DNA from: Halanaerobium congolense
GTDB lineage: Bacteria > Bacillota > Halanaerobiia > Halanaerobiales > Halanaerobiaceae
Assembly: GCF_004366375.1 (NCBI RefSeq)
Contig: NZ_SOEF01000010.1
Location: 1 to 64,000 of the forward strand
Reading direction: 5' to 3'
Length of the DNA stretch: 64,000 nt
The translations under genes were made by a program, and so were the position numbers. Each line of letters opens with the position of its first letter. Position 1 is the stretch's first letter. Of this stretch, positions 1 through 64,000 are shown piece after piece. Under the pieces are notes generated by a model. It did not search any database. It saw only the letters and a program-made list of their open reading frames with translations, and had not been told where the DNA came from.

Positions 1-163
1 TTCGAAAATACCAAAATTTATGGGAATTTAAAGGATTGTTTGCACAGCTTTATTTCATTCAGGGATGCTGCATGATAAAAAGTTGTAAAGTGGTGTTGTT
101 ATTATTTTTGTTGAATTTAAAACAGCTGCTGTTCCAGAAATTGAAGCAAGTAAAAATAAAACT

Positions 164-745
164 ATGCGGAGCACTAAAGAGCTGCTCAAAGATATTAAAG
201 TAATTTTATTTTCTTTAATTGTATTTCTGCAAATAGGGGTAGAATTTTCTATTATAACCTGGTTGGCGCCTTTTTTAAAAGATGTTGAGGATAGATCTGA
301 TTTGGAAATTAGTTTTTATATAGCTCTATTTTTTATAACCTTTACTATCGGCAGGCTCTTAGCAAGTTTTATGGTCGAAAAAATAGGATATTTTAATTTT
401 ATTATTTTTACTGCTGGTGCTGCTTCTCTGTCCATTACAGCAGCTTTAATTGGCGGTAGAAGCTTTACTATTTTAATACCACTTTCAGGAATTTTTCTGG
501 CACCCCAGGTTCCTACTGCTCAGGCTGCAATCTTAGATAGTTTTGACAGCAGTGGAATTAAAGTTGTTGGCTTTGCCCAAACTGCAGGTATGATTGGTTC
601 TACAGTTCTTGCCAGCTGGATTATAGGTTTTGTTAATGATTTTATCAGTATAAGAGCCGGATTTTTTATTTTAGTTATTGCTTTGGCAGCAGATCTATTA
701 ATAACATCTTATTTGAAATATATAACTAAAAAAGAGACTGCTTAG
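164..745 (+). pseudogene. C-terminal half of an MFS transporter, probably a remnant
   Basis: The 193-residue product is very hydrophobic, with about six predicted membrane segments, and resembles the second half of a major facilitator superfamily permease; full-length members have about 400 residues and 12 segments. The reading frame is open from about position 89, but in-frame TAA codons at 86-88 and 29-31 cut it from any upstream half, and no good ribosome binding site precedes the ATG at 164. I read it as a decayed transporter. The substrate cannot be told. An IS element sits 15 bp after its stop codon. The alternative is a genuine half-size protein, which is less likely. Confidence 0.6.
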
Positions 746-752
746 TAAATTG

Positions 753-760
753 AATTTTCT
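753..760. repeat. Left copy of the IS target-site duplication
   Basis: AATTTTCT at 753-760 is repeated exactly at 2261-2268, directly outside the two inverted repeat ends of the IS. An intact duplication indicates a fairly recent insertion. Confidence 0.8.
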
Positions 761-876
761 ATAGAGTTTCCCTATTTTTTATTTAGAAACAAATCAAAAG
801 TTATCAACAGGCAAATTTGTGGATAATTCTCCTTCAAAACTGATGAGAATTAGTTATCAACAGATTACGCAAAAAA

Positions 877-944
877 GGTGAAACAAGCTCCGATTTTTGG
901 TATAATTAATTCACCACAAAAAACCAAAAAGGAGTTGTTTCACC
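877..944 (+). promoter_or_regulatory. Transposase promoter flanked by an RBS-masking inverted repeat
   Basis: A -10 box TATAAT lies at 901-906, so the native transcript should start near 913. GGTGAAACAAGCTCC (877-891) is almost exactly complementary to GGAGTTGTTTCACC (931-944), which contains the transposase ribosome binding site and ends 1 nt before its ATG. Only transcripts entering from outside the IS carry both arms and can fold the start region away. This is the known design by which IS10, IS50 and IS231 avoid activation by impinging transcription. Confidence 0.7.
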
Positions 945-945
945 T

Positions 946-2217
946 ATGATTAATTATAGCAGACTTATCTATAAATTGAAACGAAATTTATCAACTTTTT
1001 CAAATAAAATTACTAAAAATCTAACTAAACCTAAAAGCAAATTTTTCTTTCAAGTCTTATATGGATTGTTAGAAAATCAGACTGTTTTATTAAGTGAGAT
1101 TTCCAGCGCTTTAAAAGAAAAAATTTCGTTAAAAAAGACTATTGATCGCCTGTCAAGAAATTTAAAAAATTTTGATAATCAGGATGAAATTAAGGAAAAT
1201 TATATCAATACAATTGAATCTTTTATTGATGATGATACTATCTTTTGCTGTGACAAATCTGATATTGTCAAGCCTGCCAGTAAAGAACTTGAGTTACTTG
1301 ATAGAGTACGAGACGGCAGTACCGGTAAAATTGAAGATGGTTATGATACTTTTGAGGTTGCTGCCTTAACCAGTAAACATGAGATGCCTGTTTCGGTTTA
1401 TTCTCATATTTATTCTACACTGGAAAAAGATTTTAAAAGTCAAAATATAGAAACATTAAAGGGTTTAAATTTTGTTAAAAAACATTTTGGTAACAGAGGT
1501 ATTTATACTGCTGACCGCTGGTATGACAACAATTTTTTCTTTAAAGAATTTACTAAAGAAAATGCAGAACGTAAATTTGTAATTAGAGCTAAGATGAACA
1601 GAAATGTTATTTATAAAAATAAAAGTATGAATATCCTGGATGTAGCCAATCTTTATAAAGGTAAATATGTTACTTATTTTAAGGATAAACATGGTAAGAG
1701 TAAAAAGGTTAAATTTAGCTATGCTAAAATAAAGTTACCTGTAATTCCAGACAAGCAATTAACCCTGGTTATAGTCAGAGGACTGGGTAAAAAACCAATG
1801 CTTTTGATTAGTAATTTAAAACCTGAATCTAAAAAATTGACTGAGGTAATACTTCGAGTTTATATTAAACGCTGGAAGGTTGAAGAATATTTCAGATTCA
1901 AAAAACAGCAGTTTGATTTAGAAAATATTAGGGTGAGATCTTTAAATAGTATCAGAACAATGGATTTGATTTTAACAATTTTAATCGGTTTTATTGCTAT
2001 GCTTTCAGAAAAAAGAAATACTACTAAATTGAGTTTATGGATATCAAAATTAGCTAAAAGAATATATGATATTCCCAACTTTGATTATTACGCTATAGCA
2101 GATGGTATATTTGAAATTTTAAAAAAGAGCCGCACAGGAATAAAAAGTTTTTTAAATTCAAATATCAAATTTAAAAGATCACAACAGCCTAACCTGTTCA
2201 GTTTGCAGCAATGTTAA
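946..2217 (+). CDS. IS4-family DDE transposase
   Basis: This 423-residue protein should cut and join the ends of its own IS. The IS4 signature Y-x2-R-x3-E-x6-K is exact in the segment YIKRWKVEEYFRFKK (about residues 305-319) and supplies the catalytic Glu. An Asp of the triad is plausible at CCDKSD (about 101-106) and another at TADRWYDNN (about 189-197). The length suits the family and the frame is unbroken, so the enzyme is probably active. The start ATG follows GGAG at 931-934 with about 11 nt of spacing; that site lies inside a hairpin-forming repeat. Confidence 0.92.
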   Translation: MINYSRLIYKLKRNLSTFSNKITKNLTKPKSKFFFQVLYGLLENQTVLLSEISSALKEKISLKKTIDRLSRNLKNFDNQDEIKENYINTIESFIDDDTIFCCDKSDIVKPASKELELLDRVRDGSTGKIEDGYDTFEVAALTSKHEMPVSVYSHIYSTLEKDFKSQNIETLKGLNFVKKHFGNRGIYTADRWYDNNFFFKEFTKENAERKFVIRAKMNRNVIYKNKSMNILDVANLYKGKYVTYFKDKHGKSKKVKFSYAKIKLPVIPDKQLTLVIVRGLGKKPMLLISNLKPESKKLTEVILRVYIKRWKVEEYFRFKKQQFDLENIRVRSLNSIRTMDLILTILIGFIAMLSEKRNTTKLSLWISKLAKRIYDIPNFDYYAIADGIFEILKKSRTGIKSFLNSNIKFKRSQQPNLFSLQQC

Positions 2218-2260
2218 GGATATCAAAAGGTTATTAATTGTGATTTTGGGGAAACTCTAT

Positions 2261-2268
2261 AATTTTCT
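2261..2268. repeat. Right copy of the IS target-site duplication
   Basis: AATTTTCT, identical to 753-760. It ends 3 bp before the -35 element of the ROK gene promoter. Confidence 0.8.
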
Positions 2269-2271
2269 TTC

Positions 2272-2326
2272 TTTACTTAAAAATTATAAAATGTTATAAT
2301 TAACTTAGTTAATTTATTTAATTAAC
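2272..2326 (+). promoter_or_regulatory. Promoter and palindromic operator of the ROK-gal block
   Basis: A -35 TTTACT (2272-2277) and a -10 TATAAT (2295-2300) are separated by 17 nt. The palindrome GTTAATT-TATTT-AATTAAC (2308-2326) overlaps the expected transcription start and is a likely operator. ROK repressors of the XylR/NagC type bind AT-rich palindromes, so autoregulation by the following gene is the natural inference. Confidence 0.65.
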
Positions 2327-2345
2327 AAAGAAATGAGTGAGCAAT

Positions 2346-3494
2346 ATGGAAAAGGGAAGTTTTAAAAATATGAAAAAGAGAAATCAAAAAAATATATTAG
2401 CCTTGATTAAAGATGAAGGTGGTATTTCTAGGGCTCAAATTGCTGAAAAACTTAAAATATCCAGGGCCACAGTAACCAATTTAGTTAAGGAATTAATTAA
2501 TTATGGGCTGGTGCAGGAGTCCGATCTTGGAAGGTCTAGAGGTGGCAGGCGCCCAATGCTGCTGAATTTGAAAGCTGATGGAGCTTATTCTATAGGAATA
2601 GAATGGGGAATCGATTCAATTAAAACAGTTTTGCTGAACTTTAAAGCAGATATTATTTTAGATGATCAGATACAAATGGATAATAATAGCTTTGAAGAAT
2701 ATAAAGAAGTTAGTTTTAATTTAATTAAACAATACAATAAAAAGCTGGAAGACTCAAGTAAAATTATTGGTATAGGTTTTGGTATTCATGGTTTAGTAAA
2801 TCCTGAGAAGGGTTATTCGGTTTTTACACCTCATTTTAACTGGGGAGAAGTTGATATTAAAAGTATCTTGGCTGAAAAATATAATTACCCAATTTTTATT
2901 GATAATGATGTTAGAATGATGGCTGCCGGAGAAATTTGGCAGGGAAGAGATGATTTTATTTTTATTAATACTGGTTCAGGAATCGGTGCAGCTCTGGTTT
3001 TTAAATCAAAAATTCATTACGGTAATAACTATGCAGCTGGAGAATTAGGTCATCTTAAAATTGCAGATGATGGCCCTAAGTGTTATTGTGGGAAATATGG
3101 ATGTTTAGAGTCATTTGCTTCTAAAGAAAGTATTATTTCTAGTTATCAAAATTTAAAAAATAATGAAGTAAAGATTAGTTTTTCAGATATTATGATAGCC
3201 TATCAGGCAGGAGAGATTGAGTCAAATTTGGTTATTAATGATGCCTTAAAATATTTTGCAAGAGCAATTTCGGTTGTTTTAAATATTTTGAATCCAGAAG
3301 CCGTTATTATAGGCGGTCTATTTGCTGAATATGAAGAGCTATTACTAACAAAGCTGTATAAAAAGATTAAGGAAGATTCTTTAAATCAGGTAATTAATAA
3401 TTTAGATATTACAACAGCTTATTATCAAAATTTAGCAGGAGCAGTAGGAGCTGCAGAAAAAGTATTGAATGATTTTTTTGAAATGAAAAATTAG
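2346..3494 (+). CDS. ROK-family transcriptional regulator
   Basis: A probable sugar-responsive repressor. The N-terminal winged helix-turn-helix (about residues 10-75: ISRAQIAEKLKISRATVTNLV) is followed by a ROK sugar-kinase-like domain with a glycine-rich phosphate loop (NTGSGIGAAL) and the ROK zinc signature GHLKI..GPKCYCGKYGCLES. About 380 residues is typical for XylR/NagC-type ROK repressors; glucokinases are shorter and lack the HTH. I chose ATG 2346, behind GAGTGA; the GTG at 2337 is possible. It lies 53 bp before galE and probably controls galE and galK in response to galactose or a related sugar. The effector is inferred from context only. Confidence 0.85.
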   Translation: MEKGSFKNMKKRNQKNILALIKDEGGISRAQIAEKLKISRATVTNLVKELINYGLVQESDLGRSRGGRRPMLLNLKADGAYSIGIEWGIDSIKTVLLNFKADIILDDQIQMDNNSFEEYKEVSFNLIKQYNKKLEDSSKIIGIGFGIHGLVNPEKGYSVFTPHFNWGEVDIKSILAEKYNYPIFIDNDVRMMAAGEIWQGRDDFIFINTGSGIGAALVFKSKIHYGNNYAAGELGHLKIADDGPKCYCGKYGCLESFASKESIISSYQNLKNNEVKISFSDIMIAYQAGEIESNLVINDALKYFARAISVVLNILNPEAVIIGGLFAEYEELLLTKLYKKIKEDSLNQVINNLDITTAYYQNLAGAVGAAEKVLNDFFEMKN

Positions 3495-3547
3495 AATATT
3501 TCTAAAATTATCAAGTTATAATTTGATCAAAAATTAGGAGGCAGTTT

Positions 3548-4528
3548 ATGAATATTTTAGTTACTGGAGGAGCAGGTTATATTGGCAGTCATGTGGTAAA
3601 AATATTACTTAATCAGGGTCATCAGGTGGTAACATTAGATAATTTGCAAAAAGGTTACAAAGAAGCTGTAACCGGGGGTAAGTTTATAGAAGCAGATTTA
3701 GCTGATCAGAAATTACTAAATGAAATTATGCAGAAAAATGAAATTGAAGCTGTGATTCATCTGGCAGCTGACAGCCTTGTTGGAGAATCAATGGAAAAGC
3801 CGGGCAAATATTACAGGAATAATTTTGCTAATGGAATTAATCTTTTAGAAGCAATGGTAAAAAATGAAGTAAAGAATATTGTTTTTTCATCCACAGCAGC
3901 TGTTTATGGTGAACCAGATGAAATTCCAATCAAAGAAAATAATAAGACTGAACCAACAAGCACTTATGGAGAAAGTAAATTATTTTTTGAAAAAGCTTTA
4001 AGAAGATATGATGATGTATATGGAATTAAATATACTTCATTGCGTTATTTTAATGCAGCCGGAGCTGATCCAGAAGCTAAAATTGGTGAGGCCCATGATC
4101 CTGAAACACATTTAATTCCCATTGTTCTGCAGACTGCTTTAGGAATCAGAGATAAAATATATATTTTTGGTGATGACTATTCAACCAGAGATGGAAGCTG
4201 TATTAGAGATTATATTCATGTTAGTGATTTGGCGGCTGCTCATCTTTTGGCAGTAGAAGCATTAGCTTCCGGTCGGGAAAGTGCAGTCTATAACTTAGGT
4301 AATGGTGAAGGGTATTCGGTTAAAGAAGTTATTAAAACAGTAAAAGAAATAACTGGAAAAGATTTTGAAGTTGAGGTTTCTGATAGAAGAGCTGGAGATC
4401 CAGCAGTTTTAATTGCAAGTTCAGAAAAAATTCAAAAAGAATTAGACTGGCAGCCTGAATTTCCAGAATTGGAAAAAATAATATCTACAGCCTGGCAGTG
4501 GCACAAATCAGGAGGATTTGGAGAATAA
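3548..4528 (+). CDS. galE: UDP-glucose 4-epimerase
   Basis: GalE interconverts UDP-galactose and UDP-glucose in the Leloir pathway and cell-surface sugar synthesis. It is an extended short-chain dehydrogenase of 326 residues, the normal length. The NAD-binding motif TGGAGYIGSH is at residues 6-15, the catalytic Ser and Tyr are in SSTAAVYG and the YxxxK motif YGESK, and RDYIHVSDLA near residue 215 is the conserved sugar-nucleotide segment. An AGGAGG site precedes the ATG. It lies between the ROK regulator and galK. No galT occurs in the window. Confidence 0.95.
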   Translation: MNILVTGGAGYIGSHVVKILLNQGHQVVTLDNLQKGYKEAVTGGKFIEADLADQKLLNEIMQKNEIEAVIHLAADSLVGESMEKPGKYYRNNFANGINLLEAMVKNEVKNIVFSSTAAVYGEPDEIPIKENNKTEPTSTYGESKLFFEKALRRYDDVYGIKYTSLRYFNAAGADPEAKIGEAHDPETHLIPIVLQTALGIRDKIYIFGDDYSTRDGSCIRDYIHVSDLAAAHLLAVEALASGRESAVYNLGNGEGYSVKEVIKTVKEITGKDFEVEVSDRRAGDPAVLIASSEKIQKELDWQPEFPELEKIISTAWQWHKSGGFGE

Positions 4529-4649
4529 CCAGATAAATAGAGCAGTTAATTTTTAATCAGCGGGCCTATTAAATATATTAATAATATTATCTCAGCAAAA
4601 TTAAAATGCTGGGGAAGACTATAATAAAATTTAATAAAGAGGTGTTAAA

Positions 4650-5810
4650 ATGAATAAAAAGGAGTTATGGGATAAATTTGACAGCACTTTTAGAGATTTT
4701 GATTTAGAAAATGGAGCTTATGCAGCACCAGGACGGGTTAACTTAATTGGTGAGCACACAGATTATAATGATGGCTTTGTAATGCCGATGGCAATAGAAA
4801 AAGAAATTACAATGCTGGCTCAACTGCGACCTGACAAAAAAATTAAATTTTATTCTCTTGATTATGATCAGTTGGTGGAATATGATCTGAATAATTTAGA
4901 ATATGATCAAGAAAATGTCTGGGCAAATTATCTTTTAGGTGTTGTCGATGAAATTCAAAAATTAGGTAAAAAGCTGCAGGGATTCAATTTGATGTTTACG
5001 GGAAATGTCCCTCAGGGTTCTGGGCTTAGTTCTTCAGCGGCCTTAGAGGTAGTAACTGCAATGACCATTTGTGATTTACATAAAATTAAAATTGATGGAG
5101 TTGAGATGGCTCTGCTGGCACAGCGAGCAGAAAATAATTTTGTTGGAGTCCAGTGTGGAATTATGGACCAGTACATTTCTCGCCTCGGCAAAAAAGACCA
5201 TGCTCTTTTAATTGACTGCCGCTCAAATGATTACCAGTTGGTTCCCTTTAAGAATGATGACTATCAGATAGTAATTTGTAACTCTAAAGTAGAAAGAGGT
5301 CTGGTAGATTCGGAATATAATCAGCGCAGAAATGAGTGCAATCAGGCGGTTGAATTTTTTGCAAAGAAAGAAAATGAAAAGATAACAGCTTTGAGAGATG
5401 TAGAACTAAAAACTGTAGAAAAATATAAAGAAGAAATTCCAGAAAATGTTTATAAAAGAGCCCACCATGTAGTTAGTGAAAATGACCGGGTTTTGGCAAG
5501 CCAAAAAGCTTTAGAGTCTGATGAAATGCATAAATTTGGTGAGCTGATGTATGCTTCCCACAAGAGTTTGAGTGAAGATTATGAGGTCAGCTGTAAGGAA
5601 CTAGATATTTTAGTTGAGATAGCAGCTGAAGAAAATATAACCGGTGCACGAATGACCGGAGCTGGCTTTGGCGGCTGTACTGTTAATTTAGTCAAAAAAG
5701 ACCGTACAGAACAGTTTATTAAAATAATTAAAGAAAAATACAAGAAAGAAACCGATATAGATGCTGAAGTTTATATCAGTAATCCAGCTGCAGGTGCTAG
5801 AAAAATTTAG
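4650..5810 (+). CDS. galK: Galactokinase
   Basis: GalK phosphorylates alpha-D-galactose to galactose 1-phosphate with ATP in the cytoplasm. The signature PGRVNLIGEHTDYNDG (about residues 27-42) binds galactose, the GHMP ATP loop is VPQGSGLSSSAALE (about 121-134), and the third GHMP motif GARMTGAGFGGCTV is near residue 335. The 386 residues match the family. The 121-bp gap after galE shows no clear terminator. GalM- and AraFGH-like genes follow downstream, so galactose uptake, mutarotation and phosphorylation are all encoded here; the uridylyltransferase step is not. Confidence 0.95.
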   Translation: MNKKELWDKFDSTFRDFDLENGAYAAPGRVNLIGEHTDYNDGFVMPMAIEKEITMLAQLRPDKKIKFYSLDYDQLVEYDLNNLEYDQENVWANYLLGVVDEIQKLGKKLQGFNLMFTGNVPQGSGLSSSAALEVVTAMTICDLHKIKIDGVEMALLAQRAENNFVGVQCGIMDQYISRLGKKDHALLIDCRSNDYQLVPFKNDDYQIVICNSKVERGLVDSEYNQRRNECNQAVEFFAKKENEKITALRDVELKTVEKYKEEIPENVYKRAHHVVSENDRVLASQKALESDEMHKFGELMYASHKSLSEDYEVSCKELDILVEIAAEENITGARMTGAGFGGCTVNLVKKDRTEQFIKIIKEKYKKETDIDAEVYISNPAAGARKI

Positions 5811-5847
5811 ACAAATCTATTTAGTTCAATCAATTTGAGGTGATATT

Positions 5848-7689
5848 ATGTCAGAACCAGTTTTTGAAATTATCAATCTAAGCACTCCTCGAGAAAAAAA
5901 TTCTAAGCTGAATAATTTAAACTTAGAATTAAAAAAAGGAGAAGTCCACGCAGTTATCGGCCTTGAGGGTTCTGGCAAAAAACATTTAAGCAGGGCCTTA
6001 GCCGGATTAATAGAGGTTAAGGGGAGTCTTTATTTAAAGAATGAATTAATAGAAAATAAGATTAGTGTTTTAAGAGATAATGGAGTTGATTTTCTATTTA
6101 AAAGTTCATCACTAATTGATCAGTTAAGTATTGCAGATAATATTTGTTTAAATAATTATCCTAAATTTAAATTAATTCCTTTTATTAATAAAATTAAAGC
6201 AAGAAAAGATGCAGTAAAAATTTTAGAATTTATGGATCTAAATTTAGATTTAAAAAATCATGTTTCGAGTTTATCTAAAGACGAAAAGAAGCAGCTTTCA
6301 ATTGCAAAAATTCTCTATAATTCTCCTGAAATTGTGATAATGCATGAACCAACTGATAGCTTAAGTGTGGACTCTATTAAAAAGTTCTATGATCATATTT
6401 ATGAATATAAATCCAATGGAGGCTCAGTAATTTATATTACCAAACAGTGGAAAGATGCTTTAAAAATAGCGGATAGAATATCAGTCTTATATATGGGAAC
6501 AATTATAGATACCTTATCAAAATCTGAAGCTAATTTAAATCAGAATAAAATTCTTAACTTAATGCTTGGGAATTATAATAAAAAATCTAATTCATTATTA
6601 GAGGATGAAACTCAAAAAATACTAAATACTGTATTTAAGGCAACTGAATTTTTGACATCAAATTATGAGTTGAAAGATGTTTTAAAATTATTAGCTGAAT
6701 ACAGCAGTGATTTCACCAATGCTGATAACTGTATTATTAAGTTAATTGATGAAAACACTAAAACCTTTATTGACACTTTTAAATATGAAAAAGAAAGCGG
6801 TTTGGAAAGTGAAATAAAAAAAGAAAAATTATTTGCAATTACCAAAGATGAAAAAATATTTTTTTCAACTATTGATGATTCTGAGTTTAATGATATTTTC
6901 GTTAAAAAAAGTAGAGATGTCAAATCAGTGATTATTATTCCCGTATTGATTAGATCTCAGGTTAGTGGAGTAATTCAGCTGTCATTTAGTTATAAGAAAT
7001 CATATAATTACTCCAAAAAAGAAAGTATCTACCTTAACACTTTAGCTAAGCAGGCAGCTATTGCCATTGAGGATACAAGATTAATGGGGAGATCAACACT
7101 TCTGCAGGAGAGCCATCACAGAATTAAAAACAACCTGCAGTATATTATAAGCTTAATCAGTTTACAGAAAGATTTTATTAATAAAAATCCTAAAAATACA
7201 GATGAAATTTTAACTAATATTATCTGTAGAATTAAAAGTATAGCTGCAGTTCATGATTTATTATCAAAAGATAGTTTAGGCAGGAGTATCATTAATCTGC
7301 ATGATATATTTGATGTGATCATTAAATTCTTAAACAGCAGCAAAATAGAGTTTAAAGTTAAAATTGATGATATTTTTATTTCATATGCAAAAGCATCAGC
7401 AATTGCTTTAGTTTTTAATGAAATATTAAGTAACTGTATTGAACATGCTTTTCAAAATAAAGACACTGGAATTATAGAAATTTCATCTTATAAAAAGAAC
7501 AATGAAATAAAATTAATTGTTAAAGATAATGGTAAGGGAATAGAAAAAGATTTTAAGATAGAGGAACAGGACAGCCTTGGCCTTTCAATAGTATATTCGA
7601 TTATAAAACAGCAGTTTAAAGGGGAAATAAGTTTAAAAAAAAATATAAAAGGACCTGGTACTATTGTAGAAATTACTATACCTGAATAA
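5848..7689 (+). CDS. Histidine kinase with a degenerate ABC-ATPase domain, GAF and HisKA_2/HATPase domains
   Basis: This is an unusual soluble sensor kinase of 613 residues. Residues 1 to about 235 resemble a sugar-importer ABC ATPase but with worn motifs: the Walker A is GLEGSGKK (Lys in place of Ser/Thr), the LSGGQ signature reads LSKDEKK, and the Walker B reads IVIMHEP (His in place of Asp). It may bind nucleotide but probably does not hydrolyse it. A GAF domain (about 250-410), a HisKA_2 phosphoacceptor segment ESHHRIKNNLQYI (near 423) and a HATPase_c domain (NEILSNCIEHAF, DNGKGI) follow. No membrane segment is seen. The partner is the REC-ANTAR gene 20 bp downstream. I infer that it senses sugar or transporter state for the importer operon that follows. 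Confidence 0.85.
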   Translation: MSEPVFEIINLSTPREKNSKLNNLNLELKKGEVHAVIGLEGSGKKHLSRALAGLIEVKGSLYLKNELIENKISVLRDNGVDFLFKSSSLIDQLSIADNICLNNYPKFKLIPFINKIKARKDAVKILEFMDLNLDLKNHVSSLSKDEKKQLSIAKILYNSPEIVIMHEPTDSLSVDSIKKFYDHIYEYKSNGGSVIYITKQWKDALKIADRISVLYMGTIIDTLSKSEANLNQNKILNLMLGNYNKKSNSLLEDETQKILNTVFKATEFLTSNYELKDVLKLLAEYSSDFTNADNCIIKLIDENTKTFIDTFKYEKESGLESEIKKEKLFAITKDEKIFFSTIDDSEFNDIFVKKSRDVKSVIIIPVLIRSQVSGVIQLSFSYKKSYNYSKKESIYLNTLAKQAAIAIEDTRLMGRSTLLQESHHRIKNNLQYIISLISLQKDFINKNPKNTDEILTNIICRIKSIAAVHDLLSKDSLGRSIINLHDIFDVIIKFLNSSKIEFKVKIDDIFISYAKASAIALVFNEILSNCIEHAFQNKDTGIIEISSYKKNNEIKLIVKDNGKGIEKDFKIEEQDSLGLSIVYSIIKQQFKGEISLKKNIKGPGTIVEITIPE

Positions 7690-7708
7690 GAGAGGTGAAT
7701 TAATTTTA

Positions 7709-8293
7709 ATGAAAAAATCATTAAATATTATATTAGCAGAAGATGAATCAATTATTTTAATGGGTATTAAATCAAATATTGAAAGTCTTGGCCATCAGGT
7801 CATAGCTCAGGCCTATGATGGTGTAGAAGCCGTTAAATTAGCTTTGGAAAAAGAAGTGGATTTAATAATTATAGATATTAATATGCCCAAGATGGATGGT
7901 ATAGAGGCAGTTGAAAAAATAAATGAAGAAAAGTTTGTACCAGCAATAATAGTAACCGGCTATAATGATGAAAAATTAATTAGTAGAGCGTCTAGATCTG
8001 GGGCATTTGCTTACTTAATCAAACCAGTTGACGTTAATGATATTAAACCAGCAATCAATATTGCCTGGGCCAGATTTGAAGAATTCCAAAAAGTCTTATC
8101 AGAATTAGACAGCAGCCAAAAAGCCTTAGAAGCCCGTAAAATTATCGAAAAGGCAAAAGGAATAGTTATGGATCGAAAAGGTATCAAAGAAAGTAAAGCA
8201 ATGAAATTTTTACAAAAAAAGAGCAATGATACTAATAAAAAGATGATAGTAATAGCTAAAGAAATAATTGAAGCTGATAAAAAGTTTAAATAA
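7709..8293 (+). CDS. Response regulator with ANTAR RNA-binding domain (transcription antiterminator)
   Basis: A 194-residue AmiR/NasT-type regulator. The receiver domain (about residues 5-120) has the phospho-acceptor Asp in LIIIDINMPKMDG and the conserved Lys in LIKPVD. A coiled linker leads to an ANTAR domain (about 130-190: RKIIEKAKGIVMDRKGIKESKAMKFL), which in this family binds paired stem-loops in nascent RNA and prevents formation of a terminator. The gene sits directly behind the kinase and directly before a leader with a strong intrinsic terminator, so it most probably permits read-through into the sugar importer genes when phosphorylated. Confidence 0.92.
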   Translation: MKKSLNIILAEDESIILMGIKSNIESLGHQVIAQAYDGVEAVKLALEKEVDLIIIDINMPKMDGIEAVEKINEEKFVPAIIVTGYNDEKLISRASRSGAFAYLIKPVDVNDIKPAINIAWARFEEFQKVLSELDSSQKALEARKIIEKAKGIVMDRKGIKESKAMKFLQKKSNDTNKKMIVIAKEIIEADKKFK

Positions 8294-8346
8294 TTTTGTT
8301 TAATATTCCGGCATAAAAAACCAATATTATGAAAATGGCAAAATGT

Positions 8347-8375
8347 TTGATTTTTGCAAAAATTAATGTTATACT
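8347..8375 (+). promoter_or_regulatory. Promoter of the sugar importer operon
   Basis: TTGATT (8347-8352), a 17-nt spacer and TATACT (8370-8375) give a good sigma-A promoter, with a start expected near 8382 so that the transcript contains both stem-loops and the terminator downstream. Confidence 0.6.
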
Positions 8376-8391
8376 TAAAAGAAAGTATATA

Positions 8392-8436
8392 TTATTCTGC
8401 TGATGGTCGGCAGAATAAATTGTGGTCATGAAGGCC
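8392..8436 (+). promoter_or_regulatory. Candidate ANTAR-responsive paired stem-loops
   Basis: The first hairpin pairs TTATTCTGC (8392-8400) with GCAGAATAA (8410-8418). A second, weak one pairs GGTC (8424-8427) with GGCC (8433-8436), and its 3' arm overlaps the 5' arm of the terminator that follows. Two stem-loops with the second competing with a terminator is the known ANTAR target layout. The loops (containing ATGG and ATGAA) match the A1/G4 hexaloop rule only imperfectly. Confidence 0.55.
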
Positions 8437-8475
8437 CCCTTTAAACAGTTATGCTGTTTAGAGGGGGTTTTATGT
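8435..8475 (+). terminator. Leader intrinsic terminator (attenuator)
   Basis: CCCCCTTTAAACAG (8435-8448) pairs with CTGTTTAGAGGGGG (8454-8467) over a 5-nt loop and is followed by TTTT. It lies between the promoter and the first importer gene, so it must be overcome for expression. Confidence 0.85.
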
Positions 8476-8561
8476 CTTTTTCAAGCAAAATTTTAAGAAG
8501 GAGGTGAAATTAGAACTGTAATTCCATTTTAATTTCCAAAAAATTTAAGGAGGAGAGAAAT

Positions 8562-9527
8562 TTGAAAAAAACAATTATTTTAATGTTGACTCTGTTTATG
8601 ATTTTGGGTATGGTTGCTGTTACAGCAGCTCAGGATGTAAAAATTGGATTTTTGGTAAAACAGCCAGAAGAAGCTTGGTTCCAAGACGAATGGAAATTTG
8701 CTGAAGAAGCTGCAGATGACTATGGTTTTGAATTAGTTAAAATTGGTGGTACAGATGGAGAGAAAGTTTTATCTGCTATTGATAATTTAGCTTCTCAGGG
8801 CGCACAAGGATTTATTATTTGTACACCTGATGTTAAATTAGGTCCAGCAATCAAAGCAAAAGCAGATATGAATGGTTTAAAAGTTATGTCTGTTGATGAT
8901 AGATTTGTTGGTTCAGATGGAGAACCAATGGAAGAAGTACCACATATGGGAATTTCAGCTTATGACATAGGTCAATTAGTTGGAGAAACTTTGGTAGAAC
9001 AAATGGACCAAAGAGGCTGGGACTACGAAGAAATTGGTTATTTAGTAATGACTTTTGATCAGCTTCCAACAATAACTGAAAGAACACAGGGTGCAACAGA
9101 TGTTTTATTAGAAAATGGATTTCCTGAAGATCAGGTTTTTGAAAGTCCAATGCAGACTTTAGATACCGAAGGATCATTCAATGCAGCTAACTTTGCTTTA
9201 ACAAAACATCCAGAATTCGAAAAATGGATAGTTGCTGGAGGTAATGACTCTTCTGTAATTGGAGCAATTAGAGCACTTGAAGGTCAGGGCTTTGGTGCAG
9301 ACAATGTTATTGGTATTGGAATTAATGGTTCTAATTTTGTAATTAACGAATTTGAGAAAGAAGAAGACACCGGATTTTATGCTTCAGTTAAACTTAGTGC
9401 AAGAAGACATGGTTATGAAACTACAGAGTTAATGTATAACTGGATCAAAAATGGAGAAGAACCTCCAAAAGTTACCTGGACAACAGGTCAAATTATGACA
9501 AGAGAAAATTATGAAGAACTAGAATAA
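8562..9527 (+). CDS. AraF-like sugar-binding protein of an ABC importer
   Basis: An exported periplasmic-binding-protein-fold receptor of 321 residues. A signal peptide (KK, hydrophobic core, TAAQ near residues 22-24) is followed by a mature chain very like Escherichia coli L-arabinose-binding protein throughout: IGFLVKQPEEAWFQDEWKF, GFIICTPDVKLGPAI, VDDRFV and GNDSSVIGAIRA. AraF binds both L-arabinose and D-galactose, and the neighbouring galE, galK and mutarotase favour galactose as a physiological ligand here. The start is TTG, well placed behind AAGGAGGAGA. Expression depends on the attenuated leader upstream. Confidence 0.9.
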   Translation: MKKTIILMLTLFMILGMVAVTAAQDVKIGFLVKQPEEAWFQDEWKFAEEAADDYGFELVKIGGTDGEKVLSAIDNLASQGAQGFIICTPDVKLGPAIKAKADMNGLKVMSVDDRFVGSDGEPMEEVPHMGISAYDIGQLVGETLVEQMDQRGWDYEEIGYLVMTFDQLPTITERTQGATDVLLENGFPEDQVFESPMQTLDTEGSFNAANFALTKHPEFEKWIVAGGNDSSVIGAIRALEGQGFGADNVIGIGINGSNFVINEFEKEEDTGFYASVKLSARRHGYETTELMYNWIKNGEEPPKVTWTTGQIMTRENYEELE

Positions 9528-9596
9528 ATTGATTTACAATAGAGGGGATTTATTTCCCCTCTATTACTCTAGATTATTTAGAGAGGAGATAAATCT

Positions 9597-11087
9597 ATGA
9601 GTTATTATTTAGAATTCAAAAATATTACTAAAACCTTTCCCGGGGTAAAAGCACTTGACCAAATTTCTTTTGGAGTTAAAAGTGGTAGTATTCATGGGCT
9701 GGTTGGAGAAAATGGGGCTGGTAAATCAACCCTTCTACATACACTAAGTGGGGCTTTAGTTCCTAACCAGGGAGAAATCTTGATTGATAATCAAAGCATG
9801 AATTTCTCTAATACAAAAGATGCCTTAGATGCTGGGATTGCAGTCATTTATCAGGAATTAAATTTGGTGCCTGATATGACAGTTGCAGAAAATTTAATGA
9901 TCGGCAATTATCCAAATAAGAAAGGCTTTGTCGACCACAAAGAATTAAGAAGAAAAGCTGAGGCCCAGATTAAAATGCTGATGGAAGATTTTGATCCTAA
10001 AGTTAAGGTAAAAGAACTATCTATTGCTCAAAAACAGATGATAGAGATAGGTAAAGCTTTAATGCAGGATGCAAAAATTATTGCTTTTGATGAACCAACA
10101 AGTTCTCTATCAGATAGAGAAATAAAACATCTATTTGAAATAATAGAAAAGCTTAGAAATGAAGGGAAAGCAATAATTTATGTATCACATAGAATGGAAG
10201 AGATATTTGAAATTTGTGATACCTGTACAGTTTTTAGAGATGGAAAGCATATCGAGACATTTAGAAAAATGGAAGAGGTTAATCATGATTTAATTGTTAA
10301 GAAAATGGTTGGCAGAGAATTAAATGATATTTATGGCTATGAAGAAAGAGTAAAAGGAAAAGAAATATTTAGAATAGAAAATATCAGGGGTAAAGGAGTT
10401 AAAAGAAATATTAATTTAACTGTCCAAGAAGGAGAAGTAGTTGGGATTTTTGGCCTTGTTGGAGCAGGTAGAACTGAACTCTTTAAACTGCTCTATGGTT
10501 TAGAAAATATAGAAGCCGGAAAGATAGAAGTTAGGGGTCAGGAAGTCTCCTTAAACAGCCCCAAAGAATCTATTAGAAATAAAATTTGCTTACTACCTGA
10601 AGATCGAAAAGATGAGGGGATAATTGGAATTAGATCTGTTAGCGAAAATATAAATGTCAGCAGCCGCAGACATCATTTGAAATATAATTTCTTTTTAGAT
10701 AAGAAAGCTGAGAAGGAAACAGCAGATAAGTTTATCAACGATTTAGATATAAAAACACCTTCTCGAAACCAACTTGCTGTAAATTTATCTGGTGGTAATC
10801 AGCAGAAAGTAATTTTATCTAGGTGGTTAAGTGAAGACATTGATGTATTTTTAATGGATGAGCCGACCCGTGGAATTGATGTTGGGGCAAAATATGAAAT
10901 TTATAAAATAATGTATAATTTAGCTTCAGAAGGTAAGGGGATTTTATTTATTTCCAGTGATTTACCAGAGGTAATGGGAGTTTCCGATAGACTGGTTGTT
11001 ATGAGATCTGGAGAAATAATTGGAATATTAGATCGAGAAGAATTTACAGAAGAAAAAATATTATCAATGGCATTACCAGTTTCTTAA
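9597..11087 (+). CDS. AraG/MglA-like sugar ABC importer ATPase (two ABC domains)
   Basis: The energising subunit, 496 residues with two ABC cassettes. The first has Walker A GENGAGKST (about residues 38-46), signature LSIAQKQ and Walker B IIAFDEPTS. The second has the usual modified Walker A GLVGAGRTEL, signature LSGGNQQK (near 399) and Walker B VFLMDEPTRGIDVGAKYEIY. This is the standard arrangement of CUT2-type importers of monosaccharides. It lies between the binding-protein and permease genes with short gaps and should work with both at the membrane. Confidence 0.95.
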   Translation: MSYYLEFKNITKTFPGVKALDQISFGVKSGSIHGLVGENGAGKSTLLHTLSGALVPNQGEILIDNQSMNFSNTKDALDAGIAVIYQELNLVPDMTVAENLMIGNYPNKKGFVDHKELRRKAEAQIKMLMEDFDPKVKVKELSIAQKQMIEIGKALMQDAKIIAFDEPTSSLSDREIKHLFEIIEKLRNEGKAIIYVSHRMEEIFEICDTCTVFRDGKHIETFRKMEEVNHDLIVKKMVGRELNDIYGYEERVKGKEIFRIENIRGKGVKRNINLTVQEGEVVGIFGLVGAGRTELFKLLYGLENIEAGKIEVRGQEVSLNSPKESIRNKICLLPEDRKDEGIIGIRSVSENINVSSRRHHLKYNFFLDKKAEKETADKFINDLDIKTPSRNQLAVNLSGGNQQKVILSRWLSEDIDVFLMDEPTRGIDVGAKYEIYKIMYNLASEGKGILFISSDLPEVMGVSDRLVVMRSGEIIGILDREEFTEEKILSMALPVS

Positions 11088-11111
11088 TTATGGATAGGAG
11101 GATATTATATC

Positions 11112-12062
11112 ATGTCAGATACTACAAAAAGTAAAATTAAATATTTATATACTAATTACAGCATTATTTTGATATTTTTAATTATGTTTGTTTTACTCTC
11201 AATTTTTGTTCCATATTTTTTCACCTGGCGTAACATGGTTGGGCTTGCACTTTCAGTTGTAACAATTGGTTTAATTGCTAATACAATGATGTTTGCATTA
11301 GCAAGTGGAGATTTTGATTTATCTGTAAGTTCTACTGTAGCATTTTCAGGTATTACTGCAGCCGTGATAATCAATAATACCGGAAATGTTGGTATTGGAA
11401 TTTTAGTTGGAGTTTTAGCTGGTGGTTTAGTTGGTCTGATTAATGGATTTTCAATTGCTAAATTAGGATTAAATGCTTTAATCACAACTCTTGCAACTCA
11501 GATGATTTTTAGAGGAATGGCTTTTATATTTTCTAATGGTAGAGCAGTCGGTATTTCTCAAGCTGGATTTTTTACTCTTGGAAACAGTATGATTTTTGGT
11601 ATCCCGACACCAATTGTAATCATGGTAACCTTTTTTGTTTTGTTCGGTATTTTATTAAATAATACTGTTTTTGGTAAAAACACCTTAGCTATCGGTGGAA
11701 ATACCAAAGCTGCTGAACTTGCTGGTATAAATGTTGATCTAACAAAAATTATTATCTTTACTGCCCAGGGTTTTATGGCTGGTTTTGCAGGTGTTATTTT
11801 GGCTTCAAGAATGACAAGTGGTCAGCCAAATGCAGCTCAGGGACTGGAGCTTGATGTAATCTCTGCCTGTGTACTTGGTGGTGTTTCTCTAAACGGTGGT
11901 ATAGCAACAATGAGTGGGGTAGTTGTTGGAGTTTTGATTATGGGAATGATCTCTAATGCTTTAAATCTGCTGAATGTGGCAACATTTTATCAGTATGTTG
12001 TTAGAGGGTCAGTTTTATTAATTGCGATTTACTTAGATATCCTTAAACAGCGCAGTAAGTAG
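11112..12062 (+). CDS. AraH-like sugar ABC importer permease
   Basis: The membrane subunit of the CUT2 importer, 316 residues with about 8-10 hydrophobic segments. The BPD_transp_2 family features LIANTMMFALASGDFDLSVSS, the cytoplasmic loop IGGNTKAAELAGINV and the segment LDVISACVLGGVSLNGG are all present. It follows the ATPase by 24 bp. A homodimer is expected to form the channel for galactose and/or arabinose delivered by the binding protein. Confidence 0.94.
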   Translation: MSDTTKSKIKYLYTNYSIILIFLIMFVLLSIFVPYFFTWRNMVGLALSVVTIGLIANTMMFALASGDFDLSVSSTVAFSGITAAVIINNTGNVGIGILVGVLAGGLVGLINGFSIAKLGLNALITTLATQMIFRGMAFIFSNGRAVGISQAGFFTLGNSMIFGIPTPIVIMVTFFVLFGILLNNTVFGKNTLAIGGNTKAAELAGINVDLTKIIIFTAQGFMAGFAGVILASRMTSGQPNAAQGLELDVISACVLGGVSLNGGIATMSGVVVGVLIMGMISNALNLLNVATFYQYVVRGSVLLIAIYLDILKQRSK

Positions 12063-12083
12063 TCTATTTAAAGGAGTTATCAG

Positions 12084-13016
12084 ATGGAATTTAAAGAATT
12101 TAAATTTAAAAATACAGCTGCAGTTGAAGTTGAAAATGAATATCTTTCAATTATAATTCTTCCAAAAGTAGGATCAAAAATAGCTTCTATTTTTAGTAAG
12201 AAAAAGGATTTTGAATTTATTTTTCAAAATAAAGCAGATAAATACCAAAAAGCAGAATTTGGAGCTGACTTTGCAGCTTATGATTGTTCCGGTTTTGATG
12301 ACTGTTTTCCAAATGTTGATCAATCTAAATTATTAATTAATTCTCAGAAATATGTCTATCCTGATCACGGGGAAATTTGGTCAGCAGAGTTTGATTATCA
12401 GATTAAAGAAGGAAAAATAATTTTAGATTACCATAGTCCATTTTTTAAATATGATTATCATAAAACAATAGAACTGCATAAAAATAAGATAAGTCTTAAT
12501 TATAAAATCAAAAATAATTTAAAAACTGCTTTCCCTGCTATCTGGACTCTGCATTGTCTGTTAAATTATGAGGAAAATTTAGAGTTGAATTTCCCGTTTG
12601 ATTTAAAGAAAGTTATAAATGTACAGGAAAGTAATTATTTAGGTGAAAAAGGGACTGAACATAATTTTCCAATTACAAACGATAAATATGGAGATAAATA
12701 TAAACTAAATCGAGTGAATAATAGAGGCGGTATCTTGTCAGAAAAATATTATGGTTCTGGGGAAATTCATAATGGAAAAATTTCTGCCTATTATCCTGCT
12801 CAAGCTGCAAAATTTATAATTAAATATGATGCAGAAAAATTACCTTATCTTGGCTTCTGGCTGACCGAAGGCGGATTTATGGGAGATTATAACTTTGCCT
12901 TTGAACCAACAGATGGCTATTATGATTCTATTAATCTTGCCTTAAAAAATAAAAAAGTTAATATTATTGATCCTGGTGCTGAATATAATTTTTCGATAGA
13001 TTTAATAATCAAATAA
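12084..13016 (+). CDS. Aldose 1-epimerase (mutarotase)-like protein
   Basis: A cytoplasmic protein of the galactose-mutarotase fold, 310 residues. It starts like the family (VENEYLSIIILPKVGSKIASI), has FDDCFPNV, the catalytic-type His in DHGEIWS (about residue 95), and the acid-bearing FEPTDGYYDS near residue 275. It probably converts beta- to alpha-galactose (or acts on a related aldose) for GalK. It is 21 bp behind the permease gene, in the same operon. The exact sugar specificity is not readable. Confidence 0.8.
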   Translation: MEFKEFKFKNTAAVEVENEYLSIIILPKVGSKIASIFSKKKDFEFIFQNKADKYQKAEFGADFAAYDCSGFDDCFPNVDQSKLLINSQKYVYPDHGEIWSAEFDYQIKEGKIILDYHSPFFKYDYHKTIELHKNKISLNYKIKNNLKTAFPAIWTLHCLLNYEENLELNFPFDLKKVINVQESNYLGEKGTEHNFPITNDKYGDKYKLNRVNNRGGILSEKYYGSGEIHNGKISAYYPAQAAKFIIKYDAEKLPYLGFWLTEGGFMGDYNFAFEPTDGYYDSINLALKNKKVNIIDPGAEYNFSIDLIIK

Positions 13017-13047
13017 ATAATGCAAATTTATAGAAAGGATGATAAAC

Positions 13048-16000
13048 TTGTCTGAAAAATCTAGTGTGAAAGTGTGGGAGGAAATAGTAGAAATTGAAAC
13101 ATACCCTGTAGGAAATGCTGATAAAAACCCAATGTTTCTAGATAAAAGGGTTTATCAGGGGAGTTCAGGTAAAGTTTATCCTCTTCCAGTTACTGAAAAA
13201 ATTTATGATGATAAAATCATGAAAGAATATAAGATGATTTATTTAGAAAATGATTATTTAAAAATAGAAATTCTACCAGAATTAGGTGGCAGAATTCAGA
13301 GGGCTTATGATAAAACAAATGGCTACGATTTTGTCTACTATAATCCTGTGATTAAACCAGCTCTAGTTGGCCTTACAGGCCCCTGGATTGCAGGAGGGAT
13401 TGAGTTCAACTGGCCCCAGCATCACCGTCCTTCAACTTATAGTCCTGCAGAATATTCATATGAAACCAATGATGATGGTAGTGCAGTTGTCTGGGTCAGT
13501 GAAATTGATAGGATGTATGGGACAAAAGGAATGGCTGGTTTTAAGCTCTACCCTGATAAGGCCTATTTAGAAATAATTGGCCAACTTTATAACAAAACTG
13601 AACTTCCACAGACATTTCTTTGGTGGGCCAATCCAGCTGTTGCTGTCAATGAAGATTACAAATCAATTTTTCCGCCGGATGTTAATGCGGTTTTTGACCA
13701 TGGGAAAAGAGATGTTTCAAAATTTCCAATTGCAACAGGAGAATATTATAAAGTAGATTATTCTGCTGGGGTAGATATTTCTAAATATAAAAATATTCCT
13801 GTGCCTACTTCTTACATGGCCTACCATTCTGACTATAATTTTGTCGGAGGTTATGATTACTCGGAAGAGGCTGGAATACTGCATGTAGCAAATCATCATA
13901 TATCTCCCGGCAAAAAACAGTGGACCTGGGGAACCGGAGATTTTGGCCAGAGGTGGTATCAGAATTTAAGTGATTACGGTAGTGGTGAATATATCGAGCT
14001 TATGACAGGTGTTTATACAGATAATCAGCCTGATTTTACCTGGATTCAGCCTCACGAAGAAAAGACATTTAAACAGTATTTCTTACCTTATAAAGGTTTG
14101 GAACAGGTAAAAAATGCAAGCAAAGATTTCTTGATTAATTTAGAGTTTAAAAATGATAAAGCAGAGATTTCTATCTATGCAACTTCTAAATACAATGATG
14201 TGAAAGTTATTTTAAAAGAAGCTGATCAAATCATATTAAACGAAACAGTTAATATAGATCCACTAGATATCTACAGCCAGGAGTTAAAGATAGATAAAAA
14301 ATTGAATGAATCAGATTATACTTTAAAAGTATTAGATAGCTCTGGCTCTCTTTTATTATCATACTCACCTGCTGCAGAGAGTTTATTAAAGACACCTGAT
14401 CCAGCAGAGGCTGCCGAAAAACCAGAAGCAGTACAAACAAATGAAGAACTATATTTAACAGCTTTTCATTTAGAGCAGTACAGACATGCTACTTATGATC
14501 CAGATCCATATTATCTAGAAGGATTAAAAAGAGATCGCGATGATATTAGAATTAATAATGCTTATGGAAGATTATTAATGAGAAGAGGGCTTTTTGCTGA
14601 AAGTGAGAAACATTTTAGAAGAGCTGTTGAGAGGTTAACTGAAAAAAATCCGAACCCCTATGATAGTGAAGCATATTATAATTTAGGCTTATCTTTAAAA
14701 TACCAGGAACAATATGATCAGGCTTTTTCAGCTTTTCATAAAGCAATTTGGTCTGGTGAATTTCACGATCGAGGTTATTATGAACTTGCAGCTTTAGCTT
14801 ATAGAAAAGGTGAAATTGTAGATGCTTTAGAATATATCGAGAAGTCTATAATAAAAAACTATCACAGTCCTAAATCCAGAAATTTAAAAACAGCTATTTT
14901 AAGAAAACTGAAGAAGTTCACAAAAGCTGAAAATTTGGCAGAAGAAACTCTAAAAATTGATAAATTAGATTTTGCTGCTAGAAGTGAACTATATTTTATC
15001 AAAGAAAACACCGGTCAAAGTCAAACTGCAGCAGAATTAAAGCAAGAAATGGTAGAGGTTTTAAGAAATGACCAGCATAACTTTTTAGAATTAGCTGTTG
15101 ATTATGGTAATGCCTTTTTATACCAAGAAGCAGTAGACATTTTAGAAATTTATTTGTCAAATAATCAAGATGATGAGTTTACAATATACCCGATGATTTA
15201 TTATTATTTAGCTTATTATTATTTAAAAATGAAAAATAAAACTAAGGCTAAAAAATATTTTAGAAAAGCAGCAGCAGCAAATTCTGACTATTGTTTTCCA
15301 AATAAATTAACTTCAATAAATGTGCTGCAGTCAGCTATAAATAAAAATCCCCAAGACTCAAAAGCACCTTATTATCTCGGTAACTTATTATATGATAAAA
15401 AGCAGTATCAAAAAGCAGTTAAACTATGGGAAAAATCTGCTGAAATCGATAGTTCATTTCCGACAGTACATCGAAATCTCGCGCTGGCTTATTACAATAA
15501 ATTATCAAAAAAAGAAAAAAGCAAAAAACTTTTAGAAAGAGCCTATAAACTTAACCCAAAAGACAGCAGAGTTTTATTTGAACTAGATCAGCTATATAAA
15601 AAATTAGGATATTCAAATCAAAAAAGAAAAGAATTTTTGGATGATAAATTTGAGATTGTTAAAGAAAGAGATGATCTCTATACAGAATATATCACCTTAG
15701 AAAATAATCTTGGTAATCATAAAGACGCATTAAAGCTATTGTCTGAACGTAATTTTAATCCCTGGGAAGGTGGAGAGGGGAAGGTTACTTCTCAATATAA
15801 GTTTGCTAACTTAGAACTTGCTAAAGAAAAAATAGAATCTGGTAAATATCAAAAAGCACTTGATTTAATTAATGCTGCCAGAACTTACCCCAAGAATTTA
15901 GGTGAAGGAAAACTTCCAATAGCAAAAGAAAATGATCTTGATTATTATACAGCTGTTGTCTATAGAGAACTTGGTCAAAATGATAAAGCAGAGGAGTATT

Positions 16001-16386
16001 TCAAAAAAGCAGCAGCAGGCTCTGAAGATATGTCAGATACCCTTTATTATAATGATCAACCCGCTCATATGATATTCTATCAGGGGCTTGCATTAAGAGA
16101 ACTTGGAGAAGAAAAAGAGGCAAAGTCTAAGTTTAATGCACTCTATGATTATGGAGAAAAACATTTCTTTGATGAAGTAGAAATTGATTATTTTGCAGTT
16201 TCATTACCGAATTTTCTTGTTTTTGATGCCGATTTAGAAGAAAAAAATAAAATTCACTGCAAATATTTAATGGGCTTATCATTAATAGCTAAAGGCAAAA
16301 ACAAAGAAGCTAAATCTTTATTTAACTACATTAAAGAAAAAGCTCCCTATCATCAGGGAATAAAAAGAGAATATTTGATTGTTTAA
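13048..16386 (+). CDS. DUF5107 domain protein with a long TPR repeat array
   Basis: A large protein of about 1112 residues without signal peptide. The first third (to about residue 350) resembles DUF5107, a mutarotase-like beta-sandwich found in bacterial sugar operons (LGGRIQRAYDK, GGIEFNWPQHHRPSTYSP, NPAVAVNEDYKSIFPPD). The remainder is built of tetratricopeptide repeats, visible from about residue 500 (NLGLSLKYQEQYDQAFSAFHKAI) to the C terminus. I chose TTG 13048, 9 nt behind GAAAGG; the ATG at 13039 directly abuts that site. Its place at the end of the importer operon suggests a role with the transported sugar or its glycosides, but the reaction is unknown. Confidence 0.75.
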   Translation: MSEKSSVKVWEEIVEIETYPVGNADKNPMFLDKRVYQGSSGKVYPLPVTEKIYDDKIMKEYKMIYLENDYLKIEILPELGGRIQRAYDKTNGYDFVYYNPVIKPALVGLTGPWIAGGIEFNWPQHHRPSTYSPAEYSYETNDDGSAVVWVSEIDRMYGTKGMAGFKLYPDKAYLEIIGQLYNKTELPQTFLWWANPAVAVNEDYKSIFPPDVNAVFDHGKRDVSKFPIATGEYYKVDYSAGVDISKYKNIPVPTSYMAYHSDYNFVGGYDYSEEAGILHVANHHISPGKKQWTWGTGDFGQRWYQNLSDYGSGEYIELMTGVYTDNQPDFTWIQPHEEKTFKQYFLPYKGLEQVKNASKDFLINLEFKNDKAEISIYATSKYNDVKVILKEADQIILNETVNIDPLDIYSQELKIDKKLNESDYTLKVLDSSGSLLLSYSPAAESLLKTPDPAEAAEKPEAVQTNEELYLTAFHLEQYRHATYDPDPYYLEGLKRDRDDIRINNAYGRLLMRRGLFAESEKHFRRAVERLTEKNPNPYDSEAYYNLGLSLKYQEQYDQAFSAFHKAIWSGEFHDRGYYELAALAYRKGEIVDALEYIEKSIIKNYHSPKSRNLKTAILRKLKKFTKAENLAEETLKIDKLDFAARSELYFIKENTGQSQTAAELKQEMVEVLRNDQHNFLELAVDYGNAFLYQEAVDILEIYLSNNQDDEFTIYPMIYYYLAYYYLKMKNKTKAKKYFRKAAAANSDYCFPNKLTSINVLQSAINKNPQDSKAPYYLGNLLYDKKQYQKAVKLWEKSAEIDSSFPTVHRNLALAYYNKLSKKEKSKKLLERAYKLNPKDSRVLFELDQLYKKLGYSNQKRKEFLDDKFEIVKERDDLYTEYITLENNLGNHKDALKLLSERNFNPWEGGEGKVTSQYKFANLELAKEKIESGKYQKALDLINAARTYPKNLGEGKLPIAKENDLDYYTAVVYRELGQNDKAEEYFKKAAAGSEDMSDTLYYNDQPAHMIFYQGLALRELGEEKEAKSKFNALYDYGEKHFFDEVEIDYFAVSLPNFLVFDADLEEKNKIHCKYLMGLSLIAKGKNKEAKSLFNYIKEKAPYHQGIKREYLIV

Positions 16387-16422
16387 TTAAAAATAGAAAA
16401 AATTCGAACTCCTTATATAATT

Positions 16423-16479
16423 ATCCCCTTATGGTGGGTAGATTAAATTATTGATCTATCTTCCAGCAAGGGGATTTTT
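16423..16479 (+). terminator. Terminator of the galactose importer operon
   Basis: A long hairpin: ATCCCCTT (16423-16430) pairs with AAGGGGAT (16468-16475), with further pairing of GGTGGGTAGAT and ATCTATCTTCC inside, followed by TTTTT. Confidence 0.75.
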
Positions 16480-16488
16480 ATTAGCTTT

Positions 16489-16550
16489 TATGAAATTATT
16501 TTTCATAATTTTAAAAAATACTTGAAATATAATTTCATAAATGTTAGAAT
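16489..16550 (+). promoter_or_regulatory. murQ promoter with two palindromic operators
   Basis: The promoter is TTGAAA (16522-16527), 17 nt, TAGAAT (16545-16550). Two perfect palindromes surround it: TATGAAA-TTATT-TTTCATA (16489-16507) and TGAAAT-ATA-ATTTCA (16523-16537), the latter covering the -35 box. Both share TGAAA...TTTCA halves, which fits a repressor encoded in the operon, most simply the RpiR/MurR-type protein at 21889. Confidence 0.7.
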
Positions 16551-16593
16551 TATAATTAAGAAATGAATGAATATTTTGAATAGAGGTTATAAT

Positions 16594-17499
16594 ATGAAAA
16601 ATAATTTGAACAATTTAGTTACAGAATCGATAAACGAGAATTCAAAAAATATTGACAGAGTAAGCACTCAAGAAATGATAGAAATTATTAATAATGAAGA
16701 TAAAAAAGTGGCTTTCGCAGTAGAAAAAGAAAAAAATAAAATTGCAAAAGCTGTTGATTCTATTACAGATGCTTTAAAAAATGGTGGTAGGCTTATTTAC
16801 ATGGGTGCGGGAACAAGTGGAAGGTTGGGAATTTTAGATGCTTCTGAATGTCCTCCTACTTATGGTGTAAGTAATGAGTTGGTGCAGGGTTTAATTGCAG
16901 GTGGAGAAGAAGCAATTAGAAACTCAATTGAAAATGCTGAGGATAGCAAAGAAGAAGCAATAAAACATCTTAAAAATATAAAATTTAGTAAGAAAGATTT
17001 TTTAGTTGGAATTGCTGCAAGTGGAACTACTCCTTATGTAGTAGGAGGATTGGAATATGCAAAATCTTTGGGATCTGAAACTGCTGCTTTAAGCTGTAAT
17101 CCTGATTCAAAAATTGCAGAAGTTGCTGATATTTCAATTGCTCCAGTTGTTGGCCCGGAAGTTGTAACTGGTTCTACTAGAATGAAGGCTGGTACTGCTC
17201 AAAAAATGGTATTGAATATGCTTAGTACAGCTGTAATGATTAAATTAGGAAAAGTTTATAAGAATTATATGGTTGACCTTCAGGTAAAAAACAATAAATT
17301 AGCTGAAAGAGCTAAAAATATGATTATGGAAGTAAGTGAGGTGAGTTATAAAACAGCAGAAGAATATTTAGAAAAAACTGATTATAATGTAAAACTTGCA
17401 ATCATGATGCTTAATAGTGGTTTGGAAAAAGATAAAGCAAGAATAGAATTAGAAAAATATGAGGGACGTTTAGCTGAAGCTATTCAAAATAATAAGTAA
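16594..17499 (+). CDS. murQ: N-acetylmuramic acid 6-phosphate etherase
   Basis: MurQ splits the lactyl ether of MurNAc 6-phosphate, giving GlcNAc 6-phosphate and D-lactate, in the cytoplasm. The roughly 300-residue product has the SIS fold with the hallmark [26 protein letters not shown] (about residues 57-82) and [23 protein letters not shown] (near 188). I chose ATG 16594, behind AGAGG at 16582-16586. It opens the MurNAc operon, followed by murP. Confidence 0.95.
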
Positions 17500-17610
17500 T
17501 TATTTAATTTTTAATAAAAAGTAAATTAATAAACTAATAATATATTAAATAAACACATTTCTATAAATTTATATTTAAATATTATAAGTATATTAATGAA
17601 GAGGAGTACA

Positions 17611-19035
17611 ATGAATAATCAAGATCTTGTTAAAAAAATTGTACAGAACTTAGGTGGAAAAGAAAACATTCAAGCAGCTTCAAACTGTATGACAAGATTA
17701 AGAATTGATATAAAAGATAATTCTCAAATTGATATAAAAGAATTAAAAGCTGTTGAAGGAGTTATGGGTGTTGTTGAAGATGAAACTCTGCAGATAGTTG
17801 TTGGCCCTGGTAAAGCAAAAAAATGTCTGGATATACTTAAAAGTGATTACAATGTTTCATCAAATTTAGAAGTTGGAGGAGATTGGAAGAAAAATAAAGA
17901 AGCTGTCAAAGGTGGACAAAAACAAAGCAGCTTTAAAAAGGGATTAAAAACTATAGTTAAAATATTTATTCCTTTGATTCCAGCTATTATTGCAGCTGGT
18001 ATATTTAATGGTTTTGCTGGTTTAATAACTAATTTACAAAATACAGGTAGTTTGGCAATAAGTGATTTTTGGAACTCAGCTCAATTAATATTATCGCTTC
18101 TTGGAGGATCATTTCTTGGTTATCTAGCAATTTTTACTGGTATCAATGCTGCTAAACAGTTTGGTGCTACAGAAGGTTTAGGTGGAATGTTAGGTGCTTT
18201 AACTATAATGAGTCAGATCACCGAGATTTCAAAAATATTTGGAATGTATGATCCAGATGTAGCATTGAATTCAATTTTATTAACCGGTAAAGGTGGAATT
18301 ATTGGAGTAATTGTTGGGGTTTATTTGTTATCAATAATTGAAAAAAGAGTTAGAAAAACTGTGCCGGATGTTTTAGACCTAATTGTGACTCCTGTAGTGA
18401 CAATGCTGATTATGGCTTTGGCAATGATCTTTGTAATCATGCCTTTGTCAGGTGTTATCTCTGACTGGTTAGTTGGAGGCTTAACTCTGCTGGTAGCTTC
18501 TGAAAATCCAATTGTTAGTGTAATATCTGGTTATGTGCTGGCAGCTGTCTTTTTACCAATGGTTTTACTGGGACTGCATCACGGTTTGATTCCTTTGTAT
18601 GCTATTCAATTGGAAAATATGGGTGGAGTTTCTTTATTCCCAGTTTTAGCAATGGCAGGAGCAGGACAGGTTGGTGCTGCAATAGCAATCTATCTCAAAG
18701 CTAAAAAGACCGATAATATGAAACTAAAACAGATTATATCTGGGGCTCTGCCTGCCGGTATTTTAGGAATTGGTGAACCCTTAATTTATGGTGTTACTTT
18801 GCCACTTGGTAAACCATTTATAACAGCTGGCTTAGGTGCAGGATTCGGTGGTGCTTTTGTTATGCTGCAAAATGTGATGGCAGGTGCCTGGGGTCCTTCT
18901 GGAATTACAGCTATTCCATTGATGCAGCCGGGCTCAATGCTCAGCTATTTCATGGGACTTGTTATTGCATATATAGGTGGATTTGTGGTTACACACTTCT
19001 TTATCAAAGATGAAGAAGTTGCTCAATTAGAATAG
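17611..19035 (+). CDS. murP: PTS EIIBC permease, probably for N-acetylmuramic acid
   Basis: A phosphotransferase membrane permease of 474 residues. An N-terminal EIIB domain (about 1-85) has the phosphorylated Cys in SNCMTRLR. A linker leads to an EIIC domain (about 105-465) with about ten membrane segments and the sugar-site motif GEPLIYGVTLPLG. No EIIA is attached, as in E. coli MurP, which borrows EIIA-Glc. The start is ATG 17611 behind GAGGAG; the upstream ATG (17596) precedes that site. Specificity for MurNAc is inferred from murQ, mupG and nagZ around it; the sequence also resembles sucrose and trehalose EIIBC. Confidence 0.88.
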   Translation: MNNQDLVKKIVQNLGGKENIQAASNCMTRLRIDIKDNSQIDIKELKAVEGVMGVVEDETLQIVVGPGKAKKCLDILKSDYNVSSNLEVGGDWKKNKEAVKGGQKQSSFKKGLKTIVKIFIPLIPAIIAAGIFNGFAGLITNLQNTGSLAISDFWNSAQLILSLLGGSFLGYLAIFTGINAAKQFGATEGLGGMLGALTIMSQITEISKIFGMYDPDVALNSILLTGKGGIIGVIVGVYLLSIIEKRVRKTVPDVLDLIVTPVVTMLIMALAMIFVIMPLSGVISDWLVGGLTLLVASENPIVSVISGYVLAAVFLPMVLLGLHHGLIPLYAIQLENMGGVSLFPVLAMAGAGQVGAAIAIYLKAKKTDNMKLKQIISGALPAGILGIGEPLIYGVTLPLGKPFITAGLGAGFGGAFVMLQNVMAGAWGPSGITAIPLMQPGSMLSYFMGLVIAYIGGFVVTHFFIKDEEVAQLE

Positions 19036-19048
19036 TAATTTTTTTGAT

Positions 19049-19077
19049 GGCTCCTCTAATAAACTAGGGGAGCCTTT
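19049..19077 (+). terminator. Hairpin after murP
   Basis: GGCTCCTCTA (19049-19058) pairs with TAGGGGAGCC (19065-19074), followed by a short TTT. The T-run is weak, so it may only reduce read-through into mupG. Confidence 0.6.
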
Positions 19078-19108
19078 GTATTCAAATTCTAAAAAAGGAG
19101 TTAATATT

Positions 19109-19381
19109 ATGTTAGGTATCTCAGTTTATGCAGGTTTAGATATAAGTTTAGAAGATAATTTTCGTTATTTAGAAAAAGCAAAAAAATTAGGAATAAAAAA
19201 TGTTTTTTTATCCCTCCATATACCGGAGACTAATGAAAGCTTTTTTGAAGAAATTAAAGAATTAATTTTAAAAATTAACAAGTTGGACTTTAATCTTACA
19301 GCAGATATTTCTAAAAAATATTTCGAAAAACTAAATTTACATTTAGGACATTTGTCCGGTCCTATTCTTCCTGATTCTTAG
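19109..19381 (+). pseudogene. mupG: 5' fragment of mupG (6-phospho-N-acetylmuramidase), broken by an element
   Basis: It begins MLGISVYAGLDISLEDNFRYL like DUF871/MupG proteins, which hydrolyse MurNAc 6-phosphate-GlcNAc. The start ATG 19109 follows AAAAAAGGAG. The authentic sequence ends at about 19345 (EKLNLHL); the frame then runs into the inserted element and stops at 19379-19381. The rest of the gene resumes at about 21067. Confidence 0.85.
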
Positions 19382-19398
19382 TATTTCAAATTGATCTA

Positions 19399-20172
19399 TT
19401 ATTTATTGTTATCAGAATCAAAATATTCAGGATGATATTTTTCTATCAGCTTCCTGTATTGTTTGATAACAGAAGCTCCTCGGCCTGTCATATGTTTGAT
19501 CTGGGTTGTGCTTATACCGCATCTGATAAGGAATTTAACGCGTTCATAGTCCTTGATATATCTATCAACAGCATTTAATGAATGATTTGTTTTTCTGGCT
19601 ATATCAGGTGGCTGAACCTTTTGCTCATAAAGCTCTATTATTGCTTTTTTGTGAGTGGTTCCACGACCCATATCCAGTATATAACCTTTAAGAGGTAACA
19701 CATCATCATGACTATTATGGTATTCACCAATACGCTTTGAAATCGTTACTGTAGAACGGTTCATTATTGCTGCCAGTTCCTCAACAGTTAACATAGCACC
19801 CTGTTTTTTAGCTGCTTTGGTCAGTCTGGCAATACGGATCATATCATGTTCTGTTTTGGATACATTCTGTCTTTTAAGTTCTATATCTTCCTCGGTAACA
19901 TAGGGAAGTTCAATAACTTCCTGTTTATATTCTTCACGTTTTTGACCCAGTTTTGGCTTACTGTTTTGCTCGGAAGTAGCAACCCAGCTTAAACTGCCAA
20001 ATTGATTGGTCTTTTTACGGGGATGATATTTATACTCCAGTTCTACTATATCATCAGCTATTAGTTCCAGTATTTTATGGCTGCCAAGTAGTTTATATTC
20101 ACTCTCTAAAAGTTCAATGATAGCCTGCCTGAATGTCTTTTTATCCAGGTTAGCAAAAGGGTCCTGTCTCAT
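19399..20172 (-). CDS. DUF1670-like helix-turn-helix protein, second gene of the element
   Basis: A 257-residue cytoplasmic protein that I recognise only as resembling DUF1670 proteins. Helix-turn-helix-like segments occur at MLTVEELAAIMNRSTVTISKRI (about 130-151), at the QPPDIARKTNHSLNAVDRYIKDY region (near 192-214) and at ISTTQIKHMTGRGASVIKQYRKL (near 222-244). The block GYILDMGRGTTHKKAIIELY is shared with the upstream gene (GTYQDIGPGVSHKTKIIKLY), so the two are paralogues. It overlaps that gene by 4 bp (ATGA) and has GGGGG upstream. It presumably acts in recognition or mobilisation of the element, but no catalytic motif is seen. Confidence 0.75.
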   Translation of the reverse strand: MRQDPFANLDKKTFRQAIIELLESEYKLLGSHKILELIADDIVELEYKYHPRKKTNQFGSLSWVATSEQNSKPKLGQKREEYKQEVIELPYVTEEDIELKRQNVSKTEHDMIRIARLTKAAKKQGAMLTVEELAAIMNRSTVTISKRIGEYHNSHDDVLPLKGYILDMGRGTTHKKAIIELYEQKVQPPDIARKTNHSLNAVDRYIKDYERVKFLIRCGISTTQIKHMTGRGASVIKQYRKLIEKYHPEYFDSDNNK

Positions 20173-20990
20173 TTGATGACCCCCTTTTTTGCCTCAGTTT
20201 TTACTGAAGCTTTTTTCTCAGCTATGTTAACTATATCAGCAATACGCTCTTTATATTCAGAGCTGTTATATTTAAAATACAGTTCGGTATATTCTTTAAC
20301 CAGTCTTTCTGAAATACCAACTATATGAGCTGTTTCTTTAATTGAAAGCTTATTCTTTATTGCCAGCAATACACGACCAAAATCATTGATATATCGCTTA
20401 ATTGCTCCAGGAGAATGCCTGGTTTTCCTCTGTATTTCAGAGTAGGTATTATATTCAAGATACAGTTTGATTATCTTAGTTTTATGAGATACTCCGGGTC
20501 CTATATCCTGATATGTACCTCGGGTTGGGACATTAAGATCCTGATCTTTAAGTTTTTTGATATCACGTCTGATAGTTCTGGGGGATACCTGCAGAATATC
20601 AGCCAGATCTTCCTGGGTTAAAAGACCACTCTGATCGAGTGATTCTTCTGTCATTCTCAGTATTTTAACTCTTCTGAGAGCTGATTTATTCTCTATTCTA
20701 AAGAGTTTTTTATCCTCTTTGGTTATTGATTTAGTCAGGGTTACCTGAACCTTTGGTAAATCTTCTAGAACTGGACCGTGTTTTGCTTTCTTAGAGATTA
20801 CAGTCTTAACTATTTTATCTTTACTTTCATGATATGATGGATCATAATGTTTAAGTTGGTAAACTTCATTAGCAGCTTCTACAATTGCTTTTGCTTCACG
20901 CGGTGAATATTCAAATAGTTCTTTAAGAATGTATTCAAATTGACTATCTAAAGTTTTAACTTTTACACGATCAAGTTCAGTTTTAGGCAT
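20169..20990 (-). CDS. DUF1670-like helix-turn-helix protein, first gene of the element
   Basis: A 273-residue, charged protein read before its paralogue. The N-terminal part is helical; TQEDLADILQVSPRTIRRDIKKL (about residues 125-147) is a clear helix-turn-helix, followed by GTYQDIGPGVSHKTKIIKLYLEY, a second HTH-like segment (YSEIQRKTRHSPGAIKRYIND) and a third (LSIKETAHIVGISERLVKEY). Three DNA-binding-type units suit a protein that grips repeated or palindromic ends. AAGGGGGG precedes the ATG at 20990. Function is unknown; I assign no enzymatic activity. Confidence 0.75.
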   Translation of the reverse strand: MPKTELDRVKVKTLDSQFEYILKELFEYSPREAKAIVEAANEVYQLKHYDPSYHESKDKIVKTVISKKAKHGPVLEDLPKVQVTLTKSITKEDKKLFRIENKSALRRVKILRMTEESLDQSGLLTQEDLADILQVSPRTIRRDIKKLKDQDLNVPTRGTYQDIGPGVSHKTKIIKLYLEYNTYSEIQRKTRHSPGAIKRYINDFGRVLLAIKNKLSIKETAHIVGISERLVKEYTELYFKYNSSEYKERIADIVNIAEKKASVKTEAKKGVIK

Positions 20991-21009
20991 TGATTGTCCC
21001 CCCTTAACT

Positions 21010-21046
21010 ATATCTTATATCAAACTCTTTTGTTAGTCGAACTTGA
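21010..21046 (-). promoter_or_regulatory. Promoter of the two element genes
   Basis: On the minus strand, just inside the right inverted repeat, TTCGAC and TATAAG are spaced about 16 nt apart ahead of the AAGGGGGG ribosome binding site. It is a moderate match to a sigma-A promoter, so transcription of the element appears self-contained. Confidence 0.45.
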
Positions 21047-21066
21047 TTAGGGGCGGACAAATGTCC

Positions 21067-21886
21067 TTATTTAAATAAATATAAAATTGATCAATTGCGG
21101 CTTGATTTTGGTTTTGCAAATCAAGAAATTGCTGAATTAAGTCAGAATAATAAGTTCAAACTGAATCTCAATGCCAGTACTTTAACTGAAGCAGACTTAA
21201 AATCAATAACGGCTAATGGTGCTGATTTAAAAAATATTGAAGTATCTCATAATTATTATCCCCGAGAAGAAACAGGTTTAGCAGAAGAATTATTAATCAG
21301 AAAAAATAGCTTATTAAAAAAATATAATTTAAAAATATCTGCTTTTGTTCCTGCTGAATATAAAAAAAGAGCACCAATAAAAGCAGGCCTGCCAACTTTA
21401 GAAAAACACAGATATTTATCTCCCTTGGTTGCTGCCCAAGATTTATTTAAACTTGGAATTGATAAAGTATATATTGGAGATAGTATGGCGTCTTCAAAGG
21501 AATTAGAAGATTTTTCTGCTGTAAATAATGAAATAACGATTATTCCAATCGAAATTGTTAAGGAGCTGCTTCCTGTAGAAAAGAAGTTATTAAAATTAAC
21601 ACATCAGAATCGACAGGATCCCGGAGAATATATTGTTCGTTCTGAAACCGCCAGAAAAAATAAAAAAAATAAAATAAAAGCTGAAAATACTAGTGAAAGA
21701 TTTAAATATGCAGTAACAAATGATAACTATAAATATCAGAGATATGAAGGTGATCTTCATATTTTAAAAAAAGACTATCCTGCTGATAAAAGAATAAATG
21801 TTGTGGCTGATGCAGGAAAAGCAGCAGTGCTTATTGAAAAAATAAAAGAAGGAGAGAAATTTAAATTTAAAATAAAAGGTGATTAA
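21067..21886 (+). pseudogene. mupG: 3' fragment of mupG (6-phospho-N-acetylmuramidase)
   Basis: The frame continues from the element's right end as YLNKYKIDQLRLDFGFANQEIAELSQN, the conserved barrel strand after the break in DUF871/MupG proteins, and runs about 270 residues to the stop. NASTLTE, HNYYPREETGL, GLPTLEKHR and the C-terminal AGKAAVLIEKIKEGEKFKF all belong to the family. A TTG at 21095 could initiate a fragment, but without the N-terminal barrel strands it should be inactive. It overlaps nothing and is followed 2 bp later by the RpiR gene. Confidence 0.85.
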
Positions 21887-21888
21887 TA

Positions 21889-22743
21889 ATGAAGGTTATT
21901 TTGAAAATAAAAGAAATGTTTAATGATTTCACCACAACAGAAGAAAAGATAGCGAATTATATTTTAGATCATAAAATGGAAATCAGCAATTTATCGGTTA
22001 AAGAACTTGCTCAGGCGGCTGACAGCAGTCCTGCATCAGTAGTTAGGTTTTGTAAAAAATTAAAGTACGAAGGCTATCAAGATTTCAAGATATCTTTAAT
22101 TAAAGATATCCAGGATTATGATAACCAAAGCAGGACAAAAATTTATGATGATATAGCTGTTGACGATGAGATTGAAGAGATAATGGATAAACTCGCCTAT
22201 GATAATATTAAAGTTATTGAAAATACTATTAAGCTATTATCAGTAGATGAACTAAAAAGGGCAGTAGCTGCAGTTGAAAAAGCAGACAATATTTATATTT
22301 TTGGTATTGGAGCATCAGGACTGGTGGCAAAGGATTTAGAATATAAGTTAATGAGGATAAAAAAGACAGTTATTTACTATTCAGATACACATGCCCAACT
22401 ATCTTCAGCTGCCAATATGGAAAATACAGATTTAGCAATAGCGATTTCTTATAGTGGTCAGAGTTTAGAAGTTTATGAGGCTTTGAAAACTGCTAAAAAA
22501 AGAGGTGCAGAAACAATTGCTATCAGCAAATACGGAGATAATCCTTTAAATAGAATTGCTGATATAAAACTGCAGGTAGCTGGTAGCGAAAAGAACTTAA
22601 GACTTGGTGCTATAACTTCAAGAATCGCACAGTTGACAGCGGTTGATATTTTATTTGTGGCCTTTGCTAAAAATGATTTCAGCAAGATTAGTAATTATTT
22701 AAAAAACACCCGAGAAAGTGTAGAACAATTTAAAATTGACTAA
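21889..22743 (+). CDS. RpiR-family regulator, probable MurR-type repressor of the MurNAc operon
   Basis: A 284-residue regulator with an N-terminal RpiR helix-turn-helix (about 1-77: TTTEEKIANYILDHKMEISNLSVKELAQAADSSPASVVRFCKKL region) and a C-terminal SIS sugar-phosphate-binding domain (about 105-245: IYIFGIGASGLVAKDLEYKLMR, AISYSGQSLEVYEALK). In E. coli, MurR responds to MurNAc 6-phosphate. The TGAAA-N-TTTCA palindromes before murQ are the likely operators. Repressor or activator status cannot be told from sequence. Confidence 0.85.
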   Translation: MKVILKIKEMFNDFTTTEEKIANYILDHKMEISNLSVKELAQAADSSPASVVRFCKKLKYEGYQDFKISLIKDIQDYDNQSRTKIYDDIAVDDEIEEIMDKLAYDNIKVIENTIKLLSVDELKRAVAAVEKADNIYIFGIGASGLVAKDLEYKLMRIKKTVIYYSDTHAQLSSAANMENTDLAIAISYSGQSLEVYEALKTAKKRGAETIAISKYGDNPLNRIADIKLQVAGSEKNLRLGAITSRIAQLTAVDILFVAFAKNDFSKISNYLKNTRESVEQFKID

Positions 22744-22758
22744 CAGAGGATCTGATTA

Positions 22759-23925
22759 ATGATGCCAAAAACTATATTTTTAACTATCTTAGTCATACTA
22801 ATGGTTCTTTCATGTTCTGCTTTTATTGGAGCAGAGTCTCCCTCTAAAACTTTTAACTTAATTACATTTTTTAATTCAGGTGCAGATTATTTAATAGACT
22901 ATAAACTAGAAAATATGACTTTAGCAGAACAAGTGGGCCAGCTTTTTCTAGTAGGATTTCATTCTCAAACTATTGATTCACAAATTAAAGATTTACTTGA
23001 AAATTATCACGTAGGAGGAGTAATTTATTTTACTAGAAATATAGAAAATTTAGAGCAGCTGCAAAAATTATCTAAAGATTTACAGGAGCTGGCCTTAAAC
23101 AATGGTGCCGGGATACCACTTTTTATAGCTGTAGATCAGGAAGGTGGTAAAGTAAGGAGAATTAAAGATTTAAGTTATTTTCCGGCTAATCAAATTTTAG
23201 GAGCTGCTGGTAATCAAGAAAGAACAAGAAAAACTGCTGCAGTAACTGCCAGGGAATTAAAAGGTGTAGGAGTAAATCTTAATTTGGCGCCAGTACTGGA
23301 TGTAAATAATAATCCAAATAATCCGGTGATTGGAGAGCGATCATTTGGAGCAGAACCAGAACTTGTTGCCAAAATGGGAGCAGCTTATATTAAAGGACTC
23401 CAATCTGAAGGAATTATAGCAGCTGCGAAACACTTTCCTGGTCATGGTGATACTGTAACTGATTCTCACACTGCTCTTCCAGTAATCAATCACTCTCGAG
23501 CCCGACTTGATGCGGTAGAATTATACCCGTTTAAAAAAGCAATAGAAGTCGGAGTGGAAGTAATAATGGCTGCTCATATATATTTTCCCGCTATTGAAAC
23601 TGAAGCTGGAATTCCGGCAACTTTATCTAAAGCAGTTTTGACTGATCTATTACGAGAAGAATTAGACTTCAGGGGCTTAATTATCACTGATGATATGGAA
23701 ATGGGGGCAATTACAAAAAACTTTGGTACAGTTCAGGGAGCAGTTAGATCAATAAAAGCTGGCAGTGACATTGTTTTAATTTCTCACAGCTATGATCTGC
23801 AAAAAGAAGCATTAGCAGCAGTAACTGCAGCTGTTAAAAATGGAGAAATTACAAAAAAAAGAATTAAGGAATCTGTTAAGAGAATACTCAAACTCAAAGT
23901 GAAAAGACTAAGTGAATCCATATGA
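22759..23925 (+). CDS. nagZ: Exported beta-N-acetylhexosaminidase of GH3 (NagZ-like)
   Basis: A glycoside hydrolase family 3 enzyme of 388 residues that removes GlcNAc from muropeptides or MurNAc-containing disaccharides. NagZ hallmarks are present: VDQEGGKVRRI (near 121), GVNLNLAPVLDVNNNPNNPVIGERSFG, the His/Asp catalytic loop KHFPGHGDTVTDSHTALP (about 227-244) and the nucleophile Asp in LIITDDMEMGAI. An N-terminal hydrophobic segment with a Cys (LVILMVLSCSAFIGA) suggests secretion, possibly as a lipoprotein. It closes the MurNAc operon. Confidence 0.92.
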   Translation: MMPKTIFLTILVILMVLSCSAFIGAESPSKTFNLITFFNSGADYLIDYKLENMTLAEQVGQLFLVGFHSQTIDSQIKDLLENYHVGGVIYFTRNIENLEQLQKLSKDLQELALNNGAGIPLFIAVDQEGGKVRRIKDLSYFPANQILGAAGNQERTRKTAAVTARELKGVGVNLNLAPVLDVNNNPNNPVIGERSFGAEPELVAKMGAAYIKGLQSEGIIAAAKHFPGHGDTVTDSHTALPVINHSRARLDAVELYPFKKAIEVGVEVIMAAHIYFPAIETEAGIPATLSKAVLTDLLREELDFRGLIITDDMEMGAITKNFGTVQGAVRSIKAGSDIVLISHSYDLQKEALAAVTAAVKNGEITKKRIKESVKRILKLKVKRLSESI

Positions 23926-23941
23926 AAATCAATTTTGCCTT

Positions 23942-23976
23942 AAAACTTCAATTATTTGCGAAGTTTTTTCTTTTTA
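23942..23976 (+). terminator. Terminator of the MurNAc operon
   Basis: AAAACTTC (23942-23949) pairs with GAAGTTTT (23960-23967), followed by a T-rich run. Confidence 0.7.
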
Positions 23977-24049
23977 AGAAGGATAAAAATTATATTTAGA
24001 GAATTATATAGATAGCATAATTCAAATATATGTAGGAAAGGAGGATTAG

Positions 24050-25645
24050 ATGACAGCAGATAATTCAGATCTTCAAAGTCTAATCACAAATATTGATCGA
24101 AAATATACTCCTCTGAGAGAAGTTATTAAAGAATCGTGGAATAGAAGCAGTAACTATGGTTTAAAAACTAATAACTTTAAAAACAAAGTTTTATTAAATA
24201 GAAATGAAATAGAACTAAGAATAAGCAAAAATAAAGATTTTAACGATAAATTTGATAGAATATTTTCAGAGTTTAGAGAAAACATTGGTGAGATTTCTGC
24301 AGTTTTTTTTATAACAGATAAAGAAGGTTATGTTCTCTCTGCTAAAAATCATCTTAATGAGTTTGTAAACTTAAAAAAAGGTGAAAATTTTAGTGAGTTT
24401 TATTTGGGGACAAATGCAGCTGGTTTAACCCTTTATTCTAATCAACCGGCTACTGTTAAAGCTGAAGAACATTATTTTAAATATCTAACAGCCTATAATT
24501 CAACAGCTTATCCAATTTTAGACCAATACAACAACTTAAAGGGCTGTATAGCTGCTTTTTATACAGCTGAATTGGATAATAATTTGTTAGAAATGATTAT
24601 TAAATTATTTGCCTTTACTTTAACAGATAAAATACCTGCTGATAAAATTTTAAAAAGTAAGAATGACAAATCAGCTCCTAAAACAGGATCCAAAGCCCGA
24701 TATTCTTTTGCTGATATCATAACAAATTCTAAAAATATGAAAAAAGCAATTGAAGTGGCCCAAATTGCAGCTAGAAATGATTCAACAGTAATGCTGGCCG
24801 GAGAAAGCGGTACAGGTAAAGAAATGTTTGCCCAGGCAATTCACAACTATAATCACCGTAAAAACAGTCCTTTTGTGGCAGTGAATGTAGGAGCTGTCCC
24901 CAAAGATTTGGTGGAAAGCGAGTTTTTTGGATATGAAGAAGGTGCCTTTACCGGAGCTCGAAGAGGTGGACGCCCAGGTAAATTTGAATTAGCAAATGGA
25001 GGTACAATATTTTTAGATGAGATAGAAGAGATGACACTTTCTGCTCAGCAGAATTTACTGCGGGTAATTCAGGAACGAGAAGTAACAAGAATTGGTGGTA
25101 CACATGCACTGCCAATAGATGTCAGAATAATAACTGCAACAAAGTCAAAGTTAATTGATAAAGTCAAAAAAGGAGAATTTAGAGAGGATTTATATTATCG
25201 ACTCAATGTTATTAGAATTCCCATCCCAAACTTAAAAGATAGAAGAGATGACATAATGCTTTTAGTAAATAATTTTATAAAAATTCACTGTCAAAAATTT
25301 GGGATTCCAGTTAAAAAGGTTGCAAAAATAAGCAAAAAATATTTTTTAGAATATAACTGGCCTGGAAATGTTAGAGAACTAGAAAATATGATTGAAGGAA
25401 TTATAACTTTTGCTTTAGATGATGAGGTAATTAAACCAAAACATCTGCCGCGAGAATTAATAAACTCACAAAATACTAAAGAAAAAAAACTAGATTTAAT
25501 GAGTTTGGAAGCTGCTGAAAAAACTGCAGTTATTAATGCTTTAGAAAAAAGTAATTATAATATATCAAAGGCTGCAGAGATATTAAATATCAGTCGGGCT
25601 ACTTTATATAATAAATTAAATAAATATAATATAGAAAGGAAGTGA
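24050..25645 (+). CDS. Sigma-54-dependent transcriptional activator (AcoR-like)
   Basis: An enhancer-binding protein of 531 residues. The N-terminal sensory part (about 20-195) begins with the AcoR-like [11 protein letters not shown] and has a GAF-like fold. The AAA+ domain (about 220-455) has Walker A GESGTGKE, the sigma-54 contact loop GAFTGA, Walker [12 protein letters not shown] and the arginine-finger region [19 protein letters not shown] Fis-type helix-turn-helix ends the protein ([23 protein letters not shown]). It is the first gene of the C1 island, 4 bp from the next. The likely target is the GG-N10-GC promoter at 29988. The effector is unknown, perhaps a C1 compound. Confidence 0.93.
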
Positions 25646-25649
25646 AAAA

Positions 25650-26927
25650 ATGGACGCAGTTGCAGTAATCGATATTAAAGATTCTATTGTAGTCAGGGCA
25701 GTGGCAGGGAAAAGAAATGAGTATCAAGCAGTTGAAAGCAGAATTTTAAAAGATGGAGAAATCACCCCTTTAGCTGTTGCAGCTGCATTTTATGAAAAAT
25801 TAGGCATAAGAAAAATTTATATTGCTGATTTAGATGCAATTTTAGGAGATACTAATAATATAAAAATGATTAAAAAAATTAAAAATGAGTATCCTGATCT
25901 GGAAATAATTCTTGATGCAGCATTTGATAGAAATAATTCTCCAATTCCTTATTTAGAAGAGTTTCTGGATTATGCAGTTATAGCAACTGAAACAATTAAA
26001 AATTTGTCTTTTTTAAATGAATTAAAAGATTATAAAGCTAAAATTATTATTAGTATGGACTTAAAAACAGGTAGTTTGATCCATAATATTCAAAAATGGC
26101 AGAATAAAACTTTGAAAAATATAGTAAATGAAATAAAAAAATTAGGTTTTCAAAATTTTATTATACTTGATTTGGCCAATGTTGGTACAGCTTCAGGTAT
26201 CTCAAAATATATTAGAGAGCTCAAAATCGAATTTCCAGAATTAAATCTGATTACCGGTGGGGGAGTTAAAGATTATAGAGATATTAAAAAATTAAAGCGG
26301 TTACAATTTTCTGGAGTTTTAATTGCTTCAGCATTTCACAACGGTTCACTCGGCGAAAAAGAAGTAAGATTAATTGAAGCTGATGATATCTTGTATCAAA
26401 TTGCCTGGTGTATTACAGGAGCCGGTCATCTGCTTCGGGAAAGCATTGATCAGATTGAAGAACTTCTTGCAGAAAATAGTAAATTAAAAATTGATATCTA
26501 TCTAAGTAAGGCCGGTTTGGAAGTTTTAAAAATTTATAAATTCTATCAGCGTTTAGAAAATTTGGGCTGTCAAATTTACAAAGATAACTCTGCCAGTTCT
26601 CCAATTATCGGTAAAATTTATAAAGGTTATTATGATGTATTAGTTTCAGCTCCTACGACTTCTAATACCACTGCCAAATTTGTATTAGGCATTTCCGATA
26701 CTCTGGTGAGTAATTTGCTGGCCCATGCCGGTAAAACAAAACTGCCAGTTGTAGTTTTACCAACCGATATTGATCAAAATCTTGTTTCAGCTGCTCCTGG
26801 TAAAGAAGTTGATGTTTTTCCTAGAGAAATTGATTTAAAAAATACAGAAAAATTATCACAACTAGCTGATACAAGTGTTATTTCTGAGCCAAAAGAGGTG
26901 AAATCATGCCTAAAAAAATTTTTTTAA
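25650..26927 (+). CDS. Fusion of a HisA-like barrel and an AfpA/DmrB-type flavoprotein
   Basis: A 425-residue two-domain protein. Residues 1 to about 235 form a HisA/HisF-like TIM barrel (MDAVAVIDIKDSIVVRAVAGKRNEY, YIADLDAI, LITGGGVKDYRDI); such proteins recur in H4MPT gene clusters with no proven reaction. Residues about 240-425 match archaeoflavoproteins (IAWCITGAGHLLRES, VSAPTTSNTTAKFVLGISDTLVSNLL), the superfamily of DmrB, which reduces dihydromethanopterin to H4MPT using FMN. So the C-terminal half probably performs the last step of cofactor synthesis. The two domains are usually separate proteins, and the fusion is notable. Confidence 0.8.
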   Translation: MDAVAVIDIKDSIVVRAVAGKRNEYQAVESRILKDGEITPLAVAAAFYEKLGIRKIYIADLDAILGDTNNIKMIKKIKNEYPDLEIILDAAFDRNNSPIPYLEEFLDYAVIATETIKNLSFLNELKDYKAKIIISMDLKTGSLIHNIQKWQNKTLKNIVNEIKKLGFQNFIILDLANVGTASGISKYIRELKIEFPELNLITGGGVKDYRDIKKLKRLQFSGVLIASAFHNGSLGEKEVRLIEADDILYQIAWCITGAGHLLRESIDQIEELLAENSKLKIDIYLSKAGLEVLKIYKFYQRLENLGCQIYKDNSASSPIIGKIYKGYYDVLVSAPTTSNTTAKFVLGISDTLVSNLLAHAGKTKLPVVVLPTDIDQNLVSAAPGKEVDVFPREIDLKNTEKLSQLADTSVISEPKEVKSCLKKFF

Positions 26928-28312
26928 CTGGTAAGCTGGCATATTCCTCTTTAAAAAAAACATTGGCAAGGTTAAATTTAGATTTTGATTATCAAATTTT
27001 AAAAATGCCAATAACAGTTGCTGCTTTAATGGACAGCAGTTTTATCATCAGAAATTTAAAAAAAGCTGAAATTCATAGTTCTGCAGAAAATTTAGAAATA
27101 ATTTTGCCGGGACGTTCTCAAGCAGAAATAGAAATAATTAATAAAGAATTAAAAAACGAACTGCTTGAATTTCAAAAAGGGCCTGATGAGATAATAGATT
27201 TACCAGAATTTTTTGGAAAAAAAACAGCAAAAATTGATTTTGAACAAGAAAAAAGAGGCCATAAAATCATTGCAGAAATAAATGAAGCTTCTCTAATGGA
27301 TTTAGATGAAATAATAAAAATAGCTGATTACTATCATCAGAATGGAGCCGATATAATTGATCTAGGGTGTGTGAATGGAAGAGAATTTCCCCATCTAGAA
27401 GAAGTGATTTATTCATTAAAAGAAAAAAATTATCAGCTTAGTATAGATACTTTTGACCAAGATGAAATAATTAGAGCTTCCAAAACAGGAATTGATTATT
27501 TATTAAGTATTAATAGTCATAATCTTGAAGTTTTAAATTATGAGGTAAATTATTTACCTGTAATTATTCCAGATCCGGAATCAGGAAATCTAAAATCATT
27601 ATATAAAAATATAAAAAAAGTTAAGAAAAAGGGGATTAAAAATTATATAGTAGATCCAATTTTAGATCCAATTAATTTTGGTTTTAGTGAATCGCTTTTT
27701 AGGTACTTGAGTTTAGCTAAAGACAAAAAATTAAAACAGGAAATGATGATGGGAGTTGGAAATTTAATTGAATTAAGTGATTGTGATAGTACAGGTCTAA
27801 ATTTTATTGCAGCAGCTTTAGCGGTGGAATTAAATATTGAATATCTCTTAATTACTGAAGCTTCTTTTAAAACCCGCGGAGCAGTAAAAGAATTAGACTT
27901 AGCACTTAAAATTATTTCACACGCCGAGCAAGAAAACAGTTTACCCAATAACTTGTCTAATTTGCTGCTTAATCTTAAAGATAGAAAAGATAGGAATTAT
28001 ACCAGGGAAGAAGTTAAAGAAATTAAAAACTCAATTACAGACAGTAATTATAGAATTTTAAATGATGGAAAAGCAATAAATATTTTTAATGCAGAAGAAG
28101 AATACAGAGGCAGAGATATCAGTGAGCTATTTTTTGAACTAAAAAATACTAATGAGCCTTCACATGCTTTTTATTTAGGTAAAGAATTACAGAAAGCTTA
28201 TACAGCCTTAAATTTATCTAAAAATTATAGACAGGAAGATGAACTTGATTGGGGATATTTAAATTCTAATTTTAAATCAGAAAAATTTAAGGAGAAAAAA
28301 AATGATAATTGA
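26906..28312 (+). CDS. Dihydropteroate synthase-like protein of the H4MPT pathway
   Basis: A 468-residue protein with an N-terminal domain (about 1-140, DUF6513-like) and a DHPS-type barrel (about 145-350: IIAEINEASLMDLDEIIKIADYYHQNGADIIDLGCVNGR, LSIDTFDQDEI). The C-terminal tail (FYLGKELQKAYTALNLSKNYRQEDELDWGYL) is typical of the archaeal/methylotroph dihydropteroate synthase-related family. The expected role is coupling hydroxymethyl-dihydropterin diphosphate to the ribofuranosyl-aminobenzene phosphate made by MptG. It overlaps the previous gene by 22 bp, with GAGGTG as ribosome site. The exact reaction is inferred from the family. Confidence 0.8.
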   Translation: MPKKIFLTGKLAYSSLKKTLARLNLDFDYQILKMPITVAALMDSSFIIRNLKKAEIHSSAENLEIILPGRSQAEIEIINKELKNELLEFQKGPDEIIDLPEFFGKKTAKIDFEQEKRGHKIIAEINEASLMDLDEIIKIADYYHQNGADIIDLGCVNGREFPHLEEVIYSLKEKNYQLSIDTFDQDEIIRASKTGIDYLLSINSHNLEVLNYEVNYLPVIIPDPESGNLKSLYKNIKKVKKKGIKNYIVDPILDPINFGFSESLFRYLSLAKDKKLKQEMMMGVGNLIELSDCDSTGLNFIAAALAVELNIEYLLITEASFKTRGAVKELDLALKIISHAEQENSLPNNLSNLLLNLKDRKDRNYTREEVKEIKNSITDSNYRILNDGKAINIFNAEEEYRGRDISELFFELKNTNEPSHAFYLGKELQKAYTALNLSKNYRQEDELDWGYLNSNFKSEKFKEKKNDN

Positions 28313-28841
28313 AACGGTGGTCAGCACAGTTAATAAGGATAATGAACCCCATTTTGCAGCAGTAGGAGTAGAATTTATACAGCAAAAAGCGGTATTTAAT
28401 CTTTATAAAAAAAGTCATACTTTTTCTAATTTAAAAAATAAAGATTCTGGCATTATAAATGTAGTTGATAAAGCAGAATATTTACTAAAAGCTGCATTAG
28501 GATCAGCAAAAATAGATTTTTCAAAAATAGAAAAAAGAAATTTATATTATTTAACTGACTGCTGTAGCTATTATCAATTTAAACTAATAAATATTGAAGA
28601 ACAAGCAGAAAAATATTTGGTTAAGGTAGAGATCACTAAAGCTGAAGAAAACCGAAAATATATTGGTTTTAACAGAGCAAATAATTTATTAGTAGAAGCG
28701 GCTGTGATAGCTTCTAGAATAGGAATTACAAAAACAAAAAATGATTTGGTGCAGTTTATTAATCAAAATCGAAAAGTGATAAATAAAACAGGAGACAAAA
28801 ATACTCAAGAGCTTTTAAAATTCCTTGAAAGAAATATTTAA
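28302..28841 (+). CDS. DUF447 family protein (FMN-binding split-barrel fold) of H4MPT clusters
   Basis: A 179-residue protein beginning MIIETVVSTVNKDNEPHFAAVGVEF, the characteristic start of DUF447, a flavin-reductase-like split barrel. Homologues are persistent members of H4MPT gene clusters in methanogens and methylotrophs, but I know of no demonstrated activity. It overlaps the DHPS-like gene by 11 bp, which indicates translational coupling and supports a role in cofactor synthesis. Confidence 0.78.
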   Translation: MIIETVVSTVNKDNEPHFAAVGVEFIQQKAVFNLYKKSHTFSNLKNKDSGIINVVDKAEYLLKAALGSAKIDFSKIEKRNLYYLTDCCSYYQFKLINIEEQAEKYLVKVEITKAEENRKYIGFNRANNLLVEAAVIASRIGITKTKNDLVQFINQNRKVINKTGDKNTQELLKFLERNI

Positions 28842-28874
28842 AATAATAATTACAATACAATAGGAGTGGTATTC

Positions 28875-29858
28875 TTGATTCAAATTAAAACTCCAGCTAG
28901 AATTCATTTTGGTCAATTAGATTTAAATGGAGATTTAGGTAGAATTTATGGTGGTTCTGGAGCAGCAATTGTAGAACCATATACTTTAATCAAAGTTGAA
29001 AAAAACAGTAAATTAGAAGTTGAAGGTTTAAAAAAAGAAAAAAAGAAACTTATTATTGAAAAATTTTTATCTGATTTAAAGAAAAGAAAATTATTAACTA
29101 AAAATCAAGGTGTTAGAATAATAATAGAATCATTGCTTCCTGCCCATTATGGACTGGGCTCAGGGACTCAGTTTGGCTTGGCAGTAGCCGAAGGGATAAA
29201 TAAACTATATGACTTAAAGTTAGAGCCTAAAGAACTGGCTCAGATAGTTGACCGTAAACACAGCCGCTCAGCAATAGGATTTGGTGCTTTTTATCAGGGA
29301 GGATTTATTGTTGATGCTGGTAGACCAATTTCAGATAAAAATAATGATCAATATTTACCTCCAATAGTCTATCAGAATAAATTACCATCTGAATGGAGAT
29401 TTTTAATAATAATTCCTCATTTTAAAAAAGAAAAAATAGCAGGAAAAAAGGAAATTAAAGCATTTAATGAAATTGAAAAAATGTCAGTACAAAAATGTGC
29501 GGAAAATGCACATCATCTGCTTTTAGGAATGTTACCAGCTGTCGAAGAAAATAATATAGATAAATTCAGCAGTCACTTAAATATAATAGAAGATAATGTA
29601 TCTGAATATTTTTCCAAAGCTCAAGGAGGGAAGTACAGCTCAAAACATGCTCAAGAAATCATTGATCTTATGGTTAATGAGGGTGTTTTGGCTCGTGGTC
29701 AGAGTTCCTGGGGGCCTGCCTTGTATGGTTTAGTAGAAAATAAAGAAAAAGCTAAAAAAATTAAACTAAAATTACAGGAAAAATTATCAGAAAAGATAAA
29801 CGAAATTCATATCACAAAAGCGGCAAATAATGGAGCTGAAATTACAAAAAGTGTATAA
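28875..29858 (+). CDS. mptG: Beta-ribofuranosylaminobenzene 5'-phosphate synthase
   Basis: Beta-RFAP synthase condenses p-aminobenzoate (or 4-hydroxybenzoate) with PRPP, the committed step to H4MPT. This GHMP-fold protein has the family start IKTPARIHFGQLDLNGDLGRIYGGSGAAI, the loop HYGLGSGTQFGLAVAEGI (about residues 92-109) and HSRSAIGFGAFYQGGFIVDAG. I chose TTG 28875, 8 nt behind AGGAG; the GTG at 28866 overlaps that site. It is the best marker that this island makes a methanopterin rather than only folate. Confidence 0.92.
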   Translation: MIQIKTPARIHFGQLDLNGDLGRIYGGSGAAIVEPYTLIKVEKNSKLEVEGLKKEKKKLIIEKFLSDLKKRKLLTKNQGVRIIIESLLPAHYGLGSGTQFGLAVAEGINKLYDLKLEPKELAQIVDRKHSRSAIGFGAFYQGGFIVDAGRPISDKNNDQYLPPIVYQNKLPSEWRFLIIIPHFKKEKIAGKKEIKAFNEIEKMSVQKCAENAHHLLLGMLPAVEENNIDKFSSHLNIIEDNVSEYFSKAQGGKYSSKHAQEIIDLMVNEGVLARGQSSWGPALYGLVENKEKAKKIKLKLQEKLSEKINEIHITKAANNGAEITKSV

Positions 29859-29925
29859 AATATAAACACTGTATTAAAACTATACATATATTTAATAAAT
29901 AATTTTAATTGTTTAAATATTCACA
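29852..29925 (+). promoter_or_regulatory. Three candidate activator sites upstream of the sigma-54 promoter
   Basis: Dyads of the form TGT-N10/11-ACA occur at 29852-29868, 29870-29886 and 29910-29925, placed 65-140 bp ahead of the -24 element. Enhancer sites of many sigma-54 activators have this shape and spacing. The likely binder is the activator encoded at 24050. Confidence 0.6.
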
Positions 29926-29987
29926 ATTAATAAAACTTAATATCCCCGTCAGAATAGGCTTAGTTTTTTTAATATAAAACAAGCTCA

Positions 29988-30004
29988 TTGGTATAATTTA
30001 TGCA
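29988..30004 (+). promoter_or_regulatory. Sigma-54 (-24/-12) promoter of the C1 operon
   Basis: TTGGTAT (29988-29994) and ATGCA (30000-30004) give GG (29990-29991), exactly 10 nt, then GC (30002-30003), the invariant spacing of sigma-54 promoters. Transcription should start near 30014. Both a matching activator gene (24050) and rpoN (49385) are in the window. Confidence 0.7.
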
Positions 30005-30013
30005 TTATAATAT

Positions 30014-30150
30014 AGATGGAGATAAAACATATGAAATTTAAAGCTTTCGTTAATTAAGGCTGTTTTATAACATTTATTTAATTGAATTTATTTCTAAATC
30101 TTGAAATTAGAAATATGTTACTATCTCCATTTTTGTTTGTTTTAATTTTT
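30014..30150 (+). promoter_or_regulatory. Structured leader with possible leader peptide and attenuator
   Basis: ATGGAGATA (30016-30024) pairs perfectly with TATCTCCAT (30122-30130), and AACATAT (30026-30032) with ATATGTT (30113-30119). A T-rich tract follows at 30131-30150. The 5' arm holds a GGAG site and the ATG of an 8-codon reading frame MKFKAFVN (30031-30057). The arrangement could be an attenuator or a transcript-stabilising fold; neither is proven. Confidence 0.45.
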
Positions 30151-30266
30151 AATAATAAAAAAGGGGGGGAGGAAAATCGTAGAGTAGATTTTTTTGGGCA
30201 TTTTAGAATGAAAGTTTAAACAAAATTTTGAAAAAGATTATTTTAAAACTAAAAGGAGGATGTTTT

Positions 30267-31754
30267 ATGGCAGCTAATAAAAAAATTGCAAAAAAGATGA
30301 TTGATGAGGCAGTAGCGGCTCAAATGGCTGATGTTGGTGTATTTAAAGAAAAAAGAGGGGCAAAGTTCACAATTAGTGATGCTAAGCCTTATGTAGATGC
30401 AGTTAAGAATATGAAAGCTATTGAAGGCCAGTCAAAAGAAGTTATAGACTTACATGTTGAGTCAGTGAAAGCTCATTATGAAATACTTAAAGATTTAACA
30501 GATACAATAGCACCAAAAGATGACCCTTTTGTAGAACATTATCAAACACCTCCAATTCTAGAAATCTTATATGAAGAAGATCCAGATTTCCGCAAAGCAG
30601 CAGAGAAGTTTATGGAGCAGTTAAAAAATGATGAGGCTTTAATTGCTAGAGAATCAATGCGCAGGTATGGTGGAATGTATGGACCAACTTGTGTAGTAGA
30701 CTTTGCTTTCAGCCCTGGCTCAGTTAGTAATGTTGTCAATGAAGTATTAAAAAATACTGATATTGATGGTGACTACAAAAAAACAATACTTGCAGCAAAA
30801 TCATGGGGTATGAATACTTCTTATGGTATTGGTGGCGCCTTTACTGAAGCTGTAGAAGCAGGTAAGACAGCAGCAGAAGCAGCAGAAGCTGAAGTAAAAA
30901 CAATGCAGATGCTTTATGATACTCCTGTAGATGCACAGGTTAAATTAATGGAAGATGCAGATATGGATTCATTTGACTGCAGAGAATACATGAAGCGCTA
31001 CAAAGAATGGATGAAACCATTTGTTTTAGCAGCTAAAGAAGCTGGAGTTCATCCAGCTAATATTGTTGTAGTTCCTGCTTATTGTGTTGGTGATGTTGGT
31101 CACCATATCGCCCAATCAACATTTAACATGCTTAAAGATGATGTTACCATGGAAATAGTAGAAGTTGTATCTAATGTAATGAAGAATACTCTTGAAAGAG
31201 GATTAGATAAAGGTTATGACAGCCTCTATGATATTTTAAGTGTTGCAACAGGTTCAACAGCTGCAGCAGTTAGTTCAATGTTATGGGATGAAGGATTTAC
31301 AGCCCCAATGATTATAGATCTCTTAACAAAGAGATTCCACAATTATGTTAATTTAAATCCAGCTAGAGGTCAGGCAGCAGAGCTCCATAATGTTGACTTT
31401 ATGGATATGATTCACCGTGGTGACAAGATTATTGATGATCAGCCAATAGGTGCCGGCTGTAAAGTTAAGGGTATAGATATTGACTTTAGTCCAATTGAAG
31501 AAAGCTATGTACTTCAAAATACACAGGACTATGCTTATCCAGCTTGTTCAATTTCTGTTAAATTCTCATCCTTAATGCGTCTTGCTGATTTCCCATGTCT
31601 ATTGACAAGTGAGCCAGTTACTGCTACTTTAATGACTAACATTATTGCATTAGATCCTGGTTCAGTAGTTGCACCAGCACGCTACTGTAAAGACTGTGCA
31701 GTTTGTATGTATGTTAAGAAGCATAAGCACTGTAATTGGAAGGATACTGTTTAA
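30267..31754 (+). CDS. DUF2193-like protein, unknown function, first gene of the C1 operon
   Basis: A 495-residue soluble protein that I recognise as resembling DUF2193, a family otherwise known to me mainly from methanogens, without an assigned reaction. It is Cys-rich near the C terminus, with C-x2-C-x2-C-x8-C in RYCKDCAVCMYVKKHKHCNW, a likely metal or Fe-S site. Other conserved-looking Cys/His groups are YGPTCVV, VPAYCVGDVGHHIA and CSISVKFSS. The start ATG 30267 follows a perfect AAGGAGG; the longer frame from 30228 precedes that site. It stands alone behind the sigma-54 promoter and ahead of a strong hairpin, suggesting high expression. No Fae or methyltransferase is seen, so it is the best candidate for C1 entry or exit. 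Confidence 0.75.
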   Translation: MAANKKIAKKMIDEAVAAQMADVGVFKEKRGAKFTISDAKPYVDAVKNMKAIEGQSKEVIDLHVESVKAHYEILKDLTDTIAPKDDPFVEHYQTPPILEILYEEDPDFRKAAEKFMEQLKNDEALIARESMRRYGGMYGPTCVVDFAFSPGSVSNVVNEVLKNTDIDGDYKKTILAAKSWGMNTSYGIGGAFTEAVEAGKTAAEAAEAEVKTMQMLYDTPVDAQVKLMEDADMDSFDCREYMKRYKEWMKPFVLAAKEAGVHPANIVVVPAYCVGDVGHHIAQSTFNMLKDDVTMEIVEVVSNVMKNTLERGLDKGYDSLYDILSVATGSTAAAVSSMLWDEGFTAPMIIDLLTKRFHNYVNLNPARGQAAELHNVDFMDMIHRGDKIIDDQPIGAGCKVKGIDIDFSPIEESYVLQNTQDYAYPACSISVKFSSLMRLADFPCLLTSEPVTATLMTNIIALDPGSVVAPARYCKDCAVCMYVKKHKHCNWKDTV

Positions 31755-31792
31755 TAAAATACAACACTAGTCTAATTAAATAAATGTTTGTT

Positions 31793-31819
31793 GAAGACAG
31801 TGGATAATCCACTGTCTTC
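31793..31819 (+). repeat. Perfect 12-bp hairpin between the DUF2193 gene and the dehydrogenase gene
   Basis: GAAGACAGTGGA, loop TAA, TCCACTGTCTTC. No T-tract follows, so it is unlikely to be a full terminator; it may protect the upstream mRNA from decay and set different expression levels on either side. Confidence 0.7.
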
Positions 31820-31842
31820 ACAAATTATATAGGGGTGGAAAA

Positions 31843-32700
31843 ATGAAAAAATTATTAATTCAGTTAGATACTGATAAAAGAGCAAGTACTTTTGATCAGG
31901 TAGTAGCCTATGATGCGGGTGCAGATAATTTAATAATTCATTCGAAAATTACTAAAGAAGAAGTAGAAGATATTATCTATGGAGCTATATTTACCCGCTC
32001 ACCTAAAAAAATGAAAAACACCGCGGTTTTTATTGGTGGATCAGATGTTGAAAAAGGTGAAAAGATTATGGAAGCGGTAGAGGATGTATTTTTTGCAAAT
32101 TTTCGCGTTTCTGTAATGCTGGACTCAAATGGATCAAATACGACTGCTGCAGCCTCAGTTTTAAAGGTAAAAGAAGAAATAGATTTAGCTGGTTGTGAAG
32201 TATTGATTTTAGCAGGTACTGGACCAGTTGGTGTTAGAGCCGCCGCTCTTTTTGCAATGGAGGGTGCTTCAGTAACTATAACTTCCCGCAGTCAAGAAAA
32301 AGCTGATAAAAAAGCTGAAATGATAAAAGAAGAATATGATCTAGAAAAAATAAAGGGAGTTGAAGCAAAAACTGATGCAGATTTTATAAAAGCTATGAAA
32401 AATAAAGAAGTAATTCTATCAGCAGGACCTCCCGGGATTAATTTTATTAGTCGTGAAATGTGGAAAAATGAGGATTCAATAAAAGTTATGGCTGATATTA
32501 ATGCTGTTAGTCCAGCTGGTATAGAGGGGATCGAGCCACCTGCAGATGGTGATACAATTGATGGTATAAAAGTTTTTGGTGCCTTAGGCATTGGTAGTTT
32601 GAAGATGAAACTTCATAAAAAAGCTGTTGCAGAATTATTCAAAACAAACGATCTAAGTTTAAATGCTGTGGAAGTATATAAATTAAATGAAAAACTATAA
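31843..32700 (+). CDS. NAD(P)-dependent methylene-H4MPT dehydrogenase (MtdA/MtdB family)
   Basis: It interconverts methylene- and methenyl-tetrahydromethanopterin with NAD(P). The 285-residue protein has the family N-terminus (KKLLIQLDTDKRASTFDQVVAYDAGAD) and a Rossmann nucleotide loop VLILAGTGPVGVRAAALFAMEGASVTITSRS (about residues 122-152). Arg/Ser after the second strand would favour NADP, but MtdA and MtdB cannot be separated by eye. GIEGIEPPADG and GALGIGSLKMKLHK near the end are conserved in the family. It avoids any need for coenzyme F420. Confidence 0.9.
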   Translation: MKKLLIQLDTDKRASTFDQVVAYDAGADNLIIHSKITKEEVEDIIYGAIFTRSPKKMKNTAVFIGGSDVEKGEKIMEAVEDVFFANFRVSVMLDSNGSNTTAAASVLKVKEEIDLAGCEVLILAGTGPVGVRAAALFAMEGASVTITSRSQEKADKKAEMIKEEYDLEKIKGVEAKTDADFIKAMKNKEVILSAGPPGINFISREMWKNEDSIKVMADINAVSPAGIEGIEPPADGDTIDGIKVFGALGIGSLKMKLHKKAVAELFKTNDLSLNAVEVYKLNEKL

Positions 32701-33943
32701 AAATATAAATCTAATTTTAACATCATTCTCAACCAGAGCCGCAGCAGACTGTTTTTCGACTTTGAAAAATTTAAAAATTTATTCCTTTGATTATTTTGGG
32801 GATCTTGATTTAAAAGAAATTGTCGATTATTCTTATTCGCTCAAAGAAAATAAGCATAATTTTAAAACCGAGGTGTTATTTGAAGCTGTTAAAAAATTTC
32901 TAAGACAAAATCAGAATCAAGAATATGATTTAATTTATGCTTCAGCTTGGGATAATCATCCTGAACTGCTTTACCAACTAGAAAAAATTAAAAATCTAAG
33001 ACTCAGGGGTAATTCAGCTGCAGTAATTTCGAAATTAAATCAAAAAGAGACTTTAAAAAATTTATTTAAGCTGGCTGAAAAAGCTGGATTTAAAACCCCT
33101 GATTTATTTTTGAATAAAAACGATTTTTACTATTTTTCAGATAAAATTGATAAAGATTTGATAATAAAACCATATCAAAGTGGTGGTGGTTTAGATTTAA
33201 AATTAATTAAAGCTGGAACTGCCAAAGAAAAAGTTTTAAAAGATAATTTTACTGCAAACGGAAGCTTTTTTGCCGAAGAATTTATTAAAGGAAATAATAG
33301 ATCCTGTCAATTTGCTGCAGATGGTAAAAAAGCGAGAATACTTTCTTTTACCCAAGAATTAAAAGCGGATGCTGTAAATCCTAAGTTTAAAAATAGTTTT
33401 AAATATGCAGGAAATATTTTGACCAAAGAAGATGTGAAATCAAGAAACATTATCAGCACTTTTATTAATGAGCTTGTTAAAAAATATTCACTGCAGGGAA
33501 TTAATGGAATTGATTATATTAAAAATGAGCAGGGTATATTTTTTATAGAATTAAATCCACGTTTTACAGCTGCTGTAGAATTAATAAAGGATATTTATCG
33601 AGAAGAACTTCTCAACATTTATTTAAAAAATGAATTAGCAGCTGATTATTTAAAAAAATATTTAAAAAGAGATTTAGGACTTTCTGCTAAGGTAATTTAT
33701 TATACTGACCATAATTTTAAGTTAAAAAAAACTTTGTCTGAAATTTTTAAAATAATAAAACAAGAAATCCCCCCTAGAATACTTGCCGAATCTAAAATTG
33801 AAATTAAAGATTTACCGAAAAAAGGGGAATTTTTTAAAAAAGATGATCCTGTTTTTAGTTTAATTATTAAATCTAAAAACAAAAATGATTATTTATCAAT
33901 AAAAAATTTGGTTTTTTCTGAGTTTAAAAAATATTTTATTTAA
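32687..33943 (+). CDS. ATP-grasp protein of H4MPT clusters (COG2232/OrfY-like)
   Basis: A 418-residue ATP-grasp ligase. The ATP-binding core is visible as DLIIKPYQSGGGLDLKLI (about 155-172), FFAEEFIKGNNRSCQFAADG and the metal-binding GINGIDYIKNEQGIFFIELNPRF (about 265-287). Such a protein accompanies H4MPT genes in methylotrophs and is thought to act in cofactor synthesis, but its substrate is unproven. It overlaps the dehydrogenase gene by 14 bp and lies 40 bp before fmdD. Confidence 0.7.
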   Translation: MKNYKNINLILTSFSTRAAADCFSTLKNLKIYSFDYFGDLDLKEIVDYSYSLKENKHNFKTEVLFEAVKKFLRQNQNQEYDLIYASAWDNHPELLYQLEKIKNLRLRGNSAAVISKLNQKETLKNLFKLAEKAGFKTPDLFLNKNDFYYFSDKIDKDLIIKPYQSGGGLDLKLIKAGTAKEKVLKDNFTANGSFFAEEFIKGNNRSCQFAADGKKARILSFTQELKADAVNPKFKNSFKYAGNILTKEDVKSRNIISTFINELVKKYSLQGINGIDYIKNEQGIFFIELNPRFTAAVELIKDIYREELLNIYLKNELAADYLKKYLKRDLGLSAKVIYYTDHNFKLKKTLSEIFKIIKQEIPPRILAESKIEIKDLPKKGEFFKKDDPVFSLIIKSKNKNDYLSIKNLVFSEFKKYFI

Positions 33944-33983
33944 GATATATTGAATTTGTTTCTAAGAAAGGAGAGGATTAATT

Positions 33984-34334
33984 TTGTCTGATAATAATTT
34001 TATTTTAATAACTGGTAGAACAATAAAGCAGGGAATGGCTTCAGTCTCTGGCAAAAAAAGTGATAATTATAAAAAAGAAACTTCTTATGTTGAAGTTAGT
34101 AAAAATGTGCTCCAGCGAATGAACATTGAAGAAGGAGAAACTGTTATTTTAGAAAGTGAGGCCGGTAGTGTCGAAGTAAGTTGTAAAGCAGCTGATTTAG
34201 AAGAGGATATAGTATTTATGCCTTATGGCCGTATCGCTAATAGTTTAATTGGAACTGATACTGGCGGGACCGGGATGCCTAATTCCAAAAGCAATGTGGT
34301 AAAACTTATTCGAAAGGAGGCGCAGACTAATTGA
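33984..34334 (+). CDS. fmdD: Formylmethanofuran dehydrogenase subunit D (molybdopterin dinucleotide-binding)
   Basis: A 116-residue protein with the small double-psi barrel that cradles the molybdopterin guanine dinucleotide in FmdD/FwdD: LITGRTIKQGMASVSGKKSDNY at the N-terminus and VEVSCKAADLEEDIVFMPYGRIANSLIGTDTGGTGMPNSK. The latter, with its run of small residues, contacts the pterin in the family. The start is TTG behind AAAGGAGAGG. It overlaps fmdB by 4 bp. Its presence argues that FmdB carries a Mo or W cofactor. Confidence 0.88.
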   Translation: MSDNNFILITGRTIKQGMASVSGKKSDNYKKETSYVEVSKNVLQRMNIEEGETVILESEAGSVEVSCKAADLEEDIVFMPYGRIANSLIGTDTGGTGMPNSKSNVVKLIRKEAQTN

Positions 34335-35620
34335 CAGAATTAAAAACCTTTAAAAACATAACCTGTACTTTTTGTGGTGCACTCTGTGATAATATTGAAG
34401 TTAAAGTAAAAGATAATAAAATTGAAGAACTCAAAAATGCCTGTGCAATTTCCAGAAAAAAATATGAGCATGCTTTAAAAGACAGAACAAGTCCAATGAT
34501 TAATGGAGAAGAAAGTACCTATCAGGAAGTTATTGAGAAAGCAGCAGAAATTTTAAAAAATAGTAAAAATCCATTAATTTATGGTTTGAGCAGTACTACT
34601 GCTGAAGCTCAAAAAAATGCGGTTAAATTGGCTGAATTATCTGGAGCAAATATTGATAGTACATCTTCAGTCTGCCATGGCCCTGGAACAATGGCCAAAC
34701 AGCTTGTTGGTATGATAACAGCAACTTTAGGTGAAATAAAAAATAGATCTGATCTAATGGTTTTTTGGGGGGCAAATCCAGTTGAAGCTCATCCAAATCA
34801 TTCTAAGAGATACACTATGCTTTCAGAAGGGCTTTTTAAGAAAAATCGTTCAGATCGAGAAGTAATTGTTTTTGATGTTCGTAAGACACCTACAGCTAAA
34901 ATGGCTGATCAATTTATTAGAGTGGAACCCGGAAAAGATTTTGAGTTATTAATGGCATTAAGATTAATAATTCAGGGTAAAAAACCTGAAACTGAAGCTG
35001 GTAAAGTTGCTGGTTTAGAATTGGCAGAAATTGAAGCAGCTGCAGAAAAATTAAAAAATGCTCGTTATGGAAGTATTTTTTACGGTATGGGTTTAACTAT
35101 GACCGGTGCTAAATACATGAACACCTGGGCAGCGATGAGTTTAATTAGAGACTTAAATAATGATCACCAGCGGCGATTTGTAATGATGCCGATGCGCGGA
35201 CACGGGAATGTAGCTGGTAGTGAAATAACTATGGCCTGGCAGACAGGATATCCTTTCGCTGTTAATTTCAGTAAGGCCTATCCCCGCTATAATCCGGGAG
35301 AATATACTGCAGTAGATTTATTGGCTAATAAAGAGGTAGATGCTGCTTTTATAATTGCTTCAGACCCGGCAGGTAATTTACCAAAAAAAGCTGCTGCCCA
35401 TTTAAAAGATATACCAACAATTATTCTTGACCCACACTGGAATTTTACCAGTGATTTTGCAGATGTCGTAATACCCTCAGCTTTGAAAGGGATTACTGCT
35501 TCGGGAACAGTTTATCGAATGGATCATGTTCCTCTGCATTTGAGATCTTTTTTAGAAGATGAGTGGCCGGATGATGCAGCTGCAGTAGCACAAATAGGGG
35601 AGCTGATAGAAAATGCTTAG
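34331..35620 (+). CDS. fmdB: Formylmethanofuran dehydrogenase subunit B (Mo/W catalytic subunit)
   Basis: The formate dehydrogenase-like subunit that reduces CO2 to formate, or the reverse. A [4Fe-4S] site is intact: C12-x2-C15-x3-C19 and C38. Cys115 in VCHGPG aligns with the metal-ligating Cys/Sec of FwdB. Pterin-contact segments FWGANPVEAHPNHSKRY, FDVRKTPTAKMAD and MRGHGNVAG are retained. In methylotroph FhcB these cofactor sites are lost, so this enzyme looks redox-competent. It starts with TTG, and the 429-residue length is normal for archaeal FwdB/FmdB. Confidence 0.9.
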   Translation: MTELKTFKNITCTFCGALCDNIEVKVKDNKIEELKNACAISRKKYEHALKDRTSPMINGEESTYQEVIEKAAEILKNSKNPLIYGLSSTTAEAQKNAVKLAELSGANIDSTSSVCHGPGTMAKQLVGMITATLGEIKNRSDLMVFWGANPVEAHPNHSKRYTMLSEGLFKKNRSDREVIVFDVRKTPTAKMADQFIRVEPGKDFELLMALRLIIQGKKPETEAGKVAGLELAEIEAAAEKLKNARYGSIFYGMGLTMTGAKYMNTWAAMSLIRDLNNDHQRRFVMMPMRGHGNVAGSEITMAWQTGYPFAVNFSKAYPRYNPGEYTAVDLLANKEVDAAFIIASDPAGNLPKKAAAHLKDIPTIILDPHWNFTSDFADVVIPSALKGITASGTVYRMDHVPLHLRSFLEDEWPDDAAAVAQIGELIENA

Positions 35621-37289
35621 ACTTAAAAATGCAGTAATCTATGATCCCACAAATAATAAAGATGGGGTTAAAGAAGATATTTGGATTGAAAATGGAAAAA
35701 TTGCTGCTGAGCCAAAGCCTGAGGTTGTAAAAGAACTAAAAGCTGCTGATGATTTAGAAGAAATCGATTTAAATGGAAAAATTGTAATGGCAGGTGGGGT
35801 GGACATTCATTCTCATATTGCCGGACCTAAGGTAAACTCTGGTCGTGTTTTAAGACCTGAAGATCACAGACGTGATAATGTTGCTCGTAAGGGTAAACTT
35901 CGTTCGGGTGTTGGTTCTACAGTTCCATCTAGTTATGTAACAGGTTATCGCTACAGCTTAATGGGTTACACAACAGTAATGGAAGCTGCGGGTCCACCAA
36001 TGAAGGCCAAACATATTCATGAAGAATTTGGTGATCTACCCTATATAGATAAAGGATTTTTGGTATTAAGCGGCAACAACTATTTTGTTTTAAAATTTAT
36101 TAGTGAAAATAACCAGCAGGCTTTAAAAGATTATCTGGCCTGGTTGATAAATGTAACAGGAGCTTTTGGCTTAAAAGTTGTTAATCCAGGTGGAGTTGAA
36201 GCCTGGAAAGAAGGCAAAAGGATGAGGGGGATTGATGAAAAAGGAACCCATTTTGATTTGAGCCCGAAAGAGATATTGCTCGCTTTAGCTAAAGCTGCAG
36301 ATGATCTTGAACTACCACATCCGATTCATCTTCATACAAATGATCTTGGTTCAGCTGGTAATTACAAGACAGCCATCAATACGATGAAGCTTTTAGAAGA
36401 TTATAGACTGCACATAACCCATGTTCAATTCAGCAGTTATGGCAAAAATGAAGATTCAAAAATAAAATTTGCTATGGCTACAGATGAAATTGCAGCTGAA
36501 ATAAATAGACAGTCAAAATTAACAGTAGATATCGGCCAGCTTGTATTTGGCGAAGCTACAACTATGACTGCAGACGGTATTTTAGAATATAATCTGCATA
36601 AATTATCAGGAAACAAATGGGTTAATACAGATGTCGAAATGGAAACTGGATCAGGAATTGTGCCGATGAACTATAAAAAAAAGAATTTAGTTAATGATAT
36701 TCAGTGGGCAACTGGAATGGAGTTATTCTTAAAAATTGAAGATCCCTGGAAGGTATTTTTGACAACAGATCATCCAAATGCAGGTCCTTTTACTGCTTAT
36801 CCCTGGATTATAAAATTGCTGATGGATAAAAATTATAGGAAAGATTATATCTCAGACTTAAATGATAAATTTGATGAGTATACGGATTTATCATCACTGG
36901 ATAGAGAATATAGTTTGAGTGAAATAGCAGTAATTAGTCGGTCGGGGCCAGCTAAAGCACTTGGACTAAAAAACAAAGGCCATCTGGGAGTTGGAGCAGA
37001 TGCAGATATAACCATCTATAATAATATTGAAGATAATGATATTGCAGAAGTTTTTGCTCATCCTGCCTATGTTTTCAAATCAGGAAAAATGATTGTTAAA
37101 GCAGGAGAACTATTAGATAACTTAGAAATTGGTAAAACCTTAGTTACAAAACCCGAATATGATCAAAATATTATTGAGTTAATTAGAGAGGACTTCCAGA
37201 AGTACTACAGTATTTCAATAGATAATTATCCAGTTACCGATCATTATTACGATAAAATTGAGGTGATTCCATGCGTTACCAAGGAATAG
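35613..37289 (+). CDS. fmdA: Formylmethanofuran dehydrogenase subunit A (amidohydrolase)
   Basis: This binuclear-metal amidohydrolase joins formate to methanofuran or hydrolyses formylmethanofuran. The 558-residue protein keeps the expected ligands: His pair in GGVDIHSHIAGPK (about residues 62-74), the carboxylated Lys in LKVVNPGG (near 190), His in HPIHLHTNDLGSAGNY and HITHVQFSSYG, and the catalytic Asp in TTDHPNAGPFTAYPW. It overlaps fmdB by 8 bp and ftr by 19 bp. In FwdABC a tunnel links FmdB and FmdA sites; both partners are present here. Confidence 0.93.
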   Translation: MLRLKNAVIYDPTNNKDGVKEDIWIENGKIAAEPKPEVVKELKAADDLEEIDLNGKIVMAGGVDIHSHIAGPKVNSGRVLRPEDHRRDNVARKGKLRSGVGSTVPSSYVTGYRYSLMGYTTVMEAAGPPMKAKHIHEEFGDLPYIDKGFLVLSGNNYFVLKFISENNQQALKDYLAWLINVTGAFGLKVVNPGGVEAWKEGKRMRGIDEKGTHFDLSPKEILLALAKAADDLELPHPIHLHTNDLGSAGNYKTAINTMKLLEDYRLHITHVQFSSYGKNEDSKIKFAMATDEIAAEINRQSKLTVDIGQLVFGEATTMTADGILEYNLHKLSGNKWVNTDVEMETGSGIVPMNYKKKNLVNDIQWATGMELFLKIEDPWKVFLTTDHPNAGPFTAYPWIIKLLMDKNYRKDYISDLNDKFDEYTDLSSLDREYSLSEIAVISRSGPAKALGLKNKGHLGVGADADITIYNNIEDNDIAEVFAHPAYVFKSGKMIVKAGELLDNLEIGKTLVTKPEYDQNIIELIREDFQKYYSISIDNYPVTDHYYDKIEVIPCVTKE

Positions 37290-38170
37290 AAATAGAAGAT
37301 ACTTTTGCTGAAGCTTTTACCATGTATGGAACCAGAGTTATAGTAACAGCAGATAATGAAAAATGGGTTGATACTGCAGCCAGAGAGGCAACAGGATTTG
37401 CAACTTCAATCATTGAGTGTGGGATTGAAGCTGGAATCGAAAAGAAATTAAGTCCAGCTGAAACTTTAGACGGTAGGCCTGGAGTCAGCTTACTATTTTT
37501 TACAATGAAAGAAAAATCACTTTTAAAAGAGATGCGGAAAAGAATTGGTCAAACAATTATGACTGCAGCAACTACAGCCTGTTTTAATGGGCTTGATTCA
37601 GAAAAAATGATAAAAGTTGGTGGAAATATTCGTTATTTTGGAGATGGCTTTCAGATTTCAAAGCTTTACGATGAGCGTAGATTCTGGAGAATTCCAATAA
37701 TGGGGGGCGAATTCTTAATCGAAGAAAGCTTTGGGGTTCAAAAAGGTATAGGTGGAGGCAATATAATTATAACAGCAGAAGATTCTAAAACTGCTTTAAA
37801 TGCTGCGGAGAATGCAGTCGAAGCAATGCGGAAAATAGAAGGGGTTGTTATGCCTTTCCCAGGGGGGATTGTCAGCAGTGGCAGTAAAGTTCAATCAAAG
37901 TATTCATTTTTAAATGCTGCCACTAATACTAAATACTGTCCAACAATTAAAGCACAAACAGAGTCAAATTTAGTGGAGAATGTTGGTTCAGTTTTAGAAA
38001 TAGTAATAGATGGTTTAAGTGTGGAAGCAACTGCAGAGGCTATGAGAGTTGGAATCAAAGCAGCTGCTGTAGATGGAGTTGTTAAAATAACGGCAGGTAA
38101 TTATGGTGGAGATCTTGGAACAGAAAACTTTTATCTCAAGGAAATTTTACGAGGTGATCTGGATGACTAA
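37271..38170 (+). CDS. ftr: Formylmethanofuran:H4MPT formyltransferase
   Basis: Ftr (FhcD in methylotrophs) transfers the formyl group between methanofuran and N5 of H4MPT. The 299-residue protein is collinear with the family: EDTFAEAFTMYGTRVIVTADNEKWVDTAAREATGFATSII, ECGIEAG, SPAETLDGRPGVSLLFF and FPGGIVSSGSKVQSKY. The overlaps with fmdA and fmdC indicate coordinated translation; in bacteria Ftr is a subunit of the Fhc complex. Confidence 0.94.
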   Translation: MRYQGIEIEDTFAEAFTMYGTRVIVTADNEKWVDTAAREATGFATSIIECGIEAGIEKKLSPAETLDGRPGVSLLFFTMKEKSLLKEMRKRIGQTIMTAATTACFNGLDSEKMIKVGGNIRYFGDGFQISKLYDERRFWRIPIMGGEFLIEESFGVQKGIGGGNIIITAEDSKTALNAAENAVEAMRKIEGVVMPFPGGIVSSGSKVQSKYSFLNAATNTKYCPTIKAQTESNLVENVGSVLEIVIDGLSVEATAEAMRVGIKAAAVDGVVKITAGNYGGDLGTENFYLKEILRGDLDD

Positions 38171-39017
38171 ACTAAAACTTAAATTAAAAAAAGAAAATCC
38201 AGCCTTAATCAAAAAAGGAAAAGAACTGATTGGTAAAATTCCTGTGGAGGTAGAAAATATACGAGCAGATTTGATTAAAAAAATGACATTGGCTGAGATA
38301 AAAGAGCTGGAAATTAGGGCCGGAAAAGAAATTTATCAACTGCAGGACTTTTTTGAAATTAAAGGAGAGCCAGCAGAAGTGATTGAAATTGATGGTGACT
38401 TATCTAATTTTAAATATTTAGGTGCTGCTATGAATTCAGGCACAATTATAGTAAATGGAGATATTGGAATGCATGTTGGTTCAGAGATGAGTGGGGGCAA
38501 AATAGAAATTAAAGGTGATGCAGGAGATTGGCTGGGAGCAGAAATGACCGGGGGTATAATAACTGTAAATGGTGATGCTGGTAATTATGTCGGTGCTGCT
38601 TTTAGAGGTGATAAACTCGGGATGAATAGGGGTTTAATCTATATTGGAGGCAATGCAGGCAACTTTGTAGCTAATAAGATGCGCAGGGGCGAGATTGTTA
38701 TTAAAGGTGATTGTGGAGACATGCTGGGTGCTCAAATGATAGCTGGCTCTGTCTATGTTTTTGGTAAATGTGGAAAAAGAGCAGGAGCAGGTATGAAAAG
38801 AGGAACAATTATTACCTTTAGTGACTTAGAAATTCTGCCTACTTTTAGCTATAATATAAGCTATTTCCCTAATTTCTTAAATATTGCATTTAAGCATCTT
38901 CAGCATGATTATCAAATTGAAATTTCTGATCAGTTTTTTAATTCAGAATATATGAGATATACCGGTGACAATACTGAATTAGGGAAAGGGGAAATTTTAA
39001 TATGGAAAAAAGATTAG
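38163..39017 (+). CDS. fmdC: Formylmethanofuran dehydrogenase subunit C
   Basis: FmdC/FhcC is the structural beta-helix subunit that holds the A and B/D subunits together. The product (about 284 residues) contains repeated G-x-x-G-x-x-M-x-x-G turns: GDIGMHVGSEMSGGKIEIKG, GDAGDWLGAEMTGGIITVNG and GDCGDMLGAQMIAG. I chose ATG 38163, behind GAGGTGAT and overlapping ftr by 8 bp, over a longer in-frame start at 38103. Confidence 0.92.
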   Translation: MTKLKLKLKKENPALIKKGKELIGKIPVEVENIRADLIKKMTLAEIKELEIRAGKEIYQLQDFFEIKGEPAEVIEIDGDLSNFKYLGAAMNSGTIIVNGDIGMHVGSEMSGGKIEIKGDAGDWLGAEMTGGIITVNGDAGNYVGAAFRGDKLGMNRGLIYIGGNAGNFVANKMRRGEIVIKGDCGDMLGAQMIAGSVYVFGKCGKRAGAGMKRGTIITFSDLEILPTFSYNISYFPNFLNIAFKHLQHDYQIEISDQFFNSEYMRYTGDNTELGKGEILIWKKD

Positions 39018-39964
39018 ACCTCAACAAAAATGCAGTGATGCTGGTTAAAGAAATGATCAATGAAAAAATCTTATTAAATATAGATGTGGTTCATTATAAT
39101 GATGGAATAGTTGTGATTGATGGTGGGATTGATGTTGGGGGTGGCTATCGAGCTGGGGCATTCTTTTCCGAAATCTGTCTGGGGGGATTAGGAGAAGTAG
39201 ATTTTATTGATTATGAAATTAATGATTATCTGATTCCTGCAGTTAAGGTGGAAATTGATCATCCTTTAGAAGCCTGTATGCTTTCTCAATATGCGGGTTG
39301 GAAAGTTGAAAAGAATGATTTTTTTGCCATGGCTTCTGGCCCGGGTAGAATTTTAGCTGCGAAGGAAAAATTATTTGATGAGTATAATGGATATCATGAA
39401 AGCAGAAACTCGCCGGCAGTAATTGTTTTAGAAAGTTCCCAACTTCCAGATGAGAAAACTGCTAAGTATATTGCAGATGAAATGTGTACCCCATGCAGCA
39501 ACAGCTATATTTTAACAGCGCCAACAGAATCATTGGTTGGTTCGATTCAAATAAGTGCCCGAATTATTGAAACCGGAATGCATAAAATGCATGAATTAGA
39601 TTTTGATTTAGAAAAAATAGAATCAGCCTGGGGAATTTGTCCTATTTCACCAACGGCTGATAATACTTTAAAAGCTATTGGCAGAACAAATGATGCAGTC
39701 TTATACGGTGGAACTGCATATTATCAGGTTTACTGTGAAGATAGTGAAATAGAAGAAATTTTAGTAGATATTCCTGCATCTGCCTCAGAAGATTATGGAG
39801 AAAGTTTTTTAAATCTTTATAAGAGATATAATAATTTCTATGATATTGACCCCATGCTTTTTAGCCCTGCGCGTGTTATAATAAATAATAGAAAAAGTGG
39901 AAAAACTTATAAGGCAGGTAAAATTAATTATAAGATACTTGAAAAATCATTTTTTGAGCAATAA
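39002..39964 (+). CDS. mch: Methenyl-tetrahydromethanopterin cyclohydrolase
   Basis: Mch interconverts methenyl-H4MPT and N5-formyl-H4MPT. The 320-residue product shows the family blocks GGIDVGGGYRAGAFFSEICLGGLGEVDF, MASGPGRILAAKEKLFDEYNGYHES, CTPCSNSYILTAPTESLVGSIQISAR and GICPISPTADNTLKAIGRTNDAVLYGG. It overlaps fmdC by 16 bp. Together with the dehydrogenase, Ftr and Fmd it completes a path between methylene-H4MPT and CO2 or formate. Confidence 0.95.
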   Translation: MEKRLDLNKNAVMLVKEMINEKILLNIDVVHYNDGIVVIDGGIDVGGGYRAGAFFSEICLGGLGEVDFIDYEINDYLIPAVKVEIDHPLEACMLSQYAGWKVEKNDFFAMASGPGRILAAKEKLFDEYNGYHESRNSPAVIVLESSQLPDEKTAKYIADEMCTPCSNSYILTAPTESLVGSIQISARIIETGMHKMHELDFDLEKIESAWGICPISPTADNTLKAIGRTNDAVLYGGTAYYQVYCEDSEIEEILVDIPASASEDYGESFLNLYKRYNNFYDIDPMLFSPARVIINNRKSGKTYKAGKINYKILEKSFFEQ

Positions 39965-40014
39965 ATGATTTAGAAAATGCTTAAAAAAATATAAAAAGCA
40001 TAGGAGGGAATTTA

Positions 40015-40878
40015 TTGCAGGCAGTAATTCTTGCATCAGATGACGGATGGCATATTGAAGAATTAAAAAGATCATTAAATAGAAAAAATATTAAGGCAGA
40101 AAGAGTCCCAATCACAGAACTTGGAGCAGGGATTGCATCTAACTTTCAGCTGAAATCTAGAGACAAGATATTAGATGATTTTGACTATATTTTTGTCAGA
40201 GTAATTCCCGGGGGCAGTCTTGAACAGATAATTTTAAGGATGGATATTTTAAATAGAATGGCTGCTCTTGGTAAAAAAATAATTAATAAACCTTCTGTTA
40301 TTGAAAAAACAGTTGATAAATACTATACTCAATTTATTTTGGCTGATCACGGCCTGCCAACTCCAGAAACATTTGTGACTGAAGATTTTAGGCAGGCCTT
40401 AGAATACTGTGAAAAATGGGGAGATGTGATTTTAAAGCCTATTTTTGGTTCTCTCGGCAAGGGAATAGTGCGTTTAAAAGATGAGGATACAGCCTATAGA
40501 GTTTTAAGAGCCTGGGATGAGAATAATTTTGTTTTTTATCTGCAGAAATATATTGAGCACGGACAAAGTGATATTAGAGTTTTTGTCTGTAAAGGTGAGA
40601 TCATTGCAGCTTCTGAAAGGTGTGGAGCCAGCTGGAAAACTAATGTGGCTCGAGGAGCTTTTAGCAAAAAAATTGAGCTGCCGCAAAATATTAAAGATAT
40701 GGCTTTAAAAACAGCAGAAATTCTCAATTTAGATTACACAGGAATTGATATAGTTTTGGAGAATGGTAGTTATAAGAACGCATATATTATTGAAGTAAAT
40801 AGTATTCCCGGCTGGTATGGTTTACAGCAGGTAACAGAATTTAATATAGCTGATAGAATTGTTGATTTAATGATTTAG
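40015..40878 (+). CDS. RimK/MptN-like alpha-L-glutamate ligase
   Basis: An ATP-grasp ligase of 287 residues. The core is DVILKPIFGSLGKGIVRL (about 139-156), FYLQKYIEHGQSDIRVFVCKGEIIAASER, and the metal site YTGIDIVLENGSYKNAYIIEVNSIPGW. The family includes MptN, which adds glutamate to H4MPT, and RimK; relatives are standard in bacterial H4MPT clusters. A role in glutamylating H4MPT or methanofuran is inferred. TTG start, well placed behind AGGAGG. Confidence 0.82.
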   Translation: MQAVILASDDGWHIEELKRSLNRKNIKAERVPITELGAGIASNFQLKSRDKILDDFDYIFVRVIPGGSLEQIILRMDILNRMAALGKKIINKPSVIEKTVDKYYTQFILADHGLPTPETFVTEDFRQALEYCEKWGDVILKPIFGSLGKGIVRLKDEDTAYRVLRAWDENNFVFYLQKYIEHGQSDIRVFVCKGEIIAASERCGASWKTNVARGAFSKKIELPQNIKDMALKTAEILNLDYTGIDIVLENGSYKNAYIIEVNSIPGWYGLQQVTEFNIADRIVDLMI

Positions 40879-40901
40879 ACTTGACTTTTTGGGGGGAGAA
40901 T

Positions 40902-41846
40902 ATGCCTTTAAGTGATATAGAAATAGCACAGGCAGTTCAAATTGCATCTCTGTTGGAGGCCAGTACAGCTAAGCCAGGAAATGTTTATCCAAATAAAAGT
41001 TTTAAGGATTTAAATTATCATCATTTTTTATATAGTTCAGCTGCTGTTTTTCCAGCATTTTTAAATCTGGAGCATAAATTAGTGGGAGAAATAATTTTAA
41101 AAGGGGTCAAAGAAACCCATTCTTTTATTAGAACAAATACTAATTTGGGTATTTTGCTTTTAACTTCTCCCCTGGCAGCAGCTTATGTTAGTTTGAGACA
41201 AAAAAATTTAATTAGTGGAAAAAGTGAAGAAGAATTAAGAAAAATTCTGCAGCAGGAAGTCAGTGCAGTCTTAAAGAAACTAAGCAAAAAGGATGCAGAA
41301 CTTGCTTATCAAGCAATTAATCATTCAAAAGCAGGAAACTTGGATAAGGTTGAAGAAGGAGATATTAAGGATCAAGTGGATCTGACTCTTTATCAGGCAA
41401 TGGAACTAGCTCAAAGCAGAGATCAAATTGCAGCAGAATATGTCAGTAATTTTGGGCTGACATTTGATTTTGCCTATCCGGTTTTCAAAAAAAACCAGAA
41501 TAAATTTACCAGGATTGAAGATGCAGTAATTCAGAGTTATTTAGAAATTTTAGCAGAATATCCTGATAGCTTAATTGCTAGAAAATGGGGTTATGATTTT
41601 GCAGCTGTAATTTCTCAAAAAACTAATAATTTACTAGAAAAACTAAAAAATATTAAAGATAGGCAGTTAAGAGAAAAGGAAATAAGAAAATTTGATGACT
41701 ATTTACGTTCTAAAGATAAAAAAATTAATCCTGGTACCACAGCAGATTTTATAGCAGCAGTTATATTTTTAACAATTTTAATTTCTGGTAAGAAGATTAT
41801 AAATAATTGGGCAAACTGGGGGGGAATAAAAAATGGATCAATTTAA
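40902..41846 (+). CDS. Triphosphoribosyl-dephospho-CoA synthase (CitG)-like protein
   Basis: A 314-residue protein of the CitG/MdcB family: IAQAVQIASLLEASTAKPGNVYPNKSFKDLNYHHFLYSSAAV at the start, RTNTNLGILLLTSPLAAA, and NPGTTADFIAAVIFL at the end. CitG moves the adenine of ATP aside to attach a ribosyl phosphate; relatives occur regularly in H4MPT clusters. No citrate or malonate lyase is here, so a role in building the ribose-bearing side chain of H4MPT is a reasonable inference. ATG 40902 follows GGGGGGAG; the TTG at 40881 precedes that site. Confidence 0.8.
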   Translation: MPLSDIEIAQAVQIASLLEASTAKPGNVYPNKSFKDLNYHHFLYSSAAVFPAFLNLEHKLVGEIILKGVKETHSFIRTNTNLGILLLTSPLAAAYVSLRQKNLISGKSEEELRKILQQEVSAVLKKLSKKDAELAYQAINHSKAGNLDKVEEGDIKDQVDLTLYQAMELAQSRDQIAAEYVSNFGLTFDFAYPVFKKNQNKFTRIEDAVIQSYLEILAEYPDSLIARKWGYDFAAVISQKTNNLLEKLKNIKDRQLREKEIRKFDDYLRSKDKKINPGTTADFIAAVIFLTILISGKKIINNWANWGGIKNGSI

Positions 41847-42834
41847 AAGAGATGTTCAAAAAGAAAAGCCTCAATTAGTTGTAGGTTTAAATAGAGTTGG
41901 AGTAAAAAATATACAAAAAATTATTAGAATAAAAAATAATGGAAAAGAAAACTTATTTTATTCAACAATTGATATTTTTGTAGATTTACTGCCCCAGCAA
42001 AAAGGAGCACATATGTCAAGATTTGATGAAACCATTACTCAGATCATAGATGAGACAATTCAGAAAAAAGTGATGGTTATAGAAGATTTTGCAACTTATA
42101 TGGCAGAAATGGCCAGAAAAAGACAGCATGCTCATCGAGCAGAAGTTAGAATAAAAGCCAAATATCCTGTAGAAGAAATGGCACCAGTATCTAAGAAAAA
42201 AACACAAAAAATAAATACAATAATGGGGCGAGCAGTGAGTACTAAAAATGGAAGTAGACATCTAGTTGGAGTTGAGACAAATGGAATGACAGTTTGTCCC
42301 TGTGCCCAACAGATGATAAAAGAATATGCAGAAGAAAAATTAGAAAAAGAAGGTTTTACAAAAGAACAGCTGGAAAAGGTATTTAAATATATTCCAATGC
42401 CTTCACATAACCAACGGGGAACCGGTATTTTAATGATTGGCAGTGATAAAAAAATTAAAGCCGAAAAACTAGTAGATATAGTAGAAAATTCAATGAGCAG
42501 TAAAGTTTTAGATCTTTTAAAAAGAGTTGATGAATTAGAAATTGTCAGAAAGGCCCATTTAAATCCGCGCTTTGTAGAAGATGTTGTTCGAGAAATGGTA
42601 GCTCTGACAATTAAAGAATTTGATTTTTTAAGTGATGATGACTATTTTTTAGCTAAACAAACAAATTATGAGGGAATTCATAGTTATGAAGTTTATGCTG
42701 AACGCAGTGGGACAATAGGAGAAATAAAAAAAGAAATTGAAAAAGCTGAAAATGATTATATAAATGAGGATTATATTGTAAGCTGTAATAATACGAGTAC
42801 TGAAGAGTGGTTGGACTCAGATGGAGGCTGTTAA
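41833..42834 (+). CDS. mptA: GTP cyclohydrolase of the MptA/FolE2 family
   Basis: The first pterin step. MptA makes dihydroneopterin 2',3'-cyclic phosphate and FolE2 makes dihydroneopterin triphosphate. The 333-residue protein has the tunnel-fold family motifs KGAHMSRFDE, RAEVRIKAKYP, TVCPCAQQM (metal/substrate Cys) and PSHNQRGTG (near residue 193). Its length and CPCAQ/HNQRGTG variants favour archaeal MptA, but separation from FolE2 by eye is not certain. It overlaps the CitG-like gene by 14 bp. No MptB phosphodiesterase is in the window. Confidence 0.85.
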   Translation: MDQFKRDVQKEKPQLVVGLNRVGVKNIQKIIRIKNNGKENLFYSTIDIFVDLLPQQKGAHMSRFDETITQIIDETIQKKVMVIEDFATYMAEMARKRQHAHRAEVRIKAKYPVEEMAPVSKKKTQKINTIMGRAVSTKNGSRHLVGVETNGMTVCPCAQQMIKEYAEEKLEKEGFTKEQLEKVFKYIPMPSHNQRGTGILMIGSDKKIKAEKLVDIVENSMSSKVLDLLKRVDELEIVRKAHLNPRFVEDVVREMVALTIKEFDFLSDDDYFLAKQTNYEGIHSYEVYAERSGTIGEIKKEIEKAENDYINEDYIVSCNNTSTEEWLDSDGGC

Positions 42835-42835
42835 A

Positions 42836-43540
42836 TTGAAATTATTAATCAGCATCAAAAGTGTGGAAGAAGCTTTAATTGTAAAAAATAGCAAATTTGA
42901 TATTTTAGATATTAAAAATCCTGCGGAAGGTTCACTGGGAGCAAATTTTCCTGGAGTGATTAAGGAGATTATAGAAAGATCTCCAAATAGAGTTATTAGT
43001 GCAGCTGGAGGAGATCTGCCTGGACTACCAGGTTTAAGTTCACAGATTACCTTTGGCCTTGCTAATTTAAAGCCTAATTTTATAAAATTAGGCTTTTATA
43101 ATTTTAATGATTTTGAAACAGCTGTAAAAATTATTAACGAGGCAAAAAATGCAATAAGACTAAGTGGTACTTCAGCTAAGCTGATTGCAGCAGCTTATGG
43201 AGATTATAAAGAAATTAATAGTTTCAATCCTTTTTTATTAAATGAATTAGCTTTTAAAACTGAAATAGACGGGATTATGATTGATACAATTAATAAAGAC
43301 GGCAGAAGTTTATTTGATTTTTTAAAGCCGGCTGAACTTAAAGACTTTTGTCAGCAGGCAAAAAAAGCAGAAGTTTTTAGTGCACTTGCCGGTTCTTTAA
43401 GCTTCGATGATTTAGGACTTTTAAAAGAAATAAAGCCTGATATTGTTGGGTTTAGAGGTGCAGTCTGCGAAAATAATGACCGCAGTTCTAAAATTAATTC
43501 TGGATTAATTAATCAGCTTTATCAGAAGCTCCAAAATTAG
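42836..43540 (+). CDS. mfnB: (5-formylfuran-3-yl)methyl phosphate synthase
   Basis: MfnB condenses two glyceraldehyde 3-phosphates into the furan of methanofuran. The roughly 235-residue barrel protein shows the family signature KLLISIKSVEEALIVKNSKFDILDIKNPAEGSLGANFP, the catalytic-type Lys in FIKLGFYNF and GIMIDTINKDGRSLFDF. I chose TTG 42836, 8 nt behind GGAGG (42823-42827), because the family begins MKLLIS. The upstream ATG (42821) overlaps that site. Confidence 0.92.
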   Translation: MKLLISIKSVEEALIVKNSKFDILDIKNPAEGSLGANFPGVIKEIIERSPNRVISAAGGDLPGLPGLSSQITFGLANLKPNFIKLGFYNFNDFETAVKIINEAKNAIRLSGTSAKLIAAAYGDYKEINSFNPFLLNELAFKTEIDGIMIDTINKDGRSLFDFLKPAELKDFCQQAKKAEVFSALAGSLSFDDLGLLKEIKPDIVGFRGAVCENNDRSSKINSGLINQLYQKLQN

Positions 43541-43592
43541 TTAGAAAAAATAATTAGAAAAATTATTAAAAATAGATCTGAGGTTATTGGAT

Positions 43593-44681
43593 ATGGAAAA
43601 ATATAAAATTATAGGCTGGGATATTGGTGGTGCTAATATCAAAGCAACAAAAATTATTTATAATCAACAAAAACAAAAGCTGGAAACCATTAAATCAGTC
43701 AGTAAATTTTTCCCGATGTGGGATCAAAACCTGAATCCCAAAGCTATTATACAGGAAATATATCATAATTTAGCTGAGGCAGATTATTTTGCTGTAACTA
43801 TGACTGCAGAACTAGCAGATAGATTTTCTACAAAAATTGAAGGAATCAATTTTATTGTAGATTTATTTAAAAATAATTTTACCAATAAAAAACTCTTCTT
43901 TTTCAATAACCAGGCTCAGCTTTTTAATCCTCTAGAGATAGCTAATAATTTCGATAGACTGCTGGAACTTGCTGCAGCAAATTGGTCAGTTTCCGCTGCC
44001 TTTGCTGCCGAATTTAAATCTGATTTTGTTTTATTTGATTTAGGCAGCAGTACTATTGATTTGATTCCGGTTAAAAACCATCAAATTGCAGCCCGTGGTC
44101 GAACTGATGTAGAGAGATTAAAAGAGGCGGAACTTATTTATCTAGGGCTGTTAAGAAGCAATTTGAGTAATTTAACTAAAAATATTCCTTATCAGGGGCA
44201 GATGGTAGATGTTATAAATGAGTATTTTGCTTCTACCGCAGATCTTCACCTGTTTTTAGATATCATAACTCCAGCTGACTATTCTGTCAGTCCAGCTGAT
44301 AATGGTGAAAAAACTAAAAAAGCAGCTGCGGCAAGAATTGCAAGGATGATTAGTCTTGATCTTAATTCTATTTCTGCTGGTCAACTGCAGTTAATTGCTG
44401 ATTATATTTACAATCAGGAAATATCATTAATTTATTCTAAATTACTGCAGCTTTATTCAAGGTTTTCACTAGATTATAAAATACCTTTGATGATGAATAG
44501 GGAAGCTGCTCTCTTTGAGAATGATTTAAAAATGAGAAGTGATTTTAATTTTATAAGCTTAGAAGAGTTGATACCAGTACTGAAGGATAATACTTTAACT
44601 ACTACTGCAGCTGCCTTTCTTCTGCTTAAAAAATTAACCAAGACTGATTTAACTAAATTAAAGGAGTTAGCTAATGACTGA
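43593..44681 (+). CDS. mfnF: MfnF-like methanofuran core synthase (H4MPT-linked hydantoinase/kinase fold)
   Basis: A 362-residue ASKHA-fold protein that begins IIGWDIGGANIKATKI, the fingerprint of the H4MPT-linked family containing MfnF. MfnF couples the activated furan to gamma-glutamyltyramine. MTAELADRFSTKIEGI, FVLFDLGSSTIDLIPV (second phosphate loop) and RGRTDVERL are family blocks. ATG 43593 has GAGG at 43580. It overlaps mfnE by 8 bp. Confidence 0.85.
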   Translation: MEKYKIIGWDIGGANIKATKIIYNQQKQKLETIKSVSKFFPMWDQNLNPKAIIQEIYHNLAEADYFAVTMTAELADRFSTKIEGINFIVDLFKNNFTNKKLFFFNNQAQLFNPLEIANNFDRLLELAAANWSVSAAFAAEFKSDFVLFDLGSSTIDLIPVKNHQIAARGRTDVERLKEAELIYLGLLRSNLSNLTKNIPYQGQMVDVINEYFASTADLHLFLDIITPADYSVSPADNGEKTKKAAAARIARMISLDLNSISAGQLQLIADYIYNQEISLIYSKLLQLYSRFSLDYKIPLMMNREAALFENDLKMRSDFNFISLEELIPVLKDNTLTTTAAAFLLLKKLTKTDLTKLKELAND

Positions 44682-45330
44682 TTTAACAGTACTAAAAATT
44701 GGTGGTAGTTTTATTAATAAAGAAAAGCAAAAAGAACTCAAGCAGATTATTAAGGCCTTAAAAATGGTTGAAAATCACAAATTTATAATTGCAGCCGGTG
44801 GGGGAAAGGCTGCTGATTTAGTTCGCAGCTATGACAGTAATTTTCAATTAAAGGCAAGCAGTTCTCACTTTGCAGCAATTGCAGCAATGGAACTAAATTC
44901 ATATTTAATTTCTGATTACTTTGATGACTTTTCTTTTTTTTCAACAGATTTCAACTTTAAAAAAAAGATCAATATTTTTTTGCCGCTTGCTTATTATAAG
45001 CAATTTGACCCCCTCCCTCATTCCTGGGATGTCAGCTCAGATAGTATTGCTTTAGAACTAGGCCAGAGATTAAGAGTTAATAACTTTTGTTTAATTAAAC
45101 AAAAAATAATAGCTAAAGATTTAAAAATAAAAGCTGAAACTGCAGTTCAGGCAGAACTTTTAGATAACTATTTTCCAATACTTTATCAGCAGAGTCAGCC
45201 TGAATTAAAAAGTTTAATTATTAAGACAGAAGCAGTCAAAGACTTTGAATTTTTACTCAAAAATAATCAGGTTGATCTTTTAAATAAAAACTTTAAATTA
45301 AAAAATACTAACTTTAATCTGTTGTTTTGA
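44674..45330 (+). CDS. mfnE: MfnE-like amino acid kinase-fold protein (furan phosphate kinase)
   Basis: MfnE phosphorylates aminomethylfuran-methyl phosphate to the diphosphate used by MfnF. The 218-residue product has the amino acid kinase start VLKIGGSFINKEKQKE (about residues 5-20), IAAGGGKAADLVRSY (near 38), and the ATP-side WDVSSDSIALELGQRL. It is short, as MfnE is. The C-terminal third is divergent. Confidence 0.85.
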   Translation: MTDLTVLKIGGSFINKEKQKELKQIIKALKMVENHKFIIAAGGGKAADLVRSYDSNFQLKASSSHFAAIAAMELNSYLISDYFDDFSFFSTDFNFKKKINIFLPLAYYKQFDPLPHSWDVSSDSIALELGQRLRVNNFCLIKQKIIAKDLKIKAETAVQAELLDNYFPILYQQSQPELKSLIIKTEAVKDFEFLLKNNQVDLLNKNFKLKNTNFNLLF

Positions 45331-45372
45331 ATATAATTTTAGCTAGATAAAACTAAAATTGAGGTGTGAATT

Positions 45373-46386
45373 ATGTCTGACTATGATAAAATTGATGCTT
45401 TATTAATTGGACTTGCTCTTGGAGATGCACATGGAATGCCTTTTGAGATGCTGAATCGCGCAGATGTAAAAAAACATAAAAAGAATTCGGGCTATGATTT
45501 GAATAATAACTTTTTTGTAGAGATTCCTGATTTTCATTTTTTAAGAAGAGATTTAAAAAAAGCTGAGATCACAGATGATACAATTTTGGCCAGTCATCTG
45601 GGCAGATATTTAGTAGAGAACAAAGGCAAGATAAATAAAGAAGATTATTTCAGCAGCTTGGGCCAATTTATTGATGAACAGAAATTAATAACAAAGGGAG
45701 TAATTGGTCCCAGTACAGGTAGAGCGGTGACTAAAATAATGCGTAATGAAAAATTTACAATTTCAGAAAGAGCAGGCTTTTCAAATGGTTTAGCTCTTAA
45801 GGCAGCAGTTTTAGCCTATTTCTTACCTTTAGAAGAACAGAAATCTAATTTAGAAAAAATTGAAGAATTAGCATATTACTCCCATTTTTCTGATGCTGCA
45901 ATTTCAGCTGCTGCCGGTTTCTATGCCGCATTAGCTGCCGCCTTAGCCGGTGGTGATTTAGAACAAATTTTTGCTGCAGCCTTAGATTATATGGAGCAGG
46001 GAGAAAAATATGGACTCCAGACTTTTCAGCCTTCAAGTTATCAGAGAACAAAATTTTTACTTGAATATATTGCTGATCTAAATAAGACTGAAGCTTTAGA
46101 TTTTATTGCTGAGGTGATGGGAACAGGTATCAATAGTTATGAATCAGTGCCGGCAGCTTTTGCTGTTTTTAAACTTTTTCCGGATAATGCAGCCAAAGCT
46201 TTTGCTGCGGCAGTTGATCTTGGGGGAGATACTGATTCTACAGCAGCGATTACAGGTGCTTTAATTGGAGCATACAACGGCATAGGAATATTTAATAAGA
46301 ATTGGGTTGAAGAGCTTAATCAGGTGAATTCTCTTTCCTTAAAAGAATTAGGGAGGTCACTTTTTGAGTTAAGAAAAAATAAATAA
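45373..46386 (+). CDS. ADP-ribosylglycohydrolase family protein
   Basis: A 337-residue member of the DraG/ARH fold. The metal ligands are visible: LGLALGDAHGMPFEM-like start (IGLALGDAHG), ITDDTILASHLGRYL (near residue 62) and LGGDTDSTAAITGALIGAYNGI (near 290). The family removes ADP-ribose from proteins or small molecules. It lies between mfnE and folP with a GAGGTG site. Whether it controls a C1 enzyme, salvages a ribosyl intermediate or is a bystander cannot be told. Confidence 0.85.
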   Translation: MSDYDKIDALLIGLALGDAHGMPFEMLNRADVKKHKKNSGYDLNNNFFVEIPDFHFLRRDLKKAEITDDTILASHLGRYLVENKGKINKEDYFSSLGQFIDEQKLITKGVIGPSTGRAVTKIMRNEKFTISERAGFSNGLALKAAVLAYFLPLEEQKSNLEKIEELAYYSHFSDAAISAAAGFYAALAAALAGGDLEQIFAAALDYMEQGEKYGLQTFQPSSYQRTKFLLEYIADLNKTEALDFIAEVMGTGINSYESVPAAFAVFKLFPDNAAKAFAAAVDLGGDTDSTAAITGALIGAYNGIGIFNKNWVEELNQVNSLSLKELGRSLFELRKNK

Positions 46387-46401
46387 AGAGGTGTTGCAGC
46401 C

Positions 46402-47265
46402 ATGACAAAAAGGAAAATAATTAAAACAAATCGTGGGGATTTAGACTACAGCAGAAAAACATTGATTATGGGGATTTTAAATTTGACTCCTGATTCTTTT
46501 TCAGATGGAGGTAAATATAATGATTTAGATTCAGCACTCAAAAGAGCAGAAGAAATGGAAACAGCAGGTGCTGATATAATTGATATTGGTGCGGAATCGA
46601 GCCGTCCTTATTCTGAAAGGGTCTCAGCTGCAGAAGAAAAAAAGAGATTAATTCCAGTTTTAAAGGAAATTTTAAAAGTTACTACAGTACCAATTTCTAT
46701 TGACAGTTATAAAAGCTCGGTCATGCGGGCAGCTTTGGAGGCAGGAGCTTCTATAGTAAATGATATAAGCGGCCTTCGTTTTGATGAAAAGATGGCAGCA
46801 ACAGCAGCTGAATTTGAGGCCCCGGTAATTATTATGCATATTCAGGGCAGACCTGAAAATATGCAGGATAATCCCAGTTATCAAAATCTGATTTTTGAAG
46901 TTAAAAAATATCTGTGGGATGGAATAAAGATTGCAAAAGAAGCAGGGGTTAAGGATGAAGACATCATTATTGATCCAGGTATTGGTTTTGGGAAAAAACA
47001 AGTTCACAATCTGCAAATTTTAAACAGATTGGAAAGCTTTAAAGAATTAAATTACCCTATTTTGATTGGAACTTCTCGTAAATCATTAATAAAATTTGTT
47101 GTTAATAAAAATGAGGTAAATGAAAGATTATTTGGGACAGCAGCTACTGTTTCAACTTCAATTCTTAAGGGTGCTAATATTGTAAGAGTCCACGATGTAG
47201 CTGAAATAAAAAAAGTGGCTGTTATGACAGATGCCGTAAAATGGGAGGGCAATCATGGCCGGTAA
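46402..47265 (+). CDS. folP: Dihydropteroate synthase
   Basis: A classical bacterial FolP of 287 residues joining hydroxymethyl-dihydropterin diphosphate to p-aminobenzoate. GILNLTPDSFSDGGKY (about residues 24-39), GADIIDIGAESSRP, ISIDSYKSSVMRAALEAGASIVNDISG and IIDPGIGFGKK are all present. It is separate from the DHPS-like protein at 26906, so folate and H4MPT are both likely made. It overlaps folB by 11 bp. Confidence 0.95.
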   Translation: MTKRKIIKTNRGDLDYSRKTLIMGILNLTPDSFSDGGKYNDLDSALKRAEEMETAGADIIDIGAESSRPYSERVSAAEEKKRLIPVLKEILKVTTVPISIDSYKSSVMRAALEAGASIVNDISGLRFDEKMAATAAEFEAPVIIMHIQGRPENMQDNPSYQNLIFEVKKYLWDGIKIAKEAGVKDEDIIIDPGIGFGKKQVHNLQILNRLESFKELNYPILIGTSRKSLIKFVVNKNEVNERLFGTAATVSTSILKGANIVRVHDVAEIKKVAVMTDAVKWEGNHGR

Positions 47266-47635
47266 AGATATTATTGAATTGAACGAAATGGTTTTTTTTG
47301 CCTATCATGGAGTTTTAGATTCAGAAAAAGAATTGGGGCAGCGATTTATTCTTAACTTTAAGGCCGAACTTGATTACAGTAAGGCTGCAGTAAATGATAA
47401 TTTAGAGCAGACTGTTAATTATGCTGAAATATATTATAAAATTAAAGAAGTTTTTCTAGCTAAAAAATATGATCTTTTAGAAAGCGCGGCCTATAATATA
47501 ATTAAGAATTTATTTATTGAATTTCCTAAATTAGAACTGATAGAAATAAAAATCAAAAAGCCAGCTGTACCAATTGAAGGCGCCTTAGCCAATGCAGCTG
47601 TAAAAATGAGCAGAAAAAGAACTGAGGTAATATAA
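47255..47635 (+). CDS. folB: Dihydroneopterin aldolase
   Basis: FolB (126 residues) cleaves dihydroneopterin to 6-hydroxymethyl-dihydropterin and glycolaldehyde. Family features are LNEMVFFAYHGVLDSEKELGQRFILN at the start, NYAEIYYKIKEVF and IKIKKPAVPIEGALANAAVKMSR. It could feed both folate and H4MPT synthesis. It abuts folK without a gap. Confidence 0.95.
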   Translation: MAGKDIIELNEMVFFAYHGVLDSEKELGQRFILNFKAELDYSKAAVNDNLEQTVNYAEIYYKIKEVFLAKKYDLLESAAYNIIKNLFIEFPKLELIEIKIKKPAVPIEGALANAAVKMSRKRTEVI

Positions 47636-48151
47636 ATGAAAACTGTGTATTTAGGCCTGGGCTCAAATATTGAGCCCAAAGTTGAATATTTAAAAAAGGC
47701 AGTTATAAAATTATCCAGTGAAGCTAAAATTAATATCAAAAAGACTTCATCATTATATTTAACAAAAGCTTATGGTTATGAAGAACAGGCTGATTTTATT
47801 AATGCAGTTGTCTGTTTAAAAACAGAATTAGGGCCAGAAAAACTTCTAGAAAAAATACTGCAGATAGAAAGTGAATTGGGAAGAGTTAGAACAAAAAAAT
47901 GGGGTCCGAGAACTATCGATATTGATATTTTGTTTTATGATAACTTAGAGTATCAGAGCCAGGATTTAATAATTCCTCATCCTGAAATTAGAAAAAGAGC
48001 TTTTGTTCTGATTCCACTAGTTGAAGCTGCAGAAGAAGAACTTTTTATTGATAATATCAATATCACTAAATGGCTTGATAAATTAGATTATAGTTCGGAT
48101 GAAGTTGAGTTTTATAATGAATTTCCGGAGCTTAATCTAAATAAAAAGTGA
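47636..48151 (+). CDS. folK: 6-hydroxymethyl-7,8-dihydropterin pyrophosphokinase
   Basis: HPPK, 171 residues, activates hydroxymethyl-dihydropterin for DHPS. Motifs: LGLGSNIEPKVEYL, the signature KWGPRTIDIDILFYDN (about residues 83-98) and IIPHPEIRKRAFVLIPL. It ends the plus-strand run; its last 20 bp overlap the convergent ATP-grasp gene. Confidence 0.95.
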   Translation: MKTVYLGLGSNIEPKVEYLKKAVIKLSSEAKINIKKTSSLYLTKAYGYEEQADFINAVVCLKTELGPEKLLEKILQIESELGRVRTKKWGPRTIDIDILFYDNLEYQSQDLIIPHPEIRKRAFVLIPLVEAAEEELFIDNINITKWLDKLDYSSDEVEFYNEFPELNLNKK

Positions 48152-49127
48152 ACTCTTTTGAGGAAAGGAGATTCGACCCTATAAAATTTTTCTTTTCAGC
48201 TAAATTAAGTATTATTTCTGCCGGTTCAGATATTTCTGCTAAACCAATAAAAGAAGAACTTAACCTTGGATTGATTTCCAGCAGATAAAATCCTTTTTGA
48301 TTGCAGATGAAATCTATGCCAAAATAACCATTTAAGTTTGAATATTTCTTTTTGACTAAATTAGCAAGCTCTTTTAACTTATGTTGATTAGGGAACCTAT
48401 GATTAATTATGGAGCCAAAATAAGAAAAATCATCAGCTCTAATCAGCTGTTTATTGATGCTTAATATTCTTAAATTTGTTGAATTAGCAGCGAGAGACAA
48501 GCTTCCCGGTGTTCCTGTTATAATTTTTTGGATAATCTGTCCTTTATAATTACTAAGATTTAAGTTTGAAAATTCTTTTTTTGATTTGATAATTTTAAGT
48601 TCTGAACCCGCACTATATTTGGCTTTGATAACAGCTGGAAAAAAATCTTTTCTTAAATCAAGCTTGTTATTTTTAATTTGATAACTTTCAGGTATTTTAA
48701 TATCAGTGTCTTTAAAATTTTGATATAGCAGCCATTTGTTGGCTGCTTTTTTAATGCAATTTGAGCTGCAGCCTAAATTATTAATATTTTTTGTTTCCAT
48801 AATTTTAGTTATCTGATAAAGCAAATTATCTGTTTCCGGAGCAATAACTAAAAAATAATCACTTTGGCTTAAATCTAAATCCAACAGTTTTTCAAAATAA
48901 GAATCACATGAGCCCTCATCTGAAACAATAATTTCTATATCATGATTTTGATGGTCAATCAAATCTATATTTTCTTGAGCAATAAAAATAGACAGCTGTA
49001 GATCTTCAATCTTAGTAAAGGATTTGATTAAAGAATCCAGCATAAACTTCCCTTCTCTGTAAAAAGATTCTTTAAAAATACTATTTCTTTTTTTACTTAA
49101 AAAATATTCCAAAATAAAAACTTTCAT
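48132..49127 (-). CDS. ATP-grasp protein, candidate tyramine-glutamate ligase (MfnD-like)
   Basis: A 331-residue ATP-grasp protein with the family start FILEYFLSKKRNSIFKESFYREGKFMLDSLI, like the COG1821 group that includes MfnD, which makes gamma-glutamyltyramine for methanofuran. ATP/metal-site segments are PAVIKAKYSAGSELKIIKS and NGYFGIDFICNQKGFYLLEINPRLSSSF (about 270-297). It points against the island and overlaps folK by 20 bp. It would fill the MfnD gap in the pathway; MfnA and MfnC are not seen. Confidence 0.68.
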   Translation of the reverse strand: MKVFILEYFLSKKRNSIFKESFYREGKFMLDSLIKSFTKIEDLQLSIFIAQENIDLIDHQNHDIEIIVSDEGSCDSYFEKLLDLDLSQSDYFLVIAPETDNLLYQITKIMETKNINNLGCSSNCIKKAANKWLLYQNFKDTDIKIPESYQIKNNKLDLRKDFFPAVIKAKYSAGSELKIIKSKKEFSNLNLSNYKGQIIQKIITGTPGSLSLAANSTNLRILSINKQLIRADDFSYFGSIINHRFPNQHKLKELANLVKKKYSNLNGYFGIDFICNQKGFYLLEINPRLSSSFIGLAEISEPAEIILNLAEKKNFIGSNLLSSKEFTFYLD

Positions 49128-49192
49128 AATTTTAATTCACCACTTTTTTATTGACTAAAAAAATATTATAATGTTAGTAGGGTATAGAAGTT

Positions 49193-49219
49193 GATTAATT
49201 TAAATAGACTAAATTAATC
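49193..49219. repeat. Inverted repeat in the divergent rpoN upstream region
   Basis: GATTAATTTA (49193-49202) and TAAATTAATC (49210-49219) are perfectly complementary around a 7-nt centre. It lies between two divergent genes and could be an operator; no T-tract follows. The rest of the 257-bp interval is very AT-rich with no other clear signal. Confidence 0.5.
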
Positions 49220-49384
49220 TTATCATAATTCTTAATTATTAAAAACAAAGAATATAATATTTCTTAAATTTATTATCTAAGTTATTTAGTTATTAAATTC
49301 ATTATAAAAAAAGGTTTTGTAGAAGTATTATTTAATATATAATATATAAAGCCTTATAATTAGGTGATTAAAGGAGAGTAATTT

Positions 49385-50482
49385 ATGAAGTTAGATCTTA
49401 GTTTAAATATTGAGCAAAAGCAAGAGTTGGTGATGACAACTCAGCTGCAGATGTCTATTGAAATTCTTCAATATAGCGCTTTAGAGCTCAAAGACTATAT
49501 CGAAGACGAAATGAAAGAAAATCCTTTACTTGAGATGATGGAGTCACAAAGGGATATGAATTATAGGGAATCAAGTTTTAATTCTGTTCAGAAGCAAGAT
49601 ATAGAATATGAAAATTTTGTTGCTTATCAGCCGGATTTTTGCGAATATTTAGAAAATCAGCTTTTTGAGGTTCTCAGTGATGATGAAATTGAACTTGGGA
49701 AATTTATTGTAGGCAGTTTAAATGAGTCAGGTGAGCTAACCACAGATTTAGAAATGATTGCTGAAATTTTTGCTGCCGAAGGTTTTAATAAAGAAGAAAT
49801 AGCAGAAGTTTATCAAAGAATTCAAAAATTAGATATAAACTATGACAGCAGTTTTGCTTCCTGTAAAGCTGAATATATTGATCCTGATTTAATTGTAAAA
49901 AAAGAAGATGGAAAATTTTATATCGAAGAAAAAAATACCGCTTATCCTACTGTTACTATCAGTTCTTACTATTATAATTTATTAAAAAATCAAGATGATG
50001 ATATGATTAGTGATTATTTAAAGGAAAAATATCAGGCTGCTGTTTGGCTGATCAAAAGTATTGAACAGAGAAAGAATACAATTAGAAAAATTGCTCAAGC
50101 AATTTTAAAAAAGCAGATGGATTTTTTTGAAAATGGTTTAAAAAATTTAAAGGTTTTAACAATGGAAGAAGTTGCTGAAGAAATTGAAATGCACGAATCC
50201 ACTGTCAGCCGAGCTACGACTGCTAAATATTTACAAACACCTCATGGAGTTTTTAGTTTGAAATTCTTTTTTAACAGTGGTATTGACGGTGTTTCATCAG
50301 TTAGTATCAAAGCAATGTTGAGTGAAGAAATTGAGGCTGAAGATAGCTCACATCCACTTAGTGACAGTAAATTAGCTGAAATATTTGCTAAAAAATATGA
50401 ATTAGATATTTCTAGAAGAACTGTTGCAAAATACAGAAAATCTTTAGGTATTAAAAGTTCACGTCAGCGAAAAAAGAAATAA
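49385..50482 (+). CDS. rpoN: RNA polymerase sigma-54 factor
   Basis: Sigma-54 (SigL in Firmicutes) directs RNA polymerase to -24/-12 promoters and needs an AAA+ activator. The N-terminal activator-response region is LQMSIEILQYSALELKDYIEDEMKENPLLEM (about 19-50); a core-binding domain follows, then the helix-turn-helix LTMEEVAEEIEMHESTVSRATTAKYLQTPHGVFSLKFFF, and the RpoN box SRRTVAKYRKSLGI near residue 345. At 365 residues it is shorter than most, with a reduced acidic linker. It lies beside the C1 island, whose activator gene needs it. Confidence 0.95.
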   Translation: MKLDLSLNIEQKQELVMTTQLQMSIEILQYSALELKDYIEDEMKENPLLEMMESQRDMNYRESSFNSVQKQDIEYENFVAYQPDFCEYLENQLFEVLSDDEIELGKFIVGSLNESGELTTDLEMIAEIFAAEGFNKEEIAEVYQRIQKLDINYDSSFASCKAEYIDPDLIVKKEDGKFYIEEKNTAYPTVTISSYYYNLLKNQDDDMISDYLKEKYQAAVWLIKSIEQRKNTIRKIAQAILKKQMDFFENGLKNLKVLTMEEVAEEIEMHESTVSRATTAKYLQTPHGVFSLKFFFNSGIDGVSSVSIKAMLSEEIEAEDSSHPLSDSKLAEIFAKKYELDISRRTVAKYRKSLGIKSSRQRKKK

Positions 50483-50553
50483 ATTTTACAATTAAATAAT
50501 GATTTTTTATTCTTAATTAGAGTTAAATTGTATAATTAAAGAAAATTATTTTC

Positions 50554-50582
50554 TTGACAGGATTACTAATCTATGTTAAAGT
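50554..50582 (+). promoter_or_regulatory. Promoter of the metY-metA operon
   Basis: A perfect -35 TTGACA (50554-50559) is followed after 17 nt by TAAAGT (50577-50582), directly upstream of the riboswitch. Confidence 0.55.
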
Positions 50583-50599
50583 TATAAAAAACAATAAAA

Positions 50600-50699
50600 C
50601 TTATCAAGAGTGGTGGAGGGATTGGCCCTTTGAAGCCCAGCAACCAGCAGTTAATTTTGCCCGGTGCTAATTCCAACAGAAAGATTTCTGAGAGATAAG
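50600..50699 (+). promoter_or_regulatory. SAM-I (S-box) riboswitch
   Basis: CTTATC (50600-50605) pairs with GATAAG (50694-50699) as stem P1. Inside are the S-box hallmarks AAGAG-TGGTGGAGGGA, GGCCC, TGAAGCCC-AGCAACC and the GCCCGGTGCTAATTCC region. When SAM is bound, the downstream terminator forms and metY-metA expression falls. Confidence 0.95.
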
Positions 50700-50712
50700 G
50701 AGCAAGTAAATT

Positions 50713-50750
50713 ACCCACTCCTATATTTACTTAGGAAGTGGGGTTTTTTA
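50713..50750 (+). terminator. Riboswitch-controlled terminator
   Basis: CCCACTCC pairs with GGAAGTGGG across an AT-rich loop, followed by TTTTTTA. Confidence 0.88.
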
Positions 50751-50804
50751 TTTAGCAATGATTTTATTGTTTTTGAGCAGCTGTATTGGCAAAATTATTT
50801 ATAA

Positions 50805-52133
<1,329 letters not shown>

Positions 52134-52148
52134 ATTGGAGTGATAAAA

Positions 52149-53066
52149 TTGCCAGTTAAAATTCAAAATGATTTACCAGCAGTAGAGACACTAGAAAATG
52201 AGAATATTTTTGTAATGAAAGAATCTAGAGCAACTCATCAGGATATAAGGTCTTTGAAGATTTTAATTTTGAATTTAATGCCTACTAAAATAAAGACTGA
52301 AACGCAAATTCTACGTTTGATTTCGAATACACCACTACAGGTAGATGTTGATCTGATGCATCCGGTAACTCATACTTCAAAAAATACAGCAGAAGAACAT
52401 TTAATTAAGTTTTATAATACATTTGATGAGATTAAGGAAAATAAATATGATGGAATGATAATTACCGGAGCTCCAGTTGAAACTTTTGAATTTGAGGAAG
52501 TAGATTACTGGGAGGAACTGCAGCAGATTATGGATTGGAGCCTGCATAATGTTTACTCTACCTTCCATATTTGCTGGGGAAGTCAGGCAGCTCTATATCA
52601 TCATTATGGTGTGGGAAAATATCCGCTATCAGAAAAAATGTTTGGGATTTTTGAGCATTATAAAAATAAAAAACATATAAAATTGATGAGGGGCTTTGAT
52701 GATCTGTTTTATGTTCCTCATTCAAGGCATACTGAAATAAGAAAAGAAGATATAGAAGAAGTAGAAGCGTTAAATATTTTATCAGAGTCAAAAGAAGCGG
52801 GAATATATTTATTAGAAAGCAGAAATGGTAGACAAATATTTGCTACCGGTCATTCAGAATATGATCGAGAAAGTTTGGCAGATGAATATTTTAGAGATCT
52901 GGAAAAAGGAATGGATATTAAAGTTCCTAAAAATTATTTCAGAGATGATGATCCAGATAAAGAAATATTAATGCGCTGGCACAGTCATGCTAATCTCTTG
53001 TTTTTTAACTGGTTAAATTATTATGTATATCAGGAAACTCCCTTTGACTTAAGCAAATTAAAATAA
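52149..53066 (+). CDS. metA: Homoserine O-acyltransferase (MetA type)
   Basis: It acylates homoserine, probably with acetyl-CoA because MetY follows in the pathway. The 305-residue product has [22 protein letters not shown] at the start, the catalytic Cys in [18 protein letters not shown] (about residue 139), PHSRHTEI, and the Glu/His region [14 protein letters not shown] chose TTG 52149, 8 nt after GGAG (52137-52140), since the family begins MPIKI; the GTG at 52140 lies in that site. Confidence 0.93.
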
Positions 53067-53195
53067 AAAAGTAAAGCTCTCTATCTAGACAAATATTTTA
53101 ATTCTCCCCTAAATAATGTATAATAGTAATAAAGATTATGAATTTTCACATAAACACTTAAAATCTTTAGTTACATGATTAAGGGGGAAAATATA

Positions 53196-54179
53196 ATGAA
53201 ATTTCGAAAACTAGGTAAAACGGGTTTTAAAGTTTCTGAAGTTTCTTTTGGTGGCTGGGCAATTGGTGGTTCCTGGGGCGATGTTGATGATAAGCAGTCA
53301 ATGGCAGCTTTGAGAGAAGCAGTAAATCAGGGAATTAACTTTTTCGATACTGCTGATGTATATGGTGATGGCCGCAGTGAGCGTTTAATGGCTAAACTAA
53401 AAAAAGAAACTAACCAAAAGATATATATTGCCACTAAAGCAGGAAGAAGACTTGATCCTCATATAGCTGAAGGTTATAATAAAGAAAATCTAAATAGATT
53501 TGTGGACCGCAGCCTTCAGAATTTGGATGTAAATACTATTGATTTACTGCAGCTGCACTGTCCGCCAACAGAAGTATATTACCAGGAAGAAGTATTCGAT
53601 GCTTTAGAAGAGATGGTTATGGCTGGAAAAATTAAAAACTATGGTGTTAGTGTAGAAAAAGTAGAAGAAGCTTTAAAGGCACTGGAATATGATAATTTGG
53701 CTACTGTACAGATTATATACAATATGTTCAGACATAAACCCGGGGATGAATTTTTAGCTAAGGCAAAAGAAAAAAATGTAGGAATTATCTGCAGAGTACC
53801 ACTTGCAAGTGGATTATTGACAGGTAAATTTTCTCAAGATTCAACTTTTGCTGAAGATGACCACCGAAATTTTAACCGTCATGGCGAGGCATTTGACAAA
53901 GGAGAAACCTTTTCAGGTGTGGACTTTGAGCTGGGATTAAAAGCAGTGGAAGAATTAGAAAAGATCAAACCCGAAGGTTTAACAATGGCCCAATTTGCTC
54001 TTAAATGGATTTTAATGAATGATGCTGTTAGCTGTGTGATTCCAGGTGGTAAAAAGCCGTGGCAGGTAAGAGATAATGCTGCAGCTTCTGAAGCTGATGA
54101 TCTTTCTGAGAAAGTAATGGAAAGAGTAGATGAAATTTATAATGAATACATCAGAGATAGTGTTCACCATCTTTGGTAA
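53196..54179 (+). CDS. Aldo/keto reductase
   Basis: A 327-residue NAD(P)H-dependent oxidoreductase of the YajO/YccK-like AKR group. Catalytic residues: Asp and Tyr in NFFDTADVYGDGRSE (about residues 46-60), Lys in IYIATKAG and His in LLQLHCPP. The C-terminal VIPGGKKPWQVRDNAAA binds cofactor. ATG 53196 follows AAGGGGG. The substrate is unknown; the gene is monocistronic. Confidence 0.88.
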   Translation: MKFRKLGKTGFKVSEVSFGGWAIGGSWGDVDDKQSMAALREAVNQGINFFDTADVYGDGRSERLMAKLKKETNQKIYIATKAGRRLDPHIAEGYNKENLNRFVDRSLQNLDVNTIDLLQLHCPPTEVYYQEEVFDALEEMVMAGKIKNYGVSVEKVEEALKALEYDNLATVQIIYNMFRHKPGDEFLAKAKEKNVGIICRVPLASGLLTGKFSQDSTFAEDDHRNFNRHGEAFDKGETFSGVDFELGLKAVEELEKIKPEGLTMAQFALKWILMNDAVSCVIPGGKKPWQVRDNAAASEADDLSEKVMERVDEIYNEYIRDSVHHLW

Positions 54180-54242
54180 AATATTATAATGAATGAACCT
54201 TAAGGGTCAAAAAGTGCATAGGTAACAATCTTCCGAAAAATC

Positions 54243-54270
54243 TTGACAAGTGATTTAAAAGATGTATAAT
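54243..54270 (+). promoter_or_regulatory. Strong sigma-A promoter of a small gene
   Basis: TTGACA (54243-54248), 16 nt, TATAAT (54265-54270): the best consensus promoter in the window, with a start expected near 54277. Confidence 0.8.
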
Positions 54271-54346
54271 GTAAGTAGTATGATAAGTATAAGTAAATCA
54301 CTAATAATAAGTATAATAATAAGTTTATAAGAAAGGGTGATTGTAT

Positions 54347-54445
54347 ATGTTTAATAGCATGTTCAGATTTATGAAAGAGGCTAAACTTGAATCTCCTGAG
54401 AATCAAGAAAAGCTGAATGCATTTAAAAATTTAGGTAACTACTAA
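54347..54445 (+). CDS. Small protein of 32 residues, unknown
   Basis: A 33-codon frame (starts MFNSMFRFMKEAKLE, ends FKNLGNY) lies behind GAAAGGG, a consensus promoter and a roughly 70-nt leader, and ahead of a clear terminator. It is thus a self-contained transcription unit. The peptide has a hydrophobic, possibly membrane-associating start and a charged middle. I do not recognise it. The alternative is a regulatory RNA of about 210 nt in which the frame is incidental. Confidence 0.55.
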   Translation: MFNSMFRFMKEAKLESPENQEKLNAFKNLGNY

Positions 54446-54462
54446 TATGAATTTTGATAATT

Positions 54463-54489
54463 AAGCCATCCTTTCGGGTGGCTTTTTTC
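54463..54489 (+). terminator. Terminator of the small gene
   Basis: AAGCCATCC, loop TTTC, GGGTGGCTT, then a T-run. Confidence 0.8.
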
Positions 54490-54569
54490 TTTATTTATAA
54501 ATTTTTGTCATTTACCTCTTCATATATTATAATAATAGGTAGAAATGAAAATAAATAGGAGGTATATTG

Positions 54570-55271
54570 ATGAGTACACATATTGGAGCTAAAAAAGGAG
54601 AAATTGCTGAAACAATTTTATTACCTGGGGATCCGTTAAGAGCTAAATTCATCGCTGAAAATTATTTAGAAGATGTTAAACAATATAATGATGTTAGAGG
54701 AATGTACGGGTTTACTGGAACGTATAAAGGAAAAAGGGTTTCAACTCAGGGTACAGGTATGGGAATGCCTTCTTTGTCTATTTATGTTAATGAACTAATT
54801 AGGGATTATGGAGTTAAAAATTTAATTAGAGTTGGTTCTTGTGGTTCTTTTAATGAAGAAGCTAAAGTTAGAGATGTAATTTTGGTTAAAGCAGCCTGCA
54901 GTAACTCTAATCTTAATAAAATGCGTTTTGATGGTAAGGATTTTGCACCTGCTTCTAGTTTTAAGCTGCTTTCAAAAGCTTATCAGGCAGCACAAGAGCA
55001 GGGAACTGAGGTTAAAGTAGGTACAATTTTAAGTTCAGATTCTTTTTACAATGATGATAATGAAGCCTGGAAAAAGTGGAGAGAATATGGAGTCTTAGGA
55101 GTGGAAATGGAATCTGCTGAATTATTAACTTTAGCAGCCAAATATGATGTTGATGCTTTAAGTATTCTCACAGTTAGTGACTCTTTAGTAACCGGCAAAG
55201 AAACAACCTCAGAAGAAAGAGAAAAGACATTTACAGATATGATGGAGATTGCTTTAGAATTAGCAGAGTAG
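54570..55271 (+). CDS. deoD: Purine nucleoside phosphorylase, DeoD type
   Basis: It splits purine (deoxy)ribonucleosides with phosphate. The 233-residue protein matches hexameric Deo[75 protein letters not shown] and [13 protein letters not shown], with the catalytic Asp in [12 protein letters not shown] 54570 follows AGGAGG at 54558-54563. Confidence 0.95.
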
Positions 55272-55621
55272 TCTTTATTTAAATATTTTAATTATTATGC
55301 TGTCAGTTCTTTATCTGGACTGGCAGTTTTTTAATTAGCTAGGAAATTATACCTGATGGTTTGTTGTAGATAATATTTATAGTTTCATAATTTCCGCTAT
55401 CAACAAAATTTAACCTTACTATATTACAGATTGTCCGAAGGACATTTTGTTCATTTTAATGATATTTTAAGCGATAAATGGTATAATATTATCAGAGATA
55501 ATTATAAGTTAATTAAATTATATTTATAAATTGTAAAAAGCTTAGCTGAATACTTTTGTTTCTAATGTAATAATTATTAAAAGTATCAAAAAGTGAAAGT
55601 AGAGAGAATGGAGGTTTAAAG
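55272..55621 (+). other. 350-bp intergenic region: deoD terminator, promoter and long leader
   Basis: A terminator lies at 55300-55334 (CTGTCAGTTC with GACTGGCAG, then TTTTTT). An extended -10 TGGTATAAT is at 55479-55487. The leader contains the inverted repeat ATACTTTT (55550-55557) with AAAAGTAT (55579-55586). TTTGTTG...CAACAAA near 55360-55406 is a weaker dyad. I see no gene. Confidence 0.6.
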
Positions 55622-56251
55622 ATGAGAAAAGAAGAGCAGGTTTCATTTTATTCTCATTTTGTTGGTTTTATACTGGCTTTAATTGGTTTAGTTCTGTTAA
55701 TATTTAGGGCTTTAGAGAGTCCTGATAAAATAATTATAGCTGCAGTTTATGGTGCTTCAGTAGCATTTTTATTCTTAGCCAGTTCTTTGTATCATGCTTT
55801 TAAAAAAGAAGATGATGAAAATTCCATCTGGCGCAAGCTAGATCATTTTGCAATTTTCGTAATGATTGCTGGTTCCTACACACCAGTGGCCTATCTTTAT
55901 TTAGAAGGCTGGCTGAAGTGGACAATAATTGCAGTTCAGTGGGGATTGGTCTTAGGAGGTTTTTTCCTAAAGTTTATGTATTTTAAAACTCCAAGAATTT
56001 TATATACTATAGTTTATCTTTTAATGGGTTGGGTTGGTATTTTTGCTTTTCACCAACTGTTTATGACAATGCCAACTGCTAATTTGATTTTGATGTTTGC
56101 TGGTGGTTTATCTTTTACTGCAGGAGCTGTATTTTATATTATAAAAAAACCAAAAATTACACCGATGTTTGGTTTTCATGAAATTTTTCATTTCTTTATC
56201 TTAGCAGGAGGAATACTGCATTATATTATGGTATTTATTGCTCTAGGATAA
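55622..56251 (+). CDS. Hemolysin III family membrane protein (PAQR-like)
   Basis: A 209-residue membrane protein with seven hydrophobic segments. Conserved polar residues of the HlyIII/PAQR superfamily are visible: EEQVSFYSHFVG, SSLYHAF, WRKLDHFAIFVMIAGSYTPVA and the C-terminal HEIFHFFILAGGILHYIMV, whose His residues bind zinc in relatives. The bacterial function is unclear; haemolysis is not implied. Confidence 0.88.
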   Translation: MRKEEQVSFYSHFVGFILALIGLVLLIFRALESPDKIIIAAVYGASVAFLFLASSLYHAFKKEDDENSIWRKLDHFAIFVMIAGSYTPVAYLYLEGWLKWTIIAVQWGLVLGGFFLKFMYFKTPRILYTIVYLLMGWVGIFAFHQLFMTMPTANLILMFAGGLSFTAGAVFYIIKKPKITPMFGFHEIFHFFILAGGILHYIMVFIALG

Positions 56252-56272
56252 TAGATTATTAGGAGGATATTG

Positions 56273-56584
56273 ATGGAATTACAAAATGATTTGATTGAAA
56301 TTATTTCATTAAGTGGAAATGTAAAGAAAAAATTTTTAAAAGCTGTTAAGTATGCGAAAAATGATGAAGCAGAAAAGGCAGAAGAAATTTATCGAGAAGC
56401 AGATGATCAATTAATTAATGCTCATCTTAAACAGACAGAATTAATAAAAAAAGAAGCTAATGGAGAAAAAATAGAAAGCAGTTTAATGCTGACACACGCT
56501 CAGGATCATTTAATGACAGCCATTTTACTAAGAGACATGGCAAAGGAATTTATGGATTTATATACCAGGCTCGAAAATGAATAA
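56273..56584 (+). CDS. PTS EIIA of the lactose/cellobiose family, orphan
   Basis: A 103-residue helical protein passing phosphate to an EIIB. The active His is in LTHAQDHLMTAILLRDMAKEF (near residue 74), close to the consensus VHAQDHLMTA. No EIIB or EIIC lies nearby, so it may serve a distant permease. ATG 56273 follows AGGAGG at 56262. It overlaps nothing and precedes the glyoxalase-fold gene. Confidence 0.88.
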   Translation: MELQNDLIEIISLSGNVKKKFLKAVKYAKNDEAEKAEEIYREADDQLINAHLKQTELIKKEANGEKIESSLMLTHAQDHLMTAILLRDMAKEFMDLYTRLENE

Positions 56585-56612
56585 ATTTAAGATTAAAAAA
56601 GGAGTTGGTAAT

Positions 56613-56981
56613 TTGAGTTTTTTATGGACCACAATTAAAGTTAAAAACTTAAAAGAATCAGTTGAATTTTACCGAGATATTGTTGGTTTAGAGGTTCAGA
56701 GGCGGTTTGAGGCTGGCCCGGAGACAAAAATTGTATTTTTAGCAGCTGCAGATGGACAAACAGCTGTCGAACTGATTGATGATCAAAATCAGACTGAAGT
56801 AGAGCTTGGAGCAGATATATCTCTGGGATTTGAAGTTGATTCGCTTGCCGAAAAAATGAAATTTGTACAAGAAAAGAACATAGTAATTCAGAGTGGACCT
56901 ATTTCGCCGAATCCAAAAATTGAGTTTTTCTTTGTATTAGACCCAAATGGTCTCAAAATTCAATTTGTAGAAAACAAATAA
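56613..56981 (+). CDS. Glyoxalase/bleomycin-resistance fold (VOC) protein
   Basis: A small VOC-superfamily protein (about 122 residues) with two beta-alpha-beta units: WTTIKVKNLKESVEFYRDIVGLEVQRRF and ADISLGFEVDSLAEKMKFVQ...FFFVLDPNGLKIQFVE. The Glu in the last strand (VEL and QFVE) could bind metal. I chose TTG 56613, 9 nt behind AAGGAG; the ATG at 56577 inside the preceding gene is less likely. The substrate is unknown. Confidence 0.8.
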   Translation: MSFLWTTIKVKNLKESVEFYRDIVGLEVQRRFEAGPETKIVFLAAADGQTAVELIDDQNQTEVELGADISLGFEVDSLAEKMKFVQEKNIVIQSGPISPNPKIEFFFVLDPNGLKIQFVENK

Positions 56982-56991
56982 CTTTTTAACT

Positions 56992-57020
56992 GCTGCTGGC
57001 AATTGCCAGCAGCTTTATTA
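56992..57020 (+). terminator. Terminator after the VOC gene
   Basis: GCTGCTGGC, AATT, GCCAGCAGC forms a perfect 9-bp stem, followed by TTTATTAATTT. Confidence 0.75.
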
Positions 57021-57081
57021 ATTTGTAGTTATTTAGCTAATTTTTAATTATTGAAAATCCTGATTATTTAGCTTGTAATTA

Positions 57082-57110
57082 TTGTCATAATAAATAAACT
57101 TTGTTATAAT
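57082..57110 (+). promoter_or_regulatory. Promoter of the transporter-amidohydrolase operon
   Basis: TTGTCA (57082-57087), 17 nt, TATAAT (57105-57110). Confidence 0.7.
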
Positions 57111-57151
57111 CAGTAACAAATCAGAATTTAGTAGTCTAGGAGGAGAAAAAT

Positions 57152-58333
57152 ATGGATTTTAGTGTAACACAAGCATTTAGTATTGTTTTGTTGATTTTGG
57201 CAGTTGGTGAGTTGGTATCTATGAAAACAAAGGCAATGATACCATCGGTTTTTGTTTCAGCAGTATTATTTATAATTGGTTTTTGGACAATTTTGCCGGG
57301 TGACATAGTAGCTCAGAGTTCTTTTGCGACTCCAGTTGTTTATTTATCAATGTATTTGCTTTTAACTCATATGGGAACTTTAATGAGCTTAAAAGAGCTT
57401 TTAGCACAGTGGAAAACATTGGTAATAGCTCTTGCTGGTATAATAGGAATTATAACTTTAACAATGACCATTGGTAATCTTCTATTTGGCTGGGAAAATG
57501 TTGTAGCAGCAACCCCACCATTAACTGGAGGAGTAGTAGCTTCTATTTTGATGTCAACAGCAGCCGCCGAAAGGGGCCTAACTTCGATAGCTGTTTTAGC
57601 AACAGCAATGTATGTTATTCAGGGCTTTTTTGGCTACCCTATAACATCTTTTCTACTAAAAAAAGAAGCGGGTAGGCTGGCAGATAAAATTAAGAGTGGA
57701 GAAATTGAGATGACAAGTACGGGGGAAGAGGAAGCTGACAAAGAAGAAAGTAAATTTAGGATAATTCCTCCCTTACCAGAAAAATATCAAACAACATATG
57801 TAATTTTATTTAAATTGGGTCTGGTAGCAGCTTTATCAGTAATGGCCGCTCCGATTTTGCATCTAAATGAATTTGTAGTCTGTATGTTATTTGGAGTTAT
57901 TGGAAGAGAAATAGGATTTTTAGAAGAAAAAGCACTGGTTAAATCAGGATCTTTTGGTTTTTTAATTACAATTTTAATGGCTTTTATTTTTGCTGGTCTT
58001 TCTGATGCTACACCTGAGATGTTAACAGAGATTGCAGTACCTTTATTTGGGATTATTGTACTTGGTATATCAGGGATGGCAGTGGTTTCAGCTTTAGTTG
58101 GTAAAGCCTTCGGTTATACAAAGGAAATGTCTATTTCGATAGCTATGACAGCACTTTATGGATTCCCTGCAAATTATATCTTAACTATTGAATCTGCCAG
58201 AGCAAATACTAGAAATGATGAAGAATATCAGTATGCTGTAGATGAAATGCTGCCAAAGATGTTGGTAGGTGGATTTGCAACAGTAACTATAGCCTCAGTA
58301 ATCATTGCCGGTTTCTTTGTTAAGTTACTATAA
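57152..58333 (+). CDS. Multi-pass membrane transporter, distantly GltS-like
   Basis: A 393-residue protein with about ten membrane segments and a charged central loop (about 175-215). The pattern of two homologous halves with glycine-rich re-entrant segments (TPPLTGGVVASILMSTAAAERGL; ALYGFPANYILTIESARA) recalls sodium:glutamate symporters, but I cannot place the family firmly. It heads a four-gene set with three M20 amidohydrolases, so it probably imports an N-acyl or N-carbamoyl amino acid or a dipeptide. Confidence 0.6.
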   Translation: MDFSVTQAFSIVLLILAVGELVSMKTKAMIPSVFVSAVLFIIGFWTILPGDIVAQSSFATPVVYLSMYLLLTHMGTLMSLKELLAQWKTLVIALAGIIGIITLTMTIGNLLFGWENVVAATPPLTGGVVASILMSTAAAERGLTSIAVLATAMYVIQGFFGYPITSFLLKKEAGRLADKIKSGEIEMTSTGEEEADKEESKFRIIPPLPEKYQTTYVILFKLGLVAALSVMAAPILHLNEFVVCMLFGVIGREIGFLEEKALVKSGSFGFLITILMAFIFAGLSDATPEMLTEIAVPLFGIIVLGISGMAVVSALVGKAFGYTKEMSISIAMTALYGFPANYILTIESARANTRNDEEYQYAVDEMLPKMLVGGFATVTIASVIIAGFFVKLL

Positions 58334-58395
58334 ATTTAAACTTATTTTCAAAATAATTAATATAAGCTAAAATAAGAGAGGAGAGAGTAGATAAA

Positions 58396-59634
58396 ATGTT
58401 AACAAAAGTAGAGAGAATAAAAAATGACATAGAAAATTTAAGTCAATTTAATGCAACACCAGGTCAAGGATTAACACGTTTTTCTCTGACTAAAGAGGAT
58501 CGAGTTGCTAGAAATTATCTAAAAAATGAACTGCAGAAGTTAGATGTAGAAATTTATGAAGACGCTGCAGGTAGTCTGGTTGCTAGAAGAGAAGGTACTG
58601 ATAAAGATGCACCTGTTGTTATGGTTGGTTCCCATTTTGATTCAGTTAAAAATGGTGGTAATTTTGATGGACCAGCAGGAGTAATTATGGCACTGGAAAT
58701 TTTAAGAGTGCTTGATGAGAATGATATAAAAAGCAAACATCCCATAGAATTTATAGCAATGATTGAAGAAGAAGGTGGCCGTTTTGGTGGCGGAGTCTTT
58801 GGCAGTCGGGCAATGACCGGTCAGGTAGATTATCAGGAACTTTTAGATTTTAAAGATGAAGCTGGAATTTCAATGGCTGAAGCTTTTGAGGACTTTGGTT
58901 TTGATCCTAAAAAAATTAAAGAAGCTGAAAGAGATCCCAAAAAACTTAAAGCTTTTATTGAACTTCATATAGAACAGGGGCCTGTTTTAGAAAATGAAGG
59001 CAAAGATGTAGGGATAGTAGATTTTATAGTTGGTATTAATCAGATTAGAGTTAAAGTAGAAGGGCGTGCAGATCATGCAGGTACGACTCCAATGGATATG
59101 CGCAAAGATGCCCTGTCCTCAGCTGCAGAGGTTATTTCTGAGATTAAAAACTTTGCCTTTGAAGCCGGCTCAGGGACAGTTGCTACAGTGGGCAGTCTTG
59201 ATGTCAAACCAGGAGCAGCCAATATTGTTCCAGCAGAAGTAGAATTTTCTGTTGATATCAGATCCAAAGAATTAAATTGTATTAAAAAAGTAAGAGCTGA
59301 AATTGATCAAGCACTGGCAGATATTGAAACGAAATATGCTGTAGATTATTCGGTCAAAGAGATGTTAATGGTTGAGCCAGTTGAATTGTCAGCAGAAATT
59401 TTTAATACATTTAAGAAAGAATCTAAAAAACTAGATTTAAATACTAAAGAAATGATAAGTGGTGCCGGCCATGACGCAATGATAATGGCAGCAATTACCG
59501 ATGTTGGTTTAATCTTTGTTCCCAGCAAGGATGGTAGAAGCCACACTGCAGAAGAGTGGACTGATTATAAAGATTTACAAAAAGGAATTGAACTTGTTTA
59601 CCATACGGTTTTAAAGGTTGGTGAAGCTGAATGA
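58396..59634 (+). CDS. M20 Zn-hydrolase, N-carbamoyl-amino acid hydrolase/allantoate amidohydrolase type
   Basis: A cytoplasmic 412-residue hydrolase. Zinc ligands: His and Asp in MVGSHFDSVKNGGNFDGPAGV (about residues 76-96), Glu-Glu in MIEEEGGRFGGG, and His in ELHIEQGPVLE. The dimerisation-domain His is in VEGRADHAGTTPMDMRKDA and the final His in GRSHTAEEWTDY. It overlaps the next gene by 4 bp. The substrate within the HyuC/AllC/AmaB group is not determinable. Confidence 0.88.
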   Translation: MLTKVERIKNDIENLSQFNATPGQGLTRFSLTKEDRVARNYLKNELQKLDVEIYEDAAGSLVARREGTDKDAPVVMVGSHFDSVKNGGNFDGPAGVIMALEILRVLDENDIKSKHPIEFIAMIEEEGGRFGGGVFGSRAMTGQVDYQELLDFKDEAGISMAEAFEDFGFDPKKIKEAERDPKKLKAFIELHIEQGPVLENEGKDVGIVDFIVGINQIRVKVEGRADHAGTTPMDMRKDALSSAAEVISEIKNFAFEAGSGTVATVGSLDVKPGAANIVPAEVEFSVDIRSKELNCIKKVRAEIDQALADIETKYAVDYSVKEMLMVEPVELSAEIFNTFKKESKKLDLNTKEMISGAGHDAMIMAAITDVGLIFVPSKDGRSHTAEEWTDYKDLQKGIELVYHTVLKVGEAE

Positions 59635-60818
59635 GTAGGGTAAAAGAATTAGCAGAAAAGTATTTTGATTATGCTGTATCTATGAGAAGGGAGTTTCACA
59701 GACATCCAGAGCCAAGTATGAAAGAAGAAAGAACCTGCAGTCGAGTTATAGAAGAGCTGGAAAGTTTGGGTTTGAAACCAAAAAAAGCTGCAGGGACAGG
59801 TGTTGTCTGTGAAATTAAAGGAACTAAAAAAGCTAAAAGTAGTAAAATTGCTGCCTTAAGAGCGGATATGGATGCTTTAGAACTTGAGGAAAAAAATGAG
59901 ATAGAATATAAATCAGAAAATGAGGGTTTAATGCACGGCTGCGGCCATGATGGTCATACAGCCAGTTTACTAACAGCAGCTAAAATATTAAATAATCTAA
60001 AATCAGAATTTGCTGGGACTGTTAAATTGATTTTTCAGCCTGGGGAAGAAATTGCAGTTGGAGCAAAAACTATGGTTGGGGAAGGAATAGTTGAAGATGT
60101 GGATGCTATCTTTGGTATTCATGTCTGGAATGACCTAGAAAGCGGAAAAATTTCTGTAGAAGCTGGCCCCAGGATGGCTGCTGTAAATCAATTTATTATT
60201 AACGTTAAAGGAAAAGGTGGTCATGGTTCAATGCCATATCAGGGGGTTGATCCCATAATGGCAGGAGCTGCTGTAGTTATGAACTTACAGACTATTGTCA
60301 GCAGAGAGTTTGATCCAATGGAGCCTGCTGTTTTAAGTGTGGATATCTTCAATTCAGGTTCAAAAGCTAATGTTTTACCTGAAAACTCTTATTTAGAAGG
60401 TACAACTAGATGTTTCAGCAGAGAAATTAACCAGAATTTTGAAGAAATTATAGGTAGGGTTGCTCAAAAAACTGCTGCCAGCTATCGGGCTGAAGCGAAA
60501 TTAGAGTATAATAAAATGACTCTTCCTTTAATTAATGATCAGGAAATTTCAGCAATTGCACATAAGGCAGCAGCAAAGTTTTCAGGTCAGGGTTCAATAG
60601 TTAAATTAGATAAAACAACTGGTGGAGAAGATTTTTCTTTCTTTGCTGCAGAAGTTCCAGCAGCCTTTGCCTTTGTTGGCTCCAAAAACAAAGCTAAAGG
60701 TGCTGATGCTCCCCATCATCATCCAGAGTTTAACATAGATGAAGATGCTTTAAAAACTGTTTCTGGATTATATGCACAATTTGCCTTAGACTTTTTAAAT
60801 AAAGGGGAGGTCGAGTAA
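59631..60818 (+). CDS. M20D amidohydrolase (N-acyl-amino acid hydrolase type)
   Basis: A 395-residue metallo-amidohydrolase. Family blocks: REFHRHPEPSMKEERT, ALRADMDALELEEKNE, LMHGCGHDGHTASLLTAAKIL (metal Cys/His), IFQPGEEIAVGAKTMV, GKGGHGSMPYQGVDPI and TTGGEDFSFFAAEVPAAFAFVG. It should release an acyl group from an amino acid. It is a tandem paralogue of the next gene. Confidence 0.9.
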   Translation: MSRVKELAEKYFDYAVSMRREFHRHPEPSMKEERTCSRVIEELESLGLKPKKAAGTGVVCEIKGTKKAKSSKIAALRADMDALELEEKNEIEYKSENEGLMHGCGHDGHTASLLTAAKILNNLKSEFAGTVKLIFQPGEEIAVGAKTMVGEGIVEDVDAIFGIHVWNDLESGKISVEAGPRMAAVNQFIINVKGKGGHGSMPYQGVDPIMAGAAVVMNLQTIVSREFDPMEPAVLSVDIFNSGSKANVLPENSYLEGTTRCFSREINQNFEEIIGRVAQKTAASYRAEAKLEYNKMTLPLINDQEISAIAHKAAAKFSGQGSIVKLDKTTGGEDFSFFAAEVPAAFAFVGSKNKAKGADAPHHHPEFNIDEDALKTVSGLYAQFALDFLNKGEVE

Positions 60819-60820
60819 CA

Positions 60821-61987
60821 GTGGATTTCAAAAATATATTAGCAGAACAGGAAAAATATGTTCTAGATTTAAGAAGAGAATTTCATATGCACCCTGAAAC
60901 AAGCTGGAATGAAAAAAGAACATCTAAAAGAATAAAAGAAGAACTAGCAAAAATCGGAATCAGTTATCAGGAATATGCAGATACAGGAGTAGCTGCTGTT
61001 ATCAAAGGTTCAAATGCTGGTAAAACAGCTGCCCTACGGGCTGATATGGATGCTCTGAAAGTAGAAGAAAAAACTGATTTAGAATTCAAATCAAAAAACG
61101 AAGGTATTATGCATGCCTGTGGTCATGACGGCCATACAGCAATGCTTTTAGGTACTGCCAGAGCCCTTTATGAAATTAAAGACCAGCTAGCAGGTAATGT
61201 CAAATTAATTTTTCAACCAGCTGAAGAAATGGTACAGGGAGCAGCTAAAATGGTGGAAGAAGGAGTCTTAGACGATGTTGATGGAATTATGGGAATCCAC
61301 CTCTGGGCTGATCTACCAACAGGTAAAATCAATGTTGAAGCAGGACCGCGTATGGCTTCAGGAGATTATGTGATAGTTGAGTTCACAGGTAAAGGCGGAC
61401 ATGGTTCAATGCCTCATCAGGGAGTTGATCCAATAGTTATGGCTTCTTCATTTGTCTTAGATTCACAGGCGATTTTAAGTAGAGAAACTAATTCTTTAGA
61501 TCCTGTTGTCTTAACATTTGGTAAAATGAAATCAGGAAGCAGATTTAATGTTATTCCAGATAAAGCAGAAATTGTAGGAACTTTAAGATGTTTTAGCGAA
61601 AAAACAAGAGTTCAGGCTTCTAAAGCAATTAAACGTTATGCAGAAAAAACTGCCAAAGCATATAGAGGAGAAGCTGAGGTTACTATACAAAAGGGTACTC
61701 CTCCTACAATAAATGACCAAAGAGCTGCAGAAATAGCCCGATCTGCTGCACAAAAAATAATAGCTGCAGAAGATTTAATAGCGATGGACAAAACAACAGG
61801 TAGTGAAGATATGGCCTATTATTTAAGAGAAGTTCCTGGAGTGATTGCTTTTGTTGGTGCTGGATTTGAAGATGAAGAGCAGAACTATCCTCATCACAAT
61901 TCAAAATTTAAGATCAATGAAGATAGTTTAAAAACAGGAACAAGCCTTTATTTTAATTTTGCTCTGGAATTTTTAAGAAAGTTTTGA
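60821..61987 (+). CDS. M20D amidohydrolase, tandem paralogue
   Basis: A 388-residue close relative of its upstream neighbour: REFHMHPETSWNEKRT, MHACGHDGHTAMLLGTARAL, IFQPAEEMVQGAAKMVEEGVL, GHGSMPHQGVDPIV and TTGSEDMAYYLREVPGVIAFVG. It starts with GTG 60821 behind GGGGAGG, 2 bp after the previous stop. The duplication suggests two acyl or amino acid specificities. Confidence 0.9.
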   Translation: MDFKNILAEQEKYVLDLRREFHMHPETSWNEKRTSKRIKEELAKIGISYQEYADTGVAAVIKGSNAGKTAALRADMDALKVEEKTDLEFKSKNEGIMHACGHDGHTAMLLGTARALYEIKDQLAGNVKLIFQPAEEMVQGAAKMVEEGVLDDVDGIMGIHLWADLPTGKINVEAGPRMASGDYVIVEFTGKGGHGSMPHQGVDPIVMASSFVLDSQAILSRETNSLDPVVLTFGKMKSGSRFNVIPDKAEIVGTLRCFSEKTRVQASKAIKRYAEKTAKAYRGEAEVTIQKGTPPTINDQRAAEIARSAAQKIIAAEDLIAMDKTTGSEDMAYYLREVPGVIAFVGAGFEDEEQNYPHHNSKFKINEDSLKTGTSLYFNFALEFLRKF

Positions 61988-62011
61988 GCTTAAAATTTTT
62001 AGATTATGATT

Positions 62012-62068
62012 ATCCTTACTTATTTTGAAGTTTAGTAGATTGGAATCTTATAAGTAGGGATTTTTTTA
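62012..62068 (+). terminator. Terminator of the amidohydrolase operon
   Basis: ATCCTTACTTAT (62012-62023) pairs with ATAAGTAGGGAT (62050-62061), followed by TTTTTTT. Confidence 0.78.
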
Positions 62069-62219
62069 TTTCAGCAGAAGCACAAATTTTTCCTATTTTT
62101 CCTTGTTATTTTTAAAGGATTGTTCTGATTTATCACGAATATATTTATTAAAGTAAATTCCTATATTTTCTAATTTTTACGACATAAATTGACAAAATAT
62201 TTTGAAAAGAGGTGGCTTA

Positions 62220-63185
62220 ATGGCTGATAAAAACAGAATTTTTAGGATTATAAAAACAATAATGCTTTTAAATGAACCATATAAGCACTGGGAAGCTAAA
62301 GATTTTGCTGAATATTTTGAGGTATCTGAAAGAACTTTCCATCGGGACAAGCAGGTGATGGAGGAACTGGGAGTCCCAATTTATTATGATAATCATCTCA
62401 AAGAATATAAAATTTTGGATAATTTTCGTTTTAAAGCGCCCAATTTGGACCAAAAAGAGACTGAGGCAGTGCTGTTGGCGGCCAAAGAATATCAAAATCG
62501 CAGTTTTCCGATGAAAAAGGAACTGGAATCAGGTCTGGCAAAAGTTTATAATTCTCTGCCAGAATTTTTAAAAAGCAGTATGGGCAGTTATATCAAAAAT
62601 TATGAGATTATATCTGATCCTTTTGTTGAGCTGGAAAAACACCAGCATAAATTTGATAAGTTAAAGGAAGCTATCAATAAGGAAAAAAGGATAGAAGTCA
62701 ATTATTATTCAATGAGCAGCAACCAGACAACTAAAAGAAAACTTGATCCCTATAATTTATTTTTCAACAAAGGAGCACCCTATCTTTATGCTTTTTGTCA
62801 CCTGCGGGCTGAAAAAAGAATATTTAGGATAGATAGAATTAAGGAGCTTAAATTAACAGCAGAAAATTTTGAGCTGCCTGCTGATTTTTCACTTGCAGAA
62901 GAGCTTGATAATGCCTGGGGAGTGGAGCAGGGCGAAGAAGAGATGGAAGTAGAAGTTAAATTCAGTGGACGTGCAGCCCGCTTTGTTCCCGAATACCACT
63001 GGAATGACAAACAGGAAATTAAAGATATAAGTGAGAATGAGATAGTATTTAAGGTTAAAACCAGCAGCCGGGAAGAGATAAAAAAGTGGATCCTAGGTTA
63101 TGGGGCAGAAGCAGAGGTGCTGCAGCCAAAGAATTTGAGAGAAGAAATGAAGCAGGAAATAGAAAAGATGCTGGAGAATTATTAA
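62220..63185 (+). CDS. WYL-domain transcriptional regulator
   Basis: A 321-residue regulator with an N-terminal helix-turn-helix (about 1-60: HWEAKDFAEYFEVSERTFHRDKQVMEELGVPIYYD) and a WYL domain (about 145-225: KRIEVNYYSMSSNQTTKRKLDPYNLFFNKGAPYLYAFCHLRAEKRIFRIDRI), then a WCX-like C-terminal part. WYL proteins often regulate CRISPR-Cas operons, and cas3 follows directly. ATG 62220 has AGAGGTGG upstream. Confidence 0.88.
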   Translation: MADKNRIFRIIKTIMLLNEPYKHWEAKDFAEYFEVSERTFHRDKQVMEELGVPIYYDNHLKEYKILDNFRFKAPNLDQKETEAVLLAAKEYQNRSFPMKKELESGLAKVYNSLPEFLKSSMGSYIKNYEIISDPFVELEKHQHKFDKLKEAINKEKRIEVNYYSMSSNQTTKRKLDPYNLFFNKGAPYLYAFCHLRAEKRIFRIDRIKELKLTAENFELPADFSLAEELDNAWGVEQGEEEMEVEVKFSGRAARFVPEYHWNDKQEIKDISENEIVFKVKTSSREEIKKWILGYGAEAEVLQPKNLREEMKQEIEKMLENY

Positions 63186-63252
63186 AAAAACAGGTGTACG
63201 CGACATCACGGTGTCGGTGGGGGATGGTAAGATGACATTGGAGGTGAGATTA

Positions 63253-64000
63253 TTGGGAAAATTTATTGCTCATACTGAAAATAATGAAAGGAAAACTCAT
63301 GACTTAAAAGATCACATTTACGGTACTGCAAATAAAGCTAAGAAATTTGCAGACAAATGGTCAATGGGTAATTTAGCATATATAAGTGGTGTGTTACATG
63401 ATTTAGGGAAATATAGTGATCAATTTCAGGACTACTTAAAAAATAATTCTTCAGGAGTGGAACACGCTATTGCTGGAGCCATATTTGCAAAAAATGATAA
63501 GTCAATAAAGTTTTCAAATATATTACCTTTTTTTATTGCTGGACATCATTCAGGGTTACATAATCTTTCAGATTTAAAAAATAGTCTAAAAGAAAAAGCA
63601 AATAAAGATTTTGTAAAAAGTAGTATAAATAATTTTAGTAATAATATTAAATTAGATTATAAAGATGATGAAAATATAAATTTTGATATTAAAAATGATC
63701 CCTTAGAATTAGAATTCTTAATGAGAATGATGTTTTCTTCTTTAGTGGATGCAGATTATTTAGATACAGAAAAACATTTTGATTTAAATAAATATTCTTT
63801 AAGAAATATAAATAATTATGATATTAAAAAATTATGGAAGAAATTCAGTGAAAATCAAAATAAATTAATGAAAGAGGCTGAAGATAGTAAATTAAATAAT
63901 TTTAGAAATAATATTTATCAATCAGTATTAAATAAAGCAGCACAGAAGAATAATTTTTTTAGTTTAACAGTCCCTACAGGGGGAGGAAAGACTAGAACCG
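63253..64000 (+). CDS. cas3: CRISPR-associated helicase/nuclease Cas3, N-terminal part (runs off the window)
   Basis: An open frame of 249 codons continues past the window end. The HD nuclease domain is clear: THDLKDHIYGTANKAKKFA, SGVLHDLGKYSDQFQDYL (HD pair), EHAIAGA, GHHSGL and SSLVDADYLDTE. The helicase Walker A begins at FSLTVPTGGGKTRT near the last base. TTG 63253 follows GGAGGTGAG. Cas3 degrades DNA marked by Cascade, so a type I CRISPR-Cas locus extends to the right; its subtype cannot be told here. Confidence 0.93.
   Translation, partial: MGKFIAHTENNERKTHDLKDHIYGTANKAKKFADKWSMGNLAYISGVLHDLGKYSDQFQDYLKNNSSGVEHAIAGAIFAKNDKSIKFSNILPFFIAGHHSGLHNLSDLKNSLKEKANKDFVKSSINNFSNNIKLDYKDDENINFDIKNDPLELEFLMRMMFSSLVDADYLDTEKHFDLNKYSLRNINNYDIKKLWKKFSENQNKLMKEAEDSKLNNFRNNIYQSVLNKAAQKNNFFSLTVPTGGGKTRT

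Follow-up and report, generated by a model that had tools for sequence, protein, structure and literature searches.

Which enzyme feeds one-carbon (C1) units into an oxidation pathway that is complete apart from its entry step? The question is raised by an operon of Halanaerobium congolense that lies in the stretch of 64,000 nucleotides analysed here (the window). A first-pass annotation had proposed that the operon's DUF2193 protein is a C1 enzyme that loads or unloads H4MPT. This reading is partly supported by our analysis, in which DUF2193 would act as the entry enzyme.

The operon and the DUF2193 gene

The operon brings together genes encoding Mtd, Mch, Ftr and formylmethanofuran dehydrogenase (Table 1). 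It is a complete oxidation branch from methylene-H4MPT to CO2, with genes for cofactor synthesis, among them those for the GTP cyclohydrolase and the RFAP-synthase-like, MptN-like, AfpA-like and MfnB-like proteins. Family membership and context make the GHMP protein a probable RFAP synthase. Within the window, the operon encodes MtdB and neither Mer nor MtrH. A profile search of the whole genome detected no Fae, in agreement with the first-pass annotation, which had noted its lack and had held that a fae gene elsewhere in this genome, together with no effect of DUF2193 loss, would speak against its reading.

Table 1. Coordinates of the operon's genes, control signals and candidate sites in the window
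Feature	Position	Strand	Basis
Sigma-54 activator	24050..25645	+	PF00158, 7e-68
HisA-like plus AfpA/dihydromethanopterin-reductase-like flavoprotein	25650..26927	+	PF00977, PF02441; TIGR02699/TIGR02700 below cut-off
Dihydropteroate-synthase-like protein (DUF6513)	26906..28312	+	PF20123; TIGR00284 below cut-off
DUF447 protein	28302..28841	+	PF04289
GHMP protein, probable beta-RFAP synthase	28866..29858	+	PF00288/PF08544
Sigma-54 (-24/-12) promoter TGGTATAATTTATGCA	29989-30004	+	8/11 consensus positions
DUF2193 ribosome binding site AGGAGG	30254..30259	+	sequence
DUF2193 protein (PF09959), 495 aa, proposed C1-entry metalloenzyme	ATG 30267 to stop 31754	+	profile match
Candidate metal site H70, E90, D145, H279, H280, H374	30474..31388	+	conservation; metal binding inferred
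C-terminal cysteine site C444, C474, C477, C489	31596..31733	+	conservation, 81 homologues and 11 paralogues
Hairpin, 12-bp stem, 3-nt loop, DUF2193/mtdB gap	31793..31819	+	no U-run
Methylene-H4MPT dehydrogenase (MtdB type)	31843..32700	+	PF09176 2e-33
ATP-grasp protein	32687..33943	+	PF02655
FwdD-like subunit	33984..34334	+	PF01568
Formylmethanofuran dehydrogenase subunit B	34331..35620	+	TIGR03129 509 bits, above curated cut-off
Formylmethanofuran dehydrogenase subunit A-like	35613..37289	+	PF07969
Ftr	37271..38170	+	PF01913, PF02741
Formylmethanofuran dehydrogenase subunit C-like	38103..39017	+	PF01493
Mch	39002..39964	+	PF02289 395 bits
RimK/MptN-like ligase	40015..40878	+	PF08443
CitG-like protein	40881..41846	+	PF01874
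FolE2/MptA-like GTP cyclohydrolase	41833..42834	+	PF02649
MfnB-like 4-HFC-P synthase (methanofuran synthesis)	42821..43540	+	PF04476 240 bits

The identity of the DUF2193 protein was borne out by a full-length match to PF09959 (828 bits, profile positions 2-498 of 498, cut-off 25), and a genome profile search showed the gene to be single-copy in H. congolense. PF09959 was the sole Pfam match at E values up to 1, with none to Fae (PF08714), MtaB or MttB. No NCBIfam model matched the protein, no sequence relative was found in the PDB, and no homologue was found in viral contigs or plasmids. Relatives at 88-97% identity belong to the same genus or family, and those named are Halanaerobium. The literature searched assigns no function to the family, as the first-pass annotation had stated, and its sole mention is the Methanococcus voltae case (PMC9431491).

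DUF2193 is the first gene behind a sigma-54 promoter, as had been noticed from the sequence. The promoter score is equalled or exceeded in 0.85% of mononucleotide shuffles of the surrounding region, and the TGG-N9-TGCA site is kept in all six aligned Halanaerobium upstream regions. Twelve other Bacillota loci have a sigma-54 site with 8-10 of 11 matches upstream of DUF2193, and in most of these an activator gene is also nearby. The conserved -24/-12 site and the PF00158 activator gene together mark the operon as sigma-54-controlled. Two further signals that had been pointed out are indeed present. AGGAGG stands 7 bases before the DUF2193 ATG and, judged by eye, is the best ribosome binding site of the operon. 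The hairpin behind the gene lies in a stretch with a minimum free energy of -24.1 kcal/mol (z -6.1); as it has no U-run, a role in processing or stability is likelier than one in termination. An Rfam scan of the operon recovered no RNA family.

Distribution and gene neighbours of DUF2193

A genome scan kept the best 80 of 225 DUF2193 relatives and is thus biased to close ones. The family had been thought to occur mainly in methanogens, but we found it in several other archaeal lineages (Archaeoglobi, Methanoperedenaceae, Bathyarchaeota, Baldrarchaeota and Thermoprotei) and in at least six bacterial phyla (Bacillota, Synergistota, Chloroflexota, Actinomycetota, Thermodesulfobacteriota and Caldisericota). 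One locus labelled Actinomycetota (L102) is on a probably misbinned contig; its DUF2193 branches inside the archaea and is almost identical to a Bathyarchaeota sequence.

A wide occurrence of DUF2193 in genomes lacking the H4MPT pathway had been named as evidence against a C1 role, and the survey gave the opposite picture. Mch, Ftr or other pathway genes on the contig were identified in 48 of 50 DUF2193 genomes, a co-occurrence that is not independent of phylogeny. Mch itself occurs in 42. Three of the eight Mch-less genomes have Ftr, three encode other H4MPT proteins on the contig that holds DUF2193 (L056, L067 and L102), and the last two are drafts with no evidence of H4MPT genes. In nearly every bacterial locus with enough flanking sequence, DUF2193 is in or beside an H4MPT cluster, often immediately before mtdB.

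An even sample of 398 Bacillota genomes contained DUF2193 in 11, canonical Mch (over 390 bits) in nine, and both in eight. Mch is missing from three of the DUF2193 genomes, which have other H4MPT genes and a completeness of 79-87%. The ninth genome with canonical Mch (G160) has no DUF2193, and was dropped as a counter-example, as it also lacks Ftr; its high-scoring Mch gene (L162, 7217-8200) has no pathway genes around it. Mch matches below 370 bits had other gene surroundings in those looked at. Three Mch-bearing Halanaerobiales without DUF2193 (G031, G035 and G037) were likewise rejected as counter-examples, their Mch being divergent and without other H4MPT genes nearby.

Divergent Mch-like genes of DUF2193-less Halanaerobiales occur one or two to a locus (L024 15096-16094; L026 9984-10949 and 17344-18309; L028 9166-10131 and 16490-17488). 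They adjoin an SDR gene and, at two of the loci, 2-oxoacid dehydrogenase and lipoate genes. Their products are possibly cyclohydrolases that act on another substrate.

Of 30 bacterial DUF2193 genomes, only four have Fae, all of them Chloroflexota, so in bacteria DUF2193 mostly takes the expected place of Fae. In archaea both occur together, and DUF2193 is not simply a Fae substitute there, because 16 of 20 archaeal DUF2193 genomes carry Fae. The Chloroflexota Fae matches (G438, G443, G445 and G454; L071, L076, L078 and L089) come as pairs within open frames of some 480-600 aa, which exceeds the usual length of Fae.

When the neighbours at the 80 loci were clustered, a MIP channel was the one outstanding family. 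At 50 loci it lies within two genes of DUF2193, in almost every case downstream by one or two genes. In a sample of 247 genomes from one archaeal phylum, 68 have the main DUF2193 copy, and in 67 of these a MIP gene follows directly on the same strand at a distance of 39-302 bp. Among the remaining 179 genomes, 24 have any MIP (Fisher p ~1e-38, uncorrected for relatedness). An AqpM-type MIP gene directly downstream is also present in many bacteria, and the link recurs across separate clades. For two of these MIPs, the nearest solved structures are the AqpM channels 3NE2 and 2EVU/2F2B, and all 46 readable neighbour MIPs have a selectivity filter of F-I-[S/A/Q/T]-R or close to it, as in AqpM. By sequence, the MIP beside DUF2193 is an AqpM orthologue. 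As far as the literature searched shows, this link is new. The H. congolense genome has no MIP gene anywhere and hence no such pair, so the channel is not obligatory. In several archaea, AqpM comes after a DUF2180 zinc-ribbon-like ORF that overlaps the DUF2193 end (L090, 3178-3456; similar in L066, L099, L124 and L126).

Conserved residues and predicted fold

Ten residues (H70, E90, D145, H279, H280, H374, C444, C474, C477 and C489) are invariant or nearly so in both the main family and a divergent archaeal paralogue, in which H63, H91 and C142 differ. The motif C-x2-C-x2-C-x8-C that had been noticed near the C terminus is present (C474, C477, C480 and C489), and three of its cysteines are conserved, in 78, 81 and 81 of 81 homologues for C474, C477 and C489; the fourth, C480, is kept in only 18. 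C444, outside the motif, is invariant.

An AlphaFold2 model of DUF2193 (pLDDT 89.1, pTM 0.91) has helices throughout and no strand of three or more residues. Searches with the whole model reached a best E of 0.2 in Foldseek and a best Z of 4.9 in VIA-align against the PDB, and the C-terminal part reached a best E of 3.6. Neither the whole chain nor the C-terminal part thus has a convincing match among solved folds, which is not in itself proof of a new fold. Two loops, 141-150 and 181-190, combine some of the highest conservation with the lowest confidence (block pLDDT of 68 and 56); over all blocks of the model, conservation and pLDDT correlate at -0.30. In the model, these loops look as expected of binding loops that lack their ligand. 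A comparison with Fae and corrinoid methyltransferases had been suggested, and neither resemblance holds up, as there is no profile match to either, the model is all-helical and no convincing fold match was found. An MtaB-like zinc methyltransferase, considered on account of the Cys/His/Glu pattern, was also rejected, its fold being ruled out by the all-helical model.

Proposed function and relation to known systems

A substrate-specific C1 entry enzyme is the most economical reading of DUF2193, because the operon by subtraction lacks only the entry step. The same reading is favoured by the gene's place at the head of the induced unit, by its co-occurrence with the pathway, and by the channel for small neutral solutes that accompanies it in relatives. 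Beyond the observed family, sigma-54 control, links to H4MPT genes and AqpM, the paralogue's neighbours described below and the conserved residues, we infer that the protein is an enzyme, that it holds metals, and what its substrate and direction are. We give roughly even chances to DUF2193 being an all-helical, probably metal-containing, substrate-specific entry enzyme of the H4MPT/methanofuran C1 pathway.

Under this proposal, the substrate of the soluble DUF2193 protein would be a small, uncharged C1 compound. Methanol and hydrated formaldehyde are the likeliest candidates, preferred by size and oxidation state alone. In most relatives, the compound would enter via the AqpM channel encoded next to DUF2193. 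The conserved His/acid set could bind a metal that activates it, and the cysteine site could bind a Zn or Fe-S centre. DUF2193 would itself load the C1 unit on H4MPT, at the methylene level as suggested by the presence of MtdB and the absence of Mer and MtrH in the window. Methylene-H4MPT would then pass via MtdB, Mch, Ftr and formylmethanofuran dehydrogenase to CO2. Against an entry role stand the four Chloroflexota genomes that hold both Fae and DUF2193; also, for many of the DUF2193-bearing methanogens no use of methanol or formaldehyde is known. A channel is not strictly necessary for either compound, since formaldehyde reacts spontaneously with H4MPT and methanol passes through membranes without help.

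The divergent paralogue bears on the level at which C1 units enter. Thirteen archaeal genomes of the sample have a second DUF2193 copy or a lone divergent one (575-685 bits). An MtrH-like gene is near the divergent copy in all 11 loci examined (L167-L177; for example L173 9004-11293, L174 754-7024 and L175 4201-9493), usually adjacent and in some with overlapping reading frames. Two of these loci also encode a Mer-like protein and an aldehyde ferredoxin oxidoreductase (AOR), and AOR follows main-type DUF2193 in Anaerolineae (L071 and L078). The pairing with MtrH suggests that other members of the family may work at the methyl level. DUF2193 could be a methyltransferase component by which the methyl group of a small substrate reaches H4MPT, either directly or via an MtrH-like partner, so that C1 would enter at the methyl and not the methylene level. 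The Mer-like protein also fits this; however, the window's operon has MtdB without Mer or MtrH, none of the paralogue's neighbours was recognised as a corrinoid protein, and DUF2193 has neither a TIM barrel nor an MtaB/MTTB profile match. We regard a methyltransferase as unlikely.

The recurrent neighbours of DUF2193 concern H4MPT-bound C1 groups, aldehydes or the passage of small neutral molecules. The neighbourhood survey called for by the first-pass annotation therefore speaks for a substrate-facing C1 role (AqpM, MtdB, MtrH, Mer-like and AOR). AqpM is a passive channel and does not fix the direction. DUF2193 might free or remove formaldehyde-level C1 units from H4MPT, as an exit or detoxification enzyme with AqpM as outlet, and the adjoining AOR, able to oxidise aldehydes, would suit such a role. 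Sigma-54 induction together with a whole oxidation pathway and cofactor synthesis looks catabolic, and we consider exit improbable.

A role in iron-sulphur or metal trafficking, or in electron transfer, instead of C1 chemistry is rated just as improbable as exit. Mvol_0354 of M. voltae, a DUF2193 protein, was discussed only as possibly Fe-S or iron-related and is more abundant on FeS2 (PMC9431491), and the conserved cysteines would agree with this; the links to H4MPT and AqpM and the large conserved His/acid core would be left unexplained.

Bacterial DUF2193 genes do lie among cofactor-synthesis genes, as a protein that makes or modifies H4MPT or methanofuran would. But Methanocaldococcus jannaschii, a control genome with Mch, Ftr and Fae, has no DUF2193, and the gene therefore belongs neither to the core pathway nor to cofactor synthesis. 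It is also missing at the family cut-off from 177 of the 247 archaea of the methanogen-rich phylum, and a biosynthetic role does not explain the pairing with AqpM; we consider such a role very improbable. One proposed solute of AqpM is CO2, with H2S reported as excluded (PMC3287591), and a His-rich site could bind a CO2-hydrating zinc, but it is most improbable that DUF2193 handles CO2 for formylmethanofuran dehydrogenase, as its preferred neighbours are MtdB, MtrH, Mer-like proteins and AOR and not fwd genes alone.

A bolder form of the entry reading is offered tentatively, namely that DUF2193 represents a new class of all-helical metalloenzyme through which methanol or formaldehyde would enter H4MPT metabolism anaerobically, without cobalt or Fae, in archaea and bacteria alike, and that AqpM is the channel dedicated to it. 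AqpM is listed without an identified physiological role (PMC6912568). If the channel is dedicated in this way, AqpM, crystallised but functionally orphan, would gain a first physiological role and a physiological partner. If DUF2193 is the entry enzyme, it would be the missing C1 front end in at least six bacterial phyla as well as in many methanogens, Archaeoglobi and methane-oxidising archaea, and a C1 compound not yet tried may be oxidised by fermenters such as Halanaerobium, Acetomicrobium and Moorella relatives. DUF2193 and AqpM are predicted to share a substrate, and that substrate to induce the operon, which is testable in genetically tractable methanogens.

Among known systems, the Fae of methylotrophs has the same role as that proposed here, bringing a formaldehyde-level C1 unit onto H4MPT ahead of MtdB. 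DUF2193 has no sequence match to Fae, is about three times longer and is all-helical in the model, and Fae is mostly missing from bacterial DUF2193 hosts. H4MPT/methanofuran clusters of methylotrophic bacteria and of Synergistetes/Firmicutes, as described in the consulted portions of two reports (PMC5020050, PMC6025917), which do not mention DUF2193, share Mtd, Mch, Ftr, formylmethanofuran dehydrogenase and cofactor genes with the Halanaerobium-type operon. Compared with those clusters, the latter has DUF2193 (in relatives often with AqpM) in place of Fae, and sigma-54 control. MtaB, a methanol:corrinoid methyltransferase, activates a small C1 substrate at a metal, as DUF2193 would, but it has a TIM barrel and a corrinoid partner, and DUF2193 has neither. 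The M. voltae protein belongs to the same Pfam family and has the C-terminal cysteine pattern (PMC9431491), and the channel encoded beside DUF2193 resembles AqpM (PDB 2F2B, 2EVU and 3NE2), whose selectivity filter is of the same type.
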